From: an uncultured Lachnospiraceae bacterium
GTDB taxonomy: Bacteria > Bacillota > Clostridia > Lachnospirales > Lachnospiraceae
DNA length: 62,687 nt
Assembly (NCBI GenBank): GCA_947650005.1
Contig: CANSTU010000011.1
Span: 1-62,687, forward strand
Direction of reading: 5' to 3'
The notes under the pieces are model-generated. The model was not told where the DNA came from. It worked only from the letters and a program-made list of their open reading frames with translations, and did not search any database. Positions 1 to 62,687 of this stretch are shown here, one piece after another (the stretch's first letter is position 1; the number at the start of each line of letters is the position of its first letter). Made by a program: the position numbers and the translations under genes.

Positions 1-912
1 CACCCATTCGCAGATGTCTTTCCATACCAGCTCCCGGTCCGCTTCGTTCACCAGTTCATGCCGGTCGTTCTCATACAGCTTCAGAGCGACTTCCTTCATC
101 CCCAATTTACGGAAGGATTGGTAAACGCCTTCCACGGCTTTCCCATAATCTCCCACTGGATCTTCTCTCCCCGCCATGAATAGAATCGGCAGTTCCTTCG
201 GCATTCCTTTCAGACGCGCTTTCTCATGGAGCCTGTCGATTAGGCCGAACAGGGTGGCAAAGCCGCCCAGCGTAAAGGTAAAGCCGCAAAGCGGATCCTT
301 GTTGTATTTCGCCACCTCCGCCGCATCCCGGGACAACCAGTCCATGGACGAGACGGGATGGGAGATCCTTCGGTTGTAGCTTCCGAAAGCGAGCGCATTC
401 ACCAGGCCGCTCTTATGCTTTTCTCCCTGCAACAGGGTGAGAACGCGCACCAGCCCCTGGGAAAACCTCAGAAGTTTCTGAGGCTGCATTCCCGTTCCCA
501 TGATGATGGCTCCAGACAAGCCTTGGGCATACACGCACAGATAATTTCTCAGAATAAAGGAACCCATACTGTGGCCCATCAGCAGATAGGGGATATTCGG
601 ATATTCTTCCTGGATCCTCCGGCGTAGGCTGTGCACGTCCTCCACCACCCGATCCGGCGCATTCTCACTGCAAAAGAAGCCGTAAGGCATTCCCTCTGCC
701 ACGCTTTTGCCATGCCCCAGGTGATCATTTCCTGTCACCAAGATCCCTTTCTCTGCCAAGCTCACAGCCAGCCTGTCGTATCTGTCCACATATTCCGCCA
801 TTCCGTGCACGATCTGGAGCACACAGCAGGGGGCATTCTTTGGAATCCATTCCACTGCATGGATCCTGGTCTTTCCATCCGCGGAATCATAGTAAAATTC
901 CCTTTTATCCAT
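1..912 (-). CDS. Alpha/beta-hydrolase, monoacylglycerol lipase / serine aminopeptidase S33-like (3' end beyond window)
   Basis: The reading frame is open from an ATG at 912, preceded by GGAAGG, to the window edge, so the C-terminus is missing. The protein begins MDKREFYYDSADGKT and shows an oxyanion-side motif VHGMAEY and the nucleophile elbow GHSMGS at about residue 115, followed by a lid-like stretch. Near the visible end are the acid-side segment AGREDPVG and ENDRHE, which carries the catalytic His. These are marks of the lysophospholipase/monoacylglycerol lipase group, which hydrolyses lysophospholipids or monoglycerides. There is no signal peptide, so it is probably cytoplasmic. It follows metG after 20 bp on the same strand and may be co-transcribed. 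The substrate is not determinable from sequence. Confidence 0.88.
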   Translation of the reverse strand, partial: MDKREFYYDSADGKTRIHAVEWIPKNAPCCVLQIVHGMAEYVDRYDRLAVSLAEKGILVTGNDHLGHGKSVAEGMPYGFFCSENAPDRVVEDVHSLRRRIQEEYPNIPYLLMGHSMGSFILRNYLCVYAQGLSGAIIMGTGMQPQKLLRFSQGLVRVLTLLQGEKHKSGLVNALAFGSYNRRISHPVSSMDWLSRDAAEVAKYNKDPLCGFTFTLGGFATLFGLIDRLHEKARLKGMPKELPILFMAGREDPVGDYGKAVEGVYQSFRKLGMKEVALKLYENDRHELVNEADRELVWKDICEWV

Positions 913-932
913 CGTCAGTCCTTCCCGCCCGG

Positions 933-2909
933 TCAGCAGATTTCAGCTCCTGCCGGCATTTCCTTTTCCGGCGTCACCAATGCAAGATTTCCCTGTGCAT
1001 CCTCCGCGCACAGCAGCATGCCTTCCGACACAATACCGGCCAGGGTAGCAGGTTTTAGGTTCACCAACACCATCACCTTTTTACCAACCATTTCCTGGGC
1101 GCTGTAATGCGCCTTGATGCCGGATACGATCTGTTTCACTTCACTGCCCACGCGCACCTTGGAACACAACAGTTTTTTGGATTTCTTCACTTCCTCGCAG
1201 GATATGATTTCTCCCACCTGAAATTGCAGCTTAGCAAAATCGTCGTAGGTGATCTCCCCTTTACGTTCTATATCGATCACCGGCACATCCTCTGACTCCT
1301 TGGCGGTCTCCCCGGCCTCCTCAGTCGCTTTTCCTGCTCCAAACATAACGTCCACCTTTTCCACCACTTCCTTTATATCCAGCCGCGCGAACAGGATTTC
1401 CGGCTTATCCGTGAGCTTTGTTTTACTTGGATAATGTCCGAAAGAACCGCATTCTTCAAAGGAAGGCAGCGAGGCGCCAAGCTGTGCCGCAATCTTACCC
1501 GCTGTTTCCGGCATAAAGGGCTCCAGCAGGGAAGTGCCTATGGTGATCCCTTCCACCAGATTGTACAGTACGGTAGCCAACCTGTCCCGTTTCGCCTCAT
1601 CCTTTGCCAGGGCCCAGGGTTCGGTCTCATCGATATATTTATTGCACCGTTTAAACAGGGCAAAGATTTCCGTCATGGCATCCGCCACGCGTAGCTCTTC
1701 CATCCTGGCGCTGACTTTCCCATAAGTTGCTGTCACAACGGCCTTCAATTCCTCGTCCACCGCCTCGGCTGCGCCCTTATCCTCCACGATCCCGCCAAAG
1801 TATTTATTGCTCATGGAGATCGTCCGGTTCACCAAATTGCCCAGCGTATTCGCCAGTTCCGAATTGATCCGTTCCACGATCAGCTCCCAGCTGATCACTC
1901 CATCGTTCTCAAAGGGCATCTCATGGAGCACGAAATAGCGAACCGCATCCACGCCGAACAGATTCACAAGATCGTCCGCATACATCACGTTCCCCTTGGA
2001 CTTGCTCATTTTCCCGTCTCCCTGCAGGAGCCAGGGATGGCCGAAAATCTGTTTTGGCAGGGGCTCTCCCAACGCCATTAGGAAAATAGGCCAATAGATC
2101 GTATGGAAACGGATAATATCCTTTCCGATCAGGTGAAGATCAGCGGGCCACAGTTTCCCGTACTGCTGTGTGCTATTCCCTTGTGCATCATAGCCGATGC
2201 CTGTAATATAGTTCGTCAAGGCATCCAACCACACATAGACCACATGTCTATCGTCAAAGTCCACCGGAACACCCCATTTGAATGACGTTCTGGATACGCA
2301 CAGATCCTGCAGGCCAGGGAGCAGGAAATTATTCATCATCTCATTTTTCCGGGAAACGGGTTGAATAAACTCCGGATGCTCATTGATATGCCGGATCAGC
2401 CTATCTGCATATTTGCTCATCTTGAAAAAATAGGCCTCTTCCTTGGCCGGCTTTACTTCGCCTGCGCAGTCCGGACATTTGCCGTCCACCAACTGGGACT
2501 GCGTCCAGAACGATTCACAGGGCGTACAATAGAGCCCTTCATAATGTCCTTTATAAATGTCTCCCTGATCATACAGCTTCTTGAAAATTTTCTTCACCTG
2601 GGCCACATGATCCGGATCCGTGGTACGGATGAATTTGTCATAGGAGGTTCCCATCAGATCCCAGATCCTTTTCACCTCACCGGCCACCTTGTCCACATAT
2701 TCCTGAGGCGTCACCCCTGCATCCGCAGCCTTAATTTCAATCTTCTGCCCGTGTTCATCCGTTCCGGTCTGGAAGAACACCTCATAGCCCTCTTTCCGCT
2801 TAAATCTTGCGATGCTGTCCGCCAATACTGCCTCGTAGGTGTTGCCGATATGCGGCTTTCCGGAGGTATAAGCAATGGCAGTGGTCATATAGAACTTTCC
2901 CTTTCCCAT
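933..2909 (-). CDS. metG: Methionyl-tRNA synthetase with C-terminal tRNA-binding domain
   Basis: Charges tRNA-Met with methionine in the cytosol. The class-I signatures are both present: HIGN at residue 20 and KMSKS near residue 300. A zinc knuckle follows the pattern Cys-X2-Cys ... Cys-X2-Cys (CTPCE ... CPDC) around residues 125-150, as in clostridial and archaeal-type MetRS. The last ~110 residues form an EMAP/Trbp111-like tRNA-binding OB-fold (KLQFQVGEI ... SEGMLLCAED), the usual dimerisation domain. I chose the ATG at 2909 because AAAGGAG lies just upstream and the protein then begins MGKGKFYMTT; an in-frame upstream ATG at 2960 has no such site and lies in the leader. The length, 658 residues, is normal. 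Upstream is a T-box leader with its own promoter and terminator, so expression should rise when tRNA-Met is uncharged. Confidence 0.97.
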   Translation of the reverse strand: MGKGKFYMTTAIAYTSGKPHIGNTYEAVLADSIARFKRKEGYEVFFQTGTDEHGQKIEIKAADAGVTPQEYVDKVAGEVKRIWDLMGTSYDKFIRTTDPDHVAQVKKIFKKLYDQGDIYKGHYEGLYCTPCESFWTQSQLVDGKCPDCAGEVKPAKEEAYFFKMSKYADRLIRHINEHPEFIQPVSRKNEMMNNFLLPGLQDLCVSRTSFKWGVPVDFDDRHVVYVWLDALTNYITGIGYDAQGNSTQQYGKLWPADLHLIGKDIIRFHTIYWPIFLMALGEPLPKQIFGHPWLLQGDGKMSKSKGNVMYADDLVNLFGVDAVRYFVLHEMPFENDGVISWELIVERINSELANTLGNLVNRTISMSNKYFGGIVEDKGAAEAVDEELKAVVTATYGKVSARMEELRVADAMTEIFALFKRCNKYIDETEPWALAKDEAKRDRLATVLYNLVEGITIGTSLLEPFMPETAGKIAAQLGASLPSFEECGSFGHYPSKTKLTDKPEILFARLDIKEVVEKVDVMFGAGKATEEAGETAKESEDVPVIDIERKGEITYDDFAKLQFQVGEIISCEEVKKSKKLLCSKVRVGSEVKQIVSGIKAHYSAQEMVGKKVMVLVNLKPATLAGIVSEGMLLCAEDAQGNLALVTPEKEMPAGAEIC

Positions 2910-2971
2910 CGTTCTTTTCTCCTTTCCTGTATGGGGAAAAACCGCCGGGCTGCATAGCATCCCGGACGAAT

Positions 2972-3024
2972 AACAAAAGCCCGTCCCCCTGTTTTAAGCT
3001 TTTGTTAAAACAAGAAGACGGGCT
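2972..3024 (-). terminator. T-box-regulated intrinsic terminator before metG
   Basis: On the minus strand AGCCCGTC pairs with GACGGGCT, an inner GTTTTAA/TTAAAAC extends the stem, and TTTTGTT follows. The 5' arm overlaps the T-box antiterminator bases, as the mechanism requires. Confidence 0.88.
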
Positions 3025-3351
3025 GTTCACCCGTGGTACCACTTCTCTTCACCCGATCCTCACAGACAGGGCCTTCGCAGGTACGCAGCCTCTTTGCGGC
3101 CTGATACCCTGCCGCTATAACAGGCGGCGCCTGTCGCAGCCTTGCCGTCCCTATCCGGTACGGTTCGGTGCGCTGCTCGAAAAGCCATTTTCCATCCGTT
3201 TTCCCTCGTCCTCTCTCAGCATGTGCGCTCTGTCTTTGCCACATGAGGCCTTCTCTGTAAAGCTTCCACGGATGTACTCTCTTTCTCATCGCGTTTCTCA
3301 TATACTGCTTCGCCTGGTAAAGGACGCATGTCCAGGCCTTTGACGAAGATT
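2972..3351 (-). promoter_or_regulatory. T-box leader of metG (probable Met specifier)
   Basis: The minus-strand RNA from about 3351 carries the T-box core GTGGTACCAC (3033-3042) followed by GGGTGAACAGCCCGTC, where the antiterminator competes with the terminator. In Stem I, CGGATG-side and CATCCG-side segments (3269-3274 with 3193-3198) pair to close a specifier loop. An AGTA E-loop motif (3275-3278) lies on one side and GAAAATGG on the other, placing ATG (3186-3188) at the specifier position. The motif is clear; the specifier assignment is my inference and agrees with the downstream metG. Confidence 0.88.
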
Positions 3352-3357
3352 AGTTTT

Positions 3358-3386
3358 AGATTAGCACATCTTTTCAGTATTGTCAA
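3358..3386 (-). promoter_or_regulatory. Sigma-A promoter of metG leader
   Basis: Consensus TTGACA (complement of 3381-3386), a 17-bp spacer, then an extended -10 TGC-TAATCT (3358-3363). It lies just downstream of the hydroxyacid dehydrogenase stop and starts the T-box RNA near 3351. Confidence 0.75.
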
Positions 3387-3431
3387 ATTCGTAAAAGGGT
3401 TGGCCGCTAGACGGATAAAACGGTAAAATCC

Positions 3432-4391
3432 CTACCTGCAGTATCCCGTTTCCAAATCCACAACATGCAGCAGTTCTTCTCCCCGCAGATAACGGCTGAG
3501 ATTATCCGCAAAAATATCGGCAATCTGCTCCAGGGTTTCCGGGAGCGAATATCCGCCGGAAACATGGGGCGTGATCACAGCGCCAGGCGCATCCCACAGT
3601 GGATGGTCTGCAGGGAGGGGTTCCGGATCCGTCACGTCCAGGGACACGCCCGCGATCCTGCCGGCATACAAGGCATCGCTCAGGGCATCCGTATCGACGG
3701 CCGTTCCCCGGCCCACATTCAACACGATCGTATTCGGTCCGAGGAGCGCGATGCGCTCCCGGTTCAGCGTATGATAGGTGGATGCGTTTCCCGGAAGGCT
3801 CATTGCCACAACATCGGCCCGGGGCAAGAGACGGCTTAACTCATCCATTCCCCACAGTTCATCCACTTCCGCGGGTTTACGGCCCAAACGACGCTTCACA
3901 CCGATCACATAGCAGCCTAATGCCTTCATCTTCCCGGCAAACGCTGTTCCGATGTCCCCCAGGCCGATCACCAAAACAGTGCTTCCCCGAACCACTCCCA
4001 CATGCCCTTCGCTCTTCCATAAATGGCTCATTTGATTGGCATAATAGTAATGCAGTTTTTTACGAAGCATAAAAAGGCAGGCAATCATGTGTTCTGAAAT
4101 GGCAAGGCCATAGGCTCCCGTGGCATTGGTCAAAACGGCCCCCTCGGGCAGCATACCGGGCGCGCAGTATCCTTCCGTCCCCGCATTATTCAGCTGCAGC
4201 CACTTGAGTTTTTTCGCCTGCTTCACCTGCTCCGGTCTTTCGGGATTGCCCAGCAGCACATCTGTATCCGCCAGCAGCTCTTCCGTCAGTTTCTCTTTTT
4301 CACAAAAGAACAGTTCCGTTCCTTCCCCCGCAGCCTTCCTGATCCGTTCCCGCTGCTTTCCTGTGAAAGGGGGCGTTATGACAATCTTCAT
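3432..4391 (-). CDS. D-isomer-specific 2-hydroxyacid dehydrogenase (NAD-binding)
   Basis: A 319-residue cytosolic oxidoreductase of the PGDH/glyoxylate reductase family, which interconverts 2-keto acids and D-2-hydroxy acids with NAD(P)H. It shows the dinucleotide motif IGLGDIG around residue 143, the NVGRGTAVD segment with the substrate-side Arg, DPEPLP, and the catalytic His in ITPHVSGG. The ATG at 4391 follows AGGAAGG; the open frame extends further upstream but only into a repeat-rich intergenic segment. The substrate is unknown. There is no C-terminal ACT domain, so it is not a full-length SerA. It lies downstream of rpe on the same strand with a 144-bp gap that holds a two-hairpin repeat, so co-transcription is uncertain. 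Confidence 0.9.
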   Translation of the reverse strand: MKIVITPPFTGKQRERIRKAAGEGTELFFCEKEKLTEELLADTDVLLGNPERPEQVKQAKKLKWLQLNNAGTEGYCAPGMLPEGAVLTNATGAYGLAISEHMIACLFMLRKKLHYYYANQMSHLWKSEGHVGVVRGSTVLVIGLGDIGTAFAGKMKALGCYVIGVKRRLGRKPAEVDELWGMDELSRLLPRADVVAMSLPGNASTYHTLNRERIALLGPNTIVLNVGRGTAVDTDALSDALYAGRIAGVSLDVTDPEPLPADHPLWDAPGAVITPHVSGGYSLPETLEQIADIFADNLSRYLRGEELLHVVDLETGYCR

Positions 4392-4402
4392 GATAACCTT
4401 CC

Positions 4403-4460
4403 TGCCCGTTTTAGAGGGCATAAATTCATGGTTAAAAAGGGCTATAGGCCATTTCTCAGC
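4403..4460. repeat. Dispersed two-hairpin intergenic repeat, copy 1
   Basis: TGCCC-gttttaga-GGGCA (4403-4420), then ATAAATTCATGGTT and a second imperfect hairpin ending TTTCTCAGCCT. The stretch from the first hairpin through ATAAATTCATGGTT also occurs near 58751. Confidence 0.6.
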
Positions 4461-4535
4461 CTGACCGCCATCTGCCGCCAGGCTGCTCCACCATCCAGGG
4501 AACTTTGCGTTCGATCCCAAAGGCGCAAAGGAGAC

Positions 4536-5195
4536 TCACACGCCCGTCTCCATCGTTTCCATCATTCCCTGCACATTTTCCGCAATGTCCCCGGAAAACA
4601 CTGCAGAGCCCGCCACGATCACATTGGCCCCGGCCTCAAGAACCTCCTTCAGGTTGTCCCTTGTAATGCCGCCATCCACCTCCACGTCCACATCCAATCC
4701 TCTATCCGCTATGATTCGGCGGGCTTCCCGAATTCTCTCTGTAGACGCCGCAATATATTTCTGGCCCCCGAAACCTGGTTCCACCGTCATGATCAGCAGC
4801 ATATCGATTCGATCCAGGTAAGGTGCCGCCTCCGATACAGGGGTGGCAGGCTTAATGGAAAGGCCTACCCGTTTTCCCAGGCTGCGAATCCGCTCCAGGG
4901 TCTGTCCCACGTCCCGACATGCTTCCAGATGCACCGTGATGATATCAGCCCCTCCGGATGCGAATTCCTCCACATACCGGATGGGATCCTCCACCATCAG
5001 GTGTACGTCAAATACCATGCCCGTGGCCTTTCGCAGGGAAGAGACCACGCACATGCCAAAGGAAATAGCCGGAACAAACATGCCATCCATAATATCGATA
5101 TGCAGATATTTGGCGCCCGCCCCATGCGCCAGGTCGATTTGCTCTCCCAACCTGGCGCAGTCCGCGGCCAGGATCGATGGTGATAAAATATTCAT
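4536..5195 (-). CDS. rpe: Ribulose-phosphate 3-epimerase
   Basis: Interconverts D-ribulose 5-phosphate and D-xylulose 5-phosphate in the pentose phosphate pathway. The 219-residue TIM barrel shows all family blocks in order: SPSILAADCARLG at the N-terminus, HIDIMDGMFVPAISFG (metal His/Asp), VHLMVEDP, MTVEPGFGGQKY, DVEVDGGI (catalytic Asp) and VAGSAVFSG (phosphate loop). I prefer the ATG at 5195, seven bases after GGGAAAGG, over an in-frame TTG at 5216. It follows the transketolase C-subunit after 27 bp and ends a block that turns arabinose into xylulose 5-phosphate and on into the non-oxidative pentose phosphate pathway, so it is probably part of that operon. Confidence 0.96.
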   Translation of the reverse strand: MNILSPSILAADCARLGEQIDLAHGAGAKYLHIDIMDGMFVPAISFGMCVVSSLRKATGMVFDVHLMVEDPIRYVEEFASGGADIITVHLEACRDVGQTLERIRSLGKRVGLSIKPATPVSEAAPYLDRIDMLLIMTVEPGFGGQKYIAASTERIREARRIIADRGLDVDVEVDGGITRDNLKEVLEAGANVIVAGSAVFSGDIAENVQGMMETMETGV

Positions 5196-5222
5196 TGGAT
5201 AACCTTTCCCAGCCAAGCGTCT

Positions 5223-6173
5223 TTATTTAACGAATTCTTTTACCTTCCCGTAAATACCTTCCGCATCCAGACCGTACTTCGCCACCAGGGCCCCTGCGGA
5301 GCCGGATTCTCCGAAGATATCGTTCATACCAATGCGCAGCACAGGTACCGGAGCCTTTTCAGAAAGCGCTTCACACACGGCGCCGCCCAGACCGCCGATG
5401 ACGGAATGTTCCTCTGCCGTCACCACCCGGCCGGTTTTCTTCGCTGAACGCACAATCAACTCCTCGTCCAGGGGCTTGATGGTATGGATGTTGATCACTT
5501 CTGCGCTGATCCCATCCGCTGCCAGCTTGTCCGCCGCCTCCAGGGCTTCGCACACACAGATGCCCGTGGCGACGATCGTTACGTCGCTGCCTTCCCGCAG
5601 GAGCACGCCCTTTCCGATTTCGAATTGGTAGCCATCTTCGTCATTGATCACCGGGACGGCCGCACGTCCGAAACGCAGATATACAGGGCCTTCATATTCG
5701 ATCGCCGCGCGCACCGCTTCCCGCGCTTCCACCGCGTCGCTTGGGTTGATCACCACCATACCGGGGATCACGCGCATCAAAGCAATATCTTCCAGGCACT
5801 GGTGGGAAGCGCCGTCCTCGCCCACAGTGATTCCCGCATGGGTGGCTCCGATCTTCACATTCAAATGGGGATAACCGATGGAATTGCGCACCTGCTCATA
5901 GGCTCTGCCCGCCGCAAACATGGCAAAAGAGCTGGCAAAGGGAATCTTTCCCACAGTGGAAAGCCCAGCCGCAATTCCCATCATATCGCATTCCGCAATG
6001 CCGCAGTCGATATGCCGATCCGGGAACGCCTTCTGGAAAGTATTCGTCTTAGTGGCATTGGCCAGATCTGCATCCAGCACCACGAGATTTTCATATTTTG
6101 CACCGAATTCAGCCAGCGCTTTGCCGTAAGCTTCCCTGGTTGCGATTTTCGTGCCATTCTTTACTTCTGACAT
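5223..6173 (-). CDS. Transketolase, C-terminal subunit (pyrimidine-binding and C-terminal domains)
   Basis: A 316-residue second half of a split transketolase. It carries the pyrimidine-binding TPP domain (FIDCGIAE-type segment reading HIDCGIAECDMMGIAAGL, and GITVGEDGASHQ) and the C-terminal transketolase domain (GRVVTAEEHSVIGGLGGAV). It pairs with the N-subunit encoded just upstream; its ATG overlaps the end of that gene by 13 bp, which suggests translational coupling and 1:1 synthesis. The complex moves two-carbon ketol units between pentose, triose and hexose phosphates. Split transketolases are common in Clostridia, so the gap between halves is not a frameshift: the downstream start has its own ATG. 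Confidence 0.95.
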   Translation of the reverse strand: MSEVKNGTKIATREAYGKALAEFGAKYENLVVLDADLANATKTNTFQKAFPDRHIDCGIAECDMMGIAAGLSTVGKIPFASSFAMFAAGRAYEQVRNSIGYPHLNVKIGATHAGITVGEDGASHQCLEDIALMRVIPGMVVINPSDAVEAREAVRAAIEYEGPVYLRFGRAAVPVINDEDGYQFEIGKGVLLREGSDVTIVATGICVCEALEAADKLAADGISAEVINIHTIKPLDEELIVRSAKKTGRVVTAEEHSVIGGLGGAVCEALSEKAPVPVLRIGMNDIFGESGSAGALVAKYGLDAEGIYGKVKEFVK

Positions 6174-6997
6174 AACGCTTCACCCACTTTCTCCAAATCT
6201 GCCATGGCCACCGCATACTGTTCGTCATTGGGAGCCGTCCCATGCCAAGCGACCTGCCCCTCCATGAAGGAAACGCCCTTCCCCTTCAGGCTGTGGGCCA
6301 CGATCGCTGTGGGCATTCCCTTCGTTTCCCGCGCTTTTGCAAAAGCCGCTCGGAGTGCGTCAAAATCGTGGGCGTCCACGTTGATCACATGGAAATTAAA
6401 CGCCTCGAATTTCTTGTCAATGGGATAAGGCGAGCAGACCTGATCCACAGGCCCGTCGATCTGCAGGCCGTTATTATCCACGATCACCACCAGATTGTCC
6501 AGCTTATGGAAACCTGCGAACATGGCCGCTTCCCACACCTGTCCCTCTTCGATTTCCCCGTCTCCCAGAAGCGTATAGACACGGAAATCCTTTTGATCCA
6601 TCTTACCGCCCAGCGCCATACCCACCGCAGCGGAGATGCCCTGACCTAGGGAGCCTGTGGACATATCCACGCCGGGTACATGCTGTTTACAGGGGTGCCC
6701 CTGCAGGTATGAGCCCAGTTTACGCAGGGTGGCCAGATCCTCCACCGGGAAATATCCCTTGTGAGCCAGAGTAGAATACAGTCCCGGCGCAGTATGGCCC
6801 TTGGAAAGCACAAAGCGGTCCCTGTCCGGATCTTCGGGTTCTTTTGGATTTACGTTCATTTCTTCAAAATATAGATAGGTAAATATGTCCGCCGCGGAAA
6901 GAGAGCCGCCGGGATGCCCTGCTTTTGCGCTGTGCACACCTGTAATGATCCCCTTGCGGATCTCATTCGCCAATTTGGCGAGTTCCAGATTTTCCAT
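6161..6997 (-). CDS. Transketolase, N-terminal subunit (TPP diphosphate-binding domain)
   Basis: A 278-residue first half of a two-subunit transketolase. The thiamine-diphosphate motif begins GDGEIEEGQVWEA and ends NNGLQIDG, and the conserved HPGGSLSAADI and GSLGQGISAAVGMALG blocks are present. The ATG at 6997 follows GGAGGAGAG. It precedes the C-subunit with a 13-bp overlap. A 168-bp gap separates it from araD. A TTGTATAG half-site near 7085-7096 resembles the AraR operator half-sites upstream of araR, so it may be under the same control, although I see no convincing promoter there. Confidence 0.95.
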   Translation of the reverse strand: MENLELAKLANEIRKGIITGVHSAKAGHPGGSLSAADIFTYLYFEEMNVNPKEPEDPDRDRFVLSKGHTAPGLYSTLAHKGYFPVEDLATLRKLGSYLQGHPCKQHVPGVDMSTGSLGQGISAAVGMALGGKMDQKDFRVYTLLGDGEIEEGQVWEAAMFAGFHKLDNLVVIVDNNGLQIDGPVDQVCSPYPIDKKFEAFNFHVINVDAHDFDALRAAFAKARETKGMPTAIVAHSLKGKGVSFMEGQVAWHGTAPNDEQYAVAMADLEKVGEALCQK

Positions 6998-7165
6998 TTA
7001 TTCTCTCCTCCATCCTTTTAGCCGTCCCCCAGCGCCTTTTCTCGACCTCACCGAAATACACGCCATCTGTATTCTGCGCGATAGGTCTATACAAAGACGC
7101 TTTAGAGAGACAGATTTTATTCTCACTTATAATAAACAATACCCCAAGTGACAGTCTATCCTATT

Positions 7166-7864
7166 TTATCCGTTTTGTCCATAGTAAGCATTTGCTCCGT
7201 GCTTTCTGTAATAATGCTTATCCTGCAGCTCCCTTGGCGCCGGCTGGACATGAGGTTGGATGATCTCGGTGCGGTAGGCCATTTTCGCCACCTCTTCCAG
7301 CACCGCCGCGTTATGCACGGCCTCGTGCGCATCCTTTCCCCAGGTAAAAGGACCGTGGTTCTTACAGAGCACCGCCGGGACGGCCACCGGATCCTTTCCC
7401 AAGGCCATGAATTCATTTACGATCAGATGCCCTGTATTTTCCTCATAGGCGTCTTCAATCTCCTCTTTGGTCAGGCACCTGACGCAGGGCACCTCCCTAT
7501 AGATATAATCCGCATGGGTGGTTCCGTAGCAGGGGATGGAACGCCCCGCCTGCGCCCAGCTTGTGGCATAAGGGGAATGGGTATGGACGATCCCCCCCAC
7601 CTGCGTAAATGCTTTGTACAGTTCCACATGGGTGGCGGTATCCGAGGAGGGATTATATCTTCCTTCCACTTTCCTGCCCTCTAAATCCACGATCACCATA
7701 TCCTCCCAGCAAAGCTTATCATACTCCACGCCGCTGGGCTTAATGGCAAACAAGCCGCTTTCCCGGTCAATCTCACTCACGTTTCCCCAGGTAAATGTAA
7801 CGAGTCCGTATTTGGGAAGAAGCATATTGGCTTCATAGACCCTTTTCTTTAATTCTTCTAACAT
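7166..7864 (-). CDS. araD: L-ribulose-5-phosphate 4-epimerase
   Basis: Converts L-ribulose 5-phosphate to D-xylulose 5-phosphate, the last arabinose-specific step. The 232-residue length matches AraD of enterobacteria. The class-II aldolase-fold metal site is seen in HTHSPYATSWAQAG, followed by IPCYGTTHADYIYREVPC and the family block HGPFTWG-KDAHEAVHNA. GNVSEIDRE and IKPSGVEYD form the phosphate-binding part. The start at 7864 (MLEELKKR) follows GGAGGGCGTT, better than a codon four positions earlier. It lies 13 bp after the FGGY kinase, in the arabinose operon. Confidence 0.97.
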   Translation of the reverse strand: MLEELKKRVYEANMLLPKYGLVTFTWGNVSEIDRESGLFAIKPSGVEYDKLCWEDMVIVDLEGRKVEGRYNPSSDTATHVELYKAFTQVGGIVHTHSPYATSWAQAGRSIPCYGTTHADYIYREVPCVRCLTKEEIEDAYEENTGHLIVNEFMALGKDPVAVPAVLCKNHGPFTWGKDAHEAVHNAAVLEEVAKMAYRTEIIQPHVQPAPRELQDKHYYRKHGANAYYGQNG

Positions 7865-7877
7865 AACGCCCTCCACA

Positions 7878-9473
7878 TCAAATCAGATTTTCCACTGCCG
7901 CCCTTTCGATGGCAAGGCCCGCGGCATACCGTTTCACAAAAATATTGAAGCCCTCCACATCCTTTTCATGCGGGGCAATCTCCACGCCCTCCTGTCCTGC
8001 GAATACCGCGCGGTTCAGGAAAGAGGACAGGCTTTCGTCCTCCTGTTTCCGGATCATGTAGGACGCCAGCACGGCGATTCCCCAGGCGCCGCCTTCTCCT
8101 GCGGTTTCCATCACCGTCACAGGAGTATTCACCGCTGCCGCCATCAGCTTCTGTCCCACCTCTTTGGTCTTGAACAGTCCGCCATGGCCGATCATCCGGT
8201 CGATCCGGATGCCTTCCTCCTTCAGCAGGATATCCAGCCCGGTTTTCAGCGCTCCAAGGGAGGTGAGCAGATGGACACGCATGAAGTTCGCCAGATTAAA
8301 GTGGTTCTCCGGATTCCGCACGAATAACGGACGGCCTTCCTCAAATCCAGTGATATGTTCCCCGGAAAAGTAATTATAAGCCAACAGGCCGCCGCAGTCC
8401 GGATCGCCCTCCAACGCTTTGCGGTACAGCGTCCCATACAGCTCGTTTTTGTCCACCTTCATTCCGAAGGCCTGCGTAAATTCCTCAAACAGGTTGATCC
8501 AAGCGTTCAGATCCGAGGTACAGTTATTGCAGTGCACCATAGCCACCGGATTCCCGTCAGGCGTGCTCACGATATCGATTTCCGGATGTACCTTTTTTAA
8601 ACCGCCCTCTAAAACCACCTGGGCGAATACGCTGGTACCCGCTGACACGTTGCTGGTTCTCACCTCCACGCTGTTCGTAGCCACCATACCCGTTCCAGCG
8701 TCTCCCTCCGGCGGGCAAAGGGAAATACCTGCCTGCAGGTTCCCGGACACGTCCAGAAGCTTAGCTCCTTCCTGTGTCAGCCGTCCTGCTTCCTCTCCCG
8801 CCACTAGGATTTCCGGCAGAATATCGATCAGCTTCCAGGGGAAGTTTTCCTCCGCGATCAGTCCTTCAAAGGTATCGATCATATGCGTACTGTAATGCCT
8901 GGTTCCGGGATCGATGGGCATCATGCCCGCCGCCTCTCCGATGCCGATCACCTTTCTCCCTGTCAGCTTCCAGTGGACATATCCCTCCAGCGTGGTCAGA
9001 AAGGCGATCTGCTTCACGTGCTCTTCCCGATTCAGAATCGCCTGGTAGAGATGGGCGATGCTCCACCTTTGGGGAATATTGAATCCGAATTCTTTCGTCA
9101 GCTTCACGGAGGCTTCCTCTGTGATGGTATTTCTCCAGGTACGGAAGGGCACCAGCAATTTCCCCGCCTCATCAAAGGGCAGATAGCCGTGCATCATGGC
9201 GCTGAAACCGATGGCTCCCACCGTAGTAAGGGTTATGCCGTACTTTTCCTGTACATCCTTTGCCATCTCGCTGTAGCTGTCCTGAAGGCCTGTCCAGATG
9301 TCCTCCTGGCTGTAGGTCCAAATCCCGTTTTCAAAACGGTTCTCCCACTCATGATTGCCGGCAGCAATGGGCTTGTTATCCTCTCCCACCAGAACCGCCT
9401 TGATTCTGGTGGAACCGAATTCAATGCCAAGGGCGGTTCTGCCGTCTTGTATCATCCGTTTGATATTTTCCAT
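7878..9473 (-). CDS. FGGY-family carbohydrate kinase, probable L-ribulokinase (AraK-type)
   Basis: A 531-residue sugar kinase. The N-terminal ATPase-fold motif is [14 protein letters not shown] and the second domain carries SAGTSVFAQ and [13 protein letters not shown]. It reads as a xylulokinase-like FGGY protein rather than as a classical AraB. In clostridia such a protein (AraK of Clostridium acetobutylicum) was shown to be the non-orthologous L-ribulokinase. Its place between araA and araD supplies the only kinase of the pathway here, so I infer L-ribulose phosphorylation. The ATG at 9473 follows AGGAGCAAAGT. The 173-bp gap to araA holds tandem repeats. A D-xylulokinase or dual role cannot be excluded. 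Confidence 0.85.
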
Positions 9474-9478
9474 ACTTT

Positions 9479-9651
9479 GCTCCTATCCGCGCGCTTTTGC
9501 ACGCCTATCAATTGGGGCAGGGGAAGCGTTCTCCTCTTTCACCCCGCTCCCGCTTGCCCGCTTCAGCTCGCCTATCAATCAGGAAGGGGAAAGCGTTCTG
9601 TGCACTCACCCTTGCTCCCGTCTGTCCGCTTCAGCTCGCCTATCAATTATC
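9479..9651. repeat. Tandem 67-68 bp repeat (about 2.5 units) between araA and the kinase, member of the two-hairpin repeat family
   Basis: Units begin at 9479, 9546 and 9614. Each starts GCTCCYRTC-type, then a CCGCTTCAGC-type hairpin, CGCCTATCAAT, and (in the first two) GGGGAA-AGCGTTCT. The third unit runs into the araA stop codon. The core matches the dispersed repeats near 30572 and 36420 (GCCYGCTTTARCGGGC followed by YMAATCAG). No spacer variation of CRISPR type. Confidence 0.7.
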
Positions 9652-11143
9652 TATATGCCACGCTGTTCCATCTCAGTTCGTTCTTCAGGCTCCGAATGGT
9701 GGTATCCCGATCAATAATCACGCTCTCAATACCCATAGCATCCGCCCAGTCTGCCATCTGTTCCACGGAAAGGTCGTAGGAAAACGCTGTATGATGGGCG
9801 CCGCCCGCCAGGATCCAAGCTTCAGCTCCCACTTCCAGAGAAGGTTCCGGCGTCCAGAAGGCCGTGGCCACAGGAAGCTTGGGCATTTCCTTTTCACACT
9901 TTTTGCAGTTCACCGCATTGATGATCAGGCGGAAACGATTACCCAGGTCGATCAGGGAAGTGGCCACCGCCGGGCCTGTCTTGGAAGTGAATACCAGACG
10001 GGCCGGATCCTCCCTGTTCCCCATGCTCAGGGGCTGAACCTTAATGGAGATCGGCCCCTCCGCGATCGTAGGGCATACCTCCAACATGTGGGCCTGCAGA
10101 ATCCCTTCCTTCCCAGGGACCAGATTGTATGTATAATCTTCCATAAAGGAAGTTCCCTTCGCATCCGGAATACCTGCAGTCATAATCTTCATCAAACGCA
10201 CCATGGCCGCCGTTTTCCAGTCCCCTTCGCCGCCGAAGCCGTAGCCCTTTTCCATCAGCCTCTGGATGGCCAGGCCCGGAAGCTGCTTCAGGCCTCCCAG
10301 CATGCCGAAGTGGGTGACGATTGCCTGATAGTTTCCTTCCTCCAGGAATTTTTCCAACCCGATTTCGATTCTGGCCTGAGCCGCCACATGCTCCCTGAAT
10401 TCCCCGGCATCCCTGCCCTCTAAAAGGATCGAATATTTGCCGTAGTATTCCTCCACAAGCGCGTTTACATCCCCTTCGGCCACCGCATCCACATATTCCA
10501 CTGCATCGTTCACACAGTAGTGATCCACTTCCCAGCCGAATTTTACTTCCGCTTCCACCTTGTCGCCTTCAGTGACCGCCACATTATTCATGTTATCGCC
10601 GATGCGGCAAACCCTTATGTGAGAAGACTCCATGATACCCACAGCCGTCCGCATCCATCCGCCGATTTTATCCTGTACCGCCGGGTTGGCCCAGTGCCCC
10701 ACGATGATTTTGCGTTCAATCCCCATACGGCTCACGATATGGCCGTATTCCCTGTCGCCATGCGCGGATTGGTTCTCATTCATGAAATCCATATCGATGG
10801 TATCATAGGGAATCTCCTCGTTAAACTGGGTATGCAGATGGCACAAAGGCTTCCTGTATTCCTTCAAGCCTAAAATCCACATCTTTGCCGGGGAAAAGGT
10901 GTGCATCCAGGTAATCACGCCTGCACAGTCCTCGGCCGCATTTGCCTCGTTCAATGTCCGGCGGATGCTGGCCGGATCGATCAGGGTAGGTTTTAAAACC
11001 ACTTCAAAGGGAAGCCTTCCCGAGGCGTTCAGCGCCTCCACGATTTTCGCAGAATGCTCCGCCACCTTCCTCAAGCATTCATCCCCGTACAAATCCTGGG
11101 ATCCAGTGGCGAACCAAAACTTGTAATCGGCTCCTGTTTTCAT
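9647..11143 (-). CDS. araA: L-arabinose isomerase
   Basis: Isomerises L-arabinose to L-ribulose in the cytosol with Mn2+. At 498 residues it has the normal length. The start reads MKTGADYKFWFATGSQDLYG, the family signature, followed by TWMHTFSPAKMWI, LCHLHTQFNEEIPYD, the MDFMNENQSAHGDRE block, and EGDWKTAAMVRLMK, with catalytic Glu/His residues distributed as usual. The ATG at 11143 follows GAGGTAACG. It stands 37 bp after araR on the same strand, so regulator and first enzyme are probably co-transcribed from the promoter at 12488-12516. Confidence 0.98.
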   Translation of the reverse strand: MKTGADYKFWFATGSQDLYGDECLRKVAEHSAKIVEALNASGRLPFEVVLKPTLIDPASIRRTLNEANAAEDCAGVITWMHTFSPAKMWILGLKEYRKPLCHLHTQFNEEIPYDTIDMDFMNENQSAHGDREYGHIVSRMGIERKIIVGHWANPAVQDKIGGWMRTAVGIMESSHIRVCRIGDNMNNVAVTEGDKVEAEVKFGWEVDHYCVNDAVEYVDAVAEGDVNALVEEYYGKYSILLEGRDAGEFREHVAAQARIEIGLEKFLEEGNYQAIVTHFGMLGGLKQLPGLAIQRLMEKGYGFGGEGDWKTAAMVRLMKIMTAGIPDAKGTSFMEDYTYNLVPGKEGILQAHMLEVCPTIAEGPISIKVQPLSMGNREDPARLVFTSKTGPAVATSLIDLGNRFRLIINAVNCKKCEKEMPKLPVATAFWTPEPSLEVGAEAWILAGGAHHTAFSYDLSVEQMADWADAMGIESVIIDRDTTIRSLKNELRWNSVAYR

Positions 11144-11180
11144 CGTTACCTCGCTTTCTGCCGCCTTTCTTTGCGGCCTG

Positions 11181-12257
11181 TCACAATTTTTTTACAGAAT
11201 CCCGTTCCACGATTTCCGTGACGAATTCATAGTTTCCGTCAAAATTTTTATTACCTATCATAGAAAGAAGGTTCTCCGCCGCTTTTTCCCCCAGTCGGTC
11301 CGTGGGGTGGCGCACACTTGTAAGCTTGGTATCCGCCAGCCTGGCCAGTTCTGAATCGTCAATGCTGATCAGGGAGAGATCCTCCGGCACCCCGATCCCC
11401 TCTTCCTTCAAAAGGGCTTCCAATCGGATGGCCAGCTTATCGTTATAGCATAAAACAGCCGTACAGTCTTTGAAATTCCGTAGGATCCGATCTCGGTAGT
11501 CATGTAAATGGGCTTCGCCTTCCGTATCCAGCCAGACCATCCTTTCGTCCCCTGCCGGAATGCCTAGCCTCCTACAGGTGTCCAGATAGCCCGCATACCG
11601 CAGATGTCCCTGCCCATCGTCAAACTTCATCAGGGCGCCGATCTTGCGGTGCCCCGCATCCGCCAGATACTTTACCGCCAGCTCAGCCGCCAGCCTGTCA
11701 TTCAGCGTCACATGGGGAAGGGAGAGCTGCGGATAAAAGCTGTTGATGAATAAAACCGGTATGTTTTGTTCGCAAATCCTTCTGATCAGCGGGAGGTTGG
11801 GGTTTGGCAGTCCGCTCTTGGTAGCTTCTATAATAATGCCCGCCACGTCGTCCCGTTCCGCCAGATCCTCCAGAATCACCCGTTCCCGTTCCAGAAGATT
11901 GCTGGTGAAAGCGATCTGTACCGAATATCCCCTTTCAAACAGATAGTTTTCAATGCCCCGGATCGTCCGGGGGAAAATATAGCTGTCCACATAGGTGGTT
12001 ACCACCGCAATCCTCGTGCGTCCCACCGCTCCCGCAAAGCGGCCGTCGCCGATATAAGTGCCGCTTCCCCGCCGCCGCACAACCATCCCTTCTTCTTCCA
12101 GAATTCCCAGCGCATGACGGACTGTCTGTCGGCTAAGACCAAACATTTGGCATAGTTCATTTTCTGACTTCAGCTTCTCTCCGGACTTATACGCTCCTTC
12201 TTCCACCTGCTGCCGTATCCAATCCACGACCTTTTGGTACTTTGCATTCTCTCCCAA
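11181..12257 (-). CDS. araR: AraR: GntR-type DNA-binding domain fused to a LacI-like effector domain
   Basis: Arabinose-responsive repressor. Residues ~5-70 form a GntR winged helix (KYQKVVDWIRQQVEEG, then SENELCQMFGLSRQTVRHAL and RRRGSGTYI); residues ~80-355 form a periplasmic-binding-protein-like sugar-sensing domain (RIAVVTTYVDSYIFP ... LTSVRHPTDRLGEKAAENL). This GntR/LacI fusion is the architecture of Bacillus AraR. I place the start at the TTG at 12257, right after GGGGGAGGGAAC, giving 358 residues; an in-frame TTG at 12287 would place that site inside the gene. TTGTAT operator sites flank its own promoter, so it should repress itself and the downstream araA-kinase-araD genes until arabinose binds. 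Confidence 0.93.
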   Translation of the reverse strand: MGENAKYQKVVDWIRQQVEEGAYKSGEKLKSENELCQMFGLSRQTVRHALGILEEEGMVVRRRGSGTYIGDGRFAGAVGRTRIAVVTTYVDSYIFPRTIRGIENYLFERGYSVQIAFTSNLLERERVILEDLAERDDVAGIIIEATKSGLPNPNLPLIRRICEQNIPVLFINSFYPQLSLPHVTLNDRLAAELAVKYLADAGHRKIGALMKFDDGQGHLRYAGYLDTCRRLGIPAGDERMVWLDTEGEAHLHDYRDRILRNFKDCTAVLCYNDKLAIRLEALLKEEGIGVPEDLSLISIDDSELARLADTKLTSVRHPTDRLGEKAAENLLSMIGNKNFDGNYEFVTEIVERDSVKKL

Positions 12258-12404
12258 GTTCCCTCCCCCTTCCAGAGCCTGCGCCAAACGCCTGAAGGGC
12301 TAGCTGCTCCTTTGACTCCGCCACGGTTCCGTCCGGTATTGGCCGACTGTGGGGATTCATCCGGGACACGTTTTCGTTTGGCCAAAGTCGCATCTCACCA
12401 TTAG

Positions 12405-12434
12405 TTGTATTTTCAAAGCCAAAGTTGTATCTAT
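12405..12434. promoter_or_regulatory. AraR-type operator half-sites downstream of the ara promoter
   Basis: AGTTGTATTTTC (TTGTAT at 12405-12410) and AAGTTGTATCTAT (12422-12434) repeat the arm of the full dyad at 12553. They lie in the 5' untranslated region of araR. Function inferred. Confidence 0.5.
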
Positions 12435-12487
12435 TTTTTATATCTATCTCAATCTTTCGCATATTTTCAATAATATCTTCCTCTTAT

Positions 12488-12516
12488 AATATATCTTTTC
12501 CATTCCGCCATGTCAA
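12488..12516 (-). promoter_or_regulatory. Sigma-A promoter of araR-araA operon
   Basis: TTGACA (complement of 12511-12516), 17-bp spacer, TATATT (complement of 12488-12493). Transcription would start near 12481, leaving a ~225-nt leader before araR. The AraR-like dyad lies ~40 bp upstream and half-sites ~50-75 bp downstream, an arrangement suited to looping repression. Confidence 0.75.
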
Positions 12517-12552
12517 GGTATGTCATCAAATCTTTTCATACATTTCTGAAAG

Positions 12553-12566
12553 TTGTATCTATACAA
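12553..12566. promoter_or_regulatory. AraR operator dyad
   Basis: TTGTAT-CT-ATACAA: 6-bp arms, perfect dyad, just upstream of the ara promoter. It resembles known AraR operators built on TTGTA arms. The remaining bases to 12719 show no gene; a small CTATAG/CTATA hairpin lies at ~12675-12694. Confidence 0.65.
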
Positions 12567-12719
12567 GCTATATCCCACTTTAGAATCCTCCAATCCATCC
12601 CCTCCCCAAAAGCAGTAAACAACACCTGCACCGCCTGGTTGTCGGATCATCCGTACATCAGGTCATGAATCCACCTATAGCCTCATAGACTATAACAAAC
12701 TCACCGCAGGAAAACCACA

Positions 12720-14627
12720 TTGAAAAAAAGACTTGCCTTTTTGCTCCCAGCAGCGGCCGCCTTCCTTTTTGCCGCCTTCTTCCTCTATACTCTGCTCACC
12801 TCAGACTCCCGCCGTTTTAACCAAATTACGGAAGAATTTTTCTCCGCCTCCCTGTCCGGCGACAGTCTGAGCCTACACTATACGTTGGCGGATCCTTCTC
12901 CCTATCTCGATCCGCCCCATCCGGCCTGTCTACCCGTCTATACGGCAGACGGACAGCGGGAAACCGGAGCCGCCCTGGAAAACCTCCTTGCAGCCTTGCG
13001 GGAAATCAATCCCCAACGCCTGAACCGGTATGACCGTTATACCCTCTCCCTTCTGATCCCCTACCTGGAAAATGAACTGGCAGGGACCAGGTGTGCGTAT
13101 TTTGAGGAGCCGCTTTCCCCCACCTCCGGCATGCATACGCAGCTTCCCATTCTATTGGCCGAATATACCTTCCGCACCGCACAGGATTTGGAAGATTATA
13201 TGGACATCCTGGAAAGCGTTCCAGCCTACCTGGAAGGTCTGGCGCAGTATGAAAAAGAAAAAGCCGCCGCCGGCCTGTTCATGTCACAGGCCGATGCGAC
13301 GGCAGTGGTGAAGCAATGTGATCAAATCATGGATCCTGGCCTTCTTGAAAATGGAAGTCATTTTCTTCAGGTCACCTTTGCGGAAAGGCTGGAGGAATTG
13401 ATCGCCTCCGGCGTCATAGACGCTTCCCAAAGGGAATCCCTGATATCGGAGGATGACCGGTTGCTGCGTACCGTCGTTGCTCCGGCATATGTAGCCCTGG
13501 CTGACGACATTTTTCTCCTCTCCGACAGCGGCAGCCTGGAAGGAAGCGTCTGCCAGGCGACGGGCGGAAGCGCCTATTATACCTATCTCCTGCGCAGGAA
13601 TACAGGCACCAGGCGGACGCCTGAAGAGGTAAACGAATTGCTTTCTGCCCAATTCCAATCCCTCCTTTCCCAATTGCAGGAGCTTTTGGCCCGGTATCGG
13701 GAGCAGACCGGAGGAATGCCGCAGACCCTGTCCCTCTCCGCGTTTCCCCTGCTGGATCCTCAGGAAATCCTAACCGACCTGCAGGAACGAATTTCGACGG
13801 ATTTTCCGGCAATTCCCGCGCTTTCTGGCAGTACGTTTACGTGCATCACAAAGGCGGTGGCGCCTTCCATGGAAGAATATACGAGCCCAGCCTTTTATTT
13901 AACGCCTCCACTCGACGATCTGGGACGCAATGTGATCTACATCAACAATGCTTCCACGCCCCCCGGACTGGAGCTTTACACCACCCTGGCCCACGAGGGA
14001 TATCCCGGCCATTTGTACCAGACCGTCTACAGCCAGTCCCATGAAAATGCCTCCACGGATAATCCCGTCCGAAATGTGCTTTCCTTTGGGGGATACGTGG
14101 AGGGCTGGGCTTACTATGTGGAAAATATCTCCTATGATTACGCAGCTGAATTGCTCACGCAAAGCGGAGGATCGGAAAACGACCTGCTTTTGGTACAAAT
14201 CGCACGCCTGGAACGAAACCTCCAGGTAAACCTGTACTGCCTGCTGGATCTCGCCATCCATTATTACGGCGCAGACCGTCAGGACGTTTTGCGCTCCCTT
14301 TCTGCCTTTGGCATCACCCAACAAGAAACATCGGCTTCCATTTACAACTATATCCGCATGGAACCCACCACTTATTTGAAGTATTATCTGGGATATCTGG
14401 AGATCCTTTCACTGCAAGAACAGGCACGCGCAGTATGGGGCGATGCCTATACGCCCCTGCGCTTCCACACCTTCCTCCTCCAGGCGGGACCCTCCGACTT
14501 CGGGAATCTGGAACGGCTATTAAAGGGGCGGGAGACCGAAACGCCCGTGGAAGAGGGCCTTTCCGCTTCCATGGCAAACCTATTTTTCCTGAAGCCGATG
14601 GAAATACCCCATCAGGTTTGCCAGTGA
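12720..14627 (+). CDS. DUF885-family extracytoplasmic metallopeptidase-like protein
   Basis: A 635-residue protein starting at a TTG (12720) after GCAGGAAAACCACA. The N-terminus KKRLAFLLPAAAAFLFAA followed by FFLYTLL is a signal anchor without a lipobox Cys, so the rest is probably outside the membrane. The C-terminal half carries the DUF885 hallmark HEGYPGH (His425, Glu426, His431) and EGWAYYVE, which resemble the zinc site of gluzincin-type carboxypeptidases. The family is thought to be peptidases, but the substrate is unknown. Its 3' end overlaps the convergent marR gene by 48 bp. It has its own direction and no operon partner. Confidence 0.85.
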   Translation: MKKRLAFLLPAAAAFLFAAFFLYTLLTSDSRRFNQITEEFFSASLSGDSLSLHYTLADPSPYLDPPHPACLPVYTADGQRETGAALENLLAALREINPQRLNRYDRYTLSLLIPYLENELAGTRCAYFEEPLSPTSGMHTQLPILLAEYTFRTAQDLEDYMDILESVPAYLEGLAQYEKEKAAAGLFMSQADATAVVKQCDQIMDPGLLENGSHFLQVTFAERLEELIASGVIDASQRESLISEDDRLLRTVVAPAYVALADDIFLLSDSGSLEGSVCQATGGSAYYTYLLRRNTGTRRTPEEVNELLSAQFQSLLSQLQELLARYREQTGGMPQTLSLSAFPLLDPQEILTDLQERISTDFPAIPALSGSTFTCITKAVAPSMEEYTSPAFYLTPPLDDLGRNVIYINNASTPPGLELYTTLAHEGYPGHLYQTVYSQSHENASTDNPVRNVLSFGGYVEGWAYYVENISYDYAAELLTQSGGSENDLLLVQIARLERNLQVNLYCLLDLAIHYYGADRQDVLRSLSAFGITQQETSASIYNYIRMEPTTYLKYYLGYLEILSLQEQARAVWGDAYTPLRFHTFLLQAGPSDFGNLERLLKGRETETPVEEGLSASMANLFFLKPMEIPHQVCQ

Positions 14628-15023
14628 CCGTTGAAGGATCTCCTGCTCCTGTCCGTCCAGTCCGTCCACCACCTCCCGTATCAGCTGGTCGTGGAACTGC
14701 TTATGCTGCCCAAAGGCACGTTTCCCCTTTTCCGTCAGGGATACCAGCACCACCCGCCGGTCCTCCTCGCTGCGCGCTCTCACCACATAGCCTTTTTTTA
14801 CCAGGTTGTTCATGGAAATGGTGAGCGTGCCCGTGGTGACGGACTGCTGCCTGGCCACCGAGGTCATATTCCTCGGCTCCCCCAGTCCGATCGCTTCGAT
14901 TACGTGCATGTCATTGGTGGTTAAATCCTTATATTCCCCGGCACGGACGGCCTTTTCTTCAATGGAATTGATATTGCGGAATAAATTTACCAACAGATCG
15001 TTTAATGTTTCATGGATATCCAA
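14580..15023 (-). CDS. MarR-family transcriptional regulator (FabT-like)
   Basis: About 147 residues with a winged helix: DMHVIEAIG, MTSVARQQSVTTGTLTISMNNLVKKGYV (recognition helix) and the wing SEEDRRVVLVSLTEKGKRAF. The pattern is close to the FabT-like MarR proteins that control fatty-acid genes in Firmicutes, but no fab operon adjoins it; an orphan acpP lies at 51 kb. The TTG at 15023 (or GTG at 15026) follows GGGAGG at the proper distance, whereas ATGs further upstream lack a site. It overlaps the DUF885 gene tail to tail by 48 bp. A long inverted repeat lies just upstream. Confidence 0.85.
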   Translation of the reverse strand: MDIHETLNDLLVNLFRNINSIEEKAVRAGEYKDLTTNDMHVIEAIGLGEPRNMTSVARQQSVTTGTLTISMNNLVKKGYVVRARSEEDRRVVLVSLTEKGKRAFGQHKQFHDQLIREVVDGLDGQEQEILQRSLANLMGYFHRLQEK

Positions 15024-15089
15024 CACAAGTACCTCCCTTAATCGCCTTTCCACTGTTTTCATCCATATATAGCCTCTCCACCGCCAGCT

Positions 15090-15145
15090 CATCGTTACCG
15101 TTCCTGCTCTGCCAAGGCCCCGGCAGGGCAGGAACGATAACGATG
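15090..15145. repeat. 24-bp inverted repeat between FtsX permease and marR
   Basis: Arms 15090-15113 (CATCGTTACCGTTCCTGC...) and 15122-15145 differ at two positions and are separated by 8 bases. No T-run follows on the minus strand, so it is not a classic terminator of the ABC operon. It could be an RNA hairpin, a processing site or an operator. Confidence 0.75.
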
Positions 15146-15172
15146 GGCCGGCCCTTTGACAAAAGCCCGCCT

Positions 15173-18100
15173 TTACTCGATAGATTTCATGGACTCCGCC
15201 ATGTTAATTTCATCCAGCTTTCGATTCATCACCCGGTTGACAACGCCTGCAAATACAAACGTCAACACAATACTATATAAGACGCTCTTCGGCGCGATAC
15301 GCACATCGAAGGCGATGGCTTCCACATCGATCTTGTACATCACGAACCGGTGCAGGTATTTCCCGATAACCAAGCCTGCCAGGATGCCGATCGCCGTAAG
15401 GATCCGATTCTCCCGGAACACATACATGGCTGTTTCCTTCCGGTAAAAACCCAGCACCTTAATGGTTGCAATCTCCCGCAGTCTCTCCGTAATGTTGATA
15501 TTGGTCAGATTATACAGAACGATGAAAGCCAGGGAACCCGCACAGAAGATAATCAGAGCCACTACATAATCCAGGCTCTGAATCATGCTGCCGAAACGCG
15601 CCTCCATATCCTCATAGGTCGTCACGGATGCCACGCCATCGCAATTCATAAAAGCCGCAGACGCCGCATAAACGTTCTTTCCCTCTTTCACATTCAGATA
15701 AGTACATTTATAGACGGGTTCCTCCCCTGTCTGTTCCTTCCAGGTGTCCGCAGAAAGATAGGCATAATTGAAAATATAGTTCTCACAGATGCCGGAGACC
15801 GTCACCTCCAGCGTATTGTAGTCCTCGTCTTCTAGAATCACACGGTCGCCAACCGCCACGCCGCATTTCCTCGCCAGCTTTTCCGTTAAAATCACTTCGC
15901 CTGCCTCCGGCCAAGCCAAAGATTCCTTTTCGGCAGTGTGAAGATCCAGATAGGTATTGATTTCCTCCGGTCTTTGCGGAATGACCAGAGTGGCGCTCTT
16001 CGTCCCTGCAGCGCCCTTCACATCCACGCTTCCCTCAAAGACGACACCATACGCTTCCGCATACTCCGCTGCGCAGCGTTCAAATTCGGCCGTAGCCGTC
16101 TGCCCATATCCTTTGTCAAAAAGCACGCTCAGATCGTTTAGCTGAATCTCTTCATACTGATGAACGGTGATGCTGCCGATGGAATCCTTCACTCCAAATC
16201 CCGTAAGAAGAAGCCCCGTGCAGCCGCCGATCCCGAAAACCATCATGAAAAACCGCTGTTTATAGCGAAAAATATTCCTGGCCGAAACCTTCATCAAAAA
16301 TTTCATCCGGTTCCACAGCCAGGGAAACCGCTCCAAAAAGATCCGTTTTCCGCTCTTCGGCGCCCTCGGGCGCATGAGCTGCGCCGCCACGCTGCCCAGC
16401 TCATAACGGCAGGTGGCAACAGTAGTTCCCATAGAACAGCAGGCCGCAGCCAACAGGGCAAGCAGTCCCATTTTCCAGTACAGGACGAGCTGCAACTCTC
16501 CCATGCGGTACATGATCCGATAGGCCGACCAGATCACCAGCGGAAACACGGTGGAACCCGCCAGGAAACCGAGCAGGCCGCCCAGCAGCGCAGCGCTCCC
16601 GGAGTAGAACAGATATTTTCCCATGATCGTGCCCTTTCCATATCCCAGGGCCTTGAATACACCGATCTGCGTCCTCTGCTCCTCCACCATGCGCGCCATG
16701 GTGGTCATGCACACCAGAGCCGCCACTAAGAAGAAAAAGATGGGAAACACATCCGCGATCTCTTCCACAATATCCGAATCATTTTCAAAACAGGCATAGC
16801 CGATGTTGGCATCCCTTCCCAGCACGTAAGTGTCCGGTTCCTCCAACTCCTCCAGCTCCTGTCTGGCATCCTCCAATTCCTGTCTGGCGTCCTCCATTCC
16901 CTCCAGAAATTCCTGCCTGTTTTCCTCATATTCCTCCCAGCCGTCTTCCACCTCTTTGCGGGCATCTGCCAGCTTTTTTTCCGCATCCCGAAGCCTGTCC
17001 TCCTGACGGGCAATCATCTCCTCCGCGGCCTGGAGCTGTTTTTTACCCATATTGGCTTGAGCCAGACCCGCTTCCACTTGAGCCTGTTTTCCCTTTACCT
17101 GAGCCTCCTTCAGGTTCAGCCCTCCCAATAGGCCATCCTTCTCCTCCCCATCCATATCGGAGAATTCCGTCCGCTTATCCGCAATCTGATCCAGGCCGTC
17201 TGCGATTTCGGCCTGTCCATCCTCGAGTTCCCGAAGCGCCTCATCCAGATCCGGCCTGTTTTCCGCGATCTCGGCACGCCCGTCCGCGATTTTCTCCCAG
17301 CCGTCGGCAATTTCAGCCTCCGCATCCGCGATCTCGGCCTGCGCATCCATCAGCTCTTTTCTGGCATCCGCAAACTTTTCCTCAGCATCCGCCTCCCGCT
17401 TGGCCAATTCCCGTTCTCCATCCTCAATCTGCCACTTGCCGTCCTCCAGCAGGGTTTCGTAACGTTCTTCTGCCAGAGATTCACATAACGGCTCCGCCCA
17501 ATCCATAGCATCCTCAATATAGTCCTCATATCCCTGGCTGTACAGCGGATAACGCTCCTTGAGCCGGATGAAGACCTCCGTATAATAATCGGTGTCAAAG
17601 CCCTCCTGCGGGATATATACAAAACCTTTCAGCTGCCCGTTTCCTAAAGCCGTGGTTCCCCGTTCATAATTAATATAATAGGAAGCGTCACAGATTCCCA
17701 CCACCCTATATTCCTTATACCGCAGCATGTCCGTCACGTCTTCTTCATTATTCTCGGAAACCAGAATGGAGGTTCCGATTGCGTCCCGGCCAAAGGCCAT
17801 CCCATCCACCACGCATTCGTCCGCTGCCTGTGGTTTTCTTCCCGCACTCACCACCACCTGATTCTGGATCCATAAAAGGGAATGGGCGCGCAGTACGCTT
17901 TCCGAACCGTCCTCCTCCACGGCCAGAAAATCAGTGGAAACAGCTCCCTCAGCGATCTCCACTCCTTCCGCCCCGTTCAGACGTTTCACGTCCTTTTCTC
18001 CAAAACCCACGGTGGACAGCAAGCGCAGATCGTAAAGATTATTTTCCTCCAGGTAGGCGCCTCCCGCTCGCAGCATGGACGGCTTCGTCACCTTCAAGCC

Positions 18101-18202
18101 CACAAAAAAGCCAACCCCGAGCGCCACAATGGCAAGGATCGCCATATAGCGCCCCAGGCTTTCTCGTATTTCCCTTAATGTAGTCTTGACCATGGTGTTC
18201 AT
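15173..18202 (-). CDS. FtsX-like ABC transporter permease with long extracytoplasmic coiled coil
   Basis: A 1009-residue membrane protein. An N-terminal TM segment (YMAILAIVALGVGFFVG) leads into a MacB-type periplasmic-core-like domain. Residues ~250-455 are a highly charged D/E/A/K-rich coiled coil with repeats such as AEIADGWEKIADGRAEIAE. Then follow TM segments of two FtsX permease domains (FPIFFFLVAALVCMTT; VVALIIFCAGSLAFIVLYN; the C-terminal SVLYSIVLTFVFAG). Such proteins are probably exporters or mechanotransmitters rather than importers, and the coiled coil probably reaches into the wall. The ATPase gene precedes it by 22 bp. The ATG at 18202 follows GGGAGAG. No substrate can be named. 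Confidence 0.9.
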   Translation of the reverse strand: MNTMVKTTLREIRESLGRYMAILAIVALGVGFFVGLKVTKPSMLRAGGAYLEENNLYDLRLLSTVGFGEKDVKRLNGAEGVEIAEGAVSTDFLAVEEDGSESVLRAHSLLWIQNQVVVSAGRKPQAADECVVDGMAFGRDAIGTSILVSENNEEDVTDMLRYKEYRVVGICDASYYINYERGTTALGNGQLKGFVYIPQEGFDTDYYTEVFIRLKERYPLYSQGYEDYIEDAMDWAEPLCESLAEERYETLLEDGKWQIEDGERELAKREADAEEKFADARKELMDAQAEIADAEAEIADGWEKIADGRAEIAENRPDLDEALRELEDGQAEIADGLDQIADKRTEFSDMDGEEKDGLLGGLNLKEAQVKGKQAQVEAGLAQANMGKKQLQAAEEMIARQEDRLRDAEKKLADARKEVEDGWEEYEENRQEFLEGMEDARQELEDARQELEELEEPDTYVLGRDANIGYACFENDSDIVEEIADVFPIFFFLVAALVCMTTMARMVEEQRTQIGVFKALGYGKGTIMGKYLFYSGSAALLGGLLGFLAGSTVFPLVIWSAYRIMYRMGELQLVLYWKMGLLALLAAACCSMGTTVATCRYELGSVAAQLMRPRAPKSGKRIFLERFPWLWNRMKFLMKVSARNIFRYKQRFFMMVFGIGGCTGLLLTGFGVKDSIGSITVHQYEEIQLNDLSVLFDKGYGQTATAEFERCAAEYAEAYGVVFEGSVDVKGAAGTKSATLVIPQRPEEINTYLDLHTAEKESLAWPEAGEVILTEKLARKCGVAVGDRVILEDEDYNTLEVTVSGICENYIFNYAYLSADTWKEQTGEEPVYKCTYLNVKEGKNVYAASAAFMNCDGVASVTTYEDMEARFGSMIQSLDYVVALIIFCAGSLAFIVLYNLTNINITERLREIATIKVLGFYRKETAMYVFRENRILTAIGILAGLVIGKYLHRFVMYKIDVEAIAFDVRIAPKSVLYSIVLTFVFAGVVNRVMNRKLDEINMAESMKSIE

Positions 18203-18224
18203 GCCGACGCTCTCCCGTTACCCC

Positions 18225-18926
18225 TTACCATTCGATCTCTTCCACCGGTACGATGTCCCGATTCAACTCCATGCTGCCCACCGTCCCACTCTTCACCCGA
18301 ATAATTCGGTCCGCCATGGCTGTGAGCGCCTGATTGTGGGTGATTACTACCACCGTCATCCCCGTATCCTGGCAGGTATCCTGCAGCAATTTCAGCACCG
18401 CCTTTCCCGTATTGTAATCCAACGCCCCTGTGGGCTCGTCGCATAAAAGCAGCTTGGGATTCTTGGCCAGTGCCCGGGCGATGGCCACCCGCTGTTGTTC
18501 GCCGCCCGACAACTGCGCTGGGAAATTTCCCATCCGTTCTCCAAGCCCCACCTTCTTGAGCGTCTGTGCCGCATCCAAGGGTGCCTTGGAAATCTGAGAG
18601 GCCAGCTCCACATTTTCCAAAGCGGTCAGATTCTGGATCAGGTTGTAGAACTGAAACACAAATCCGATGTCATACCTCCGGTACGCGGTTAGCTGCTTTT
18701 GATTATAGGAAGAGATCTCCTTCCCGTCCAGCATTACCCTTCCTCCGGATAGGGTGTCCATGCCCCCCAGGATATTCAAGATCGTGGTTTTTCCTGCGCC
18801 GGAAGCGCCCACGATCACGCAGAATTCTCCTTTCTCTATCTCGAAATTCACATCCCGCAGCGCCTCTATGTCTACCTCGCCCATATGGTAAGTTTTTTTT
18901 ACCTTATCAAATTCCACAAAGGCCAT
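18225..18926 (-). CDS. ABC transporter ATP-binding protein (MacB/LolD-type)
   Basis: A 233-residue ATPase that drives the adjacent FtsX-type permease. Walker A is GASGAGKTT, the Q-loop region is [21 protein letters not shown], the signature is [15 protein letters not shown] and Walker B is [12 protein letters not shown], followed by the H-loop VVITHNQAL. FYNLIPxLTxxENV-like wording is typical of MacB/LolD-class ATPases. The ATG at 18926 follows GCGGAAAAGG. A larger upstream open frame overlaps the nuclease gene and lacks family similarity. Confidence 0.95.
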
Positions 18927-19033
18927 ATCCTTTTCCGCCTTTCCGGCAGGATTCCTGCCGCTGCCATCCCTGCTCTTGTAATCCTGTCCGCCCTGCGGCG
19001 GGTCTAAACCTTCCTGCCGACCGAATCTCTTTC

Positions 19034-19504
19034 TCAAAACGGCCGGCCGGCCTCTTCCGCCATACTTTCCATATAGCCCCGGTCCCACAGCAGAATCCTC
19101 AGTTTTCCGGCAGCCTCCGCAGCCGCGGAGGTGAAATACTGGTTCGTCATCACTGCCCCCACCATCCTGTCGTAATAATCGCGGCCCGCATAGGCCTCCT
19201 GTACCGCTTTGATACCGATGGGAGAGTGATAACATTTACACTGTATCGCATAGGTGATTCCATCCTTCTCCGCCAGGATATCCACGCCGTAATCGCCACT
19301 TTTCTTGGTTACTTCCACCTGATCAAATCCGCTGTTTTCCAAAAGATTTGCACAGTAATATTCAAATTCATACCCTTCCATCTCGTCCATTTCATGGCTT
19401 ACCCGCTTTCTCCTTCGGCTTCTGAACGCCAAGTATCCGGTCAGCGCCATGGCGAGAAGGCCTCCACCAAGCAGAGCCGCATGCACCAATGACAATCCTT
19501 CCAT
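19034..19504 (-). CDS. Membrane-anchored Mrr-like restriction endonuclease-fold protein
   Basis: A 156-residue protein: an N-terminal TM helix (LVHAALLGGGLLAMALTGYLAF), a basic stretch RSRRRKR, then a restriction-endonuclease fold. The PD-(D/E)xK core is recognisable as GDYGVDILAEKDG followed by IQCKCYHSPIG (catalytic D and QxK). Such TM-Mrr_cat proteins are widespread in Firmicutes, and their role (foreign DNA cleavage at the membrane, or DNA uptake/turnover) is unproven. The ATG at 19504 follows TGTAAGG. It lies 107 bp upstream of the ABC ATPase on the same strand, possibly one transcript. Confidence 0.85.
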   Translation of the reverse strand: MEGLSLVHAALLGGGLLAMALTGYLAFRSRRRKRVSHEMDEMEGYEFEYYCANLLENSGFDQVEVTKKSGDYGVDILAEKDGITYAIQCKCYHSPIGIKAVQEAYAGRDYYDRMVGAVMTNQYFTSAAAEAAGKLRILLWDRGYMESMAEEAGRPF

Positions 19505-19518
19505 CCTTACACCCCTGC

Positions 19519-19592
19519 ATATCGCAGGCATAGCCTGCGATACTGCCACCAACTAAAGAGTTTGAAACGTAGTTTCCATCTTGGGCTTACCG
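19519..19592. repeat. Dispersed two-hairpin repeat, degenerate copy
   Basis: Hairpin TATCGCAGGC-a-TAGCCTGCGATA followed by TTTGAAACGTAGTTTCCATCTTGGG, which parallels GGTTGAAACGATGTTTCAATCTTAC near 30611. Weaker than the other copies. Confidence 0.4.
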
Positions 19593-19762
19593 AATTATCT
19601 TATCACATGGCGGATGCTTTCTCAAGAAAAAAGGCTATTGACGAAAAACGTTTTCTCTTATAAGCTGAAAAGAGGCGTTATGAATGCCATAACAAAAGTG
19701 TTTCCATCGCTCTGTGCTGGAAAGACTTTTTAGAGAAACGCAAAGGAGTTTATGAGATTATT

Positions 19763-21139
19763 ATGGAAAAAAGAGAGAACTTTTCATCCCGGCTGGGTTT
19801 CATCCTGATTTCCGCCGGCTGCGCCGTAGGGCTTGGAAATGTATGGCGCTTTCCCTATATCACTGGCAAGTATGGCGGAGCTGCCTTCGTACTCGTCTAC
19901 CTTTTATTTTTAATCATCCTGGGCCTTCCCATCATGGTCATGGAATTTTCCGTGGGCCGCGCCAGCCAACGTTCAGCCGCCAAAAGCTTCCATGTTCTGG
20001 AGCCGGCCGGAAGCAAATGGCACTTTCTTTCCTTTATCGCCATCGCGGGAAATTATCTGCTCATGATGTTCTATACCACGGTGGGCGGATGGATGCTGGC
20101 TTATGTGTGGAAAACCATGTGCGGGGATTTCAAGGGTCTCACCCCGGATGAGGTGGGCGGAATCTTCAATGATCTTCTTTCCCAGCCCGGCCCCATGTCT
20201 TTCTGGATGGTGGTCACTGTGTTTTTGGGCTTCCTGGTCTGCAGCCTCGGCCTTCAAAAAGGCGTGGAGAGGATCACTAAAGTGATGATGGGCTCCCTGT
20301 TCCTCATCCTCCTTATCCTATGCATCCGCAGCATCACCCTGCCCGGCGCAGCGGACGGCCTCCTGTTTTACCTGGTTCCTGATTTTGGGAAATTTGCCGA
20401 ATACGGCTGGTTTGAAGTAGTTTTCGCCGCCATGGGACAGGCCTTCTTTACCCTGAGCCTGGGAATTGGAGCCATGGCCATTTTCGGAAGCTATATCACC
20501 AAAGAACATACCCTAACTGGGGAATCCATCCGGATCTGTGCTCTGGACACACTGGTGGCCCTAATGGCCGGACTGGTCATTTTCCCGGCCTGTTTTGCCT
20601 TCCAGGTGAACCCCGGCGAGGGGCCCGGACTGGTTTTCGTAACCCTGCCCAACATTTTCAACCAAATGGCCGGGGGACGGCTCTTCGGAACGCTATTCTT
20701 CCTGTTCATGAGCTTTGCCGCTCTGTCCACCATCATCGCCGTCTTTGAGAATATCATCAGTTTTTCCATAGATCTGTTCGGATGGAAGAGGAAAAAGGCA
20801 GTGGCAGTCAATCTCGTCCTTCTTATCCTCCTGTCTCTTCCCTGCGTACTGGGATTTAATCTCTGGGGAGCCATCGCCCCTCTCGGAGCCGGTTCCACCA
20901 TCCAGGATCTGGAGGACTTCATCGTATCCAATAACCTGTTGCCTCTGGGAAGCCTGGGATATCTGCTTTTCTGCACCAGCCGCTACGGATGGGGATGGGA
21001 TCGCTTTATTGAAGAAGCGGACGCTGGCTCCGGCACGAAATTCCCTAAGTGGGCCAGGTTTTATGTCAGCTTCCTGCTTCCCGCCATTGTGCTGTTCATC
21101 TTCATCATGGGATATATTCAGAAATTCGTGTCGAAATGA
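19763..21139 (+). CDS. Sodium-dependent transporter of the NSS/SNF family
   Basis: A 458-residue polytopic symporter with ~11-12 TM segments. TM1 carries the family motif SAGCAVGLGNVWRFPYI, whose unwound Gly-Asn region makes the Na+ and substrate sites; TM6-equivalent FFTLSLGIGAMAIFGSY and TM8 SFAALSTIIAVFENI also fit. Bacterial members import amino acids (tryptophan, leucine and related). The ATG at 19763 is used because the N-terminus then matches the family, though AAGGAG lies an unusually long 14 bases upstream with an out-of-frame ATG in between. A strong bidirectional terminator follows. Confidence 0.95.
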   Translation: MEKRENFSSRLGFILISAGCAVGLGNVWRFPYITGKYGGAAFVLVYLLFLIILGLPIMVMEFSVGRASQRSAAKSFHVLEPAGSKWHFLSFIAIAGNYLLMMFYTTVGGWMLAYVWKTMCGDFKGLTPDEVGGIFNDLLSQPGPMSFWMVVTVFLGFLVCSLGLQKGVERITKVMMGSLFLILLILCIRSITLPGAADGLLFYLVPDFGKFAEYGWFEVVFAAMGQAFFTLSLGIGAMAIFGSYITKEHTLTGESIRICALDTLVALMAGLVIFPACFAFQVNPGEGPGLVFVTLPNIFNQMAGGRLFGTLFFLFMSFAALSTIIAVFENIISFSIDLFGWKRKKAVAVNLVLLILLSLPCVLGFNLWGAIAPLGAGSTIQDLEDFIVSNNLLPLGSLGYLLFCTSRYGWGWDRFIEEADAGSGTKFPKWARFYVSFLLPAIVLFIFIMGYIQKFVSK

Positions 21140-21193
21140 CCTTTGCCTATCGGCATACGGCAAACGCGCCATTCATTGCATTTACCGTTTTAT

Positions 21194-21219
21194 CAGGCGG
21201 TTTCGGTCGAAACCGCCTG
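21194..21219. terminator. Bidirectional terminator between NSS transporter and spmB
   Basis: Perfect 11-bp stem CAGGCGGTTTC-GGTC-GAAACCGCCTG between two convergent genes; TATTTTATG follows on the plus strand and ATAAAACGG on the minus. Confidence 0.8.
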
Positions 21220-21261
21220 TATTTTATGTACATTTTTCATTCATATATCCGCTCTGTTCCT

Positions 21262-21795
21262 TCATCCCGCCATAATTTTGGCCAAAAGGATGCTGGCCGC
21301 CACCCCCGCTGTCGTGGCCAAAAGGGCGCCGGTGAGCGTGTATCTGGTTTTAGTCACCTTGGCCGCCATGTAATACACGCTCATCGTGTAAAAACAGGTT
21401 TCCGTACAGCACAATAGAATAGAGGTCATCGTCCCAATCAGGGAGTCCGTCCCATACTTTTTAAATATATCCAATACCAGGCCCGTGGCGGCCGAAGAGG
21501 AAAACAGCTTGACGATGATCACAGGAACCACCGGAGCCGGCAGCCCCAGTGGTTCCGTGAGGATCCCCAGCAGATTCCCCAAAAAGGTTAAGAAACCGGA
21601 GGAACGCAGAACCCCCACAGCCATCATCAGCCCGATCAATGTGGGCATGATATTAATAACCGTTCGAAAGCCATCCTCCGCTCCTTTCACAAAATCCTCA
21701 TACACATTCGTGTGGTGAATGATTCCATATCCTATGATATAGAAAATGAGCGCAGGAATGATGATATTGGATAGGTTCGCAAGGGCATTCGTCAT
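21262..21795 (-). CDS. spmB: Spore maturation protein B
   Basis: A 177-residue membrane protein of the nucleoside-recognition (Gate) family; Bacillus SpmB has 178 residues. Typical features are IIPALIFYIIGYGIIHHTNVYEDFVKGAEDGF, MPTLIGLMMAVGVLRSSG and SSAATGLVLDIFKKYG, and a C-terminal TM helix. SpmA and SpmB act together in spore core dehydration. The ATG at 21795 follows AAGGCGG; an ATG six codons upstream has a poorer site. Its partner spmA, normally immediately upstream, is ~12.9 kb away at 34725-35357 in the same orientation, with the exopolysaccharide block in between. Confidence 0.95.
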   Translation of the reverse strand: MTNALANLSNIIIPALIFYIIGYGIIHHTNVYEDFVKGAEDGFRTVINIMPTLIGLMMAVGVLRSSGFLTFLGNLLGILTEPLGLPAPVVPVIIVKLFSSSAATGLVLDIFKKYGTDSLIGTMTSILLCCTETCFYTMSVYYMAAKVTKTRYTLTGALLATTAGVAASILLAKIMAG

Positions 21796-21813
21796 ATCGG
21801 GCCGCCTTGACAT

Positions 21814-22007
21814 TCCAGATTAAGACATGTATATGTCCTTCCCATTCTGAATATGCAAAATCGGCTCTTTTCAGTTGCCAATCGTCAAAACGGGGAATCC
21901 TTCTTTCTCCCCGCAGGCGTCCGTTTGGGCCCATCCTCCAGAACCTCCATATACATATAATAGACTGAGAAAATACCGGCCAGAGGGGAGCTCTTGCGGC
22001 TTTCCTG
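21814..22007. other. Intergenic left edge of the spmA/spmB insertion
   Basis: About 190 bp without a credible gene, separating spmB from the last exopolysaccharide gene. I see no terminator with a T-run and no direct repeat that pairs with the other edge. Confidence 0.4.
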
Positions 22008-22844
22008 TTATTCCAATACCAGGCTTCTGCCGTCACTGACAAACACCGCATCTCGCCCTCTGGTGCAAATGATCTGCGAATCTGCCGACAGCAGCGCCTT
22101 TTCTATCTGCCCTCCGGGCGCTTCTGCCGTCACGACAGCATATTCTGGGCAAATGGCCTCGATCAGACGCGCTCCTATCTTGAGATTACGCCCATGGTAA
22201 CTTACCTTATATAATTCCACTTGGGGCAAATGATAGGTCAGCAGCTCTTTTATACGTTTCTTCTGGGCATCCCCAGCAAAAAACATCTTCACATCGCCGT
22301 GTTGGGCCAGCACCGCAAGAGAATAATCGTTATCCTGCTCATAATAGGCTTCCTGCGGCGGCCAAATCCTAAGAGACAGCTCTCCATAGTTTAGTTCCCG
22401 GCTCCGCGCCGGCGTCATGATATCGATTCCCAGCGCCTTGGCCTGACCCAAAAGCGCATCATAATCGTCGTTCTGCTGACTATAATAGGGCGCTACGATC
22501 AGTTGTATCGGCATCTGTTCCAGCAGGGCCGGTGCGCCGCCGATATGGTCTTTATCCGGATGGGTAAGGATAAGGCAGTCAATCCGGTTCACACCCGCCT
22601 CCTTTAAAAGGGCAAGAATATGATCCCCATCCTGTTCCTCTCCCGTATCGATCACGGCACAGTAGCCCAGGCTCAACAGGACTGCACAGTCTGCGTCGTC
22701 CTTTGTCCCCGCGAACAAGACGCGGACCTGGTGCTCCGCTTCTTTTCCTTCAAACAGCATCAACAGCCCTGTCAGCGCCGTACACAGTACGCAGATACCT
22801 GTCACACGGATTACCATGCCCATATATCTCTTGACCCTATCCAT
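22008..22844 (-). CDS. Membrane-anchored metallo-beta-lactamase-fold hydrolase (ComEC/Rec2 C-terminal-like)
   Basis: A 278-residue protein with an N-terminal TM helix (MVIRVTGICVLCTALTGLLMLF) and an extracytoplasmic MBL domain. The metal motif is LTHPDKDHIGG (HxxxDH form), followed by MFFAGDAQ and VSYHGRN, as in the detached C-terminal domain of ComEC and related secreted hydrolases. The ATG at 22844 overlaps the end of the GH5 gene by 8 bp and follows GGGAGGG, so it is the last gene of the exopolysaccharide operon. Which bond it hydrolyses (polymer-linked ester, nucleotide or other) is unknown. Confidence 0.85.
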   Translation of the reverse strand: MDRVKRYMGMVIRVTGICVLCTALTGLLMLFEGKEAEHQVRVLFAGTKDDADCAVLLSLGYCAVIDTGEEQDGDHILALLKEAGVNRIDCLILTHPDKDHIGGAPALLEQMPIQLIVAPYYSQQNDDYDALLGQAKALGIDIMTPARSRELNYGELSLRIWPPQEAYYEQDNDYSLAVLAQHGDVKMFFAGDAQKKRIKELLTYHLPQVELYKVSYHGRNLKIGARLIEAICPEYAVVTAEAPGGQIEKALLSADSQIICTRGRDAVFVSDGRSLVLE

Positions 22845-23889
22845 CCGCTAATCCCTCCCGCCCATGTCCTTTGAAATTTCCAAACATCAGCCTGCCGGAC
22901 ACCGTTAAATCTTCTTCCGTCCAGCCGCTTAATTTCCCGCAGTCCGTCCGAAGAGCGCTGTGCCACTCATCCTTGTTGCTTAGCGCCCACCCGGCCCAGC
23001 TGACATTGTGTCCTTCCATATAATCGATAAAGGGCTGTGCACGTTCCGGGTTTACAATATCTGATGAGTCCTCCGCTTCCTCTTCCAGATAGGCTTGTTC
23101 CCCCCAAGACACGCCCCACTCGCTGACAAAAATCGGAATTCCTTGATCCAATAGCGCAGGAAGCTGTCCCGCATCGCCGGTGCCCGGTACAGATATATCG
23201 ATATAGCGATGTAGGGAATATAAAATATTATCAAATTCCAACGGCTGCTCCAACGGCCCTGTGAAGTTGGTACAATAGTCCGGCGTTCCGATAATGATCA
23301 CCGCGTTCGGCGAATTAGCACGAATAACCGGAATAATCTGTCCGGCATATTCCACAATATCGTCCCACGTGGTCTCTCCATTGGGTTCGTTACAGATCTC
23401 ATACAGCACGCCCGGCTCATCAGCATAATGGGCGCTCACTTCCCGAAAAAAGGATTCCGCCTCCTTCGCATACTGATTCGGATTCCCGTCTTCCAGAATA
23501 TGCCAATCCACAATGACGTACAAATCTTGGGACAACGCGCTCTCCATACCCATATAGAGATAATCCAAGCTGCGTTTGGGATCCTCCAGATAAGCCCCTT
23601 TCGGTTCCGTATACACCGCAATGCGGAAAAGATTCGCGCCATATTCGCGCAGTGTCTTCATTGCCCCGCCATTCAGATATTGCGGATACCATGCGATGCC
23701 ATGGCTGCTCATGCCGCGCAGCATCGTAGCCTGTCCCCGCTCATCCACAAGGCCGGTGCCTTCGACATGAAGCTGTCCGTGAAGCGAAACCCCATTGCCG
23801 GCCTCCAAAGGAAGCGTACATCCCAGCAGCTCCAATAAACTGCAAAGCAACAGCGTCGCCCACAGCGCATGATATCGAAGCCGGTTCAT
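22837..23889 (-). CDS. Glycoside hydrolase family 5 endoglucanase lipoprotein (CcsZ-like)
   Basis: A 350-residue lipoprotein: signal sequence LWATLLLCSLLELLGC with lipobox LLGC at residue ~24. The GH5 TIM barrel shows LRGMSSHG near the start, IVDWHIL, the acid/base Glu in YEICNEPNG and the nucleophile Glu in IFVSEWGVS. It should cleave beta-1,4-glucan at the cell surface. Cellulose synthase operons usually include a dedicated cellulase (BcsZ in Gram-negatives, CcsZ in Clostridioides difficile) needed for polymer assembly, which fits its position here. It starts inside the stop of the DHHW gene (4-bp overlap). Confidence 0.93.
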   Translation of the reverse strand: MNRLRYHALWATLLLCSLLELLGCTLPLEAGNGVSLHGQLHVEGTGLVDERGQATMLRGMSSHGIAWYPQYLNGGAMKTLREYGANLFRIAVYTEPKGAYLEDPKRSLDYLYMGMESALSQDLYVIVDWHILEDGNPNQYAKEAESFFREVSAHYADEPGVLYEICNEPNGETTWDDIVEYAGQIIPVIRANSPNAVIIIGTPDYCTNFTGPLEQPLEFDNILYSLHRYIDISVPGTGDAGQLPALLDQGIPIFVSEWGVSWGEQAYLEEEAEDSSDIVNPERAQPFIDYMEGHNVSWAGWALSNKDEWHSALRTDCGKLSGWTEEDLTVSGRLMFGNFKGHGREGLADG

Positions 23890-25193
23890 GGAAGTTCCTC
23901 ACTTTCGCAAAAAGGGAAGAATTCATAACTCAGATTTTCAGGATATAGCATAATGATAACATAATCGTAATCCTTCCGCGCCAAAAGCGATTCCATTGTC
24001 TGGCTGTCATACTGGTTCGTCCACGCCGCCTCCACCTGCGAAACACACTGCGCGAAAAAGGAAATTACAGGGGAAGCATACGAATCTCTCAGGAAAAGGA
24101 CCGACATGCCATCCCCTGTCCTGTTATTATTCCGAATAAAATCATATGGCATAATTTCCTCTAGATAGGTTTTTTCCGCAACGCCGTGGTAAATCTCCTC
24201 CCCTTCTAGCTCCTCCTGCGGCAGCTTCAATAAAGTCGCAGTAAACAGGCCGTCCGATCCCCTCAGATTCTCTAACCCCGCCTGCTGATTCACTGCATCG
24301 GCATTCTCCAGTAATTCCAAACGGCTGAGCGCCCCCACATCCTCTACCCTCTTAAGATCGCCGCGAATCCAATTATAGTTCCCCTCGTCCTTGGGAATCA
24401 GGATCGTATAATCCTCCATTCCCTCCGCATAGTCCACCCCCGTGTTTCTTCCCTGCGAACCTAACATGATCCTTTCGTAAGTCCGAATCGTATAATTATC
24501 CAAATCACGATAGAAATTTTCCGGATCGAAATCTGTCCCAAAGGTTCCATTGAGCCATTCTATCATATCGCAGAAACCCGCAAAGGCTGCCCGCGGCGTC
24601 CAGTGATGGTCCGTCTTAAAAAAAGCCTCCCCATAAGACAAACCATGTGCCTTGAACGATTGCCGCAAATCCAGGCACGGGACGCCATAGTAACGTAACC
24701 AGCGCAGCATCTCGTCTCCCTGTCCGGTAAAATCATTATAAGGAATTCCCTCATATCGCATTTCCTCCCCCGCCACCTTCATAGGGGGCATAATAAAACA
24801 GACCTGTGTGCCACGTGCCACCAGTAAATCGTGCAAACGGCGTACCCTTACCGCCAGTTCTTTGCTCTCATCGTGAAAACCCACCCAAAAGTTTCCGCTG
24901 TGAAGATATCCAGCCTTGTCCTTCACGCTTTCAAAACTGTTGATCTCATGTTTTCCCTGGGCAAGCTGGATCCTTCCATAGCATTCTATAAACGGATATC
25001 GCCATAACATCCTTTCCACGACAGCATTGTCCACAGCGGCAATGATATCGCCAATGCTCCCCGGCCGCGCCTCCGCCATCGCTTCCATCACTGCCCCTCC
25101 TGAATGAAAGAAATTTCCCATTGAATATCCCAATAGGAAAACAACCGCAAGAACTGTAAAAGCTGTTTTTCCAAATCGCTCCGCCAGATCCAT
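23886..25193 (-). CDS. DHHW-family AlgX/AlgJ-like exopolysaccharide acetylation protein
   Basis: A 435-residue protein with an N-terminal TM anchor (AFTVLAVVFLLGYSMGNFF) and an extracytoplasmic SGNH-like domain. The family motif KTDHHWTPRAAF and the serine-bearing VLFLRDSYASPVI block are evident. AlgJ/AlgX proteins accept acetyl groups delivered by a membrane MBOAT and place them on polymer; the MBOAT gene lies 19 bp upstream. It matches the WssI/CcsI role in acetylated-cellulose clusters. The ATG at 25193 follows AAGGAGGCGG; an upstream extension of the frame overlaps the MBOAT gene. Confidence 0.88.
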   Translation of the reverse strand: MDLAERFGKTAFTVLAVVFLLGYSMGNFFHSGGAVMEAMAEARPGSIGDIIAAVDNAVVERMLWRYPFIECYGRIQLAQGKHEINSFESVKDKAGYLHSGNFWVGFHDESKELAVRVRRLHDLLVARGTQVCFIMPPMKVAGEEMRYEGIPYNDFTGQGDEMLRWLRYYGVPCLDLRQSFKAHGLSYGEAFFKTDHHWTPRAAFAGFCDMIEWLNGTFGTDFDPENFYRDLDNYTIRTYERIMLGSQGRNTGVDYAEGMEDYTILIPKDEGNYNWIRGDLKRVEDVGALSRLELLENADAVNQQAGLENLRGSDGLFTATLLKLPQEELEGEEIYHGVAEKTYLEEIMPYDFIRNNNRTGDGMSVLFLRDSYASPVISFFAQCVSQVEAAWTNQYDSQTMESLLARKDYDYVIIMLYPENLSYEFFPFCESEELP

Positions 25194-25212
25194 GATGTCC
25201 GCCTCCTTATCT

Positions 25213-26649
25213 TTAGAAATGAAAATAAATAAAGGGATTGTATCCGCTTCGCGCCAGATAGCAGACACATACGAACAAAAGCCCGCACATTGCCGCAGGA
25301 TAGAGCCCTCCCGCCACAACAGCCGCCAGACACGGATGTGCCATTTTCAGCCGGTTCTTGATCCATTGGGCTACAGGCAGACAGCCCAGAATTCCCGCAA
25401 TCCAGATAAGCGCATACTCCCGCAGGAACATCCAGGCGGTCTCGCAGAAGAGACCGTTTCGATTAAGCAGAAACATATTGCCCAAATACTCCAAAAACTG
25501 GTAATAGCTTTCGCACCGAAACAAAACCCAGCCAAAGTTCACTACAAGCAGCGTATATATGTGTTTGATGCAAGACGGTCCCTTCCACTTTTCAAGCAGA
25601 AATATGCGTTCCAGCAGAATACATACAAAATGAAACAGCCCCCACATTACGAAAGTCCACGAGGCCCCATGCCAAATCCCGGTCAAAAGCCATACGATCA
25701 ACAGATTCCGTACCATCTTATCCCTATTGTCCACCTTAGAGCCTCCCAAGGGAAAATAGACGTATTCACGAAACCAGGCTGACAGGGAAATATGCCATCT
25801 CCGCCAAAACTCGCTCACGGAACAGGAAATATAAGGATAGATAAAATTTTCCTCATAAGTAAAACCAAAAATCTTTCCAAGCCCGATCGCCATATCTGAG
25901 TAACCGGAAAAATCAAAGAATATCTGCAACGTATAGGCAAAGGATCCTATCCAGGCCAATGCCGCCGAAACGGTAAGCGCTTCATGCCCTGCTTCGGTCA
26001 ATCCATACACATTGTCAGCTACCACCGCAAAAGTATTGGCCAAGAGCAGCTTCTTGGCAAGGCCCAGTATAAAACGGTTGAGCCCTTCCGAAAACATCCT
26101 CCAAGTATGCCGACGCTGTGTCATCTGCTTTTCAACCGTGCTGTACCGGACAATCGGCCCTGCCACAAGCTGTGGAAACATGCAAATATAAAGAGCCACA
26201 TAAAGAGGGTTTCTCTGGGCCGCCGCTTTCCCGCGGTATACGTCGATTACATAGCTCATCGCCTGAAAGGTATAAAAGGAAATCCCGATCGGAAGTGCAA
26301 TTTCCGTTTGCGCTATCGTAAAAAAGCCAAACAGGCCCCCTATGCCTGAAACAATAAAATTGGAATATTTAAAGACGAACAAAATGCCCAGGTCCATCGT
26401 ACAGGCAAGAAAAAGCAGTCCCTTGCCCGTCATAGGCCTGCTGCTGATGCCGATGGCAAGAAGCCAGTTAATAACGCATACCGCCAGAAGCCAAATAACG
26501 TTTTGGGGCTCTCCCCAGGCATAGAAGAACAGGCTGGCTATAAACAACAGTATGTTCCTCATATGAATGCTGGGCGCACAGGCCGTATAATAGAGAATCA
26601 GCACAACCGGGAAAAAATAAAATAGAAATTCCACACTGGAAAAAACCAC
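25213..26649 (-). CDS. MBOAT-family O-acyltransferase (AlgI/WssH-like)
   Basis: A 478-residue polytopic enzyme that moves acetyl groups across the membrane for exopolysaccharide O-acetylation. The start MVFSSVEFLFYFFPVVLILYY is diagnostic of AlgI/DltB-type MBOATs, as are RNILLFIASLFFYAWGEP, LPIGISFYTFQAMSYVID, FDFSGYSDMAIGLGKIFGF and the catalytic His in GIWHGASWTFVMWGL. It lies 21 bp after the glycosyltransferase gene and 19 bp before the DHHW partner, so the trio should be co-translated from one mRNA. Confidence 0.95.
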   Translation of the reverse strand: MVFSSVEFLFYFFPVVLILYYTACAPSIHMRNILLFIASLFFYAWGEPQNVIWLLAVCVINWLLAIGISSRPMTGKGLLFLACTMDLGILFVFKYSNFIVSGIGGLFGFFTIAQTEIALPIGISFYTFQAMSYVIDVYRGKAAAQRNPLYVALYICMFPQLVAGPIVRYSTVEKQMTQRRHTWRMFSEGLNRFILGLAKKLLLANTFAVVADNVYGLTEAGHEALTVSAALAWIGSFAYTLQIFFDFSGYSDMAIGLGKIFGFTYEENFIYPYISCSVSEFWRRWHISLSAWFREYVYFPLGGSKVDNRDKMVRNLLIVWLLTGIWHGASWTFVMWGLFHFVCILLERIFLLEKWKGPSCIKHIYTLLVVNFGWVLFRCESYYQFLEYLGNMFLLNRNGLFCETAWMFLREYALIWIAGILGCLPVAQWIKNRLKMAHPCLAAVVAGGLYPAAMCGLLFVCVCYLARSGYNPFIYFHF

Positions 26650-26670
26650 GGCAGAAACCTCCCCCTTATA

Positions 26671-28926
26671 CTATACAGACGCAAACAGTTCATCATACGC
26701 ACCGCAAAAAAGCAGTTCTTCCATATTGTCCACATGATACAGCCCTTCCTTTTGTCCGGCTTTAGAACAGCACATAATTCCATTTGGCAAAACAATCTTA
26801 AGTTTCTGTCTGAGGCCGCATCCCTCTTCGCCGGACAGGATCACAAACTCATAGTTACAGTCTACCATCCGCACATGGCCTTCTTCTGTCAAAGGAAATA
26901 CCCGATCGATCGCCACTCTGGGCAGTCTGCGTCGCGATTCTGTACTGCGTTCAGTACGTTTATGAATATTCAGGAATACATCGTCAAAAATACTGACCGA
27001 TTTGCTCATCTTTTTCGCCAAACCGTGATCCCGGTCATATAAAATCTGATAATACGTATCCTTCTCCCTGCCGGAAAGCTCATCCAACTGAATGCCATAC
27101 TTCCATCCATTCTCCTGTTTAACGACGTGTACGGCATGACCTTTGACCGTTGTTTCATATCCGTCCGCTTTCAGATGCACAGCGACCTCCCCGACCCCGT
27201 CCGGAGCGTAGATCGCCTTACCGGATAAGAAGGAAAGCCCGCTCTCAGAAAGATCCTGTGTCACACCATAGTACTTCTTATCTTTGTAAGTAACCTTCAC
27301 AGGGATTTTGACAAAAAACCGATCGTTGGTCCGCATATTTTTTCGTCCCGCCATAAAGAAGATAGCCATAACCAGATTCAGCCCATTGACGGCCAGCCAA
27401 TAGATAAGAATGACAGCTCCCAAATTCTGATCCCGAAGCGCCGTGGCTACCGCAACCATGAGGGCATACAAATCCACAACCAACAAAAAAAGGTGGGGAA
27501 TCGCAAATTGCAAGTCCGATTTCTTTTCCACCGTCCTGGACTTATCGGTAACATGAAATTCTGTCTCCTTGAGTAGCAGTGTCTCCATCAACATCGGCAA
27601 TATCATATATGGAAAGATCGTGGTATCCACAATATTGCTCCATCTTTGGCTCCTAATACCTCCGGAAGCAACCTTTAAGACATGATTATATAACAAATAG
27701 GATGGCAGCCAGATGAACAGGATCTCCCGAAGGCCGCAAACCACTACTGGAATATCGAATGCGACAAATAAAATGGGAGCTACAATATAAATAAAGCGCC
27801 TCAAAAATGTCCACCAATAAGTCCAGCATGCCAGATAACTTAATTTACCCCCAATCGGAATACCCTTATTAAATAGCAGATTCACCCGCCGCAGCGAAGC
27901 GATACAGCCACGCCCCCACCGCACTCTCTGCTTCAACAAATTATCGATATCCGTGGGCGCCAGACCATGGGCCAAAACTTTATCCAATGCATAACAGGTA
28001 TAACCCTTTGCCTGAATCTTGATTCCCGTCTCAAAGTCCTCTGTGATCGTGCCCGTTGAAATGCCTCCCGCCGCCTCCAAGGCTTCCCTGGAAATTAAGG
28101 TGTTGGAACCGGCATAGATACATGCATTGCTGTTATTGCGTCCAACGTTAACTTCCCGAAAAAAGAAATCCTGTTCGTTTGGAATCCTGTTTTCACTGAA
28201 GAAATTAAATTGAAACAGATCCGGATTATAGAAGCTCTGCGGTGTCTGAATAAATCCCATCTTAAATGTTTCATCTATCTCATCTTCATCGCGTTCTGCC
28301 CAAAGCCCGTTATCCGACTGCTTTAGGCGCGGCAGGAACATATAAGGGACTGTTTCCATCAAAAATTCCCTCGTGGGAATCATGTCCGCATCAAATGTAA
28401 CAATATAAGGGGAACTCGTTTTGCTCAAAGCATTATTTAGGTTTCCGGCCTTCGCATGCTTATTCTCAGGCAGTCCCAGGTAACCCACTCCCATTCTCTC
28501 GGCCAGTCCGGCAACTGCCGGACGGTTCCCATCGTCGCAAAGATAGATATGGATCTTGTTTTGATCCGTGTATCTCATATGCCGGCAGCCATTGACGGTT
28601 TTGTAGAGCAGCTCCACATCCTCATTATGAGTGGCAATGAATACATCGATATGGGGATACCATCCAATCGGGATAACCGGTTTATCCGGTACGCTCTTCT
28701 TCCGGCTGCTAAAAAAATGCCCAATCCCTTCCAGCATGGAAATCGCTTCGGCCGACAGCAGAATGATGCCGCAGATCGCGGCAAGCCAACCATACACGGC
28801 ATGATTCGGGATCGTGCAAAATCCACGCCATAGGATATAGATCGTCATACTGATCGCCGCAAGCCATATCCAGATCACTTCCCTCTTTCCTTTATAATTC
28901 TGTTTCTTTATTTTGATCCTACCCAT
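26671..28926 (-). CDS. Cellulose synthase-like family-2 glycosyltransferase with C-terminal PilZ domain (BcsA/CcsA-like)
   Basis: A 751-residue processive membrane glycosyltransferase. N-terminal TM helices precede the GT-A domain, which has every processive GT2 motif: YLCDDGNRP, TFDADMIP (DxD), TITEDFETG (TED) and KQRVRWGRG (QxxRW). Further TM helices are followed by a PilZ domain with RTNDR (RxxxR) and DLSESGLSF (DxSxxG), the residues that bind cyclic di-GMP in BcsA. A further ~100 residues follow. The product is probably cellulose or a related beta-glucan, made when c-di-GMP is high. The ATG at 28926 follows AGGAGAGG. No BcsB equivalent is present, as expected for a Gram-positive. Confidence 0.94.
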   Translation of the reverse strand: MGRIKIKKQNYKGKREVIWIWLAAISMTIYILWRGFCTIPNHAVYGWLAAICGIILLSAEAISMLEGIGHFFSSRKKSVPDKPVIPIGWYPHIDVFIATHNEDVELLYKTVNGCRHMRYTDQNKIHIYLCDDGNRPAVAGLAERMGVGYLGLPENKHAKAGNLNNALSKTSSPYIVTFDADMIPTREFLMETVPYMFLPRLKQSDNGLWAERDEDEIDETFKMGFIQTPQSFYNPDLFQFNFFSENRIPNEQDFFFREVNVGRNNSNACIYAGSNTLISREALEAAGGISTGTITEDFETGIKIQAKGYTCYALDKVLAHGLAPTDIDNLLKQRVRWGRGCIASLRRVNLLFNKGIPIGGKLSYLACWTYWWTFLRRFIYIVAPILFVAFDIPVVVCGLREILFIWLPSYLLYNHVLKVASGGIRSQRWSNIVDTTIFPYMILPMLMETLLLKETEFHVTDKSRTVEKKSDLQFAIPHLFLLVVDLYALMVAVATALRDQNLGAVILIYWLAVNGLNLVMAIFFMAGRKNMRTNDRFFVKIPVKVTYKDKKYYGVTQDLSESGLSFLSGKAIYAPDGVGEVAVHLKADGYETTVKGHAVHVVKQENGWKYGIQLDELSGREKDTYYQILYDRDHGLAKKMSKSVSIFDDVFLNIHKRTERSTESRRRLPRVAIDRVFPLTEEGHVRMVDCNYEFVILSGEEGCGLRQKLKIVLPNGIMCCSKAGQKEGLYHVDNMEELLFCGAYDELFASV

Positions 28927-28956
28927 AATACTGCCTCTCCTGCCCATACATAAGCC

Positions 28957-30567
28957 TTACATTTTTCTTGCTCGCTGCACTAGAACAATGGATACAAAAA
29001 ATCCCAGCAGAAATAGGGCTGCCAGAACATTCCGCCCTGCATGATCCGCCACAATATAATCCCGGTCATTCAAATGTTCGTCCAGGTAATGAGCATGGAG
29101 AATCAGTGCGTCCTGCATCCTGGTTAACTCATCTTCATAGCTCTGACGATTGCGGTCGATGAATAACTTTGTACTTTCTTCCTGCAAAACGCTTAAATTG
29201 TGACTATAATCATGCCAACGCTGCCGGTCCCGCTCCACTGCCTTGCCAAGGAATCTGCTTGACTCACTTAAGATCCGTAACATATTCTCATCTGAAAGAA
29301 TCCCTTCCCGTAGTCGAACATATCGATCCCATAGTCTGTTTCTAAAAACAGCATCCTCGCAGAGCCTGTCATAATACGGTCTGTAATACATCGGTATATA
29401 TTCAAAATTTGCCATACTGTTTCCTGCATTATCAACGCCACCGTCGAAGTCCCAGTATGGCCCCATCGTTAGCTTCCCACCCGTATCTTTATACATATAT
29501 GTAGAGTGAACCCCCGCATCATAACTCATCATAAACTCATTTATGATGAAATAATTTACAAAGGAATCCACATCAATATAGGAAACATATTGGCGAAAGG
29601 CATTCGGATTATCCGAATAAATAATACGCTCCGCCAAACTAATATCATCGCTTATATATGCAAGTGTTTCCGTCGTCACCTTCTTTTCCTTCGGATAGAT
29701 CAAACTTAGCTGTACATGGGTCGCAATATTCCGGCTCCATTGCTCTGCCATTCCCATCTCATCCGCATAAGTAAAGATTCGCACTTCCGATTCATCAACC
29801 CGGTCTCTCCTCACCACATACGGGCCGGAAACCCTGTCCGGATTATATCCTTGCAATTCAATGCGCCCTTCTCCTTTATCAATCGCCTCAATCAGCAAAT
29901 AGAGGCCCTCATACCGATATCCTCCTTCTGTTTTCATAAGCACCTCACAGAAGCGGACTTCCGGAGAATAGGCATCCATCATATGTCCCAGATTATAGCC
30001 TAAATAATTTCTGAGATAAGAGCTATCCCGAAGACTGCCATTTAATACCCACTCTGCTGCTTTATCCAAACCAAGCAGTGGGAAATCTGCCTTGTTTCCG
30101 TCTTCATCCAATAATTGCAGCCTGTATTGGCTCTTCGGCAGGGCTGAAGAACTGTTCCCCCGTATCTTAATCCTGCCCTGGCTGGCAATCGTTGCCGGGT
30201 CTGCAGGCGTATTCACATGATTCTTATTATCGACCACCTTCACGGTAACATCTGTGTACGGATCGATACCGTCCTGATAACGAAAAGAATCCGTCTGCGC
30301 ATCGTAGTACTTATAATTCACAATCTCCTGTCCATGCGGATCCAATATGACCAGCGGCAGATGTGAGGTAAAGTCCTCCTCTACCATATAATCTTTCGGA
30401 ATCGTATCCATACCGATTGCCGGGTCAGCATCCGCAGCAATCTCATGATGAAATAAATACCGTTCTTCCTCAGAATCATTCCAATACTGTCCGGCTCCAT
30501 ATATGAGACAAACGGGCGCAGCAAGCGCGAGTACCAAAATGGCTGCCCGCCCTGGGTTATCAATCAT
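28957..30567 (-). CDS. CotH kinase-family protein with two membrane anchors
   Basis: A 536-residue protein with TM helices at both ends (RAAILVLALAAPVCLIYGA; NVLAALFLLGFFVSIVLV), leaving the middle outside the cell. The CotH domain is shown by IKIRGNSSSALPKSQYRL (glycine-rich/Lys part), GLYLLIEAIDKG, and MGPYWDFDGGVDN, whose Asp-bearing DFD-like motif corresponds to the atypical protein-kinase active site. CotH proteins phosphorylate surface proteins in Bacillus spores; the substrate here is unknown. Its place between DUF4956 and the synthase suggests a role in polymer synthesis, anchoring or control. The ATG at 30567 follows AGGAGCAAAG. Confidence 0.9.
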   Translation of the reverse strand: MIDNPGRAAILVLALAAPVCLIYGAGQYWNDSEEERYLFHHEIAADADPAIGMDTIPKDYMVEEDFTSHLPLVILDPHGQEIVNYKYYDAQTDSFRYQDGIDPYTDVTVKVVDNKNHVNTPADPATIASQGRIKIRGNSSSALPKSQYRLQLLDEDGNKADFPLLGLDKAAEWVLNGSLRDSSYLRNYLGYNLGHMMDAYSPEVRFCEVLMKTEGGYRYEGLYLLIEAIDKGEGRIELQGYNPDRVSGPYVVRRDRVDESEVRIFTYADEMGMAEQWSRNIATHVQLSLIYPKEKKVTTETLAYISDDISLAERIIYSDNPNAFRQYVSYIDVDSFVNYFIINEFMMSYDAGVHSTYMYKDTGGKLTMGPYWDFDGGVDNAGNSMANFEYIPMYYRPYYDRLCEDAVFRNRLWDRYVRLREGILSDENMLRILSESSRFLGKAVERDRQRWHDYSHNLSVLQEESTKLFIDRNRQSYEDELTRMQDALILHAHYLDEHLNDRDYIVADHAGRNVLAALFLLGFFVSIVLVQRARKM

Positions 30568-30571
30568 CTTT

Positions 30572-30645
30572 GCTCCTATCTGCCCGCTTTAACGGGCGCT
30601 CCAATCAGAAGGTTGAAACGATGTTTCAATCTTACTCCCATGTCT
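30572..30645. repeat. Dispersed two-hairpin repeat, copy in EPS operon gap
   Basis: GCTCCTATCT, hairpin GCCCGC-tttaa-CGGGC, CTCCAATCAG, hairpin GTTGAAAC-ga-TGTTTCAAT, then CTTACTCCCATGTC. It lies in the 117-bp gap between DUF4956 and CotH genes. Shares both hairpins and flanks with the copies at 9479 and 36420. Confidence 0.65.
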
Positions 30646-30684
30646 TTCCCTTACCCTGTACGCTTCCAAACCACTCTGCCCTAT

Positions 30685-31362
30685 CTATGCTGTTATCTCA
30701 TCATTTTGGGCCACCACATTTACTTCGCTGACATTATCAATGCTTAAGAGCAGATCCGTGATGTCGGCGGCATCCGTATATTTGCGAAGCGTCTGCTGGG
30801 ATAATTCATAGATATATTCTACATATTCTTTCGTTGTGTTTTGGGCCCGCAGGCGCTCCTTACCCTGATAAGCATTCTGTATCGACTGTTCTATTTTCTC
30901 TCCTGCGCCAAACCGTGCACGTATAATCAATAAATAGCGCGAGTTGTTCTGCGAATTACTGATGAACAGCATGAGAAGGAAAATAACCACACTTCCGATT
31001 GCTGCAATCACAAAATCAGATATGCCACAGCAGATCCCCACCGCAATACACCAGAAAATATATGCCGTATCCCGCGTATCCTTGATCGCTGTCCGAAATC
31101 TGACAATAGACAAGGCGCCTACCATGCCAAGGGAAAGCGCGATATTATTTCCAATGACGCACATCACCATTGTCGTTATAGCCGTCAGCATCCATAGAGA
31201 GGCATTAAACTTGGCGCTGTACACGGCGCCCGCATGGGAAAAACGATAAGATAAAAAAATAATAAATCCCAGAACAACGGCCATTAAAAAACTGATAAGG
31301 ATTTCCTCAATCGACAGACTCCCCGCGTGATTGGCAATATAGTATATAAAGTCCTGATTCAT
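30685..31362 (-). CDS. DUF4956 membrane protein
   Basis: A 225-residue protein with at least three to four N-terminal TM segments (IEEILISFLMAVVLGFIIFL; LWMLTAITTMVMCVIGN; FVIAAIGSVVIFLLMLFI) and a cytoplasmic C-terminal domain of ~90 residues. The GMVGALSIVRFRTAIKDTRDTAYIFW block is the DUF4956 hallmark, similar to the MgtC-like GAGTI-type core. Its start overlaps the stop of the VTC-domain gene by 4 bp (ATGA), so the two are translationally coupled. DUF4956, VTC and CotH genes recur together in other bacteria. The biochemical role is unknown. Confidence 0.85.
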   Translation of the reverse strand: MNQDFIYYIANHAGSLSIEEILISFLMAVVLGFIIFLSYRFSHAGAVYSAKFNASLWMLTAITTMVMCVIGNNIALSLGMVGALSIVRFRTAIKDTRDTAYIFWCIAVGICCGISDFVIAAIGSVVIFLLMLFISNSQNNSRYLLIIRARFGAGEKIEQSIQNAYQGKERLRAQNTTKEYVEYIYELSQQTLRKYTDAADITDLLLSIDNVSEVNVVAQNDEITA

Positions 31363-32132
31363 GATAAGCCTCCCAATCCATACTTACGTGCAGCAACATA
31401 TTTGCTGGATGCTGTCTGCATACCCGCATAGGATACAATCACATCCTTAATGTAGCTGAGCAGGAAATGATCATACTTAACCTCCAATGTTACAAGATCT
31501 GGCGGGTAAATCGGATACAAGGGTATCTTTTCTTGAAACAGCTCAAAGCATCCCTCATGGGACTGTATATTGCTATCCAGCGTAATTCGAATGTTATTGG
31601 TAGCGTTTATAAACGCCGCTCTGTTATACTGCACGATACATTTGGGGCGGTATAGCCATCCGCTCATCACCGTATAGAATTCCTCTGCGATCGGTTCCGG
31701 ATAATTCCGCAGACAGGCGTAATCCCCCTGAATCAGCGCCTTGGCATCCTGTCTGTCAATCGTAAGGCTGCGTTTTCGCTGAACGCTTCCCTGTTTCTGT
31801 TTCCATTCTAATTTTGCGGACTGCGCCCTGCCTCCATATACGCGCAGACGTATCTTCTTGTGGCATAGAAGGCCTGCCTCCTTTTCAAAATAATCCTGAT
31901 CCGAAATAGAATCAAAATAGAGGGATCGCACGATATACCCGCTGCCGCCGCGCATATGCTCATCCTCCTGCAGCACAGTGCGCAGGCGTGCCGCCAACGC
32001 CCGCGCAGCCACATAACTTAGCGGATACTTTTCTTCCGTACGCAGCACATCACAAATTCCTGTCGTCTTTCCCTCTCCAGTACCATACGCTGCTTTCACA
32101 GATTTTCTTTCTCCCTTCCATCTTGCAGGCAT
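31359..32132 (-). CDS. VTC-domain (polyphosphate polymerase-like, CYTH/TTM-fold) protein
   Basis: About 257 residues. The triphosphate-tunnel fold is seen in RTEEKYPLS, GYIVRSLYFDS, KKIRLRVYGG, AKLEWKQKQG(S)VQRKRSL, KCIVQYNRAAF, RITLDSNIQS and VTLEVKYDHFL, with alternating charged residues lining the tunnel. VTC4 domains make polyphosphate from ATP; whether this copy is catalytic is unknown. It is the first gene of the exopolysaccharide operon. The start is uncertain: ATG 32132 or GTG 32099 (after AAGGGAGA). A longer open frame to 32273 runs through recombination site A into the invertible segment, so that part is not expected to be coding. Confidence 0.85.
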   Translation of the reverse strand: MPARWKGERKSVKAAYGTGEGKTTGICDVLRTEEKYPLSYVAARALAARLRTVLQEDEHMRGGSGYIVRSLYFDSISDQDYFEKEAGLLCHKKIRLRVYGGRAQSAKLEWKQKQGSVQRKRSLTIDRQDAKALIQGDYACLRNYPEPIAEEFYTVMSGWLYRPKCIVQYNRAAFINATNNIRITLDSNIQSHEGCFELFQEKIPLYPIYPPDLVTLEVKYDHFLLSYIKDVIVSYAGMQTASSKYVAARKYGLGGLS

Positions 32133-32194
32133 GTATCGTTCTGCCCGACTCAGTTTCCTTTTTGTTTTTCCTAAAAACGCATATTCTGTACAGC

Positions 32195-32220
32195 ATTCGT
32201 CAAAGTACGCTTTGGCGAAC
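32195..32220. promoter_or_regulatory. Inversion site A (26-bp serine-recombinase crossover-like site)
   Basis: Half-sites ATTCGTCAAAGT and, on the other strand, GTTCGCCAAAGC flank the 2-bp core AC (32207-32208). Both fit RTYCGYCAAAGY, as do the two half-sites of site B. The layout of 12 + 2 + 12 is that of Hin/Gin-type sites. Read inverted, sites A and B agree at 22 of 26 positions and have the same core. Confidence 0.75.
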
Positions 32221-32364
32221 GTCGAATTCTGAAATGACACGGGAAAATAACTCAGAAAAATGAATTGACACAATCGTAGAATATCTATATACTAGAAACA
32301 GCTCAAGGGAAATTCAGAAATGGTTTTATAGCATTTCCCCTTATGTAAAACGGTTCGTCAAAGT
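32209..32364. other. Proposed invertible promoter segment (OFF orientation in this assembly)
   Basis: About 157 bp bounded by sites A and B, containing one near-consensus promoter (32265-32293) facing plus, away from the operon whose first gene begins at 32132. Inversion would move the promoter start to about 32273 on the minus strand, ~140 nt upstream of the VTC gene. It contains no gene. A weak minus-strand TTGAGC-17-TATTCT pair inside it could allow some OFF-state expression. Confidence 0.72.
32265..32293 (+). promoter_or_regulatory. Sigma-A promoter inside the invertible segment
   Basis: TTGACA (32265-32270), 17-bp spacer, TATACT (32288-32293): 11 of 12 consensus positions. In the present orientation it reads toward the recombinase 3' end. 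Confidence 0.8.
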
Positions 32365-32384
32365 GTACTTTGGCGGATTTTTAT
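32300..32384 (+). ncRNA. Predicted short OFF-state transcript
   Basis: From the promoter at 32265-32293 to the hairpin/T-tract at 32354-32382. It would fold as AAGGGAAAT (from 32305) pairing with ATTTCCCCTT, then the site-B hairpin. It may be only a by-product of the OFF orientation. Confidence 0.4.
32353..32378. promoter_or_regulatory. Inversion site B, also an intrinsic terminator in plus direction
   Basis: Half-sites GTTCGTCAAAGT and, on the other strand, ATCCGCCAAAGT flank the core GT (32365-32366), the complement of site A's AC. GATTTTTATTT follows outside the segment, so plus-strand RNA from the inner promoter should stop here before entering the recombinase gene antisense. Confidence 0.75.
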
Positions 32385-32987
32385 TTATAACCCCATCTTT
32401 TTCACATGTTGATAGAAATAAGTCCGCCCTACATTCAGTTCTTTTAGCGCTTCGGAAAGTCCGATCTCCTGACGTCTCCATTTTCCAGCAACCTTCTCAA
32501 ATGACTCCGGTACCGGCCGCCCTGGATTTCCGAAATGCACGCCCCGTTCCTTCGCTGCCGCAATGCCTTCTGCCTGGCGTTTTCTGATGTTTTCTCGCTC
32601 ATTCTGCGCCACATACGACAGAATCTGTAATACCAGATCTGACACAAAAGTTCCGATTAAGTCCTTATCTTTATTTCTGGTATCCAAAAGCGGCATGTCC
32701 AACACCACAATGTCAATCTTTTTCTCTTTGGTAAGAATACGCCATTGTTCCAAAATCTCTTCATAATTTCGCCCCAGCCGGTCAATGGACTGAATAATCA
32801 AAACATCTTTCTTCCTCATTCTTTTCACCAGCTTTTGGTATTCCTTCCGGTTAAAATCTTTTCCGCTCTGCTTGTCCATATAGATGTTTTTTTCCAAAAC
32901 CGGAAAATTTTCCAAGGCAATCTTCTGTCTTGTCTCATTCTGTTCCCGCGTAGATACACGAATATATCCATAAACTGTCTTTTCCAT
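32385..32987 (-). CDS. Small serine recombinase (resolvase/invertase family)
   Basis: A 200-residue recombinase of the size of Hin, Gin and Tn3-type resolvases. The nucleophile Ser lies in YGYIRVSTREQNE, IQSIDRLGRNYEEI carries the catalytic Arg motif, and QNERENIRKRQAEGIAAAKERG is the dimer/E-helix region; the last ~45 residues (PGRPVPESFEKVAGKWRRQ ... VGRTYFYQHVKK) are a HTH. The ATG at 32987 follows AAAGGAG. Its 3' end almost touches inversion site B, and a perfect 17-bp palindrome lies at its promoter. No transposase, tnpR-associated transposon ends or phage genes adjoin it, which favours a local DNA-inversion role. Confidence 0.93.
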   Translation of the reverse strand: MEKTVYGYIRVSTREQNETRQKIALENFPVLEKNIYMDKQSGKDFNRKEYQKLVKRMRKKDVLIIQSIDRLGRNYEEILEQWRILTKEKKIDIVVLDMPLLDTRNKDKDLIGTFVSDLVLQILSYVAQNERENIRKRQAEGIAAAKERGVHFGNPGRPVPESFEKVAGKWRRQEIGLSEALKELNVGRTYFYQHVKKMGL

Positions 32988-33001
32988 GTTTTTACTCCTT
33001 T

Positions 33002-33018
33002 TTGATATAATATATCAA
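33002..33018. promoter_or_regulatory. 17-bp perfect palindrome upstream of the recombinase
   Basis: TTGATATA-a-TATATCAA, ending a few bases before the AAAGGAG ribosome-binding site and containing -10-like TATATT. Likely an operator for autoregulation. The rest of 33019-33152 has no gene; a GGCAGG...CCTGCC hairpin lies near 33101-33130. Confidence 0.6.
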
Positions 33019-33152
33019 GTTTTCATTTATTTACGCGAAGAAGCCTCAATGGACAAGGGGATACACGCCAAGAATATGCACTCCATGCAAAACCAAAAGG
33101 CAGGCGCACCGTTTACCGGTCCATCCTGCCATACTTCCCAAGCCAGATATTT

Positions 33153-33179
33153 AAAAAACGGAGAGCTGCATGCTCTCCG
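33153..33179 (-). terminator. Rho-independent terminator of asparaginase
   Basis: On the minus strand CGGAGAGC-atgca-GCTCTCCG followed by TTTTTT. Confidence 0.9.
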
Positions 33180-33240
33180 CCTTCACTCCTTTCCCCTGCC
33201 GTCTATCGTCTCCTTACGAGGGAAGAGATTATATTGTTTT

Positions 33241-34242
33241 TCAAAAGACAGACAGAATATCGCAGGAAATCGGTGTATAAAACAGTTTAGCCACCTCTGC
33301 CCGTTCAGTAGTCCGTCCCAAAATCCACATTAATTTTGCGATTACCGCTTCGGTTATCATGTCGTAAGCTTCCAGTATCGGCAGATTCTGCTTGATACTG
33401 TTGCCAACATGATAAACGGACAAATCGCTGCCCTCATTTTCCACCTGTGTAGTCAAAACTACTGTCTTGCCGGCTTCCAATCCCCTTTTTATCGTCTCGT
33501 AAAAGTTTCCTGTTTCATAGACCGGCAATCCGCCTACGCCAAAACTCTCAATGATCAATGCGCTGTTACGTTCCAAAAGATATTCCGCGACTCCGCAGTC
33601 AATTCCCGGCGCCAGCTTTAGCAAGGCCACTTTAGGATCCAGTACCTCATAAAATTGGGTTGATATGTTTCTCTCCGGCCTGATATATTGAATGATCCGG
33701 CCATCCTGCGCCATTCCTATAATTGGATAATTTATACTGGAAAAAGCTTCGAAACTCTTACTATGGGTCTTTCTGGATCTAGTTCCTGCGATGATCTTAC
33801 CGTTAAAAACCAGCAGCACACCGTACATATCAGATGCGGCCACCATAAAAGCGTCCCGAAGATTCTGCTTGCTGTCCGTCGTTTCATACCCGATCGGCTT
33901 CTGGGCTCCTGTAAGCACAATTGGCTTAAGGCTGTTCTGAATCAGATAGCTAAGACCTGCAGCGGTATATGCCATCGTATCCGTACCATGACTTACCACG
34001 AATCCATCATATTGTGTATAGCGTTCCTGTATCGCTTTTGCAATGCGCAGCCAATGTTCCGGACGGATATTCGTACTGTCCAAACTAAAAAGCTGTATAC
34101 AATCTATCTCACAGATTCCTGAGATATCAGGAACGTATCGTAATAACTGCCTGCTTGTCAGCTCTGGCTCCAGTCCATTATTCCCCATCTCTGAGGCAAT
34201 TGTGCCTCCCGTGCCAATAAGAAGGATCCGTCTCTTTTCCAT
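33241..34242 (-). CDS. L-asparaginase (type I, cytosolic)
   Basis: Hydrolyses L-asparagine to aspartate and ammonia. The two Thr active-site motifs are present: LIGTGGTIAS near residue 12 and VVSHGTDTMAYTA near residue 86, with the Lys-containing KPIVLTGAQKP. The length, 333 residues, and the absence of a signal peptide fit a cytosolic AnsA-type enzyme. It stands alone with its own terminator, between spmA and the recombinase, and so forms the right part of the block separating spmA from spmB. The start at 34242 reads MEKRRILLIG, with AAGG rather far upstream. Confidence 0.95.
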   Translation of the reverse strand: MEKRRILLIGTGGTIASEMGNNGLEPELTSRQLLRYVPDISGICEIDCIQLFSLDSTNIRPEHWLRIAKAIQERYTQYDGFVVSHGTDTMAYTAAGLSYLIQNSLKPIVLTGAQKPIGYETTDSKQNLRDAFMVAASDMYGVLLVFNGKIIAGTRSRKTHSKSFEAFSSINYPIIGMAQDGRIIQYIRPERNISTQFYEVLDPKVALLKLAPGIDCGVAEYLLERNSALIIESFGVGGLPVYETGNFYETIKRGLEAGKTVVLTTQVENEGSDLSVYHVGNSIKQNLPILEAYDMITEAVIAKLMWILGRTTERAEVAKLFYTPISCDILSVF

Positions 34243-34724
34243 TTTCGAATGATACCTTTCTTTATCCCTACGTATGTTTCATTGTGCTTCATTGTGACGT
34301 ACCCCGAAATGGCATATATCCGGAATCATCCTCTCAGACTGTTTTATCCTAAATCCTTTGTATTTGGGGGTATAATCTATGTTTATGCCTTGTTCAGTTT
34401 ATCTGAAAGCAGCTAAATTGGGAGAGATTAATATTTCTTATTATACCATTTCTCTTCATCTTTTACTAGGAATGTTCTTTTAGCTATAGAAAGAAAATAT
34501 TTTTAAATCTCTACTAGGCTACTTCGATAAAAAAGATTACTGCCATGGGCTGTTCCGATGATTTCTCTATAATTTCATGACTTTCTGAAAAGCAGATACT
34601 GATGTTCCATATATCCCGGCTAATCCATCATCCTGTTTTTTTCTATATCATTACTTTGTGACTCAGCCGTATCTTTTTACGAACAGGCCCTTCTTCCTTT
34701 TTAACATAATAAAAGCAGGCAGCC
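34243..34724. other. 482-bp AT-rich intergenic region, right edge of the spmA/spmB insertion
   Basis: No credible gene, tRNA, transposon end or terminator with a clear T-run. TATAAT (in GGGGGTATAATC, ~34369-34380) faces plus but lacks a -35 at the correct distance. It is more AT-rich than its flanks. Confidence 0.4.
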
Positions 34725-35357
34725 TCACGCTCTCCGCCTTCTATCCTTCATCTTACAATACACCACAGCCACCGCCGTACTCACAAACGTCGCCACAATC
34801 GCCGGAGCAATGATCCCAGCCGGATTCACGCTGCCGTACTGCTGCCGGTACGCAATCATATTCACCGGTATCAACTGTAGAGAAGAGATATTCAATATTA
34901 GAAACGTACACATCTCATTGCTCGCAACCCGTTCTCGTTTTCCCCCTGTCCCCTTACTATCGCCTAAATAAGCCGGATTCCCCCGCTCCACCTCCAGTTT
35001 CGCCAGTTCCTCCATGGCCTTTAAGCCGGCCGGCGTACACGCCCAGCCAAGGCCCAGGACATTGGCAATAATATTGGTAGAAATATACTCTATTGCCGGA
35101 TGATCCCTTGGCACCCTGGGAAAAAGAAAAGCCACAAACGGCCGGATCCCCTTTGTCATTGCCGCAATCAGCCCTGACTTATGTGCAATCTCCATCAATC
35201 CCACCCAGACGGCCATTACGCCGATCATTGTAATGCAAAGCTGTACTGCCTCTCCTGCCGCATCCAGTGCGCCGTTTGCCACCGCCTCGATGTTTCCGGT
35301 GAAAGCTCCATAAATCACCCCAATGGCGATCATTGCCGCCCATATCATATTTAACAT
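34725..35357 (-). CDS. spmA: Spore maturation protein A
   Basis: A 210-residue membrane protein of the nucleoside-recognition/Gate family, partner of SpmB in spore core dehydration. Diagnostic segments are MLNMIWAAMIAIGVIYGAFTGN, ITMIGVMAVWVGLMEIAHKSGL, ANVLGLGWACTPAGLKAMEEL and FLILNISSLQLIPVNMIAYR; a TM helix and a basic tail DRRRRA end it. The ATG at 35357 follows GATAGGGGAAC. The spmB gene, normally the next gene, lies at 21262-21795. The 3' end shares a 13-bp word (GCTCTCCGCCTTC on the plus strand) with the asparaginase terminator region. Confidence 0.95.
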   Translation of the reverse strand: MLNMIWAAMIAIGVIYGAFTGNIEAVANGALDAAGEAVQLCITMIGVMAVWVGLMEIAHKSGLIAAMTKGIRPFVAFLFPRVPRDHPAIEYISTNIIANVLGLGWACTPAGLKAMEELAKLEVERGNPAYLGDSKGTGGKRERVASNEMCTFLILNISSLQLIPVNMIAYRQQYGSVNPAGIIAPAIVATFVSTAVAVVYCKMKDRRRRA

Positions 35358-35624
35358 CTGTTCCCCTATCCCGCCGTTTCCGACGCATTTTCTTTCCTAA
35401 CTAAATTTATTCCCTACTTGCTCTAATAAGAACTTTGGCCCTAGCCGTCTTGAAACAACCAAACGAGCCTAAACCGTCACTCCGATTTTCCGTACAATCT
35501 CAATTAGCTTATCAGGGCAACCGGATATCAACCGTTGCTTCACATACCTAGAATGTCCTCTCAAGACTGAACGCGTAAAGCAACAGTCTAAATGGCTTTC
35601 ATCTAATTACCCATTTTCTAAGCC
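35358..35624. other. Divergent intergenic region between spmA and tetR
   Basis: No gene is visible between the two divergent starts. I did not find a convincing spmA promoter; sporulation sigma factors would be expected and are hard to recognise by eye. Confidence 0.3.
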
Positions 35625-35653
35625 TTGACAAAAAGTGATACGTGTGATATTTT
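35625..35653 (+). promoter_or_regulatory. Promoter of the TetR gene
   Basis: TTGACA (35625-35630), 17-bp spacer, TATTTT (35648-35653). Confidence 0.65.
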
Positions 35654-35656
35654 ATA

Positions 35657-35671
35657 CATACCATTGGTATG
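35657..35671. promoter_or_regulatory. TetR operator palindrome
   Basis: CATACCA-t-TGGTATG, a perfect dyad at the expected transcription start. A related CATACC...GGTATT element precedes the MFS gene (36626-36644), so the regulator probably controls both. Confidence 0.7.
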
Positions 35672-35733
35672 AATCAAATCACCCAATAAACAAACATACT
35701 CCGTCCAGCCGATACGGCAGAATGCGAGGAACT

Positions 35734-36390
35734 ATGGCAAGGAATAAGCATCCGGAGGAAACCGTCAATCTGATCCTGGACGTATCCTTTCGTCTTTTCC
35801 TGGAAAAAGGATATGAACATACTTCCATCCAGAACATCATCGATCATTTGGGGGGGCTAAGCAAAGGGGCGATCTACCACCATTTCGCTTCCAAAGAAGA
35901 TATCCTGATAGCGGTGATCGACAAAATCACGGCCGATTCCAACCAACTTCTGGCCGATATACGGGACCGAGCGGATCTTACCGGCAAAGAGAAGCTCAAA
36001 GCCATCTTTAAGGCATCCATCGTGCGGCCCGTACAGGATGAGTTGTTTACCGTTGCTCCGGATCTGGGGAACAACCCGAGGTTTCTTTCCTGCATCTTTC
36101 TTGATACCATTAACGAAGTGGCGCCGAATTATATCCTGCCGATCATCCACCAGGGGCAGGAAGATGGGACCATTACCACCGATTATCCTGCAGAATTGTC
36201 TGAACTGATTATCCTGGCGGCAAATATTTGGATGAATCCCATGATTTTCCATAATTCTGCACAGGAATCCTACAATAAATTCAGAGTATTCGATCAGATG
36301 ATGAAAGGCTTTGGCCTCGATATCATGGATCAGGAAATGTTGGACCGTCTCTACCAGCTCGCCCAGATCTATGAGAAGCATCAGGACTGA
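35734..36390 (+). CDS. TetR/AcrR-family transcriptional regulator
   Basis: A 218-residue repressor. The N-terminal helix-turn-helix is standard: LILDVSFRLFLEKGYEHTSIQNIIDHLGGLSKGAIYHHFASKEDIL-type wording spans residues ~12-55. The all-helical ligand domain follows. I chose the ATG at 35734 (MARNKHPEET), which follows GAGGAAC; upstream codons belong to the operator leader. It probably represses itself and the MFS pump 290 bp downstream and senses that pump's substrate. Confidence 0.93.
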   Translation: MARNKHPEETVNLILDVSFRLFLEKGYEHTSIQNIIDHLGGLSKGAIYHHFASKEDILIAVIDKITADSNQLLADIRDRADLTGKEKLKAIFKASIVRPVQDELFTVAPDLGNNPRFLSCIFLDTINEVAPNYILPIIHQGQEDGTITTDYPAELSELIILAANIWMNPMIFHNSAQESYNKFRVFDQMMKGFGLDIMDQEMLDRLYQLAQIYEKHQD

Positions 36391-36419
36391 ATTCCTCCTT
36401 TATGCGGTTTTGTACCCCA

Positions 36420-36572
36420 ACTTCCGTTTGCCTGCTTTAGCGGGCACTCAAATCAGGATCGTAAAATCGCAGATTTCAAGCTAATTCCCATCTACCTGCT
36501 CCAGCAGGTATACAAATGTAAGATTGTGAAATCGAAGATTTCACACCGTCTGCCCAGTCTGGCAGGCATATT
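36420..36572. repeat. Dispersed two-hairpin repeat, three units in tandem
   Basis: Hairpins GCCTGCTTTAGCGGGC (36430), ACCTGC-tcca-GCAGGT (36494) and TGCC-cagtct-GGCA (36550), each followed (where complete) by a second hairpin such as TGTGAAATC-gaa-GATTTCACA. TTCCCATCT links the units. Lies between tetR and the MFS gene. Confidence 0.65.
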
Positions 36573-36625
36573 TCTCCATAACAGGCCGTCTTGTAAATCA
36601 GGATGGCATTTGTTTCACCTAGATT

Positions 36626-36644
36626 CATACCGCCATTCGGTATT
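36626..36644. promoter_or_regulatory. Second TetR-like operator, upstream of MFS gene
   Basis: ATACCG-ccatt-CGGTAT with outer CATACC...GGTATT half-sites, close to TATAAT at 36653-36658. Half-site spacing differs from the tetR operator, so assignment is tentative. Confidence 0.45.
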
Positions 36645-36680
36645 TATATATTTATAATAAAGAAAGAGAGAGGTTAGCAA

Positions 36681-37928
36681 ATGAAACAGAAACTATACAC
36701 CAAAGACTTTATTCTCGTAGTCATCGGACAGATCATTTCCCTTTTCGGCAATGCCGCCATCCGCTTTGCCCTTCCCCTCTATCTACTCAACCAAACAGGC
36801 TCCTCCGCCCTCTATGGTTCCGTCACGGCCTGCGCTTTTCTTCCCATGATCTTTTTCTCTCCCATGGGAGGCATTATTGCGGATCGGGTAAACAAAAGAA
36901 ATATCATGGTCTTTCTTGACTTTTTTACGGCAGCCGTGATTCTCGCCTTCACCATGCTCCACACCAGCATAGATCTGGTTCTCCTACTCACCATTACCCT
37001 CATGCTTCTTTATGGAATAGCCGGAGCCTACCAGCCCGCCGTCCAGGCCAGCATGCCGGCCCTGGTGGATTCCGACCAGCTCATGGCAGCCAATTCCATC
37101 ATTAATATGATCAGCTCACTCGCTTCCCTCCTGGGGCCCATTCTAGGCGGCATTTTGTATAGCTCTTATGGCTTAACGCCCATTCTCTGGGTCTGCACAG
37201 CCTGTTTCCTGCTGTCCGCCACCATGGAAATTTTTATTCATATTCCTTTTTCCGGGCAGCCCACTTCCGGAAGTATATGGCAAATTCTTAAGACAGATCT
37301 TACAGACAGCTTCCGTTTCATTCGCTATGATAAGCCGTCTATTTGGAAGGCCATCCTTACCGTCTGCGGAATCAATCTTTTCCTGTCAGCCATGATCGTA
37401 GTCAGCTTGCCATGGCTCATCACCGAAATACTGGACTTCAGCCCGGCTCGGGGCAATGAGCTCTATGGCTTTGCACAGGGAGCCCTGGCCGCCGGAGGAC
37501 TCGCAGGCGGCATCTGTGCAGGAGCCTTTTCCAGACGCCTCTCCATCCGAAATACTGGCAACCTGCTCATTACCGGCACCCTGTGCGTATTTCCCATTGC
37601 AGCCGTTTTCTTCTTTCCGTCTTCAGATCTGAACCGCTACATCGTCCTGACGCTATGTTGCTTTTTATTAATGATCTTTTCCACCGTTTTCACCATCCAG
37701 ATCATGTCCTTCATCCAGGCGCAGACGCCGTCCCGCATTGTCGGCAAGGTCATCTCCGTGATACTGACCATCTCCATGTGTACTCAGCCTCTCGGAAACG
37801 CTCTATACGGCGTCCTCTTTGAACTGTTTCGAGGCCATGAAGCGGCTGTCATCCTCTTTTCCGGAATCGTTTCCCTATTCATTGCTTGCATCTCCAGACG
37901 TTTCTTTCATACCCTCGCGGAGGAGTAG
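36681..37928 (+). CDS. Major facilitator superfamily efflux transporter
   Basis: A 415-residue, ~12-TM transporter of the drug:H+ antiporter-3 (MefA/NreB-like) type: FILVVIGQIISLFGNAAIRFALPLYLLNQTGSS, then the loop 2-3 motif GGIIADRVNKRNIMVFLDFFTA, and TVFTIQIMSFIQAQTPSRIVGKVIS in the second half. It should expel small amphipathic compounds. The ATG at 36681 follows GAGAGAGG. The TetR gene upstream and shared CATACC operators indicate induction by the pump's substrate. A long hairpin begins directly after the stop. Confidence 0.93.
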   Translation: MKQKLYTKDFILVVIGQIISLFGNAAIRFALPLYLLNQTGSSALYGSVTACAFLPMIFFSPMGGIIADRVNKRNIMVFLDFFTAAVILAFTMLHTSIDLVLLLTITLMLLYGIAGAYQPAVQASMPALVDSDQLMAANSIINMISSLASLLGPILGGILYSSYGLTPILWVCTACFLLSATMEIFIHIPFSGQPTSGSIWQILKTDLTDSFRFIRYDKPSIWKAILTVCGINLFLSAMIVVSLPWLITEILDFSPARGNELYGFAQGALAAGGLAGGICAGAFSRRLSIRNTGNLLITGTLCVFPIAAVFFFPSSDLNRYIVLTLCCFLLMIFSTVFTIQIMSFIQAQTPSRIVGKVISVILTISMCTQPLGNALYGVLFELFRGHEAAVILFSGIVSLFIACISRRFFHTLAEE

Positions 37929-37929
37929 C

Positions 37930-38064
37930 AGTTCAAACGCAAGAATGGATCGGCGTCCCCTCAGGCCTCCTCCCTGCGTCCGATAGAAGCCTGCGTGGAT
38001 AGGGGCATCCCTAAAGGGGCGTGACGGCCTAAGGGGACGCCGATCCAATCCTGCGTTTGAACTG
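37930..38064. repeat. Long hairpin element 1 (39-bp arms)
   Basis: Arms 37930-37968 (begins CAGTTCAAACGCA, then GGATCGGCGTCCCCT) and 38026-38064 are complementary at 36 of 39 positions. The 57-bp loop contains a further small hairpin. It starts 2 bp after the MFS stop and ends 19 bp before the riboswitch promoter. No minus-strand T-run follows it. Confidence 0.85.
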
Positions 38065-38083
38065 GTAAGAGTACACGAAACAG

Positions 38084-38112
38084 TTGACGGAAGCACAGGA
38101 AACGATTATGAT
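38084..38112 (+). promoter_or_regulatory. Promoter of the cobalamin-riboswitch operon
   Basis: TTGACG (38084-38089), 17-bp spacer, TATGAT (38107-38112), 10 of 12 consensus. Confidence 0.75.
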
Positions 38113-38117
38113 AGGAA

Positions 38118-38312
38118 TCGGACTGCCCGGGGAAACAGGTGCAAATCCTGTACGAGCCCGTCGCCGTAAGGCATGGAAATACGATCCGCCTCACAGACCG
38201 CCTGAAGATCTTTTTCACAGGCGGTCCTACCGAAAGCCACGAATCGGGAAAAGCCATTGGAGCCTGCTCCGAGAAGGCCGGCCGATCGAATGCCGAGTCG
38301 AAATATCCGCAC
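38118..38312 (+). promoter_or_regulatory. Cobalamin riboswitch
   Basis: The conserved core reads GGGGAAACAGGTGCAAATCC (38138-38157), followed by TGTACGAGCCCGTCGCCGTAAGG; this matches the GGGAA..GGTG..A..CC..GC..CCCGC.ACTGT pattern of cobalamin riboswitches. Further on, a GACCGCC...GGCGGTC stem and GCCACGAATCGGGAAAAGCC complete the family layout. CGCCC-tgaccgc-GGGCG followed by CCGGTTTT (38329-38350) is a possible expression-platform terminator. Predicted to switch off the downstream lipoprotein and ECF genes when cobalamin is plentiful. Confidence 0.82.
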
Positions 38313-38423
38313 AGTCCGCTCCTCCCGCCCTGACCGCGGGCGCCGGTTTTGGGAGGAATCAACGGATGCCCCATTATACGGGCCATCCTTAATAACAAAT
38401 CAGAAATAAAGGAGATTAAAAGC

Positions 38424-38879
38424 ATGCAGACAAAACGAAACAGAAGACTTGTTGCTTTCCGCTCTTGCATGGCGCTATTCGTGGCTATGGCGCTGTTTAC
38501 CGCTGCCTGCAGCGGAGGAACGAAAAAAGAGGAACCCTCTGTGAAACAGGAGGCTGCCGCCACCGCCCAGGACGGAGATGTGTTGGGCCAGGGTGCCGTC
38601 TCATTCCCACTCACAATCGTGGATAAGGACGGTAACGAAACTGCCCTAACCATTCATACCGATTTGGAAACGGTTGGAGCAGCTCTCTTGGATCTGGGAT
38701 TAATTGCCGGAGAAGATGGAGAATTCGGCCTCTATGTGAAGACGGTAAATGGAATTACCGCAGATTATGATACGGACGGCGTCTATTGGGCCTTTTATGT
38801 GAACGGTGAATACGCCTCCACCGGCGTCGATTCCACCCCAATTACCCAGGGAGACGCCTACTCCCTGAAAGTGGAATGA
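38424..38879 (+). CDS. DUF4430 lipoprotein, putative corrinoid-binding protein
   Basis: A 151-residue secreted lipoprotein: signal MQTKRNRRLVAF...MALFVAMALFTAAC, with Cys ~31 as lipidation site (a slightly atypical lipobox), and a short charged linker. The rest is one DUF4430 domain: AALLDLGLIAG, then GLYVKTVNGITADY, YWAFYVNGEYASTGVD and TPITQGDAYSLKVE. DUF4430 resembles the C-terminal beta domain of transcobalamin/intrinsic factor. The ATG at 38424 follows AAAGGAG. With a cobalamin riboswitch before it and an ECF S component overlapping its stop, I infer that it captures corrinoids at the surface. Confidence 0.85.
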   Translation: MQTKRNRRLVAFRSCMALFVAMALFTAACSGGTKKEEPSVKQEAAATAQDGDVLGQGAVSFPLTIVDKDGNETALTIHTDLETVGAALLDLGLIAGEDGEFGLYVKTVNGITADYDTDGVYWAFYVNGEYASTGVDSTPITQGDAYSLKVE

Positions 38880-39475
38880 AAATCGGCGGATTTTACAGAA
38901 AAATGGCGGATTGGGGGGCACGAAAAGAGTCGTGTCCCATCCCGGGTAAGAGCAGTCGCCTCACCGTGAGAGAAATGGCCATATTCGGAATGTTGGGCGC
39001 AATCATGTATGCTTCCAAACTGCTTTTGGAAATCGCCCCCAATATTCACCTGCTGGGCGTATTCATCGTCGCTTTTACAGTAGTATACCGACAAAAGGCC
39101 CTGTTCCCCATCTACCTGTACGTACTCCTGAATGGGATCTTCTCCGGCTTTGCTGTCTGGTGGATTCCCTATCTCTATATATGGACCTGTCTGTGGGGTG
39201 CAGTCATGCTTCTGCCGGCGAATATTCCCCGCCGAATACGTCCTCTCGTGTATATGTCAGTCTGTGCCCTCCACGGTTTTCTTTTCGGAACCCTCTATGC
39301 GCCGGCACAGGCCCTGCTTTATGGATTGAGCTTCAAGGGGATGATTGCGTGGATTATGGCCGGCCTGCCCTGGGATTTTCTTCACGGAATCAGCAACTTC
39401 TTCTGCGGAATCCTGATCATGCCTATCATTTCAGGGCTGAGGCTGGCGGATTCCAAGGCAGGAATTCAGCAATAA
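38876..39475 (+). CDS. ECF transporter S component, probably cobalamin/corrinoid-specific
   Basis: A 199-residue integral membrane substrate-binding subunit with about six TM segments: REMAIFGMLGAIMYASKLLLE (N-terminal AxxxA-like motif for contact with EcfT), LLGVFIVAFTVVYR, LFPIYLYVLLNGIF, IPYLYIWTCLWGAVM, the YAPAQALLYG region and ISNFFCGILIMPII. It would use shared EcfA/EcfT modules encoded elsewhere. Its ATG overlaps the lipoprotein stop (ATGA), and both lie under a cobalamin riboswitch, so the substrate is probably a cobamide or precursor. Specificity cannot be read from sequence alone. Confidence 0.88.
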   Translation: MKIGGFYRKMADWGARKESCPIPGKSSRLTVREMAIFGMLGAIMYASKLLLEIAPNIHLLGVFIVAFTVVYRQKALFPIYLYVLLNGIFSGFAVWWIPYLYIWTCLWGAVMLLPANIPRRIRPLVYMSVCALHGFLFGTLYAPAQALLYGLSFKGMIAWIMAGLPWDFLHGISNFFCGILIMPIISGLRLADSKAGIQQ

Positions 39476-39477
39476 GA

Positions 39478-39564
39478 AAGGCGTGGCGATCCCGGACGGG
39501 CTACCCGGCACGGCAAGCGCATGAGCGGCTGGGCCGGATAGCCCATCCAGGATCACCACGCCTT
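39478..39564. repeat. Long hairpin element 2 (32-bp arms), overlapping the response regulator stop
   Basis: Arms 39478-39509 (begins AAGGCGTGGCGATCC) and 39533-39564 match at 28 of 32 positions. All four mismatches become G-U pairs in minus-strand RNA, giving an unbroken stem there; TCTTATT follows. It contains the last codons and stop of the response regulator and probably terminates it. Confidence 0.85.
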
Positions 39565-41142
39565 CTCCTGTTCCGGTGAAAGGCCGGCGCTTTCCCGATA
39601 CTGTTCCGGCGTCATGCCTGTTTTCTTTTTGAATACCCGGAAGAAATATTTGGTGTTCTCATAGCCCACAGCCTTTGCGATCTGATACATTTTCCGATCC
39701 GTATCTGCGAGCAATTCCCTCGCCCGCTCTATCCGCACATCGTTCAGATAGTCGATGAACTTTTTTCCCGTCCTCTTCTTGAAAATCTGGCTCAGATAGC
39801 TGGAATTCACGTAAAAAAGGGACGCCACAAAGTCTCTGGTCAGACTTTTCCGGTAATGATGACTGATATAAATTGTGACCTGGTCGACCACATCCCGATT
39901 CGCATATACATTCTTCGAATGGAGCATGCCTGCCATATTGACGAAAAATTGTTTGTAGTAATTCTGCACATCATCTATAGAATACAAGGTATTTACAATG
40001 GCCTGCATATTATGGGATGGCCTTTCCCCGTTTTCCTGCTGATACAGGTAGTAGTTCAGAATCCCTCGGCACTGGGCAGAAATACGCTCACAGCTGTGCT
40101 TCACATCCCGCAACGTATATCCCGGAACCCTCTGATAGAAGCTGAACAATTGCTTCACCAAATCCTGTACCCGATCCTGTTCCCCCGATTCAATCCGAAA
40201 AAGGAATTCTTCCTCCTTCTGCCAGACAGCAGATACAGGCTCCCCAGGCTCCCTATAATAATGGCATGCGCCGTCGGATCCATCCACAGCCTGTCCATCC
40301 AACGCCACCGTCGTTTCCAGGAATGCATCATGCAGACTGGAGACGCTGTCGTGGCTTTCGCTCACCCCCATCTGAAAACTGCAACCCTGCTGCGTTCCCC
40401 ATAATAGAAGCAGTTTCACAAACTCCTTCATATTTTCCTTCTGGCTACACCCCCCCCCAGGAAAAAATAGCACGATAAAGCGAAACTGCATCATGGACGG
40501 ATGGCGCAGATAAACCATGAATTCGCTATACCCGTTTTCCTCAAGCCATTCTTCCAGCCCTAGTTTTGCCGACTGCACAGCCAGATACAGGGTGAAAAGG
40601 ACGAAATGATGGGTATCATTGATGAACTTCAGCTGCTTCGAGCACAGAGCCATGGAGCCGGACTCGTATCCTAAAAGCTGATTTTGCAGGAATTTAATAT
40701 CCAGATCATAGCAGGCCTTTTCCCGATCCTCCCTTACACAAGAAATTTGTGTCTCCAGCTGTTCCTTGTTCTTAAGGATATCGATGGTAGTTAAAACCGT
40801 CTTCCGTATTTCCTCCGCGCCAAAAGGTTTTAGAATATAATCAATGGCTTTAGAAGTAATTGCCTGCTTCATATAGTCAAAGTCCTGGTATCCGCTGATC
40901 ACGATCATGGGCATGTCAGGATACCGTTCGGCCAGATAGGGTAATAACTCTTCTCCTCCCATGACGGGCATATTCATATCCAGGATCACGAAATCCGGCG
41001 CCACCTCCTCAATCAGCTCAATTCCTTCCCTTCCGTTTGCAGCCTCCCCACAGCAGACCGCCTGATCTTGCAGCGCCTCCAGCTTTTTAATCGTTCCCTT
41101 TCTGATGAGAGATTCGTCATCTATGATAATATACCGATACAT
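39553..41142 (-). CDS. YesN-type response regulator (REC + AraC HTH)
   Basis: A 529-residue two-component regulator. The receiver domain has the acidic pair IIIDDES, phospho-acceptor Asp ~54 in FVILDMNMPVMGG and the Lys of YILKPF. A long middle region of unknown fold follows, then the AraC-type double HTH: SRDFVASLFYVNSSYLSQIFKKRTGKKFIDYLNDVRI-like wording and MYQIAKAVGYENTKYFFRVFKKKTGMTPEQYR. Start ATG 41142 follows GGGGAGG and overlaps the sensor kinase end by a few bases. It probably activates the divergent sugar ABC operon at 43020. Confidence 0.95.
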   Translation of the reverse strand: MYRYIIIDDESLIRKGTIKKLEALQDQAVCCGEAANGREGIELIEEVAPDFVILDMNMPVMGGEELLPYLAERYPDMPMIVISGYQDFDYMKQAITSKAIDYILKPFGAEEIRKTVLTTIDILKNKEQLETQISCVREDREKACYDLDIKFLQNQLLGYESGSMALCSKQLKFINDTHHFVLFTLYLAVQSAKLGLEEWLEENGYSEFMVYLRHPSMMQFRFIVLFFPGGGCSQKENMKEFVKLLLLWGTQQGCSFQMGVSESHDSVSSLHDAFLETTVALDGQAVDGSDGACHYYREPGEPVSAVWQKEEEFLFRIESGEQDRVQDLVKQLFSFYQRVPGYTLRDVKHSCERISAQCRGILNYYLYQQENGERPSHNMQAIVNTLYSIDDVQNYYKQFFVNMAGMLHSKNVYANRDVVDQVTIYISHHYRKSLTRDFVASLFYVNSSYLSQIFKKRTGKKFIDYLNDVRIERARELLADTDRKMYQIAKAVGYENTKYFFRVFKKKTGMTPEQYRESAGLSPEQEKAW

Positions 41143-41146
41143 ATGC

Positions 41147-42892
41147 TCAATCCTCCCCGCTTCCCGGGAAAACGGGTACGCGTATTTCAATCCGTGTTCC
41201 CTCTCCCTGCCTGCTGCCGATTGTCAATCCGTATCCCTTTCCGTAGTACAACTCAATCCGTGTCTGAATATTTTTCAGCCCAATGCTTTCTTTCTTCCTG
41301 TGCCCCAGTTCCGTGAAAGTAGCCTCCTCCTGAAGCTGCCGGTTCAGGCTCTCCATCTTTTCCTGCAAAATCCCTTTTCCGTTATCCGATATGGAGATAT
41401 GAATCTGTCCATCCACGAGGCGGGCGGATAACGCGATCCGATCGCCGCTGTTCCCGTATTCCAGACCATGGGAAAGGGAATTCTCCACAATGGGCTGAAA
41501 TACCAGTTTCAGCATCTTCTGGCACATCAATTCCTCTGGCACATCCTGAATAAACTGAAATCTGTCATCACATCGAATTCGTTGGATGGTCATATAATCT
41601 CTCACATGGTCCAACTCCTCCCGTATTGTCACCAGCTCGCTTTCCGTCTTGATCGCATACCGGAACATATGCCCCAGCGCCAGGGACATGGTGCTAATCT
41701 GTTCCTGTTCAGCCAGCTCCGCCATGCTGTTGATGGATTCCAGCGTATTAAATAGGAAATGGGAATTGATTCTTGCCTCCAAAGCCTTCATCTGTGAGTC
41801 CAGGATGATCAGTTTATTCTGGTACTCAGTTCTGATGGATTCGTTGATTTCCTTCATCATGTGATAGTACTGCCGATATAGAATGCCGATCTCATCCCGC
41901 CTGTTTTCATATCCCGCACGGGAATCCTCCGGAGTTCCCTGTTTTTGCGTCATACGGGCGCTCAGCTCCTCGACGGGATTGATAAAGCTGCGGGTAAACT
42001 GCAAAAGGAATAGCAGAGCGCATCCCAGGCATACAATCGCAGACACAATAATTCCTGCCAGGGTTTTATTATATTCATATGCTAAGGAATCGTAATCCAC
42101 AGCCATTTGCAACGCAAAGGGCGTCTGAAAGATTTCCTCCGCCCTGGAATTTCTCTCCGTCGGGACGATATCCACCTCGTCCTCATTGGTGTACATTACA
42201 GCCTGATCCGAAGCATTCGTCAGTGTGATCAGAGTCATATCAGCCAGGGCATTTTCCTGGCTTAGGTCAAACATCTCCGGAGAATAAGCCAACACGATCA
42301 CTCCCAAAGGATCGAAACGCCTGTCCACATCACGAATCAGATGCGCAATAAAAAAGCATTCCGCATCCTCCCGAAACATGGGATAGACCCCCGTTGGGCT
42401 TATGTAAGCCCCTCCATTGCGGGCCAGCGTTTCCTGATACCATTCGTCCTCCATCGGATCATAGTCCGAGGAAATGCCTCCGTTCGAATTACGTGAATGG
42501 CCAAAAACGGAACGATCCTGCGTAAAAACATAGATTCCTCTGAGATTTCGTTGGTTATATACAACGGATTGGCACATCGTCTTAATATTCTGCGAAGCCT
42601 GATACATATCGAAATCGCTGGGCGCACCTTCCGCTGCCTTCAGTTCCCGCAGTGTGGCCAGGATGGAATTGCCGTCCGTGGAATAGAAGGTAAGGAAGCT
42701 CACCGTCTGGCGGATCGATCGATAAGAATCCTGCACCGTCTGGGACAGGTTTGCAAACTGATTATCCGCTATGGACGCGACATGGTTATTCATGATGCGG
42801 ACATATTGCGTATAGGCAAACAGCGTCATGCAGGTGAAGGGAATAATGGTTGCCACTATGAAAAACAAGAGCATCTTTTTCTTCAGTTTCAT
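41147..42892 (-). CDS. YesM-type sensor histidine kinase
   Basis: A 581-residue membrane sensor. TM1 (KMLLFFIVATIIPFTCMTLFAY) and TM2 (IIVSAIVCLGCALLFLLQF) enclose a ~240-residue extracytoplasmic dCache-like sensing domain; a HAMP segment follows. The His_kinase domain has INSHFLFNTLESINSMAEL with phospho-His near residue 377, and the ATPase domain has FQPIVENSLSHGLEY (N box) and ISISDNGKGI (G1 box). It faces the CUT1 importer genes and probably senses an oligosaccharide or one bound to the SBP. Confidence 0.95.
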   Translation of the reverse strand: MKLKKKMLLFFIVATIIPFTCMTLFAYTQYVRIMNNHVASIADNQFANLSQTVQDSYRSIRQTVSFLTFYSTDGNSILATLRELKAAEGAPSDFDMYQASQNIKTMCQSVVYNQRNLRGIYVFTQDRSVFGHSRNSNGGISSDYDPMEDEWYQETLARNGGAYISPTGVYPMFREDAECFFIAHLIRDVDRRFDPLGVIVLAYSPEMFDLSQENALADMTLITLTNASDQAVMYTNEDEVDIVPTERNSRAEEIFQTPFALQMAVDYDSLAYEYNKTLAGIIVSAIVCLGCALLFLLQFTRSFINPVEELSARMTQKQGTPEDSRAGYENRRDEIGILYRQYYHMMKEINESIRTEYQNKLIILDSQMKALEARINSHFLFNTLESINSMAELAEQEQISTMSLALGHMFRYAIKTESELVTIREELDHVRDYMTIQRIRCDDRFQFIQDVPEELMCQKMLKLVFQPIVENSLSHGLEYGNSGDRIALSARLVDGQIHISISDNGKGILQEKMESLNRQLQEEATFTELGHRKKESIGLKNIQTRIELYYGKGYGLTIGSRQGEGTRIEIRVPVFPGSGED

Positions 42893-42971
42893 GACAGCGC
42901 CTTCCCATAACTAACAAAAATGCACCAAATCCGCCAACCAAAGTATACCATTATTGCAGTTATGATGTAAA

Positions 42972-42977
42972 TATAAT
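42972..42977 (+). promoter_or_regulatory. -10 element candidate of the sugar ABC operon
   Basis: TATAAT at 42972-42977. No good -35 lies 17 bp upstream, as expected for a promoter needing an AraC-type activator. Confidence 0.4.
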
Positions 42978-43019
42978 GAGGCATGAAAATTTATGCGCAA
43001 GAAAGGGGAACCAAAGGAA

Positions 43020-44438
43020 ATGAAACGAAAAGTACTGGCATGTATCCTATCACTTTCCATGATCCTGTCCATGAGCGCCTGCGGAGGCTCCAACTCCCAG
43101 ACTGCCCAGACAACCGAAAGCAGCGAGCCGCAGGCCGCAAGCGAAGCCGCCTCCCAGGAAGCTCCTTCTCAGGAAGATTCTGAAGATACGGCGGCCGCCG
43201 GAGATGAAGCAGCTGCTTCCCAGTGGGATTTTACAGGCATCAAGGCTGAAATCGATATTGATGGAACAATCATCGGAGACGCCCTTGTCAACTTCCGGGA
43301 ACAGGTGGCAAATTTTAACGAATTGACCGGAGCCCAGCTGGAAATCGTGGAAAATGGCGATGACCATGAGGCCATCATGAAAACCAGAATGGCTTCCAAC
43401 GATATGCCCGATATGTTCACCACCCATGGATGGAGCACCATCCGTTACAATGATTTCTGCCTGGATCTGGCCGGGGAACCCTGGGTAGCCGATATGGCGG
43501 ATGCTGCCGCTGCTGTAGTCACGGATCCCAACGGAAAAGTCTGCACCTGCCCTTTGACCGAATGGGTATATGGCGTAGCTTATAACAAGACTGTGACGGA
43601 TGAATGCGGCGTGGATATGTACTCCATTAAAAATTGGGACGACTTAACACAAGCCCTGCAGAAGATCAAAGATGCCGGGGTTACCCCCATTGCCGTAGGC
43701 GGCAAAAACAGCGGCGCTCTGGGCGGCTATCTGGAAATGTGTAACGTGTTCTACAGCATCGACGGAGCAATGTACGATGGCAGAACGCAGCTTCAGGACG
43801 GTTCCTTTAGTTTCGTCGAGCATCCGGAAATTCTGGAGAAATTTGCTGGTTTCTATGACAGCGGCTTCTTTATCGAAGACCTGTTTACCGCAGATGCGGA
43901 TACAGCCCGCGGCTATGTGGCTGCCGGCTCGGCCGCCATGCTCCTGTGGGGATCCCCGGAATATGTCGATATCATGAAGTCCACGAACGGCGACCATGAA
44001 TTCGGTATTATCCCTGTTCCCGCCGTTACGGACGGATGCAACGCCGCCTACACGGTAGGCGAGGGAACTGCAATCGCCATTTCCACTACTACCCAAAACA
44101 AAGAACTCTGCCAGGCATTCTTGCAGTTTATGACGGATCCTGAAAACCTGAAGCCCTATGTGGATGCCACCGGCGCTGTGAGCGGATTCACCACCATTTC
44201 CCAGGACGATACCTATTCCCTGAATAAATATAATGAATCCACACAGGCCTTTGCCAACCTTACCTATTCTAACTTCTTTGACCGCGAATACCTGCCCAGC
44301 GGTATGTGGAATTACATGAGCGAAAGCATTGCCCAGCTGTTCAACTGTGCAGTTGGAGAATCTACGGCCCTCGTTCCTTCCACAGCAGATTATCTGCAGC
44401 AGGCCTATGAACAATTGTACACGACAGCCAATGAATAA
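43020..44438 (+). CDS. Extracellular sugar-binding lipoprotein (CUT1 ABC transporter)
   Basis: A 472-residue lipoprotein: signal KVLACILSLSMILSMSAC with lipobox SMSAC near residue 20, an acidic E/A/S-rich linker of ~50 residues, then a family-1 solute-binding fold (NFNELTGAQLEIVENGDDHEAIM-type start, TRMASNDMPDMFTTHGWS, YGVAYNKTV). It should bind an oligosaccharide outside the membrane and deliver it to the two permeases downstream. No ATPase is encoded here, so a shared MsmK-type ATPase is expected elsewhere. Start ATG 43020; an upstream ATG at 42993 would spoil the signal peptide. Confidence 0.94.
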   Translation: MKRKVLACILSLSMILSMSACGGSNSQTAQTTESSEPQAASEAASQEAPSQEDSEDTAAAGDEAAASQWDFTGIKAEIDIDGTIIGDALVNFREQVANFNELTGAQLEIVENGDDHEAIMKTRMASNDMPDMFTTHGWSTIRYNDFCLDLAGEPWVADMADAAAAVVTDPNGKVCTCPLTEWVYGVAYNKTVTDECGVDMYSIKNWDDLTQALQKIKDAGVTPIAVGGKNSGALGGYLEMCNVFYSIDGAMYDGRTQLQDGSFSFVEHPEILEKFAGFYDSGFFIEDLFTADADTARGYVAAGSAAMLLWGSPEYVDIMKSTNGDHEFGIIPVPAVTDGCNAAYTVGEGTAIAISTTTQNKELCQAFLQFMTDPENLKPYVDATGAVSGFTTISQDDTYSLNKYNESTQAFANLTYSNFFDREYLPSGMWNYMSESIAQLFNCAVGESTALVPSTADYLQQAYEQLYTTANE

Positions 44439-44514
44439 GCGGCATCTGTAATGGCTTCATAAGGAGGATGATGCGAACGCATCATCCTCTTTGTAAAAAG
44501 GAGGGAAGTCTCAT

Positions 44515-45381
44515 ATGAAGAAAAGAAAAATACAGATGAACCTGCTGTATTTACCAGCGCTCGCCATTGTATTGATTTTTGTCCTCTATCCCCTGATCCG
44601 TTCCGTCCGGACATCTTTTTATAACTGGAACGGATATTCTCCCAAAATGGTATTCGTGGGATTTGACAACTATAAGAACCTTTTGACCGATGCCAATTTC
44701 CGTCGTTCTTTTTTGAATACCCTGCTCTACGGCTTCGGGAGCACCATCCTACAGAATCTCCTGGGGCTGGGACTGGCCCTGTTTTTGAACACCAAATTTA
44801 AGGGGCATAAGGCGGTCCGCACCATTGTCTATCTTCCTGTCATGATTTCCGGCCTGATCATGGGTTATATCATGTACTTCGTGGTCCGTAACCAGGGCGC
44901 CCTGAACGAAATCCTAAGCTGGGTGGGGATCACCGGCATGGATTGGATGGGAGACGGCAATGTGGGAAGATGGATCATTACCTTTGTTAACTCTTGGCAG
45001 TTCTGCGGCTTCTGCATGGTTATTTATATGGCCGGCCTGCAGGGCATTTCTCAGCAATATTATGAAGCGGCCGCCATTGACGGGGCGAATTCCTGGAAAT
45101 CCTTCCGTTATATCACTCTGCCCCTTTTAATCCCGGCCATGTCCTCTGCCGTTGTCATCAATCTGATCGGCGGTCTGAAGCTGTACGATGTGGTGGTATC
45201 CCTCTCCAACGGCGGCCCCAACTACATGACCTCTTCGTTGTCCTACTACATTAACAACCGATATCTTCAGGCAGAACAGGCTGGTTATTCCTCAGCGGTA
45301 GGCGTTGTGATGTTCCTGTTTATTATGCTCTGTTCCCTGATTCTGAACGGATATTTCCGTAACAAGGAGGTGGAAATATGA
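44515..45381 (+). CDS. Sugar ABC permease (CUT1, MalF-type)
   Basis: A 288-residue permease with six TM segments: NLLYLPALAIVLIFVLYPLIRSVRTSFYNW at the N-terminus, TIVYLPVMISGLIMGYIMYFV, ITFVNSWQFCGFCMVIYMAGL and the cytoplasmic EAA loop YYEAAAIDGANSWKSFRYITLPLL, which docks the ATPase. A YYINNRYLQAEQAGYSSAVGVVMFLF segment closes the fold. The ATG at 44515 follows AAAAGGAGGG. It overlaps the second permease gene by 4 bp. Confidence 0.95.
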   Translation: MKKRKIQMNLLYLPALAIVLIFVLYPLIRSVRTSFYNWNGYSPKMVFVGFDNYKNLLTDANFRRSFLNTLLYGFGSTILQNLLGLGLALFLNTKFKGHKAVRTIVYLPVMISGLIMGYIMYFVVRNQGALNEILSWVGITGMDWMGDGNVGRWIITFVNSWQFCGFCMVIYMAGLQGISQQYYEAAAIDGANSWKSFRYITLPLLIPAMSSAVVINLIGGLKLYDVVVSLSNGGPNYMTSSLSYYINNRYLQAEQAGYSSAVGVVMFLFIMLCSLILNGYFRNKEVEI

Positions 45382-46283
45382 CAGCATCCGGCAAAAACAA
45401 CGCATCTTCTGCCCCGCGGTCTATTCGTATGGCTAAGAAAAAGGAAGAACAATCCCATTACTATGCCGGCCAGAAGAAAGGGTTATGGTGGAAATACCTC
45501 CTCGCCGCTTTTATTATATTCGTCTATCTTTGCCCCCTCTATGTATTGCTGGTACAATCTTTTAAGGGAAGCCTGGATCTTTCCAGCGCCATGTCCCTGC
45601 CGGAAGAATGGCATTTTGAGAATTATTTTTCCATCATCAGCGACGGTACGATTTTCCGTGCCATCAAAAATTCAGCCATTATTGCTGCCAGTACCGTAGC
45701 TCTTGAGATTGTCTTTGCATGCCTGGCAGCTTATCCCCTGTCCAGAAACGATACGAAGCTCAATCGTTTTGTCCGCAACATTTTCATGGGCGTCATGATG
45801 ATCCCGCCGCTGACCATTCTGGTGGGCGTATATACCCTGTTGGTGGGCATGCACGCCACCAACTCCTATTGGGGGATTATTCTGACGAATACAGCCTTCG
45901 GCCTGCCCATGTCGGTCTTCCTATTTACGAATTTCGTAGGATCCATTCCGCGCGATCTGGATGAAGCGAGCATCATCGACGGCGCCAACGTGCTGCAGAC
46001 CTTTTTCCGCATTATTCTGCCCCAGTTGAAGCCCATTATCGCTACGGTGGTTATCCTCCATGGCGTGGCAGCCTGGAACGAATATGCCTACTCCATCTAT
46101 ATTCTCCAGAAACCGGAACTGCAGACCATCACTCTTTGCATCAAGAAATATTTTTCCAGCGTATCCAACAACTACAGCGGGGCTGCGGCAGCCGCTCTCC
46201 TGGCAATCCTCCCGCTGGTCATCGTCTATCTGTTCCTGCAAGACGCCTTTGTCCAAAGCCAGGTGGATAGCGCAATTAAATAA
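45378..46283 (+). CDS. Sugar ABC permease (CUT1, MalG-type)
   Basis: A 301-residue partner permease. After a basic N-terminus come TM1 (WKYLLAAFIIFVYLCPLYVLLVQSF), AAYPLSRNDTKLNR, FMGVMMIPPLTILVGVYTLLVGM and the EAA loop DLDEASIIDGANVLQTFFRIILPQLKPI, then the C-terminal AAAAALLAILPLVIVYLFLQ. The start overlaps the MalF-type stop (ATGA), so the two are coupled. The esterase genes follow after 20 bp, which ties uptake to de-esterification. Confidence 0.95.
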   Translation: MTASGKNNASSAPRSIRMAKKKEEQSHYYAGQKKGLWWKYLLAAFIIFVYLCPLYVLLVQSFKGSLDLSSAMSLPEEWHFENYFSIISDGTIFRAIKNSAIIAASTVALEIVFACLAAYPLSRNDTKLNRFVRNIFMGVMMIPPLTILVGVYTLLVGMHATNSYWGIILTNTAFGLPMSVFLFTNFVGSIPRDLDEASIIDGANVLQTFFRIILPQLKPIIATVVILHGVAAWNEYAYSIYILQKPELQTITLCIKKYFSSVSNNYSGAAAAALLAILPLVIVYLFLQDAFVQSQVDSAIK

Positions 46284-46303
46284 GTAGAAAGAAGGTATGG
46301 GAT

Positions 46304-47107
46304 ATGGCCTTAATACATGTGGATTTCTTTTCCGAAGTCCTGGAAATGAGCTCCCAAATCGATGTGATTCTTCCTCAGAAAACCCGGGGGCAGATCGGCG
46401 TTAAAAACCTGGATGAAACGGAAAAATACCCTGTTTTGTATCTGCTTCACGGTATGACCGACAATCAAACCACTTGGCAGCGCAATACTTCCATCGAACG
46501 ATATGCCACGGAGCGGGGAATCGCCGTCGTCATGCCCACCTGCCATCTCGGATGGTATACGGACATGCACATCGGTTTCCGGTACTATACCTATGTTGCC
46601 AAGGAGCTTCCGTCCATTTGCGCCCGTTTCTTCCCGGGTATTTCCCAGGAGCGCAGGGATACTTTCATCGCAGGCAATTCCATGGGCGGTTATGGCGCTT
46701 TTAAGATTGCCCTGCACAACCCTGATAAATTCGCAGCGGCCGCGAGTCTCTCTGGCGGGCTCGATGCGGCTTCCACAGTTCATAGCGGGACGGATTCCTT
46801 CTATCCTACCCTGTGGGAGGATATTTTCGGACCTGCCGATACCGTTCCCGGAAGTATCCATGACCTTTTTGCCGTCTCTAAAAAGCTGGCGGAATCCAAT
46901 TCGCCAGAGATTCCCTCCCTCTATATGTGGTGCGGGCTTGATGACTTCCTTTATGACCATAATATCCGTATGCGGGATCATCTGAACCAAAATGGTTTCC
47001 GTCTTACCTACAAGGAAACGCCCGGAGACCATTGCTGGAAAGACTGGGATCGGGAAATTCAGTATATTCTGGATTGGTTTTTGTCTGTCAGAAGGGGGGA
47101 AAACTGA
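46304..47107 (+). CDS. Alpha/beta-hydrolase esterase (EstA/tributyrin-esterase type), first of tandem pair
   Basis: A 267-residue cytosolic serine esterase. The fold markers are YPVLYLLHGMTDNQTTW (oxyanion loop), FIAGNSMGGYGAFKIAL (nucleophile Ser), CGLDDFLYDHN (acid) and GDHCWKDWD (His). The family covers acetyl-, feruloyl- and tributyrin esterases. Having followed a sugar importer, it probably removes acyl groups from imported oligosaccharides. It shares about half of its recognisable blocks with the next gene. Confidence 0.9.
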   Translation: MALIHVDFFSEVLEMSSQIDVILPQKTRGQIGVKNLDETEKYPVLYLLHGMTDNQTTWQRNTSIERYATERGIAVVMPTCHLGWYTDMHIGFRYYTYVAKELPSICARFFPGISQERRDTFIAGNSMGGYGAFKIALHNPDKFAAAASLSGGLDAASTVHSGTDSFYPTLWEDIFGPADTVPGSIHDLFAVSKKLAESNSPEIPSLYMWCGLDDFLYDHNIRMRDHLNQNGFRLTYKETPGDHCWKDWDREIQYILDWFLSVRRGEN

Positions 47108-47108
47108 A

Positions 47109-47927
47109 ATGGCATTTATGCATGTGGAATTTTTCAGCGAAACGCTTCACATGGCTGTAGGGGCCGAAGTGGTGCTTCCTCAGGCTGCGAAGGTGGAAAT
47201 CGGAATCGACGCGAAGGAAAACCGGACCGGAAAACATCCTGTTTTATGGCTGCTGCATGGAGCGACTGACGATCAGACCACCTGGTCTAGGAGAACCTCC
47301 ATCGAGCGTTACGCCTCTACTATGGGCCTTGCCATCGTCATGCCCAGCGCTCATTTAAGTTCTTACAGCAATATGGCGCACGGCGGAAGCTTCTATGATT
47401 ACATCGCAGAAGAGCTTCCTGCCATCATGAGGGATTTTTTCCCTCTCTCCGATAAGCGGGAAGACAACTTCATCGCAGGCAATTCCATGGGTGGCTTTGG
47501 TTCCTTGAAAATCGGTGTCAACCATCCCGATCGTTATGGGGCCATCGGCTGCTTTTCCGCAGGAGCGAGTACCGGAAAACCAATGGGCAACCGTGGAGGC
47601 CTCTTCGACGAGGAAAGCTATCGGATGCGTGACAAGATGCTGCATGATGGAAAAGATCTTTCCAGTACCTGTGAGGATACTTATTTTATGGCGGAAAAGA
47701 ATAAGAACCTGCCCAACCTCCCACGGATCTTCCATTCCTGCGGAGCAGACGATTTTCTGATCGGTGAGGCGCACAGGGCCAGGGATTTCTTCCAGTCCAT
47801 GGAAGGGAATCCCTACCACTACGTCTACGAAGAACATCCGGGCGTACACAGCTGGGACTATTGGGATGAACATATCATGGACTTCCTGCGCTTCCTCAAT
47901 CTGGAAAGCGTCGTACAGTGTAACTAA
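47109..47927 (+). CDS. Alpha/beta-hydrolase esterase, second of tandem pair
   Basis: A 272-residue paralogue of the preceding esterase with the same order of motifs: HPVLWLLHGATDDQTTW, FIAGNSMGGFGSLKIGV, SCGADDFLIGEAHRA and HPGVHSWDYWDEH. The ATG at 47109 follows GAAGGGGGGAAAACTGAA and sits 1 bp after the previous stop, so the pair is translated as a unit. The N-terminal MAFMHVEFFSETLHM repeats MALIHVDFFSEVLEM. Divergence around the middle (TGKPMGNRGGLFDEES vs AASTVHSGTDSFY) suggests different acyl or sugar specificity. Confidence 0.9.
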   Translation: MAFMHVEFFSETLHMAVGAEVVLPQAAKVEIGIDAKENRTGKHPVLWLLHGATDDQTTWSRRTSIERYASTMGLAIVMPSAHLSSYSNMAHGGSFYDYIAEELPAIMRDFFPLSDKREDNFIAGNSMGGFGSLKIGVNHPDRYGAIGCFSAGASTGKPMGNRGGLFDEESYRMRDKMLHDGKDLSSTCEDTYFMAEKNKNLPNLPRIFHSCGADDFLIGEAHRARDFFQSMEGNPYHYVYEEHPGVHSWDYWDEHIMDFLRFLNLESVVQCN

Positions 47928-47938
47928 TTCATTTAGAG

Positions 47939-48042
47939 AGAGGCTGTTGCGATTTACCGCAGTATCACAATAGAGAACCATGGCATTCGGGATATCCATG
48001 CTATCATCTATCGTGTAAACCTGCTATTTCGCAACAGCCTCT
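47939..48042 (+). terminator. Large-loop inverted repeat after the esterase operon
   Basis: AGAGGCTGTTGCGA (47939-47952) is exactly complementary to 48029-48042, followed by TTTAT. The 76-nt loop contains ATGGcAT...ATatCCAT. It acts plausibly as terminator, but the loop is unusually long. Confidence 0.65.
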
Positions 48043-48094
48043 TTATACCCGGGCATGCAAACGCAGAATCGGCACTGGCCTCTCAACTTACAGC

Positions 48095-48128
48095 AAAGGC
48101 AGCTCAAGCCTCGTATGGGCTGCCCTTT
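48095..48128. terminator. Second hairpin in the convergent gap
   Basis: AAAGGCAGC ... GCTGCC-C-TTT; weak T-run. Lies between the esterase operon and the convergent amino-acid ABC operon. Confidence 0.45.
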
Positions 48129-48160
48129 CGCATACCTGATCCGCGAGACAATACGTCCAT

Positions 48161-48904
48161 CTAGATCACTTTGGAAAGGAACTCCTGCAGCCTTGGATTC
48201 TTCGGATGCGCAAAGAATTCCTTCGGGCTGCTCTCCTCCTTGATCATGCCATCGTCCATAAAAAGCACTCTGCTTCCCACTTCCTTTGCAAATCCCATCT
48301 CATGGGTAACGATCACCATGGTCATTCCATCCTTGGCCAGATCGGTCATAACGTTCAGCACCTCTCCCACCATCTCAGGATCCAACGCGCTGGTAGGTTC
48401 GTCGAACAGGATCACATCCGGATGCATGCACAGAGAACGCACAATGGCAATCCGCTGCTTCTGCCCGCCCGAAAGCTGGGAGGGATAGGCATCCGCCTTT
48501 TCCGAAAGGCCAACCCGCTCCAAAAGCGCCATAGCCTCTTTTTCCGCTTCTCCCCTGCCGCACTTTCTCACCTGTATAGGCGCCAGCGTCATGTTCTGCA
48601 GGATCGTTTTATGGGGAAAGAGGTTAAAATGCTGAAACACCATCCCGATATGCTGGCGGTGCTTATTGATATTCGTTCCGGGATCCGTGATATCCTGTCC
48701 CTCGAACAGGATCTGCCCTGCAGTAGGTTCCTCCAACAGGTTCAGGGAACGCAGAAAGGTGGATTTCCCGGAGCCGGAGGGACCTACGATAACCACCACT
48801 TCTCCCTGGCGGATCGTGGTGTTAATATGTTTTAAAACTTCTGTTTCACCGAAGGATTTACATAAATCCCTGATTTCAAAGAGTACCTGTCCGTCAGCGC
48901 TCAC
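48161..48904 (-). CDS. Polar amino-acid ABC transporter ATP-binding protein (GlnQ-type)
   Basis: A 247-residue ATPase. Walker [12 protein letters not shown]-loop [25 protein letters not shown], signature [15 protein letters not shown], Walker [16 protein letters not shown] and H-loop VIVTHEM all fit the PAAT family (GlnQ/ArtP). It drives uptake of a polar amino acid together with the permease, whose stop it overlaps by 11 bp, and the binding lipoprotein upstream. Confidence 0.96.
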
Positions 48905-49646
48905 TGGTTCTCAGCCTCCTTTCCAGTCTAGCCACCCCTGCGGCCAGCAGGGATACGATTGCCAGATAGATGCATGCCACCGCGATCAGGGGCATGAACG
49001 GGGAATAGGTCTGGCTCCTGATTACGTTTCCCCCATGGGTTAAGTCCGTCAAGGCAATATAGCCGCTTATGGAGGTTTCCTTCAATAATACAATAATTTC
49101 ATTTCCCAGGGCGGGAAGGATGTTTTTCAACGCCTGAGGGAGGATGATGTGCCACATCGTTGCAGGATAGCTAAATCCCAGGCTTCTTCCCGCCTCAAAC
49201 TGTCCGGCGTCGATGGCCATGATGCCGGAACGGACGATTTCCGCCACATAAGCGCCGGAATTGATACCGAAGGCAAGCACTGCAACCACCCGCTTATCGA
49301 TGGACACGCTTCCGAAAATGACATAATACATGATCAGAAGCTGAATCATGGTAGGCGTACCGCGTATCACCGTCAGATAAATCTGGCAGAGCAGATCCAC
49401 CGCTTTGAACAGATAGTATCCCGCTAATTTTCTGATAGGAACGCCCTTCTCCTTTGTTCCCACAGGCTTCTTTAATCCGCTTTTCGCCGCACTGGAACGG
49501 ATGATCGCCACCAGAAAACCCAGCACGATTCCCAGAATCACTGCAAAGAAGGTGATCACCAGCGTGGTTTTCAACCCGTCCGTCAGATATTTCCAACGGT
49601 CATCCTTCATAAAATTCAGATAAAATTCATCCCAAAACTTCTGCAT
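48894..49646 (-). CDS. Polar amino-acid ABC permease
   Basis: A 250-residue HisM/GlnP-type permease: [29 protein letters not shown] at the start, [78 protein letters not shown] (the EAA-type loop) and a final TM helix. A ~35-residue insert ([15 protein letters not shown]) after TM1 is longer than usual. An intrinsic terminator 80 bp upstream separates it from the binding protein, giving less permease than binding protein. Confidence 0.95.
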
Positions 49647-49720
49647 CCTATCCCGTTCCCCTCCTATGTACCGATTCTATGATTTCCCAGTCAATCTGCG
49701 CCCCTTGATCCGCTTATTGT

Positions 49721-49758
49721 AAGAAAAAGGCCCCAGCATGCAGTTAGGGGCCTTTCTT
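49721..49758 (-). terminator. Attenuating terminator between binding protein and permease
   Basis: Minus strand AGGCCCC-taactgcatgc-TGGGGCCT followed by TTTTTCTT; the plus strand also ends in TTTCTTT. It probably sets the binding protein to permease ratio. Confidence 0.88.
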
Positions 49759-49807
49759 TCACATTCATACAGTTACCACGGTTCCAGTTTCGAACTGCAA
49801 CGCTCCA

Positions 49808-50698
49808 TTATTCCTTCACGATGATAACCTGCTTGGATGTGGCATAGGAATCCGTGAAGTCAACGCTCTGCAGACGATCTTCCGTAACGGTCATCCCGGC
49901 CACGCCCATGTCGGCTTTACCGGACTGGATCGCGTTAATGATGGAATCGAACTCCATATCCTCAATTTTCAATTCGTATCCCAACACGTCGCACACGGCC
50001 TGCGCCATATCCGCATCAATACCCACCACGTTTTCTCCCTGATAATATTCATAGGGCTCAAAATACGCGTTTGTGGCCATAATCAGCGTACCCTTGGAAC
50101 GATCCACATCCGCGGGAGATTCATAAGGAGACTGTCCCTTGGTATCATCGCCTATGTAATTGGCCACGATGGCATCCAGCGTGCCGTCAGCCTTTAACTG
50201 GGCCAAGGCATCGTTGATCTGCTCCGTTAACTCAGCCTTATCCTTAGAAATGCAGATGGCATATTCTTCCTCAGCAAAGGGCTCTTCCAGGATCTTTAAA
50301 CCTGTGGTATTTGCCACAAACGCCTTGGCAGGCTGTTCGTCAATAATCACGCAGTCGATTTTACCCTGCATAAGCGCCTGCACTGCGTCGTTTCCTTTAT
50401 TGAAACGTTCGATGGTGGATCCTTCCTCTTCGTAATCGGACGCATAAATATCGCCCGTTGTACCCAGCTGTACGCCGATAGTCTTCCCTGGAAGGTCGTC
50501 AATGCTGTTCACTGCGCCCTCCGTATCTGCGGTACTCTCAGGGGCTTCTGCGCCCTCTGCCTCTTCTGAAGATGCTTCCTCAGAAACAGCTTCCTCGGCA
50601 GATGCCTCCGTCTGCTCCTCTGCCTGCTTGTTTCCCCCGCATGCCATCATTGAGAACATCATACAGGCAGTTAATGCCATTGCCAGAATCTTCTTCAT
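49808..50698 (-). CDS. Polar amino-acid binding lipoprotein (PBP family 3)
   Basis: A 296-residue lipoprotein: signal KKILAMALTACMMFSMMAC, lipobox MMAC, then an acidic E/A-rich linker. In a circularly odd order, one lobe begins DLPGKTIGVQLGTTGDIYASDYE and QALMQGKIDCVIIDEQPAKAFV, while GTLIMATNAYFEPYEYYQGENVVGIDADMAQAVCDVLGYELKIEDMEF, normally the N-terminal start of family-3 proteins, comes second. The same blocks appear but permuted (see findings). The ATG at 50698 follows AGGAGGAAGTT. Confidence 0.92.
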   Translation of the reverse strand: MKKILAMALTACMMFSMMACGGNKQAEEQTEASAEEAVSEEASSEEAEGAEAPESTADTEGAVNSIDDLPGKTIGVQLGTTGDIYASDYEEEGSTIERFNKGNDAVQALMQGKIDCVIIDEQPAKAFVANTTGLKILEEPFAEEEYAICISKDKAELTEQINDALAQLKADGTLDAIVANYIGDDTKGQSPYESPADVDRSKGTLIMATNAYFEPYEYYQGENVVGIDADMAQAVCDVLGYELKIEDMEFDSIINAIQSGKADMGVAGMTVTEDRLQSVDFTDSYATSKQVIIVKE

Positions 50699-50754
50699 AA
50701 CTTCCTCCTCGCGCCTGCTGCGCTTTTGCATATTTATACAATATTTATTCTATA

Positions 50755-50782
50755 ATATTAACATAAAACCATGGAATGACAA
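50755..50782 (-). promoter_or_regulatory. Promoter candidate of the amino-acid ABC operon
   Basis: TTGTCA (complement of 50777-50782), 16-bp spacer, TAATAT. Moderate match only. Confidence 0.4.
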
Positions 50783-50799
50783 GCGTTATTTTTCACAAA

Positions 50800-50858
50800 A
50801 TAAAAGGAAGATGCCGGAAAAGCTTTGTTTTACTTTTCCAAACACCTTCCATTTTTTA
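50800..50858 (-). terminator. Terminator of acpP
   Basis: Minus strand GGAAG-G-TG...GGAAAAG pairs with CTTTTCC...CA-T-CTTCC, followed by TTTTATTTTG. Bidirectional: plus strand ends in TTTTTT. Confidence 0.82.
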
Positions 50859-50929
50859 TGCATACACCGCCCACTGCTGTCAATCTTTCGTCTGGCCTCC
50901 CTCTCGTAAGCTTTGTCATGCAGATCTCC

Positions 50930-51163
50930 TCAGGCTTCGATTCCCTGCTCTTTTAAGTATTCCACAACATCTCCCACAGTGACTAGTTTCTCCAGATCTT
51001 CGGCAGGGATCTCCACACCATATTCCTCCTCCACCGCCATAACCAGTTCAAACAGATCCAGGGAATCCGCGCCCAGATCGTCCTTGAAGGAAGAATCCTC
51101 AGTAATGGAAACGCCTTCCAGATTCAACTGCTCCTGAATGATCGTAATCACTTTCTCTAACAT
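50930..51163 (-). CDS. acpP: Acyl carrier protein
   Basis: A 77-residue, acidic, all-helical protein. The phosphopantetheine attachment Ser is in [19 protein letters not shown]; the N-terminus [13 protein letters not shown] and the C-terminus [12 protein letters not shown] are those of fatty-acid-type ACPs. The ATG at 51163 follows AAAGGAGACAACGAG. It lies as a single gene between rsmI and the amino-acid ABC genes rather than in a fab operon, with its own terminator, so it may be a second ACP or the relocated main copy. Confidence 0.95.
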
Positions 51164-51228
51164 CTCGTTGTCTCCTTTTGTTTGATTTTTGTTTGATACC
51201 CAAAGCATATGCTCTGCACTCTTATTTG

Positions 51229-52086
51229 TCAACCTCTTTCTGACAATTCCAGCAGGCCTTGGTACACATCCCGTCTGCTGATCCCACGATCCTTCGCCAC
51301 AAGTCGCATGGCCTCTTTCCTGTCTCTACCCTGTCCTTCATAAAGCCCCATATGTTCCTCCAGGGACATCTTCTGCCAGGCTGCCTCCCTTTCCCGCGCT
51401 TTCTCCTGACGGCTTCTGCCCTCCAGCACCAGTACATATTCTCCTCGGGGCTCCCTTTCTTCATACCAGCACAACGCGTTGTCCAGCGTAGTCGCCATAA
51501 CCGACTCGAACTTTTTCGTCAGCTCCCGGCATAGCGTGACTTTCCGATCCCCCAACGCTTCGTACAGCCGCTGCAATGTCTTCTTCAGGCGGTGGGGCGC
51601 TTCATATAGGATAATTGTACGGGATTCCTCCCGCAACTCCTCCATGACCGCTTCCAATTCCCTCTTATCTTCAAAGGGAAGGAACCCTTCAAAACAAAAC
51701 CGCCGAGTGGACAGTCCCGAAAGGGTTAAAGCCGTAATGCAGGCCGACGGTCCCGGAAGGGATGTTACAGAGATTCCAGCCTCCATGCACATACGCACTA
51801 AGACCTCACCAGGGTCGGAAATGGCCGGCGTCCCGGCATCCGTGATCAGCGCAATATCCACTCCTGCCTGAAGCCGCCCGATGAGTTCATGCGCCTTCTC
51901 CACCTTATTATATTCGTGGTAGCTGGTGATGGGTGTGTGTATCTGAAAATAATTCAGCAGTTTCAGGCTGTTGCGCGTGTCCTCCGCCGCGATCAGATCT
52001 ACCCCGCGCAGCGTCTCTTCCACTCGGGGCGTCATATCCCTGAGATTTCCGATGGGCGTTGCACATAAATAAAGTGTTCCCGCCAT
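51229..52086 (-). CDS. rsmI: 16S rRNA (cytidine(1402)-2'-O)-methyltransferase
   Basis: Methylates C1402 of 16S rRNA in the decoding centre. The 285-residue tetrapyrrole-methylase-fold protein has [51 protein letters not shown] (SAM loop), [18 protein letters not shown] and [12 protein letters not shown], all RsmI hallmarks. I use the ATG at 52086, which matches family starts, though the ribosome-binding site (AAGG) lies 13 bases away. It lies downstream of the TrmN6-like gene, as in Bacillus (yabB-yazA-rsmI), here without yazA between. Confidence 0.96.
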
Positions 52087-52172
52087 GTCAATAACCACGC
52101 CTTTCCACAACCTGTAAGCCTACTCCTCTAAGATAATAACTGATGTCTTAAAAATTATCAATAGGAACCTGA

Positions 52173-52928
52173 TCAATAGCCATAAATATCGCAGATTTCT
52201 TCTGTATAGACAAAAGGTTCCCGATAAATGATCAACGGCTTTTCCACCGTCAGCCTGCTCCTGCCGCCCTTCCTGGCCTCCAGAAGCACCATATTCGGCT
52301 CCCTGTCCGCAAAAGCATGCACCATCTTCAGCCGCTTGGGCTCCAATGCAGCTTTACAGAGCGTCACCATAATTTCTGCCAGCCGGAAAGGCCGATGAAC
52401 CAGAAAAAAGCCGCCGCCTGGCCGAAGCAGCCAGGCCGCCGCGCGCACCACATCCTGAAAGGTACACTTGACCTCATGCCGGGCGACCGCCTTGGGAGCG
52501 TCCGGATTTTTCAGGCCATGCCCTCCTATCATATAGGGCGGGTTACAAGTTACCACGTCAAAAGAAGCGGCTGGAAACAAATCTGCCGCTTCTCTGATGT
52601 CCCCCTGCATAATGCGAATCTTTTCTTCCAGGCCATTCAGGCGCACACTCCTCGTCGCCATATCCGCGCTGTCCGGCTGGATCTCCAGTCCGGTAAGATG
52701 GGCAGCCTCGCTCTTTGCCTCCAGCAGAAGGGGAAGGATCCCCGTGCCCGTGCCTAGATCCATCACCCGTTCTCCGGGTTTGATCCGCACAAAACCAGAT
52801 AGAAGCACCGCATCCATGCCAAAGCAGAACCGTTCGGGGTCCTGGATGATCCCATAGCCATTCCTCTGCAGTTCGTCCAACCGCTCCCCTTCCTTTAGTT
52901 CTACCTCATTCCAGTTTGGATTTCGCAT
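52173..52928 (-). CDS. tRNA1(Val) (adenine(37)-N6)-methyltransferase family protein (YabB/TrmN6-like)
   Basis: A 251-residue SAM-dependent methyltransferase. Motif I is VMDLGTGTGILPLLL; motif IV NPPYMIGG is typical of N6-adenine methyltransferases, and FFLVHRPFRLAEIM is the family block. The ATG at 52928 follows GGAGAAGCAGG and lies 23 bp inside the end of ricT, so the genes are coupled. Position next to rsmI, ricT and holB agrees with yabB. The tRNA target is inferred from E. coli YfiC/TrmN6. Confidence 0.9.
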   Translation of the reverse strand: MRNPNWNEVELKEGERLDELQRNGYGIIQDPERFCFGMDAVLLSGFVRIKPGERVMDLGTGTGILPLLLEAKSEAAHLTGLEIQPDSADMATRSVRLNGLEEKIRIMQGDIREAADLFPAASFDVVTCNPPYMIGGHGLKNPDAPKAVARHEVKCTFQDVVRAAAWLLRPGGGFFLVHRPFRLAEIMVTLCKAALEPKRLKMVHAFADREPNMVLLEARKGGRSRLTVEKPLIIYREPFVYTEEICDIYGY

Positions 52929-53811
52929 CCTGCTTCTCCAGCTTTTCCAATTCCTTGAGTTCCTTTTCATTTACATCGTTCTTCTTGTTTTTTCCGTGTC
53001 TTCTGCGAAAACGCAGCTGTTCCAGATGATATTCCCGAATCTCCTTTTCATCGTCCACATTCACGATCACCTTCACGAGCTGGCGTAGCACATTTACGCT
53101 GGAGACCTCCCCCTTCAGCCCGTCGTCAGTGGTGACATAGTCCCCGATACCAGGCAGGCGGCGGTTCAGCTCCTCATACGTCTCTTCCTCGTGCTTTAGG
53201 CAGCACATCAGGCGTCCGCATACACCGGATATCTTGGTGGGATTGAGCGACAGGTTCTGTTCCTTTGCCATTTTAATCGAAACGGGAACGAACTCTGACA
53301 GATGCCCATGACAGCAAAGCTGCCGCCCACAGATGCCGATTCCCCCCAGGATCTTCGTTTCATCCCGGACGCCGATCTGCCGCAATTCAATCCTAGTCTT
53401 GAACACGCCGGCCAAATCCTTTACCAGTTCCCGAAAGTCGATCCGTCCGTCTGCGGTAAAATAGAACAATACCTTATTATTATCGAAAGTATACTCCGCG
53501 TCAATGAGCTTCATGTCCAGGTTATGCTTGGCAATCTTCTCTTGACAGATGCGGAAAGCGTCCTTTTCCTTTACTTTGTTGGCTGCTTCCTGCTCATCGT
53601 CCCTTTCATTGGCGATCCGCAGAATGGGCTTCAGGGGCTGAACCACCTTGCTCTCATCCACCTCGCGGATCCCGCCCACTACAGTTCCATACTCCACTCC
53701 CCGGGCGGTTTCCACAATGACGTGGTCTCCCCCCTTTATCTCAAACCGAACCGGGTCAAAATAATAAATTTTTCCCGCGGTCCGGAACCTTACTCCCACT
53801 ATTCTTACCAT
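52906..53811 (-). CDS. ricT: PSP1-domain protein RicT (YaaT)
   Basis: A 301-residue protein with the PSP1 C-terminal-homology domain: MVRIVGVRFRTAGKIYYFDP, VIVETARGVEYGTVVG, and the Cys cluster ICGRQLCCHGHLSEFVPVSIKMAKEQNLSLNPTKISGVCGRLMCCL, given here only in part as CGRQLCC ... CGRLMCC. In Bacillus RicT works with RicA and RicF on RNase Y-dependent mRNA processing and carries Fe-S clusters on these Cys. The basic C-terminal tail (RFRRRHGKNKK) is longer than usual. It follows holB after 14 bp, as in B. subtilis. Confidence 0.93.
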   Translation of the reverse strand: MVRIVGVRFRTAGKIYYFDPVRFEIKGGDHVIVETARGVEYGTVVGGIREVDESKVVQPLKPILRIANERDDEQEAANKVKEKDAFRICQEKIAKHNLDMKLIDAEYTFDNNKVLFYFTADGRIDFRELVKDLAGVFKTRIELRQIGVRDETKILGGIGICGRQLCCHGHLSEFVPVSIKMAKEQNLSLNPTKISGVCGRLMCCLKHEEETYEELNRRLPGIGDYVTTDDGLKGEVSSVNVLRQLVKVIVNVDDEKEIREYHLEQLRFRRRHGKNKKNDVNEKELKELEKLEKQDAKSKLE

Positions 53812-53825
53812 CTATCATCCTCCTT

Positions 53826-54815
53826 CTAATTTTCCCGGATTGTCAGACACAAAAGCTGCATGGTTAAGTCAAAGTTCACATTGGATGAAAGCCTGATCCT
53901 GGCTTTCTCCAGCGCATCCAGGACCGATTCAATCCCTTCATAGCTTGTCCTGTCAGCTTCTTTTCTAATATACTTTATTTCTTCTTTAAAAATCAAGTGG
54001 TTCACATCATTTGTGGCCTTAAAAAGCAGCACATCCCGGTACCAAATGGAAATTAGATCCAGATAATCCGTCACATCCATTTTATACTCCCCGATATGCT
54101 TTATCGCCGCTACAATTTCAGCAATTTCCATATCATGGATATATTTTAAAAGCATTACCGCTTCTTCTTTCACCTTGTCAAAATCTTCGCTGGAAGCCAG
54201 AAGTTTAGCCCGGCCGATATTTCCTCTGGCAAACGCAACGCACACGTTCGCCTTGTAATCCGGCGTTTCGAGTTCTTCCATCAGATATTTCCGAACGATA
54301 TCGTCTCGCACCGGTTTCATGTCCAGCACCACGCACCGGCTTGCGATGGTGGGGAGCAGGGCCTCCACGCCGGCGGTAAGGATCATGATCATCCCATAGG
54401 CCGGCGGCTCCTCCAGCGTCTTTAGAAGGGCATTCTGCGCCTGCGGCGTCATCTTCTCGCCCTCGTTGATAATATATATTTTATGGGGCGAGGCATAGGG
54501 CTTGATCGCCATATCATTATTCACCTGCCGCCTGATATCCTCCACACCGATGCTTCCCGGTTTCTCATGGGTCACCCGAATGATGTCGGGATGATTGCCG
54601 GAGAGCGCCTGTCGGCAGGAATGACATTCCCCACAGGGTTCTGCACCCTGCTTTTCGCACTGCAGGGTGCGGGCAAAGAGCCGTGCAATGAACTCCTTGC
54701 CTGAATCCTTCTCCCCGTTGATGATATATGCATGGGGCAGTTTCCCTGTCCGCAGTACATTGCTCAGATATTCCTTAATCGCATCCTGTCCGTATATCTC
54801 GTCGAATCCTGCCAT
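53826..54815 (-). CDS. holB: DNA polymerase III subunit delta'
   Basis: A 329-residue AAA+ clamp-loader subunit: GQDAIKEYLSNVLRTGKLPHAY, P-loop variant INGEKDSGKEFIA, zinc-binding CEKQGAEPCGECHSC, IYIINEGEKMTPQAQNALLKTLEEPP and ASRCVVLDM (sensor 1/SRC). It loads the sliding clamp during replication. The ATG at 54815 follows a run of G and overlaps the kinase stop. Its place between a nucleotide kinase and ricT is the conserved tmk-holB-yaaT arrangement. Confidence 0.96.
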   Translation of the reverse strand: MAGFDEIYGQDAIKEYLSNVLRTGKLPHAYIINGEKDSGKEFIARLFARTLQCEKQGAEPCGECHSCRQALSGNHPDIIRVTHEKPGSIGVEDIRRQVNNDMAIKPYASPHKIYIINEGEKMTPQAQNALLKTLEEPPAYGMIMILTAGVEALLPTIASRCVVLDMKPVRDDIVRKYLMEELETPDYKANVCVAFARGNIGRAKLLASSEDFDKVKEEAVMLLKYIHDMEIAEIVAAIKHIGEYKMDVTDYLDLISIWYRDVLLFKATNDVNHLIFKEEIKYIRKEADRTSYEGIESVLDALEKARIRLSSNVNFDLTMQLLCLTIREN

Positions 54816-54817
54816 GG

Positions 54818-55420
54818 TCACATGCCCCCCTTTTCCCTCTCTTCGGCCATATACATCCGAAGTTGCCCTAAACATTCCTCCAGGTCATCGTTTCGGAAAC
54901 GCCTTCGAATCCCAGCATCCCGAATTTTTTCCTCCCGAAAGTCCTCTGCGTCGGCCAGAAATCTTCTGCACATTTCTTCGTATTTGGGCTCCTCCTGCGC
55001 GCGCTCCCGTCTCAAGGCACGCTGTAAGCGCTCCCCGTCGTCCAGTTCGATGTAGAGCGGTATCACACGATCTTTTCCGAAATAGTCCCTCACCCGACAG
55101 AAGGATTCTAAGGTTCCCGTCAGCAGACAGTCTTCCCGCTCCCCGTCGATTCGTCCGTCATCCACGGTAAAATAGTGCCACGGGCCATGCCATGTCTGAT
55201 AGACCCGATCCTCTATGACCCGTCCCTCCACTTTCAGCCGGGCAAGCCCTTCTTCGTCCGTGAAAAAATACTCCCTCCCGTTTACCTCCCCCGCCCTCAT
55301 TGGACGGGTGGTATATGGGATCAGCGTCCGCAGACCGGATTTCCCGCCGTCCAGCAGCCTCCGATAGATGGTATCCTTTCCCGAAGAGCTTTTTCCCATA
55401 ATATAAAAGATCAATCCCAT
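54818..55420 (-). CDS. Guanylate kinase-family protein in the tmk position
   Basis: A 200-residue P-loop nucleotide kinase. The P-loop reads IMGKSSSGKDT, unlike the common GPSGVGKGT of Gmk. The guanylate-kinase-like part has LIPYTTRPMRAGEVNGREYFFT (TTRxPRxGExxGxxYxF motif), the TWHGPWHYFTVDDG block and REEKIRDAGIRR. It occupies the slot of thymidylate kinase (tmk) next to holB in Bacillus, yet its motifs are of Gmk, so I name it only to family. The lid Arg residues and length fit an active enzyme. It may phosphorylate GMP, or be an atypical second copy. Confidence 0.87.
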   Translation of the reverse strand: MGLIFYIMGKSSSGKDTIYRRLLDGGKSGLRTLIPYTTRPMRAGEVNGREYFFTDEEGLARLKVEGRVIEDRVYQTWHGPWHYFTVDDGRIDGEREDCLLTGTLESFCRVRDYFGKDRVIPLYIELDDGERLQRALRRERAQEEPKYEEMCRRFLADAEDFREEKIRDAGIRRRFRNDDLEECLGQLRMYMAEEREKGGM

Positions 55421-55549
55421 ACATTTACCGTCCTGTTTTCTCTCTCCAGGGCAGGAATCTGCCTCCTTTTGATTCCGCTGCCTGATTCTTCCTGCCGCGC
55501 CCTTTGCGGTTTTCCGAATCCTGTACTCTAAATTTGCGCAACATCTTCT

Positions 55550-57248
<1,699 letters not shown>

Positions 57249-58661
57249 TTAAGCTTCAACCACTCTCAGCTGGTTCGTCTTGCCTGAAACGCCTAACGGT
57301 ACGCCAGCGGTAATAATGACACGATCCCCCTTCTCCAGATAGCCTGCATCCACGGCCGCCTCCACAGCCTCCCGGAACAGATCCTCTGCCGTGTTTTCCT
57401 CGTGGATCAGAAGTGGCATCACGCCCCATTGCAGATTGAGCTGCCTCCATACCAGGCGTTTTACCGTACAGCCTATGATCTGGCAGCCCGGTTTGAACTG
57501 GGAAATCATACTCGCCGTAAATCCGGACATGGTCACGCAAATGATCGCTTTCACATCCAGATCCGCAGCCAATGTACAGGTGGCATGGGAAATGGCCGTG
57601 GTGATGTTGTTTCCCTCCGGCGCCTCCCGTTTCTTCAGCCTTCCCGCAAAGTCGATATCCGCTTCCGTCCGCTCCGCGATCCGTCCCATGGTCTGCACCG
57701 CTTCCACTGGATACTGTCCTTGCGCGCTCTCCCCGGAAAGCATGATGGCCGTAGTCCCGTCATAGATGGCATTAGCGATATCCGTGGTCTCCGCACGAGT
57801 AGGACGGGGATTATGAATCATGGATTCCAGCATCTGCGTAGCCGTTATCACCTGTTTTCCCCTGGATACCGCCTTCTTGATGATCTGTTTCTGCAGGATG
57901 GGTACTTCTTCCAAAGGCACCTCCACGCCCATATCGCCCCTGGCCACCATGATCCCGTCGGATACTTCTATAATCTCATCCAGATTTTTAATTCCTTGCA
58001 TGTTTTCGATCTTGGAAACGATCATAATCCTGGAATTATGGGCTTCCAGGATTTTTCGGATTTCCAACACGTCCTCCTTACTCCTCACAAAAGAAGCCGC
58101 AATGATGTCGAATCCCTGGTCGATTCCAAATAGAATATCCTTCCTGTCCGCCTCGCTAAGATAGGGCATGGACAGCTCTGCCCCCGGCACGTTCACGCCT
58201 TTATGGTTAGAAACGGGACCTCCGTTGACCACATGGCATATGATATCCGTATCCCTGATCTCCTCCACCTTCATTTCGATCAGGCCGTCGTCGATCAGGA
58301 TGGTGGTGCCTACGCTGATATCATTGATCAGGTTTTTATACGTAATAGAAGCCTGCTGGCTGCTCCCCATCACCTCCCGGGTGGTCAAAGTGAACTTATC
58401 TCCGGCCGTAAGTTCTGCCCGTCCGCCCTCAAAATCCTTCAAGCGAATCTCAGGCCCTTTCGTATCCAACAAAGCGGCAATAGGCAGGTTCAATTCCTTA
58501 CTTACCCGACGCATCCGATCATATTTTTCCCCCTGTTCCTCATGCGTTCCATGGGAGAAATTAAAACGGGCCACATTCATCCCAGCCTGCATCAACTCCC
58601 TCAGCTTTTCTTCGCTTTCCGATGCAGGGCCTATCGTACAGATAATCTTTGTTTTTCTCAT
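57249..58661 (-). CDS. pyk: Pyruvate kinase
   Basis: Final step of glycolysis: PEP + ADP to pyruvate + ATP. The 470-residue enzyme starts MRKTKIICTIGPAS, with ALLDTKGPEIR, MIVSKIENMQGIKNLDEII (catalytic Lys), MVARGDMGVEVPLEEVP, and the C-terminal MSGFTASMISQFKPGC allosteric region. It has no C-terminal PEP-utiliser extension, unlike Bacillus Pyk. Start ATG 58661 is preceded by an upstream ATG at 58673 that lies too close to GGAAAGG. A two-hairpin repeat occupies the gap upstream. Confidence 0.97.
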   Translation of the reverse strand: MRKTKIICTIGPASESEEKLRELMQAGMNVARFNFSHGTHEEQGEKYDRMRRVSKELNLPIAALLDTKGPEIRLKDFEGGRAELTAGDKFTLTTREVMGSSQQASITYKNLINDISVGTTILIDDGLIEMKVEEIRDTDIICHVVNGGPVSNHKGVNVPGAELSMPYLSEADRKDILFGIDQGFDIIAASFVRSKEDVLEIRKILEAHNSRIMIVSKIENMQGIKNLDEIIEVSDGIMVARGDMGVEVPLEEVPILQKQIIKKAVSRGKQVITATQMLESMIHNPRPTRAETTDIANAIYDGTTAIMLSGESAQGQYPVEAVQTMGRIAERTEADIDFAGRLKKREAPEGNNITTAISHATCTLAADLDVKAIICVTMSGFTASMISQFKPGCQIIGCTVKRLVWRQLNLQWGVMPLLIHEENTAEDLFREAVEAAVDAGYLEKGDRVIITAGVPLGVSGKTNQLRVVEA

Positions 58662-58748
58662 ATTAATAACCATACCTTTCCGTAACCTGCGAATTTGGGC
58701 TGCAGGCACAAATTTGCGTTTGAAAAATTTATTCTTCCCACGAATCTC

Positions 58749-58850
58749 TTATGCCTGCTTTAGCAGGCATAAATTCATGGTTGAAAAATGGCTGCAAAGA
58801 CATTTTTCAGTCTAAGCTCCCATCTGAGCACACACTTGAATCAGTTATCG
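58749..58850. repeat. Dispersed two-hairpin repeat, copy upstream of pyk
   Basis: Perfect hairpin ATGCCTGC-ttta-GCAGGCAT (58751-58770), AAATTCATGG, hairpin TGAAAAATG-gctgcaaaga-CATTTTTCA (58782-58809), then TCTAAGCTCCCATCTG and a degenerate TTGAATCAG. Closest to the copy at 4403. Confidence 0.7.
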
Positions 58851-58877
58851 GAAACCCTTGTTTCCTGCACCAGCTTT

Positions 58878-60338
58878 CTACGCAATCACCGGGAGATGGG
58901 GCGTTCCGTCTTCCGCCTTTATCACCCCCTGCAAGTTCAGTCCCTGTCTTCCGTACTCCTCCAGCCGAGCTATCAACTCCTGCGTCAGGAATTCCCCGGG
59001 CACTGCCAGAGGAATTCCCGGCGGATACAGGTTCACATAATCGCTTGCGCTTCGCCCTGCTGCCTCCGAAAGCGGACACATCATCCTGGGAGCTTCCAGG
59101 GCCTCATACAAGGGCACGGAAGGCTGCAAGATAGGGTAAGGCAGATTGCCATCTTCTCCGCATCCTGGAGCCATCCAAACGCCTTTTGGAACCCTTCCCT
59201 GACTCATACGCTTGTCCAGATCCCACAGTGCGTCGCTTAAACGCATCAACCCTTCTTCTTTATCCCAAGGCGTCAAAATAGCTGTCACATAACTGTCTCC
59301 GGCCATCTCCATCTGTAGATGGTAGCGGGCCAACATCTCTTTATATAGAAAACCGCCCCAAAGCCCTGTGCCCTGCGCTGCTATCAAAAGTTTTCCCTCG
59401 TCATAATCTTTCATACGCCCCTGCCTCATGATTTCCCTTCCCGAAAGGACGATCTGATCAAGCCCGGCCAAACCGGCATGAAATTCGTCCAGTAGGAGAG
59501 AAAAGGCCTCCATGGTCTGCCTTCCTTTTGCCTCCATCAACCGCACACAGGCGTCTATGCTTCCCATCAGCAGATAGGATGGGCTGCTAGTTTGATAGAT
59601 TTCCTCAAATCTTCTGATTCGCTCCCGGTCTATCCTATCCCCATTCGCATGCAGAAGGGCGGTCTGTGTCAAAGCAGGGAGGGTCTTATGCAGGCTCTGT
59701 ATCACCAAATCCGCGCCCTGGCGAACCGGGCTCTCCGGCCATCCCCTGGCAAATCCCAGATGGGCGCCGTGGGCCGCATCCACGATCAGAGGAATCCCCC
59801 TCCGATGCGCCGCCGCCGCAATGGCCTCCACGTCTGAAACGACTCCATCATAGGTGGGGGATGTGATAACCACCGCTGCCGTATCAGGGTAACGCATAAG
59901 CGCTTCTTCCACCTGCTCCGGCAAAACAGCATCCGCAATCCCCCATCCCCCAACCACGCCCGGATAGAGATAGACCGGCTCCAACCTGCGCAAATATATG
60001 GTATGGTATACGCTGCGGTGACAGTTTCTGGCTACCAAAACCCGGCTTCCCTGCCGTGCCGCAGCAGAGAGCGCAGTTAGAATACCTGCTGTGGAACCGT
60101 TTACCAGGAAAAAAGTCTCCTCTGCGCCGAATACGGATGCCGCCCTTTCCTTTGCCTCTTTCAGAATCCCTTCTGACCTGTGCAGATTGTCAAACCCCTC
60201 AATCTCCGTAATATCCGAGAAAGCAACCTGTTTTAGCGGCCCGATCTCCTGCGGCATATTTCGTTTATGTCCGGGCATATGAAATGGATAATAGTCCGAA
60301 GAAGCATACTCTTCCAACCATTCCAACAGACTCCTCAC
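58878..60338 (-). CDS. Orn/Lys/Arg decarboxylase-family PLP enzyme (YaaO-like)
   Basis: A 486-residue fold-type I PLP enzyme: YYPFHMPGHKRNMP at the N-terminus, FFLVNGSTAGILTAL, VVITSPTYDGVVSD, LIVDAAHGAHLGF and the PLP Lys in VIQSLHKTLPALTQTALLH. A C-terminal decarboxylase domain includes NLYPPGIPLAVPGE. It decarboxylates arginine, lysine or ornithine to a polyamine precursor; the exact substrate is not shown by sequence. It heads the conserved yaaO-tmk-holB neighbourhood, here with pyk and glpK between. It overlaps the HD gene by 4 bp. Confidence 0.92.
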   Translation of the reverse strand: MRSLLEWLEEYASSDYYPFHMPGHKRNMPQEIGPLKQVAFSDITEIEGFDNLHRSEGILKEAKERAASVFGAEETFFLVNGSTAGILTALSAAARQGSRVLVARNCHRSVYHTIYLRRLEPVYLYPGVVGGWGIADAVLPEQVEEALMRYPDTAAVVITSPTYDGVVSDVEAIAAAAHRRGIPLIVDAAHGAHLGFARGWPESPVRQGADLVIQSLHKTLPALTQTALLHANGDRIDRERIRRFEEIYQTSSPSYLLMGSIDACVRLMEAKGRQTMEAFSLLLDEFHAGLAGLDQIVLSGREIMRQGRMKDYDEGKLLIAAQGTGLWGGFLYKEMLARYHLQMEMAGDSYVTAILTPWDKEEGLMRLSDALWDLDKRMSQGRVPKGVWMAPGCGEDGNLPYPILQPSVPLYEALEAPRMMCPLSEAAGRSASDYVNLYPPGIPLAVPGEFLTQELIARLEEYGRQGLNLQGVIKAEDGTPHLPVIA

Positions 60339-60910
60339 CTGTTCGCTGCCCTCCTCAATAAAACGCTTCCTCTCTTTTCATTTCTCAGACGCAGTGTTTC
60401 CAGTAGAGAACAGTATTTATCCGCAGCCGTTACGATCCAGGCTTCTCTGCACTGAGGTGGTACGGCCGTAAGCGGCCACATATGTTTTTTAATAATATCC
60501 TGTTCCCTCCGTGAAAGCCGATACTCCCGTTTCGCATTTTCCAGCGCAATCTGGGGATGGCGGAAACCGTGCAGGTTGCGGATTCCCTTGAATTGCGTAT
60601 GCTTGTGCCAATCGTATAGAAAATAGTCATGCAGCAGCGCACCGCGCACCAGGGCACGTTCATTGCTCCTAATCCCCAGCTTTTCAAGCTTTTCCATGAT
60701 TTCCAGGCTACATTCCGCCACACTGACACAATGATTGTGGACGGATACCGTACCATGCTGGATATCCATGCGGGTCCGTTGGAAATTGGAGGATTTCAGA
60801 ATATCCTTTCCGTACCTATGGATCCTAAGAAGGATCTGTCTTCTGTGTTCCTGCCTTTTCCTATATTTATCGCTCAGTGTAGCCATCTCTTTCCTTACCC
60901 TAAATATCAT
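60335..60910 (-). CDS. HD-domain phosphohydrolase-like protein
   Basis: About 191 residues. The metal ligands of an HD domain are visible as VHNHCVSVAECSLE, ALLHDYFLYDWH and RHPQIALENAK, with a later AADKYCS. The fold cuts phosphate esters, often of nucleotides. The start is uncertain: ATG 60910 follows AGAGGAAAAGCG, ATG 60886 follows AAGGAAAGAG. It is coupled to the decarboxylase downstream by a 4-bp overlap. Its substrate is unknown. Confidence 0.82.
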   Translation of the reverse strand: MIFRVRKEMATLSDKYRKRQEHRRQILLRIHRYGKDILKSSNFQRTRMDIQHGTVSVHNHCVSVAECSLEIMEKLEKLGIRSNERALVRGALLHDYFLYDWHKHTQFKGIRNLHGFRHPQIALENAKREYRLSRREQDIIKKHMWPLTAVPPQCREAWIVTAADKYCSLLETLRLRNEKRGSVLLRRAANR

Positions 60911-61005
60911 CTTCGCTTTTCCTCTATTCTGCAGTTCCATACCCAACTTACGCTGTAGTCACGCTGTTCACTGATATATCGCCTATTTTGCGTACTAATC
61001 CGTCT

Positions 61006-62445
61006 CTAGTAATAGCAGATCACAGGAAATCCTTTTTCCATATAACCATAAATTTCCTTGGCCATACCGACCGGAAGATTAATACAGCCATGGGACCCAT
61101 TCGTCAAATAGATATTTCCGCCAAACTGCCTTCTCCAGGAGGCATCATGCATGCCGATGTTTCCATTAAAAGGCATCCAGTAATCCACATGGGATGCATA
61201 ACCGGTTCCTCGCAGTGTTGTATCCCTTGTCTTGTAAGTCAAGCCAAATACCCCCGCGGGCGTTCCCCGTCCCCTGGCAATGTTTCCGGACACGAAATCA
61301 CTTTCCAGTATCAATTCTCCGTCCACATACAGATATAGATGCTGGTTTCCCATATCAGCCTCCACATATGAAGAACCAATATCCTCCCCAGGCCCTCCTT
61401 CCGCATAGCCCTTCAGAAAGTAAAGAGGCTCTTTCTCGATCTCCTCCCCCTTTTTAATGGATGCGATCAAAGCCTCCGTCTCTCCGGCCCGATCCGTCCA
61501 CCAGCCATATCCGCCGCTCTTTAACAAAATCGTTTCCCCTGAGGTAGTCGTAAAACTGCGGTCTCTGCCATAGGTATCATGCTTCTTGGCCATTTTTTTC
61601 ACATATTCTCTGACGGCCTCTTCATCCAAAGTAACCTTTGTACCTTCAATCTGTATCCACTGGCTGATCACATCTCCGTCCACCACTTCCGTCTCCCCGT
61701 TCCAACGGTAGGTGATCTTAGCCCCCACATAACGGTTTGCCGTCTCCAACGCCCCATTTAGAGCTCGATTGTCGCTCCGTACATCCGCATTGCTATAATA
61801 TGCTCCCTCCGTCAGATCCAGCGTCTCCTGGAGCTCTTCCAATGCTTTCTCCACATCCTTTTTTACCTGTATAAAATCTAAAACCGTTCCAGGGTAATCT
61901 TCCTCGATAGAATATCCTTCCCCACTCACATAAGGCCCGATCAGCGCATTTTCCGGCAAATGCACATGCTGATCCTGAAAAAAGGGCGAAGAACGCAGCC
62001 TTTCTTCCAACATCTTTTCATCATATATCACGGTTCGGGGAAGCTCTCCCCCACTCGCGGTAAACAGCATCATAGGCCATTTCATACCGGACATCTGTGC
62101 ATTGATCTGATCAAGGGTATCGTCAAACACATAAATCATCCCCAATTCTGAAGGTACGATCACATCCTCCATCTCTTCTCTTCCCTTGATCTGAAGTTCA
62201 TATGTAATGGATGGGTTCAAAATCTCTTCCCTCACCCGCTCTCTGGAACAAAAACTATAATCCTTCCCATCAATTTCCGTTCTCCAGTAATAATGGCCTG
62301 CAAAGAAAAAAGCGCCTGCGAGATAAATCAAGGCTATCGTCCCCGTTGCAATCCCCGCTGCAGCCAATACCTTACGATATGGGAACTCTGCCTTCCTCTT
62401 TTTTTCTTCCTCATTTTGTACATTATCCGTCATCTGAATATCCAT
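61006..62445 (-). CDS. L,D-transpeptidase (YkuD) with peptidoglycan-binding-like domains
   Basis: A 479-residue membrane-anchored cell-wall enzyme: one TM helix (VLAAAGIATGTIALIYLAGAFFFAG) near residue 30, two ~110-residue putative PG-binding (PG_binding_4) domains, then the YkuD catalytic domain. The catalytic His/Cys motif is NGSHGCINLP, preceded by IGMHDASW. It makes 3-3 cross-links in peptidoglycan or attaches wall proteins. The ATG at 62445 follows AGGAATTTG; upstream TTG is weaker. It stands alone next to the tRNA terminator. Confidence 0.93.
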   Translation of the reverse strand: MDIQMTDNVQNEEEKKRKAEFPYRKVLAAAGIATGTIALIYLAGAFFFAGHYYWRTEIDGKDYSFCSRERVREEILNPSITYELQIKGREEMEDVIVPSELGMIYVFDDTLDQINAQMSGMKWPMMLFTASGGELPRTVIYDEKMLEERLRSSPFFQDQHVHLPENALIGPYVSGEGYSIEEDYPGTVLDFIQVKKDVEKALEELQETLDLTEGAYYSNADVRSDNRALNGALETANRYVGAKITYRWNGETEVVDGDVISQWIQIEGTKVTLDEEAVREYVKKMAKKHDTYGRDRSFTTTSGETILLKSGGYGWWTDRAGETEALIASIKKGEEIEKEPLYFLKGYAEGGPGEDIGSSYVEADMGNQHLYLYVDGELILESDFVSGNIARGRGTPAGVFGLTYKTRDTTLRGTGYASHVDYWMPFNGNIGMHDASWRRQFGGNIYLTNGSHGCINLPVGMAKEIYGYMEKGFPVICYY

Positions 62446-62552
62446 GTGCCAAATTCCTGCCGTTTTTCTGGCTGCCAGAAAATCCTTTTCTCTTCCTGAC
62501 AACGCTTCATCTTTTCTATTTTAACACTTATCGAGAAAAAGAAAAATAGCCA

Positions 62553-62596
62553 AATAAAAAAAAGCTGTATCCGAACCAATATGATTCGATACAACC
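62553..62596 (-). terminator. Terminator of tRNA-Lys transcript
   Basis: Minus strand GTTGTATCGAA ... TTCGGATACAGC, then TTTTTTTTTATT. Confidence 0.85.
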
Positions 62597-62632
62597 CTTT
62601 CCAATCCACACATTTTAAATTCTATTTTAAAA

Positions 62633-62687
62633 TGAAGCACGGGGGATTCGAACCCCCGACAACCTGATTAAAAGTCAGGTGCTCTAC
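62633..62687 (-). tRNA. tRNA-Lys(UUU), 5' part beyond window
   Basis: On the minus strand an anticodon stem CCTGA/TCAGG with loop CTTTTAA (anticodon TTT), variable loop TTGTC, T-arm GGGGG-TTCGAAT-CCCCC and acceptor strand GTGCTTC with discriminator A. The D-arm is only partly in the window. CCA is not encoded. The D-arm start is cut by the window end. Confidence 0.96.

Follow-up and report, generated by a model that had tools for sequence, protein, structure and literature searches.

A small serine recombinase gene ends beside a pair of short inverted dyads which lie upstream of a gene set for a cellulose-like exopolysaccharide. This arrangement raises the question of whether the DNA between the dyads is a promoter segment that the neighbouring recombinase turns around, and whether the same arrangement recurs among relatives of the enzyme. 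The window is the whole stretch of 62,687 nt and all plain coordinates refer to it. Overall, the locus was judged very probably to be a self-contained invertible-promoter cassette, a reading which draws on the sequence of the window and on its comparison with related loci.

Sites, promoter and recombinase at the locus

The coordinates of the two 26-bp dyads named in the initial annotation were verified on the sequence, and all four half-sites fitted the motif that it had given (Table 1). The cores were also as described, AC in site A and GT in site B, which are reverse complements and therefore of inverted polarity. The length between the sites had been given as 157 bp and was corrected to 132 bp, and the start-to-start distance from site A to site B was 158 bp, equal to 15 helical turns. 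The recombinase gene does have its 3' end beyond site B, with 6 bp between its stop codon and the site. The site pair of the window produced a score of 58 compared to a maximum of 39 across 20 dinucleotide shuffles. In the assembly (3.59 Mb, 138 contigs, 97.7% complete), sites A and B were the only exact matches to the motif; the search was by exact matching, and a control pattern read backwards gave one match.

Table 1. Features of the putative switch and of the operon that it precedes, in window coordinates.
Feature	Position	Strand	Description
Site A, operon-proximal	32195-32220		ATTCGTCAAAGT-AC-GCTTTGGCGAAC; 12-bp half-sites, 2-bp core; homologous sites in L063-L066
Site B, recombinase-proximal	32353-32378		GTTCGTCAAAGT-GT-ACTTTGGCGGAT; core GT on plus strand
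Invertible segment, predicted	32221-32352		132 bp; corresponding segment inverted in relatives
Sigma-A-type promoter, OFF	32265-32293	+	TTGACA-17-TATACT, 11/12; same promoter type in L063-L066 segments
Terminator-like hairpin	32352-32390	+	Site B then TTTTATTTATAA; faces transcription from the OFF-oriented promoter
Small serine recombinase, 200 aa, presumed local invertase	32385-32987	-	Pfam Resolvase 1.8e-29; PHROG DNA invertase 3.3e-52
VTC-domain protein, first operon gene	31359-32132	-	Pfam 2.2e-32; start may be GTG near 32048
DUF4956 protein	30685-31362	-	Pfam
CotH-family protein	28957-30567	-	Pfam
Cellulose-synthase-like GT2 with PilZ domain	26671-28947	-	Pfam, BcsA relatives
MBOAT O-acyltransferase	25213-26649	-	Pfam
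AlgX-like SGNH protein (DHHW in the initial annotation)	23886-25319	-	Pfam
GH5 cellulase-like hydrolase	22837-23889	-	Pfam
Metallo-beta-lactamase-fold (MBL) protein, last of the set	22008-22844	-	Pfam

The promoter reported between the sites was present on the plus strand, facing away from the operon, which is the OFF orientation. The scan of positions 31900-33300 found two promoter-like sites compared to 2.2 in shuffled sequences, and a single match is thus not significant when taken alone. A weak promoter had also been suggested on the minus strand; its best match reached 8 of 12 positions, under the scan threshold, and the suggestion was not borne out. Terminator-like matches in the region of the window numbered two compared to 1.3 in shuffles, likewise a weak signal alone.

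The recombinase ORF is intact. Residues R10, S12, R70, R73 and E130, which we take to be catalytic, were invariant in 30 aligned recombinases including that of the window. The closest solved relatives by sequence were the Sin and gamma-delta resolvases and the best match among solved structures was 2r0q. With regard to a C-terminal helix-turn-helix behind the catalytic domain, the gamma-delta alignment spanned residues 5-195, but Pfam detected the N-terminal domain only. The resolvase catalytic domain and the conserved residues place the enzyme among the small serine recombinases, and the two inverted dyads with 2-bp cores are of the DNA-invertase type. Membership in the Mpi family (NF009949) was rejected with a score of 55.4 against a curated cutoff of 272 bits.

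According to the proposed mechanism, dimers of the recombinase would bind the two dyads and bring them into contact, with the 15 helical turns between them forming a short loop. Cleavage at the 2-bp cores and rejoining would then invert the 132-bp segment; because the cores have opposite polarity, inversion would be favoured and deletion disfavoured. As sequenced, the promoter points toward the recombinase gene at its 3' end. Transcription from it would probably stop at the hairpin and T-tract of site B, so that the operon would be OFF. After inversion, the same promoter would drive the genes from VTC to MBL, and their expression would lead to a cellulose-like, possibly O-acetylated polysaccharide. 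Binding of the sites by the recombinase, activity of the terminator and ON/OFF expression at the window are all predictions from the DNA sequence.

Site pairs and inverted segments in related loci

Relatives of the recombinase were confirmed in species genomes at least 421 times, of which the best 80 were kept. Going by the named organisms among the closest of them, the host probably belongs to the Lachnospiraceae. The homologue pool, to which viral contigs contributed 11 relatives, comprised 260 non-identical sequences with at least 50% identity, and 237 of them had at least 300 nt after the stop codon; removal of two stretches whose masked N matched each other left 235. With a score of 46 or more as threshold, 127 of the 235 homologues had a site pair 3' of the recombinase and the other 108 had none. 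The corresponding figures were 9 of 940 for shuffled stretches and 1 of 156 for upstream controls. When the window and 73 loci with enough room were scored individually, 48 of the 74 sequences exceeded the best of their 20 shuffles. Of the phage records, 193 of 195 had less than 60% identity, and so did every one of the 5000 plasmid records retained from at least that many.

Each of the four closest relatives among the matches listed (L063-L066, 74-85% identity) had, immediately behind its recombinase gene, a homologous site pair whose cores were AC and GT. The promoter between the sites pointed toward the recombinase in three of them (L063, L064 and L065), whereas that of L066 pointed outward. 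The fifth closest among the matches listed (L067, 71%) had no recognisable pair by eye or by shuffle scoring. Within the genus of the window, G011 scored 59, above the threshold; sub-threshold scores were produced by G007 (43), the two copies of G002 (37 and 34) and the second copy in the genome of the window (29). This second recombinase (L143; G000:C57:23892-24470) has 64% identity and no detectable site pair. The same genome also contains a recombinase remnant with stop codons (L144; G000:C31:25844-26095).

Segments were compared among the 111 pairs with GT, AC, AT or TA cores at an E-value of 1e-6, which gave 3 locus pairs in reversed and 17 in direct orientation. The clearest record of the exchange point was L271/L279, with recombinase DNA 95% identical and outer flanks 95% and 99% identical: the segment matched with 97% identity when reversed and 58% when direct, and the inner half-sites had swapped places exactly at the 2-bp AT core. 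For L122/L125, recombinase DNA was 98% identical and 79 of 111 bp matched in reverse at 90%, and the downstream DNA differed. The L206/L320 segment showed 72% identity reversed compared to 49% direct. A self-match of L183 was rejected as an inversion, being a single segment between two recombinases; at this locus, two facing recombinases of the same family flank one invertible segment.

The comparative evidence of these loci thus points to 12-2-12 exchange in the enzyme family of the window recombinase, and we infer flipping at the window locus itself. The site pairs of L063-L066 together with the inversions between relatives support the original reading of a serine-invertase-type invertible promoter, in the OFF orientation, before a cellulose-like exopolysaccharide operon.

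Site spacing, site-B hairpin and rival readings

Apart from some outliers, the site-to-site distances clustered near 115, 126, 137, 147, 157 and 168 bp. When one value was taken for each of 63 clusters at 80% recombinase identity, phasing had an R of 0.55 at 10.5 bp with a best period of 10.6, a strength that was matched in none of 200,000 simulations from the smoothed distribution. Coarser clustering gave similar results, with an R of 0.58 (p 1e-5) for 31 clusters at 75% identity and 0.54 (p 0.004) for 18 clusters at 70%. Phasing was weaker for 18 pairs with other cores outside the 111-pair set, two masked-N pairs among them (R 0.43); 19 weaker pairs with scores of 40-45 gave an R of 0.45, and phasing was absent in low-scoring, mostly chance pairs (n = 78, R 0.07). 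For recombinases at least 75% identical, 370 of the 376 length differences of at least 5 bp fell within 8-13, 18-23, 28-33, 37-41 or 49-53 bp, a count in which the pairs are not independent and the bands were set post hoc and span rather over half of the lengths. From the spacing of sites by whole turns, we infer synapsis over a short loop that would need the two sites to lie on the same side of the helix. No paper on helical phasing of invertible-promoter sites was found in the open-access literature searched, which does not establish its absence from print. As a rule, such spacing makes a testable prediction of how a small serine recombinase could pair its sites without a remote enhancer and, in addition, helps in the detection of such switches from sequence only.

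The two sites of a pair also differed from each other. Across the 111 pairs, the mean folding energy was -6.2 kcal/mol for the recombinase-proximal site compared to -3.9 kcal/mol for the distal site, and T-rich DNA (at least 5 T in 8) lay on the recombinase side of 42 proximal sites compared to 9 distal sites. Both asymmetries held per cluster (p about 1e-4 for folding and about 1e-5 for T-richness). Terminator-like sites numbered 38 of 111 proximal and 9 of 111 distal. The proximal site was terminator-like in 15 of the 38 promoters scored OFF, and the feature is therefore not general. At the window, the site-B hairpin would halt transcription from the OFF-oriented promoter before an antisense run into the recombinase gene. 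By the rule chosen for promoter orientation and with L183 excluded (109 loci), 37 promoters were OFF, 6 were ON and 66 were unclear. These figures may reflect a prevailing OFF state, or merely the majority form that an assembly records.

These orientation counts bear on a different reading, in which the window carries a locked or decayed switch that descends from an active inverton, with its promoter fixed OFF and the operon transcribed either by read-through out of the recombinase gene or from a promoter that escaped detection. The excess of OFF over ON agrees with it, the window locus is known in the OFF orientation alone, and read-through is possible since recombinase and operon are co-directional. 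However, the recombinase ORF is intact and the catalytic residues are kept, both sites are intact with their spacing in phase and the promoter is near consensus, all of which leave a locked switch improbable.

Lower still stands the proposal that the dyads are subsites of a res-type resolvase system for deletion or dimer resolution, with the promoter incidental. The Sin and gamma-delta resolvases as closest solved relatives would suit such a system, but the inverted core polarity, the promoter inside the segment and the inverted segments between related loci speak against it and make it most unlikely. Equally hard to credit is that the dyads serve as transcriptional operators or terminators only, beside a recombinase that adjoins them by coincidence: site B does resemble an intrinsic terminator, yet pairs sit behind the recombinase gene in 127 of the 235 homologues, and between relatives a segment is found inverted, its half-sites exchanged at the core.

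The preferred reading of an invertible promoter can be extended beyond the window with less assurance. Local serine invertases with an adjoining invertible promoter appear common in Clostridia. That they form a widespread Clostridial promoter-switch class, with enhancer-independent short-loop synapsis, length changes mainly by whole turns (11 to 16) and a recombinase-side site kept as a terminator that would stop the OFF-oriented promoter from reading into the recombinase gene, is put forward tentatively, at slightly less than even chances.

Known systems, the operon and genes behind related switches

Switches in which a local invertase turns a promoter around are already known, and the window locus is a variant of them. 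The hix sites are 26-bp inverted dyads with 12-bp half-sites around a 2-bp core, as at the window. The Hin invertible segment is about 1 kb, whereas that of the window is far shorter at 132 bp and has the recombinase gene outside it. RecV of C. difficile is a tyrosine recombinase, a type other than the serine recombinase of the window. Its switches resemble the window in being invertible promoters in Clostridia. The Hin/Gin invertases (PMC3798978) are likewise small serine recombinases that invert promoters and use hix sites with a Fis enhancer, whereas the model for the window assumes no enhancer; the window family is also unlike Hin/Gin in its helically phased site spacing. Bacteroides Mpi is similar as a serine recombinase which inverts polysaccharide promoters in gut bacteria, and is the master enzyme for 13 regions (PMC4747536), whereas by exact matching the window motif has two sites in the assembly, not many. 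Finally, an inverton survey associates its main group in Clostridia with a tyrosine recombinase (PMC11892184).

All eight genes of the set VTC-DUF4956-CotH-synthase-MBOAT-DHHW-GH5-MBL, as originally listed, were confirmed by Pfam domains. For the operon start at 32132, the gene stood but the ATG at this position lacks a good ribosome-binding site. The VTC gene may instead start at the GTG near 32048, which is preceded by AGGA; the homologue in L334 starts near the same place as read by eye. The GTG start would lengthen the leader. No match was produced by Rfam at gathering thresholds in 21000-36000, and the leader therefore contains no described riboswitch.

The product of the operon is predicted to be a cellulose-like, possibly O-acetylated polysaccharide. 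The synthase scored 352.4 against a cutoff of 699.1 bits for UDP-forming cellulose synthase (TIGR03030) and is cellulose-synthase-like only, which leaves the nature of the polymer uncertain. It might be a mixed-linkage glucan, because a Gram-positive GT2 is known to make one (PMC10374906). The operon resembles Clostridial ccsZABHI (PMC7710045) in having a PilZ-bearing GT2 synthase, MBOAT, DHHW/AlgX-type and GH5 proteins together, and differs in its additional VTC, DUF4956, CotH and MBL genes. Equivalents of CcsA, CcsZ (GH5), CcsH (MBOAT) and CcsI (DHHW) were present by domain, not by orthology. No CBM11-like CcsB was found among the eight operon proteins (Pfam, E 0.001), and the operon was therefore not classed as Ccs.

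The same eight genes in the same order were found in L334, where the retrieved sequence contained neither a recombinase nor a site pair; the switch thus looks like an add-on to the operon. Upstream of 20 synthase and 3 VTC homologues, several with less than 900 nt of upstream sequence, no switch of this class was accepted. Two of them, L348 and L350, scored above 46 and were rejected because the matches come from GC-core repeats and from CRISPR-like direct repeats. In L350, CRISPR-like direct repeats and, separately, a 15-bp inverted repeat whose copies start 127 bp from each other lie upstream of the synthase homologue, at 1-200 and about 1020-1170.

Downstream of the switches of relatives, the longest open frame was co-directional with the recombinase in 57 of the 69 loci that had 900 nt of downstream sequence. 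A scan of 39 downstream proteins matched 55 families. Among the matches listed, the TnpB-like TNB domain occurred in 4 proteins, AMP-binding enzymes in 3, and LRR_5, cohesin, Eco57I methylase, CpsB/CapC and epimerase in 2 each; glycosyltransferases, SLH, GGDEF and MBOAT were also listed. The genes behind such switches, which include polysaccharide, capsule, cohesin, S-layer, restriction and TnpB-like ones, suggest phase variation of surface and defence functions, which is little studied in these bacteria.

Divergent TnpB/Cas12f-like proteins were encoded directly behind similar invertible promoter elements in L118 (10791-12245), L124 (10804-12117) and L132 (10840-12150); the element of L124 had weak promoter matches only. 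In these proteins, a lysine aligned with the RuvC-III aspartate, and the GIxLG motif had S or A at the position where D is expected. Given these substitutions, the three proteins look nuclease-dead and may be RNA-guided regulators.
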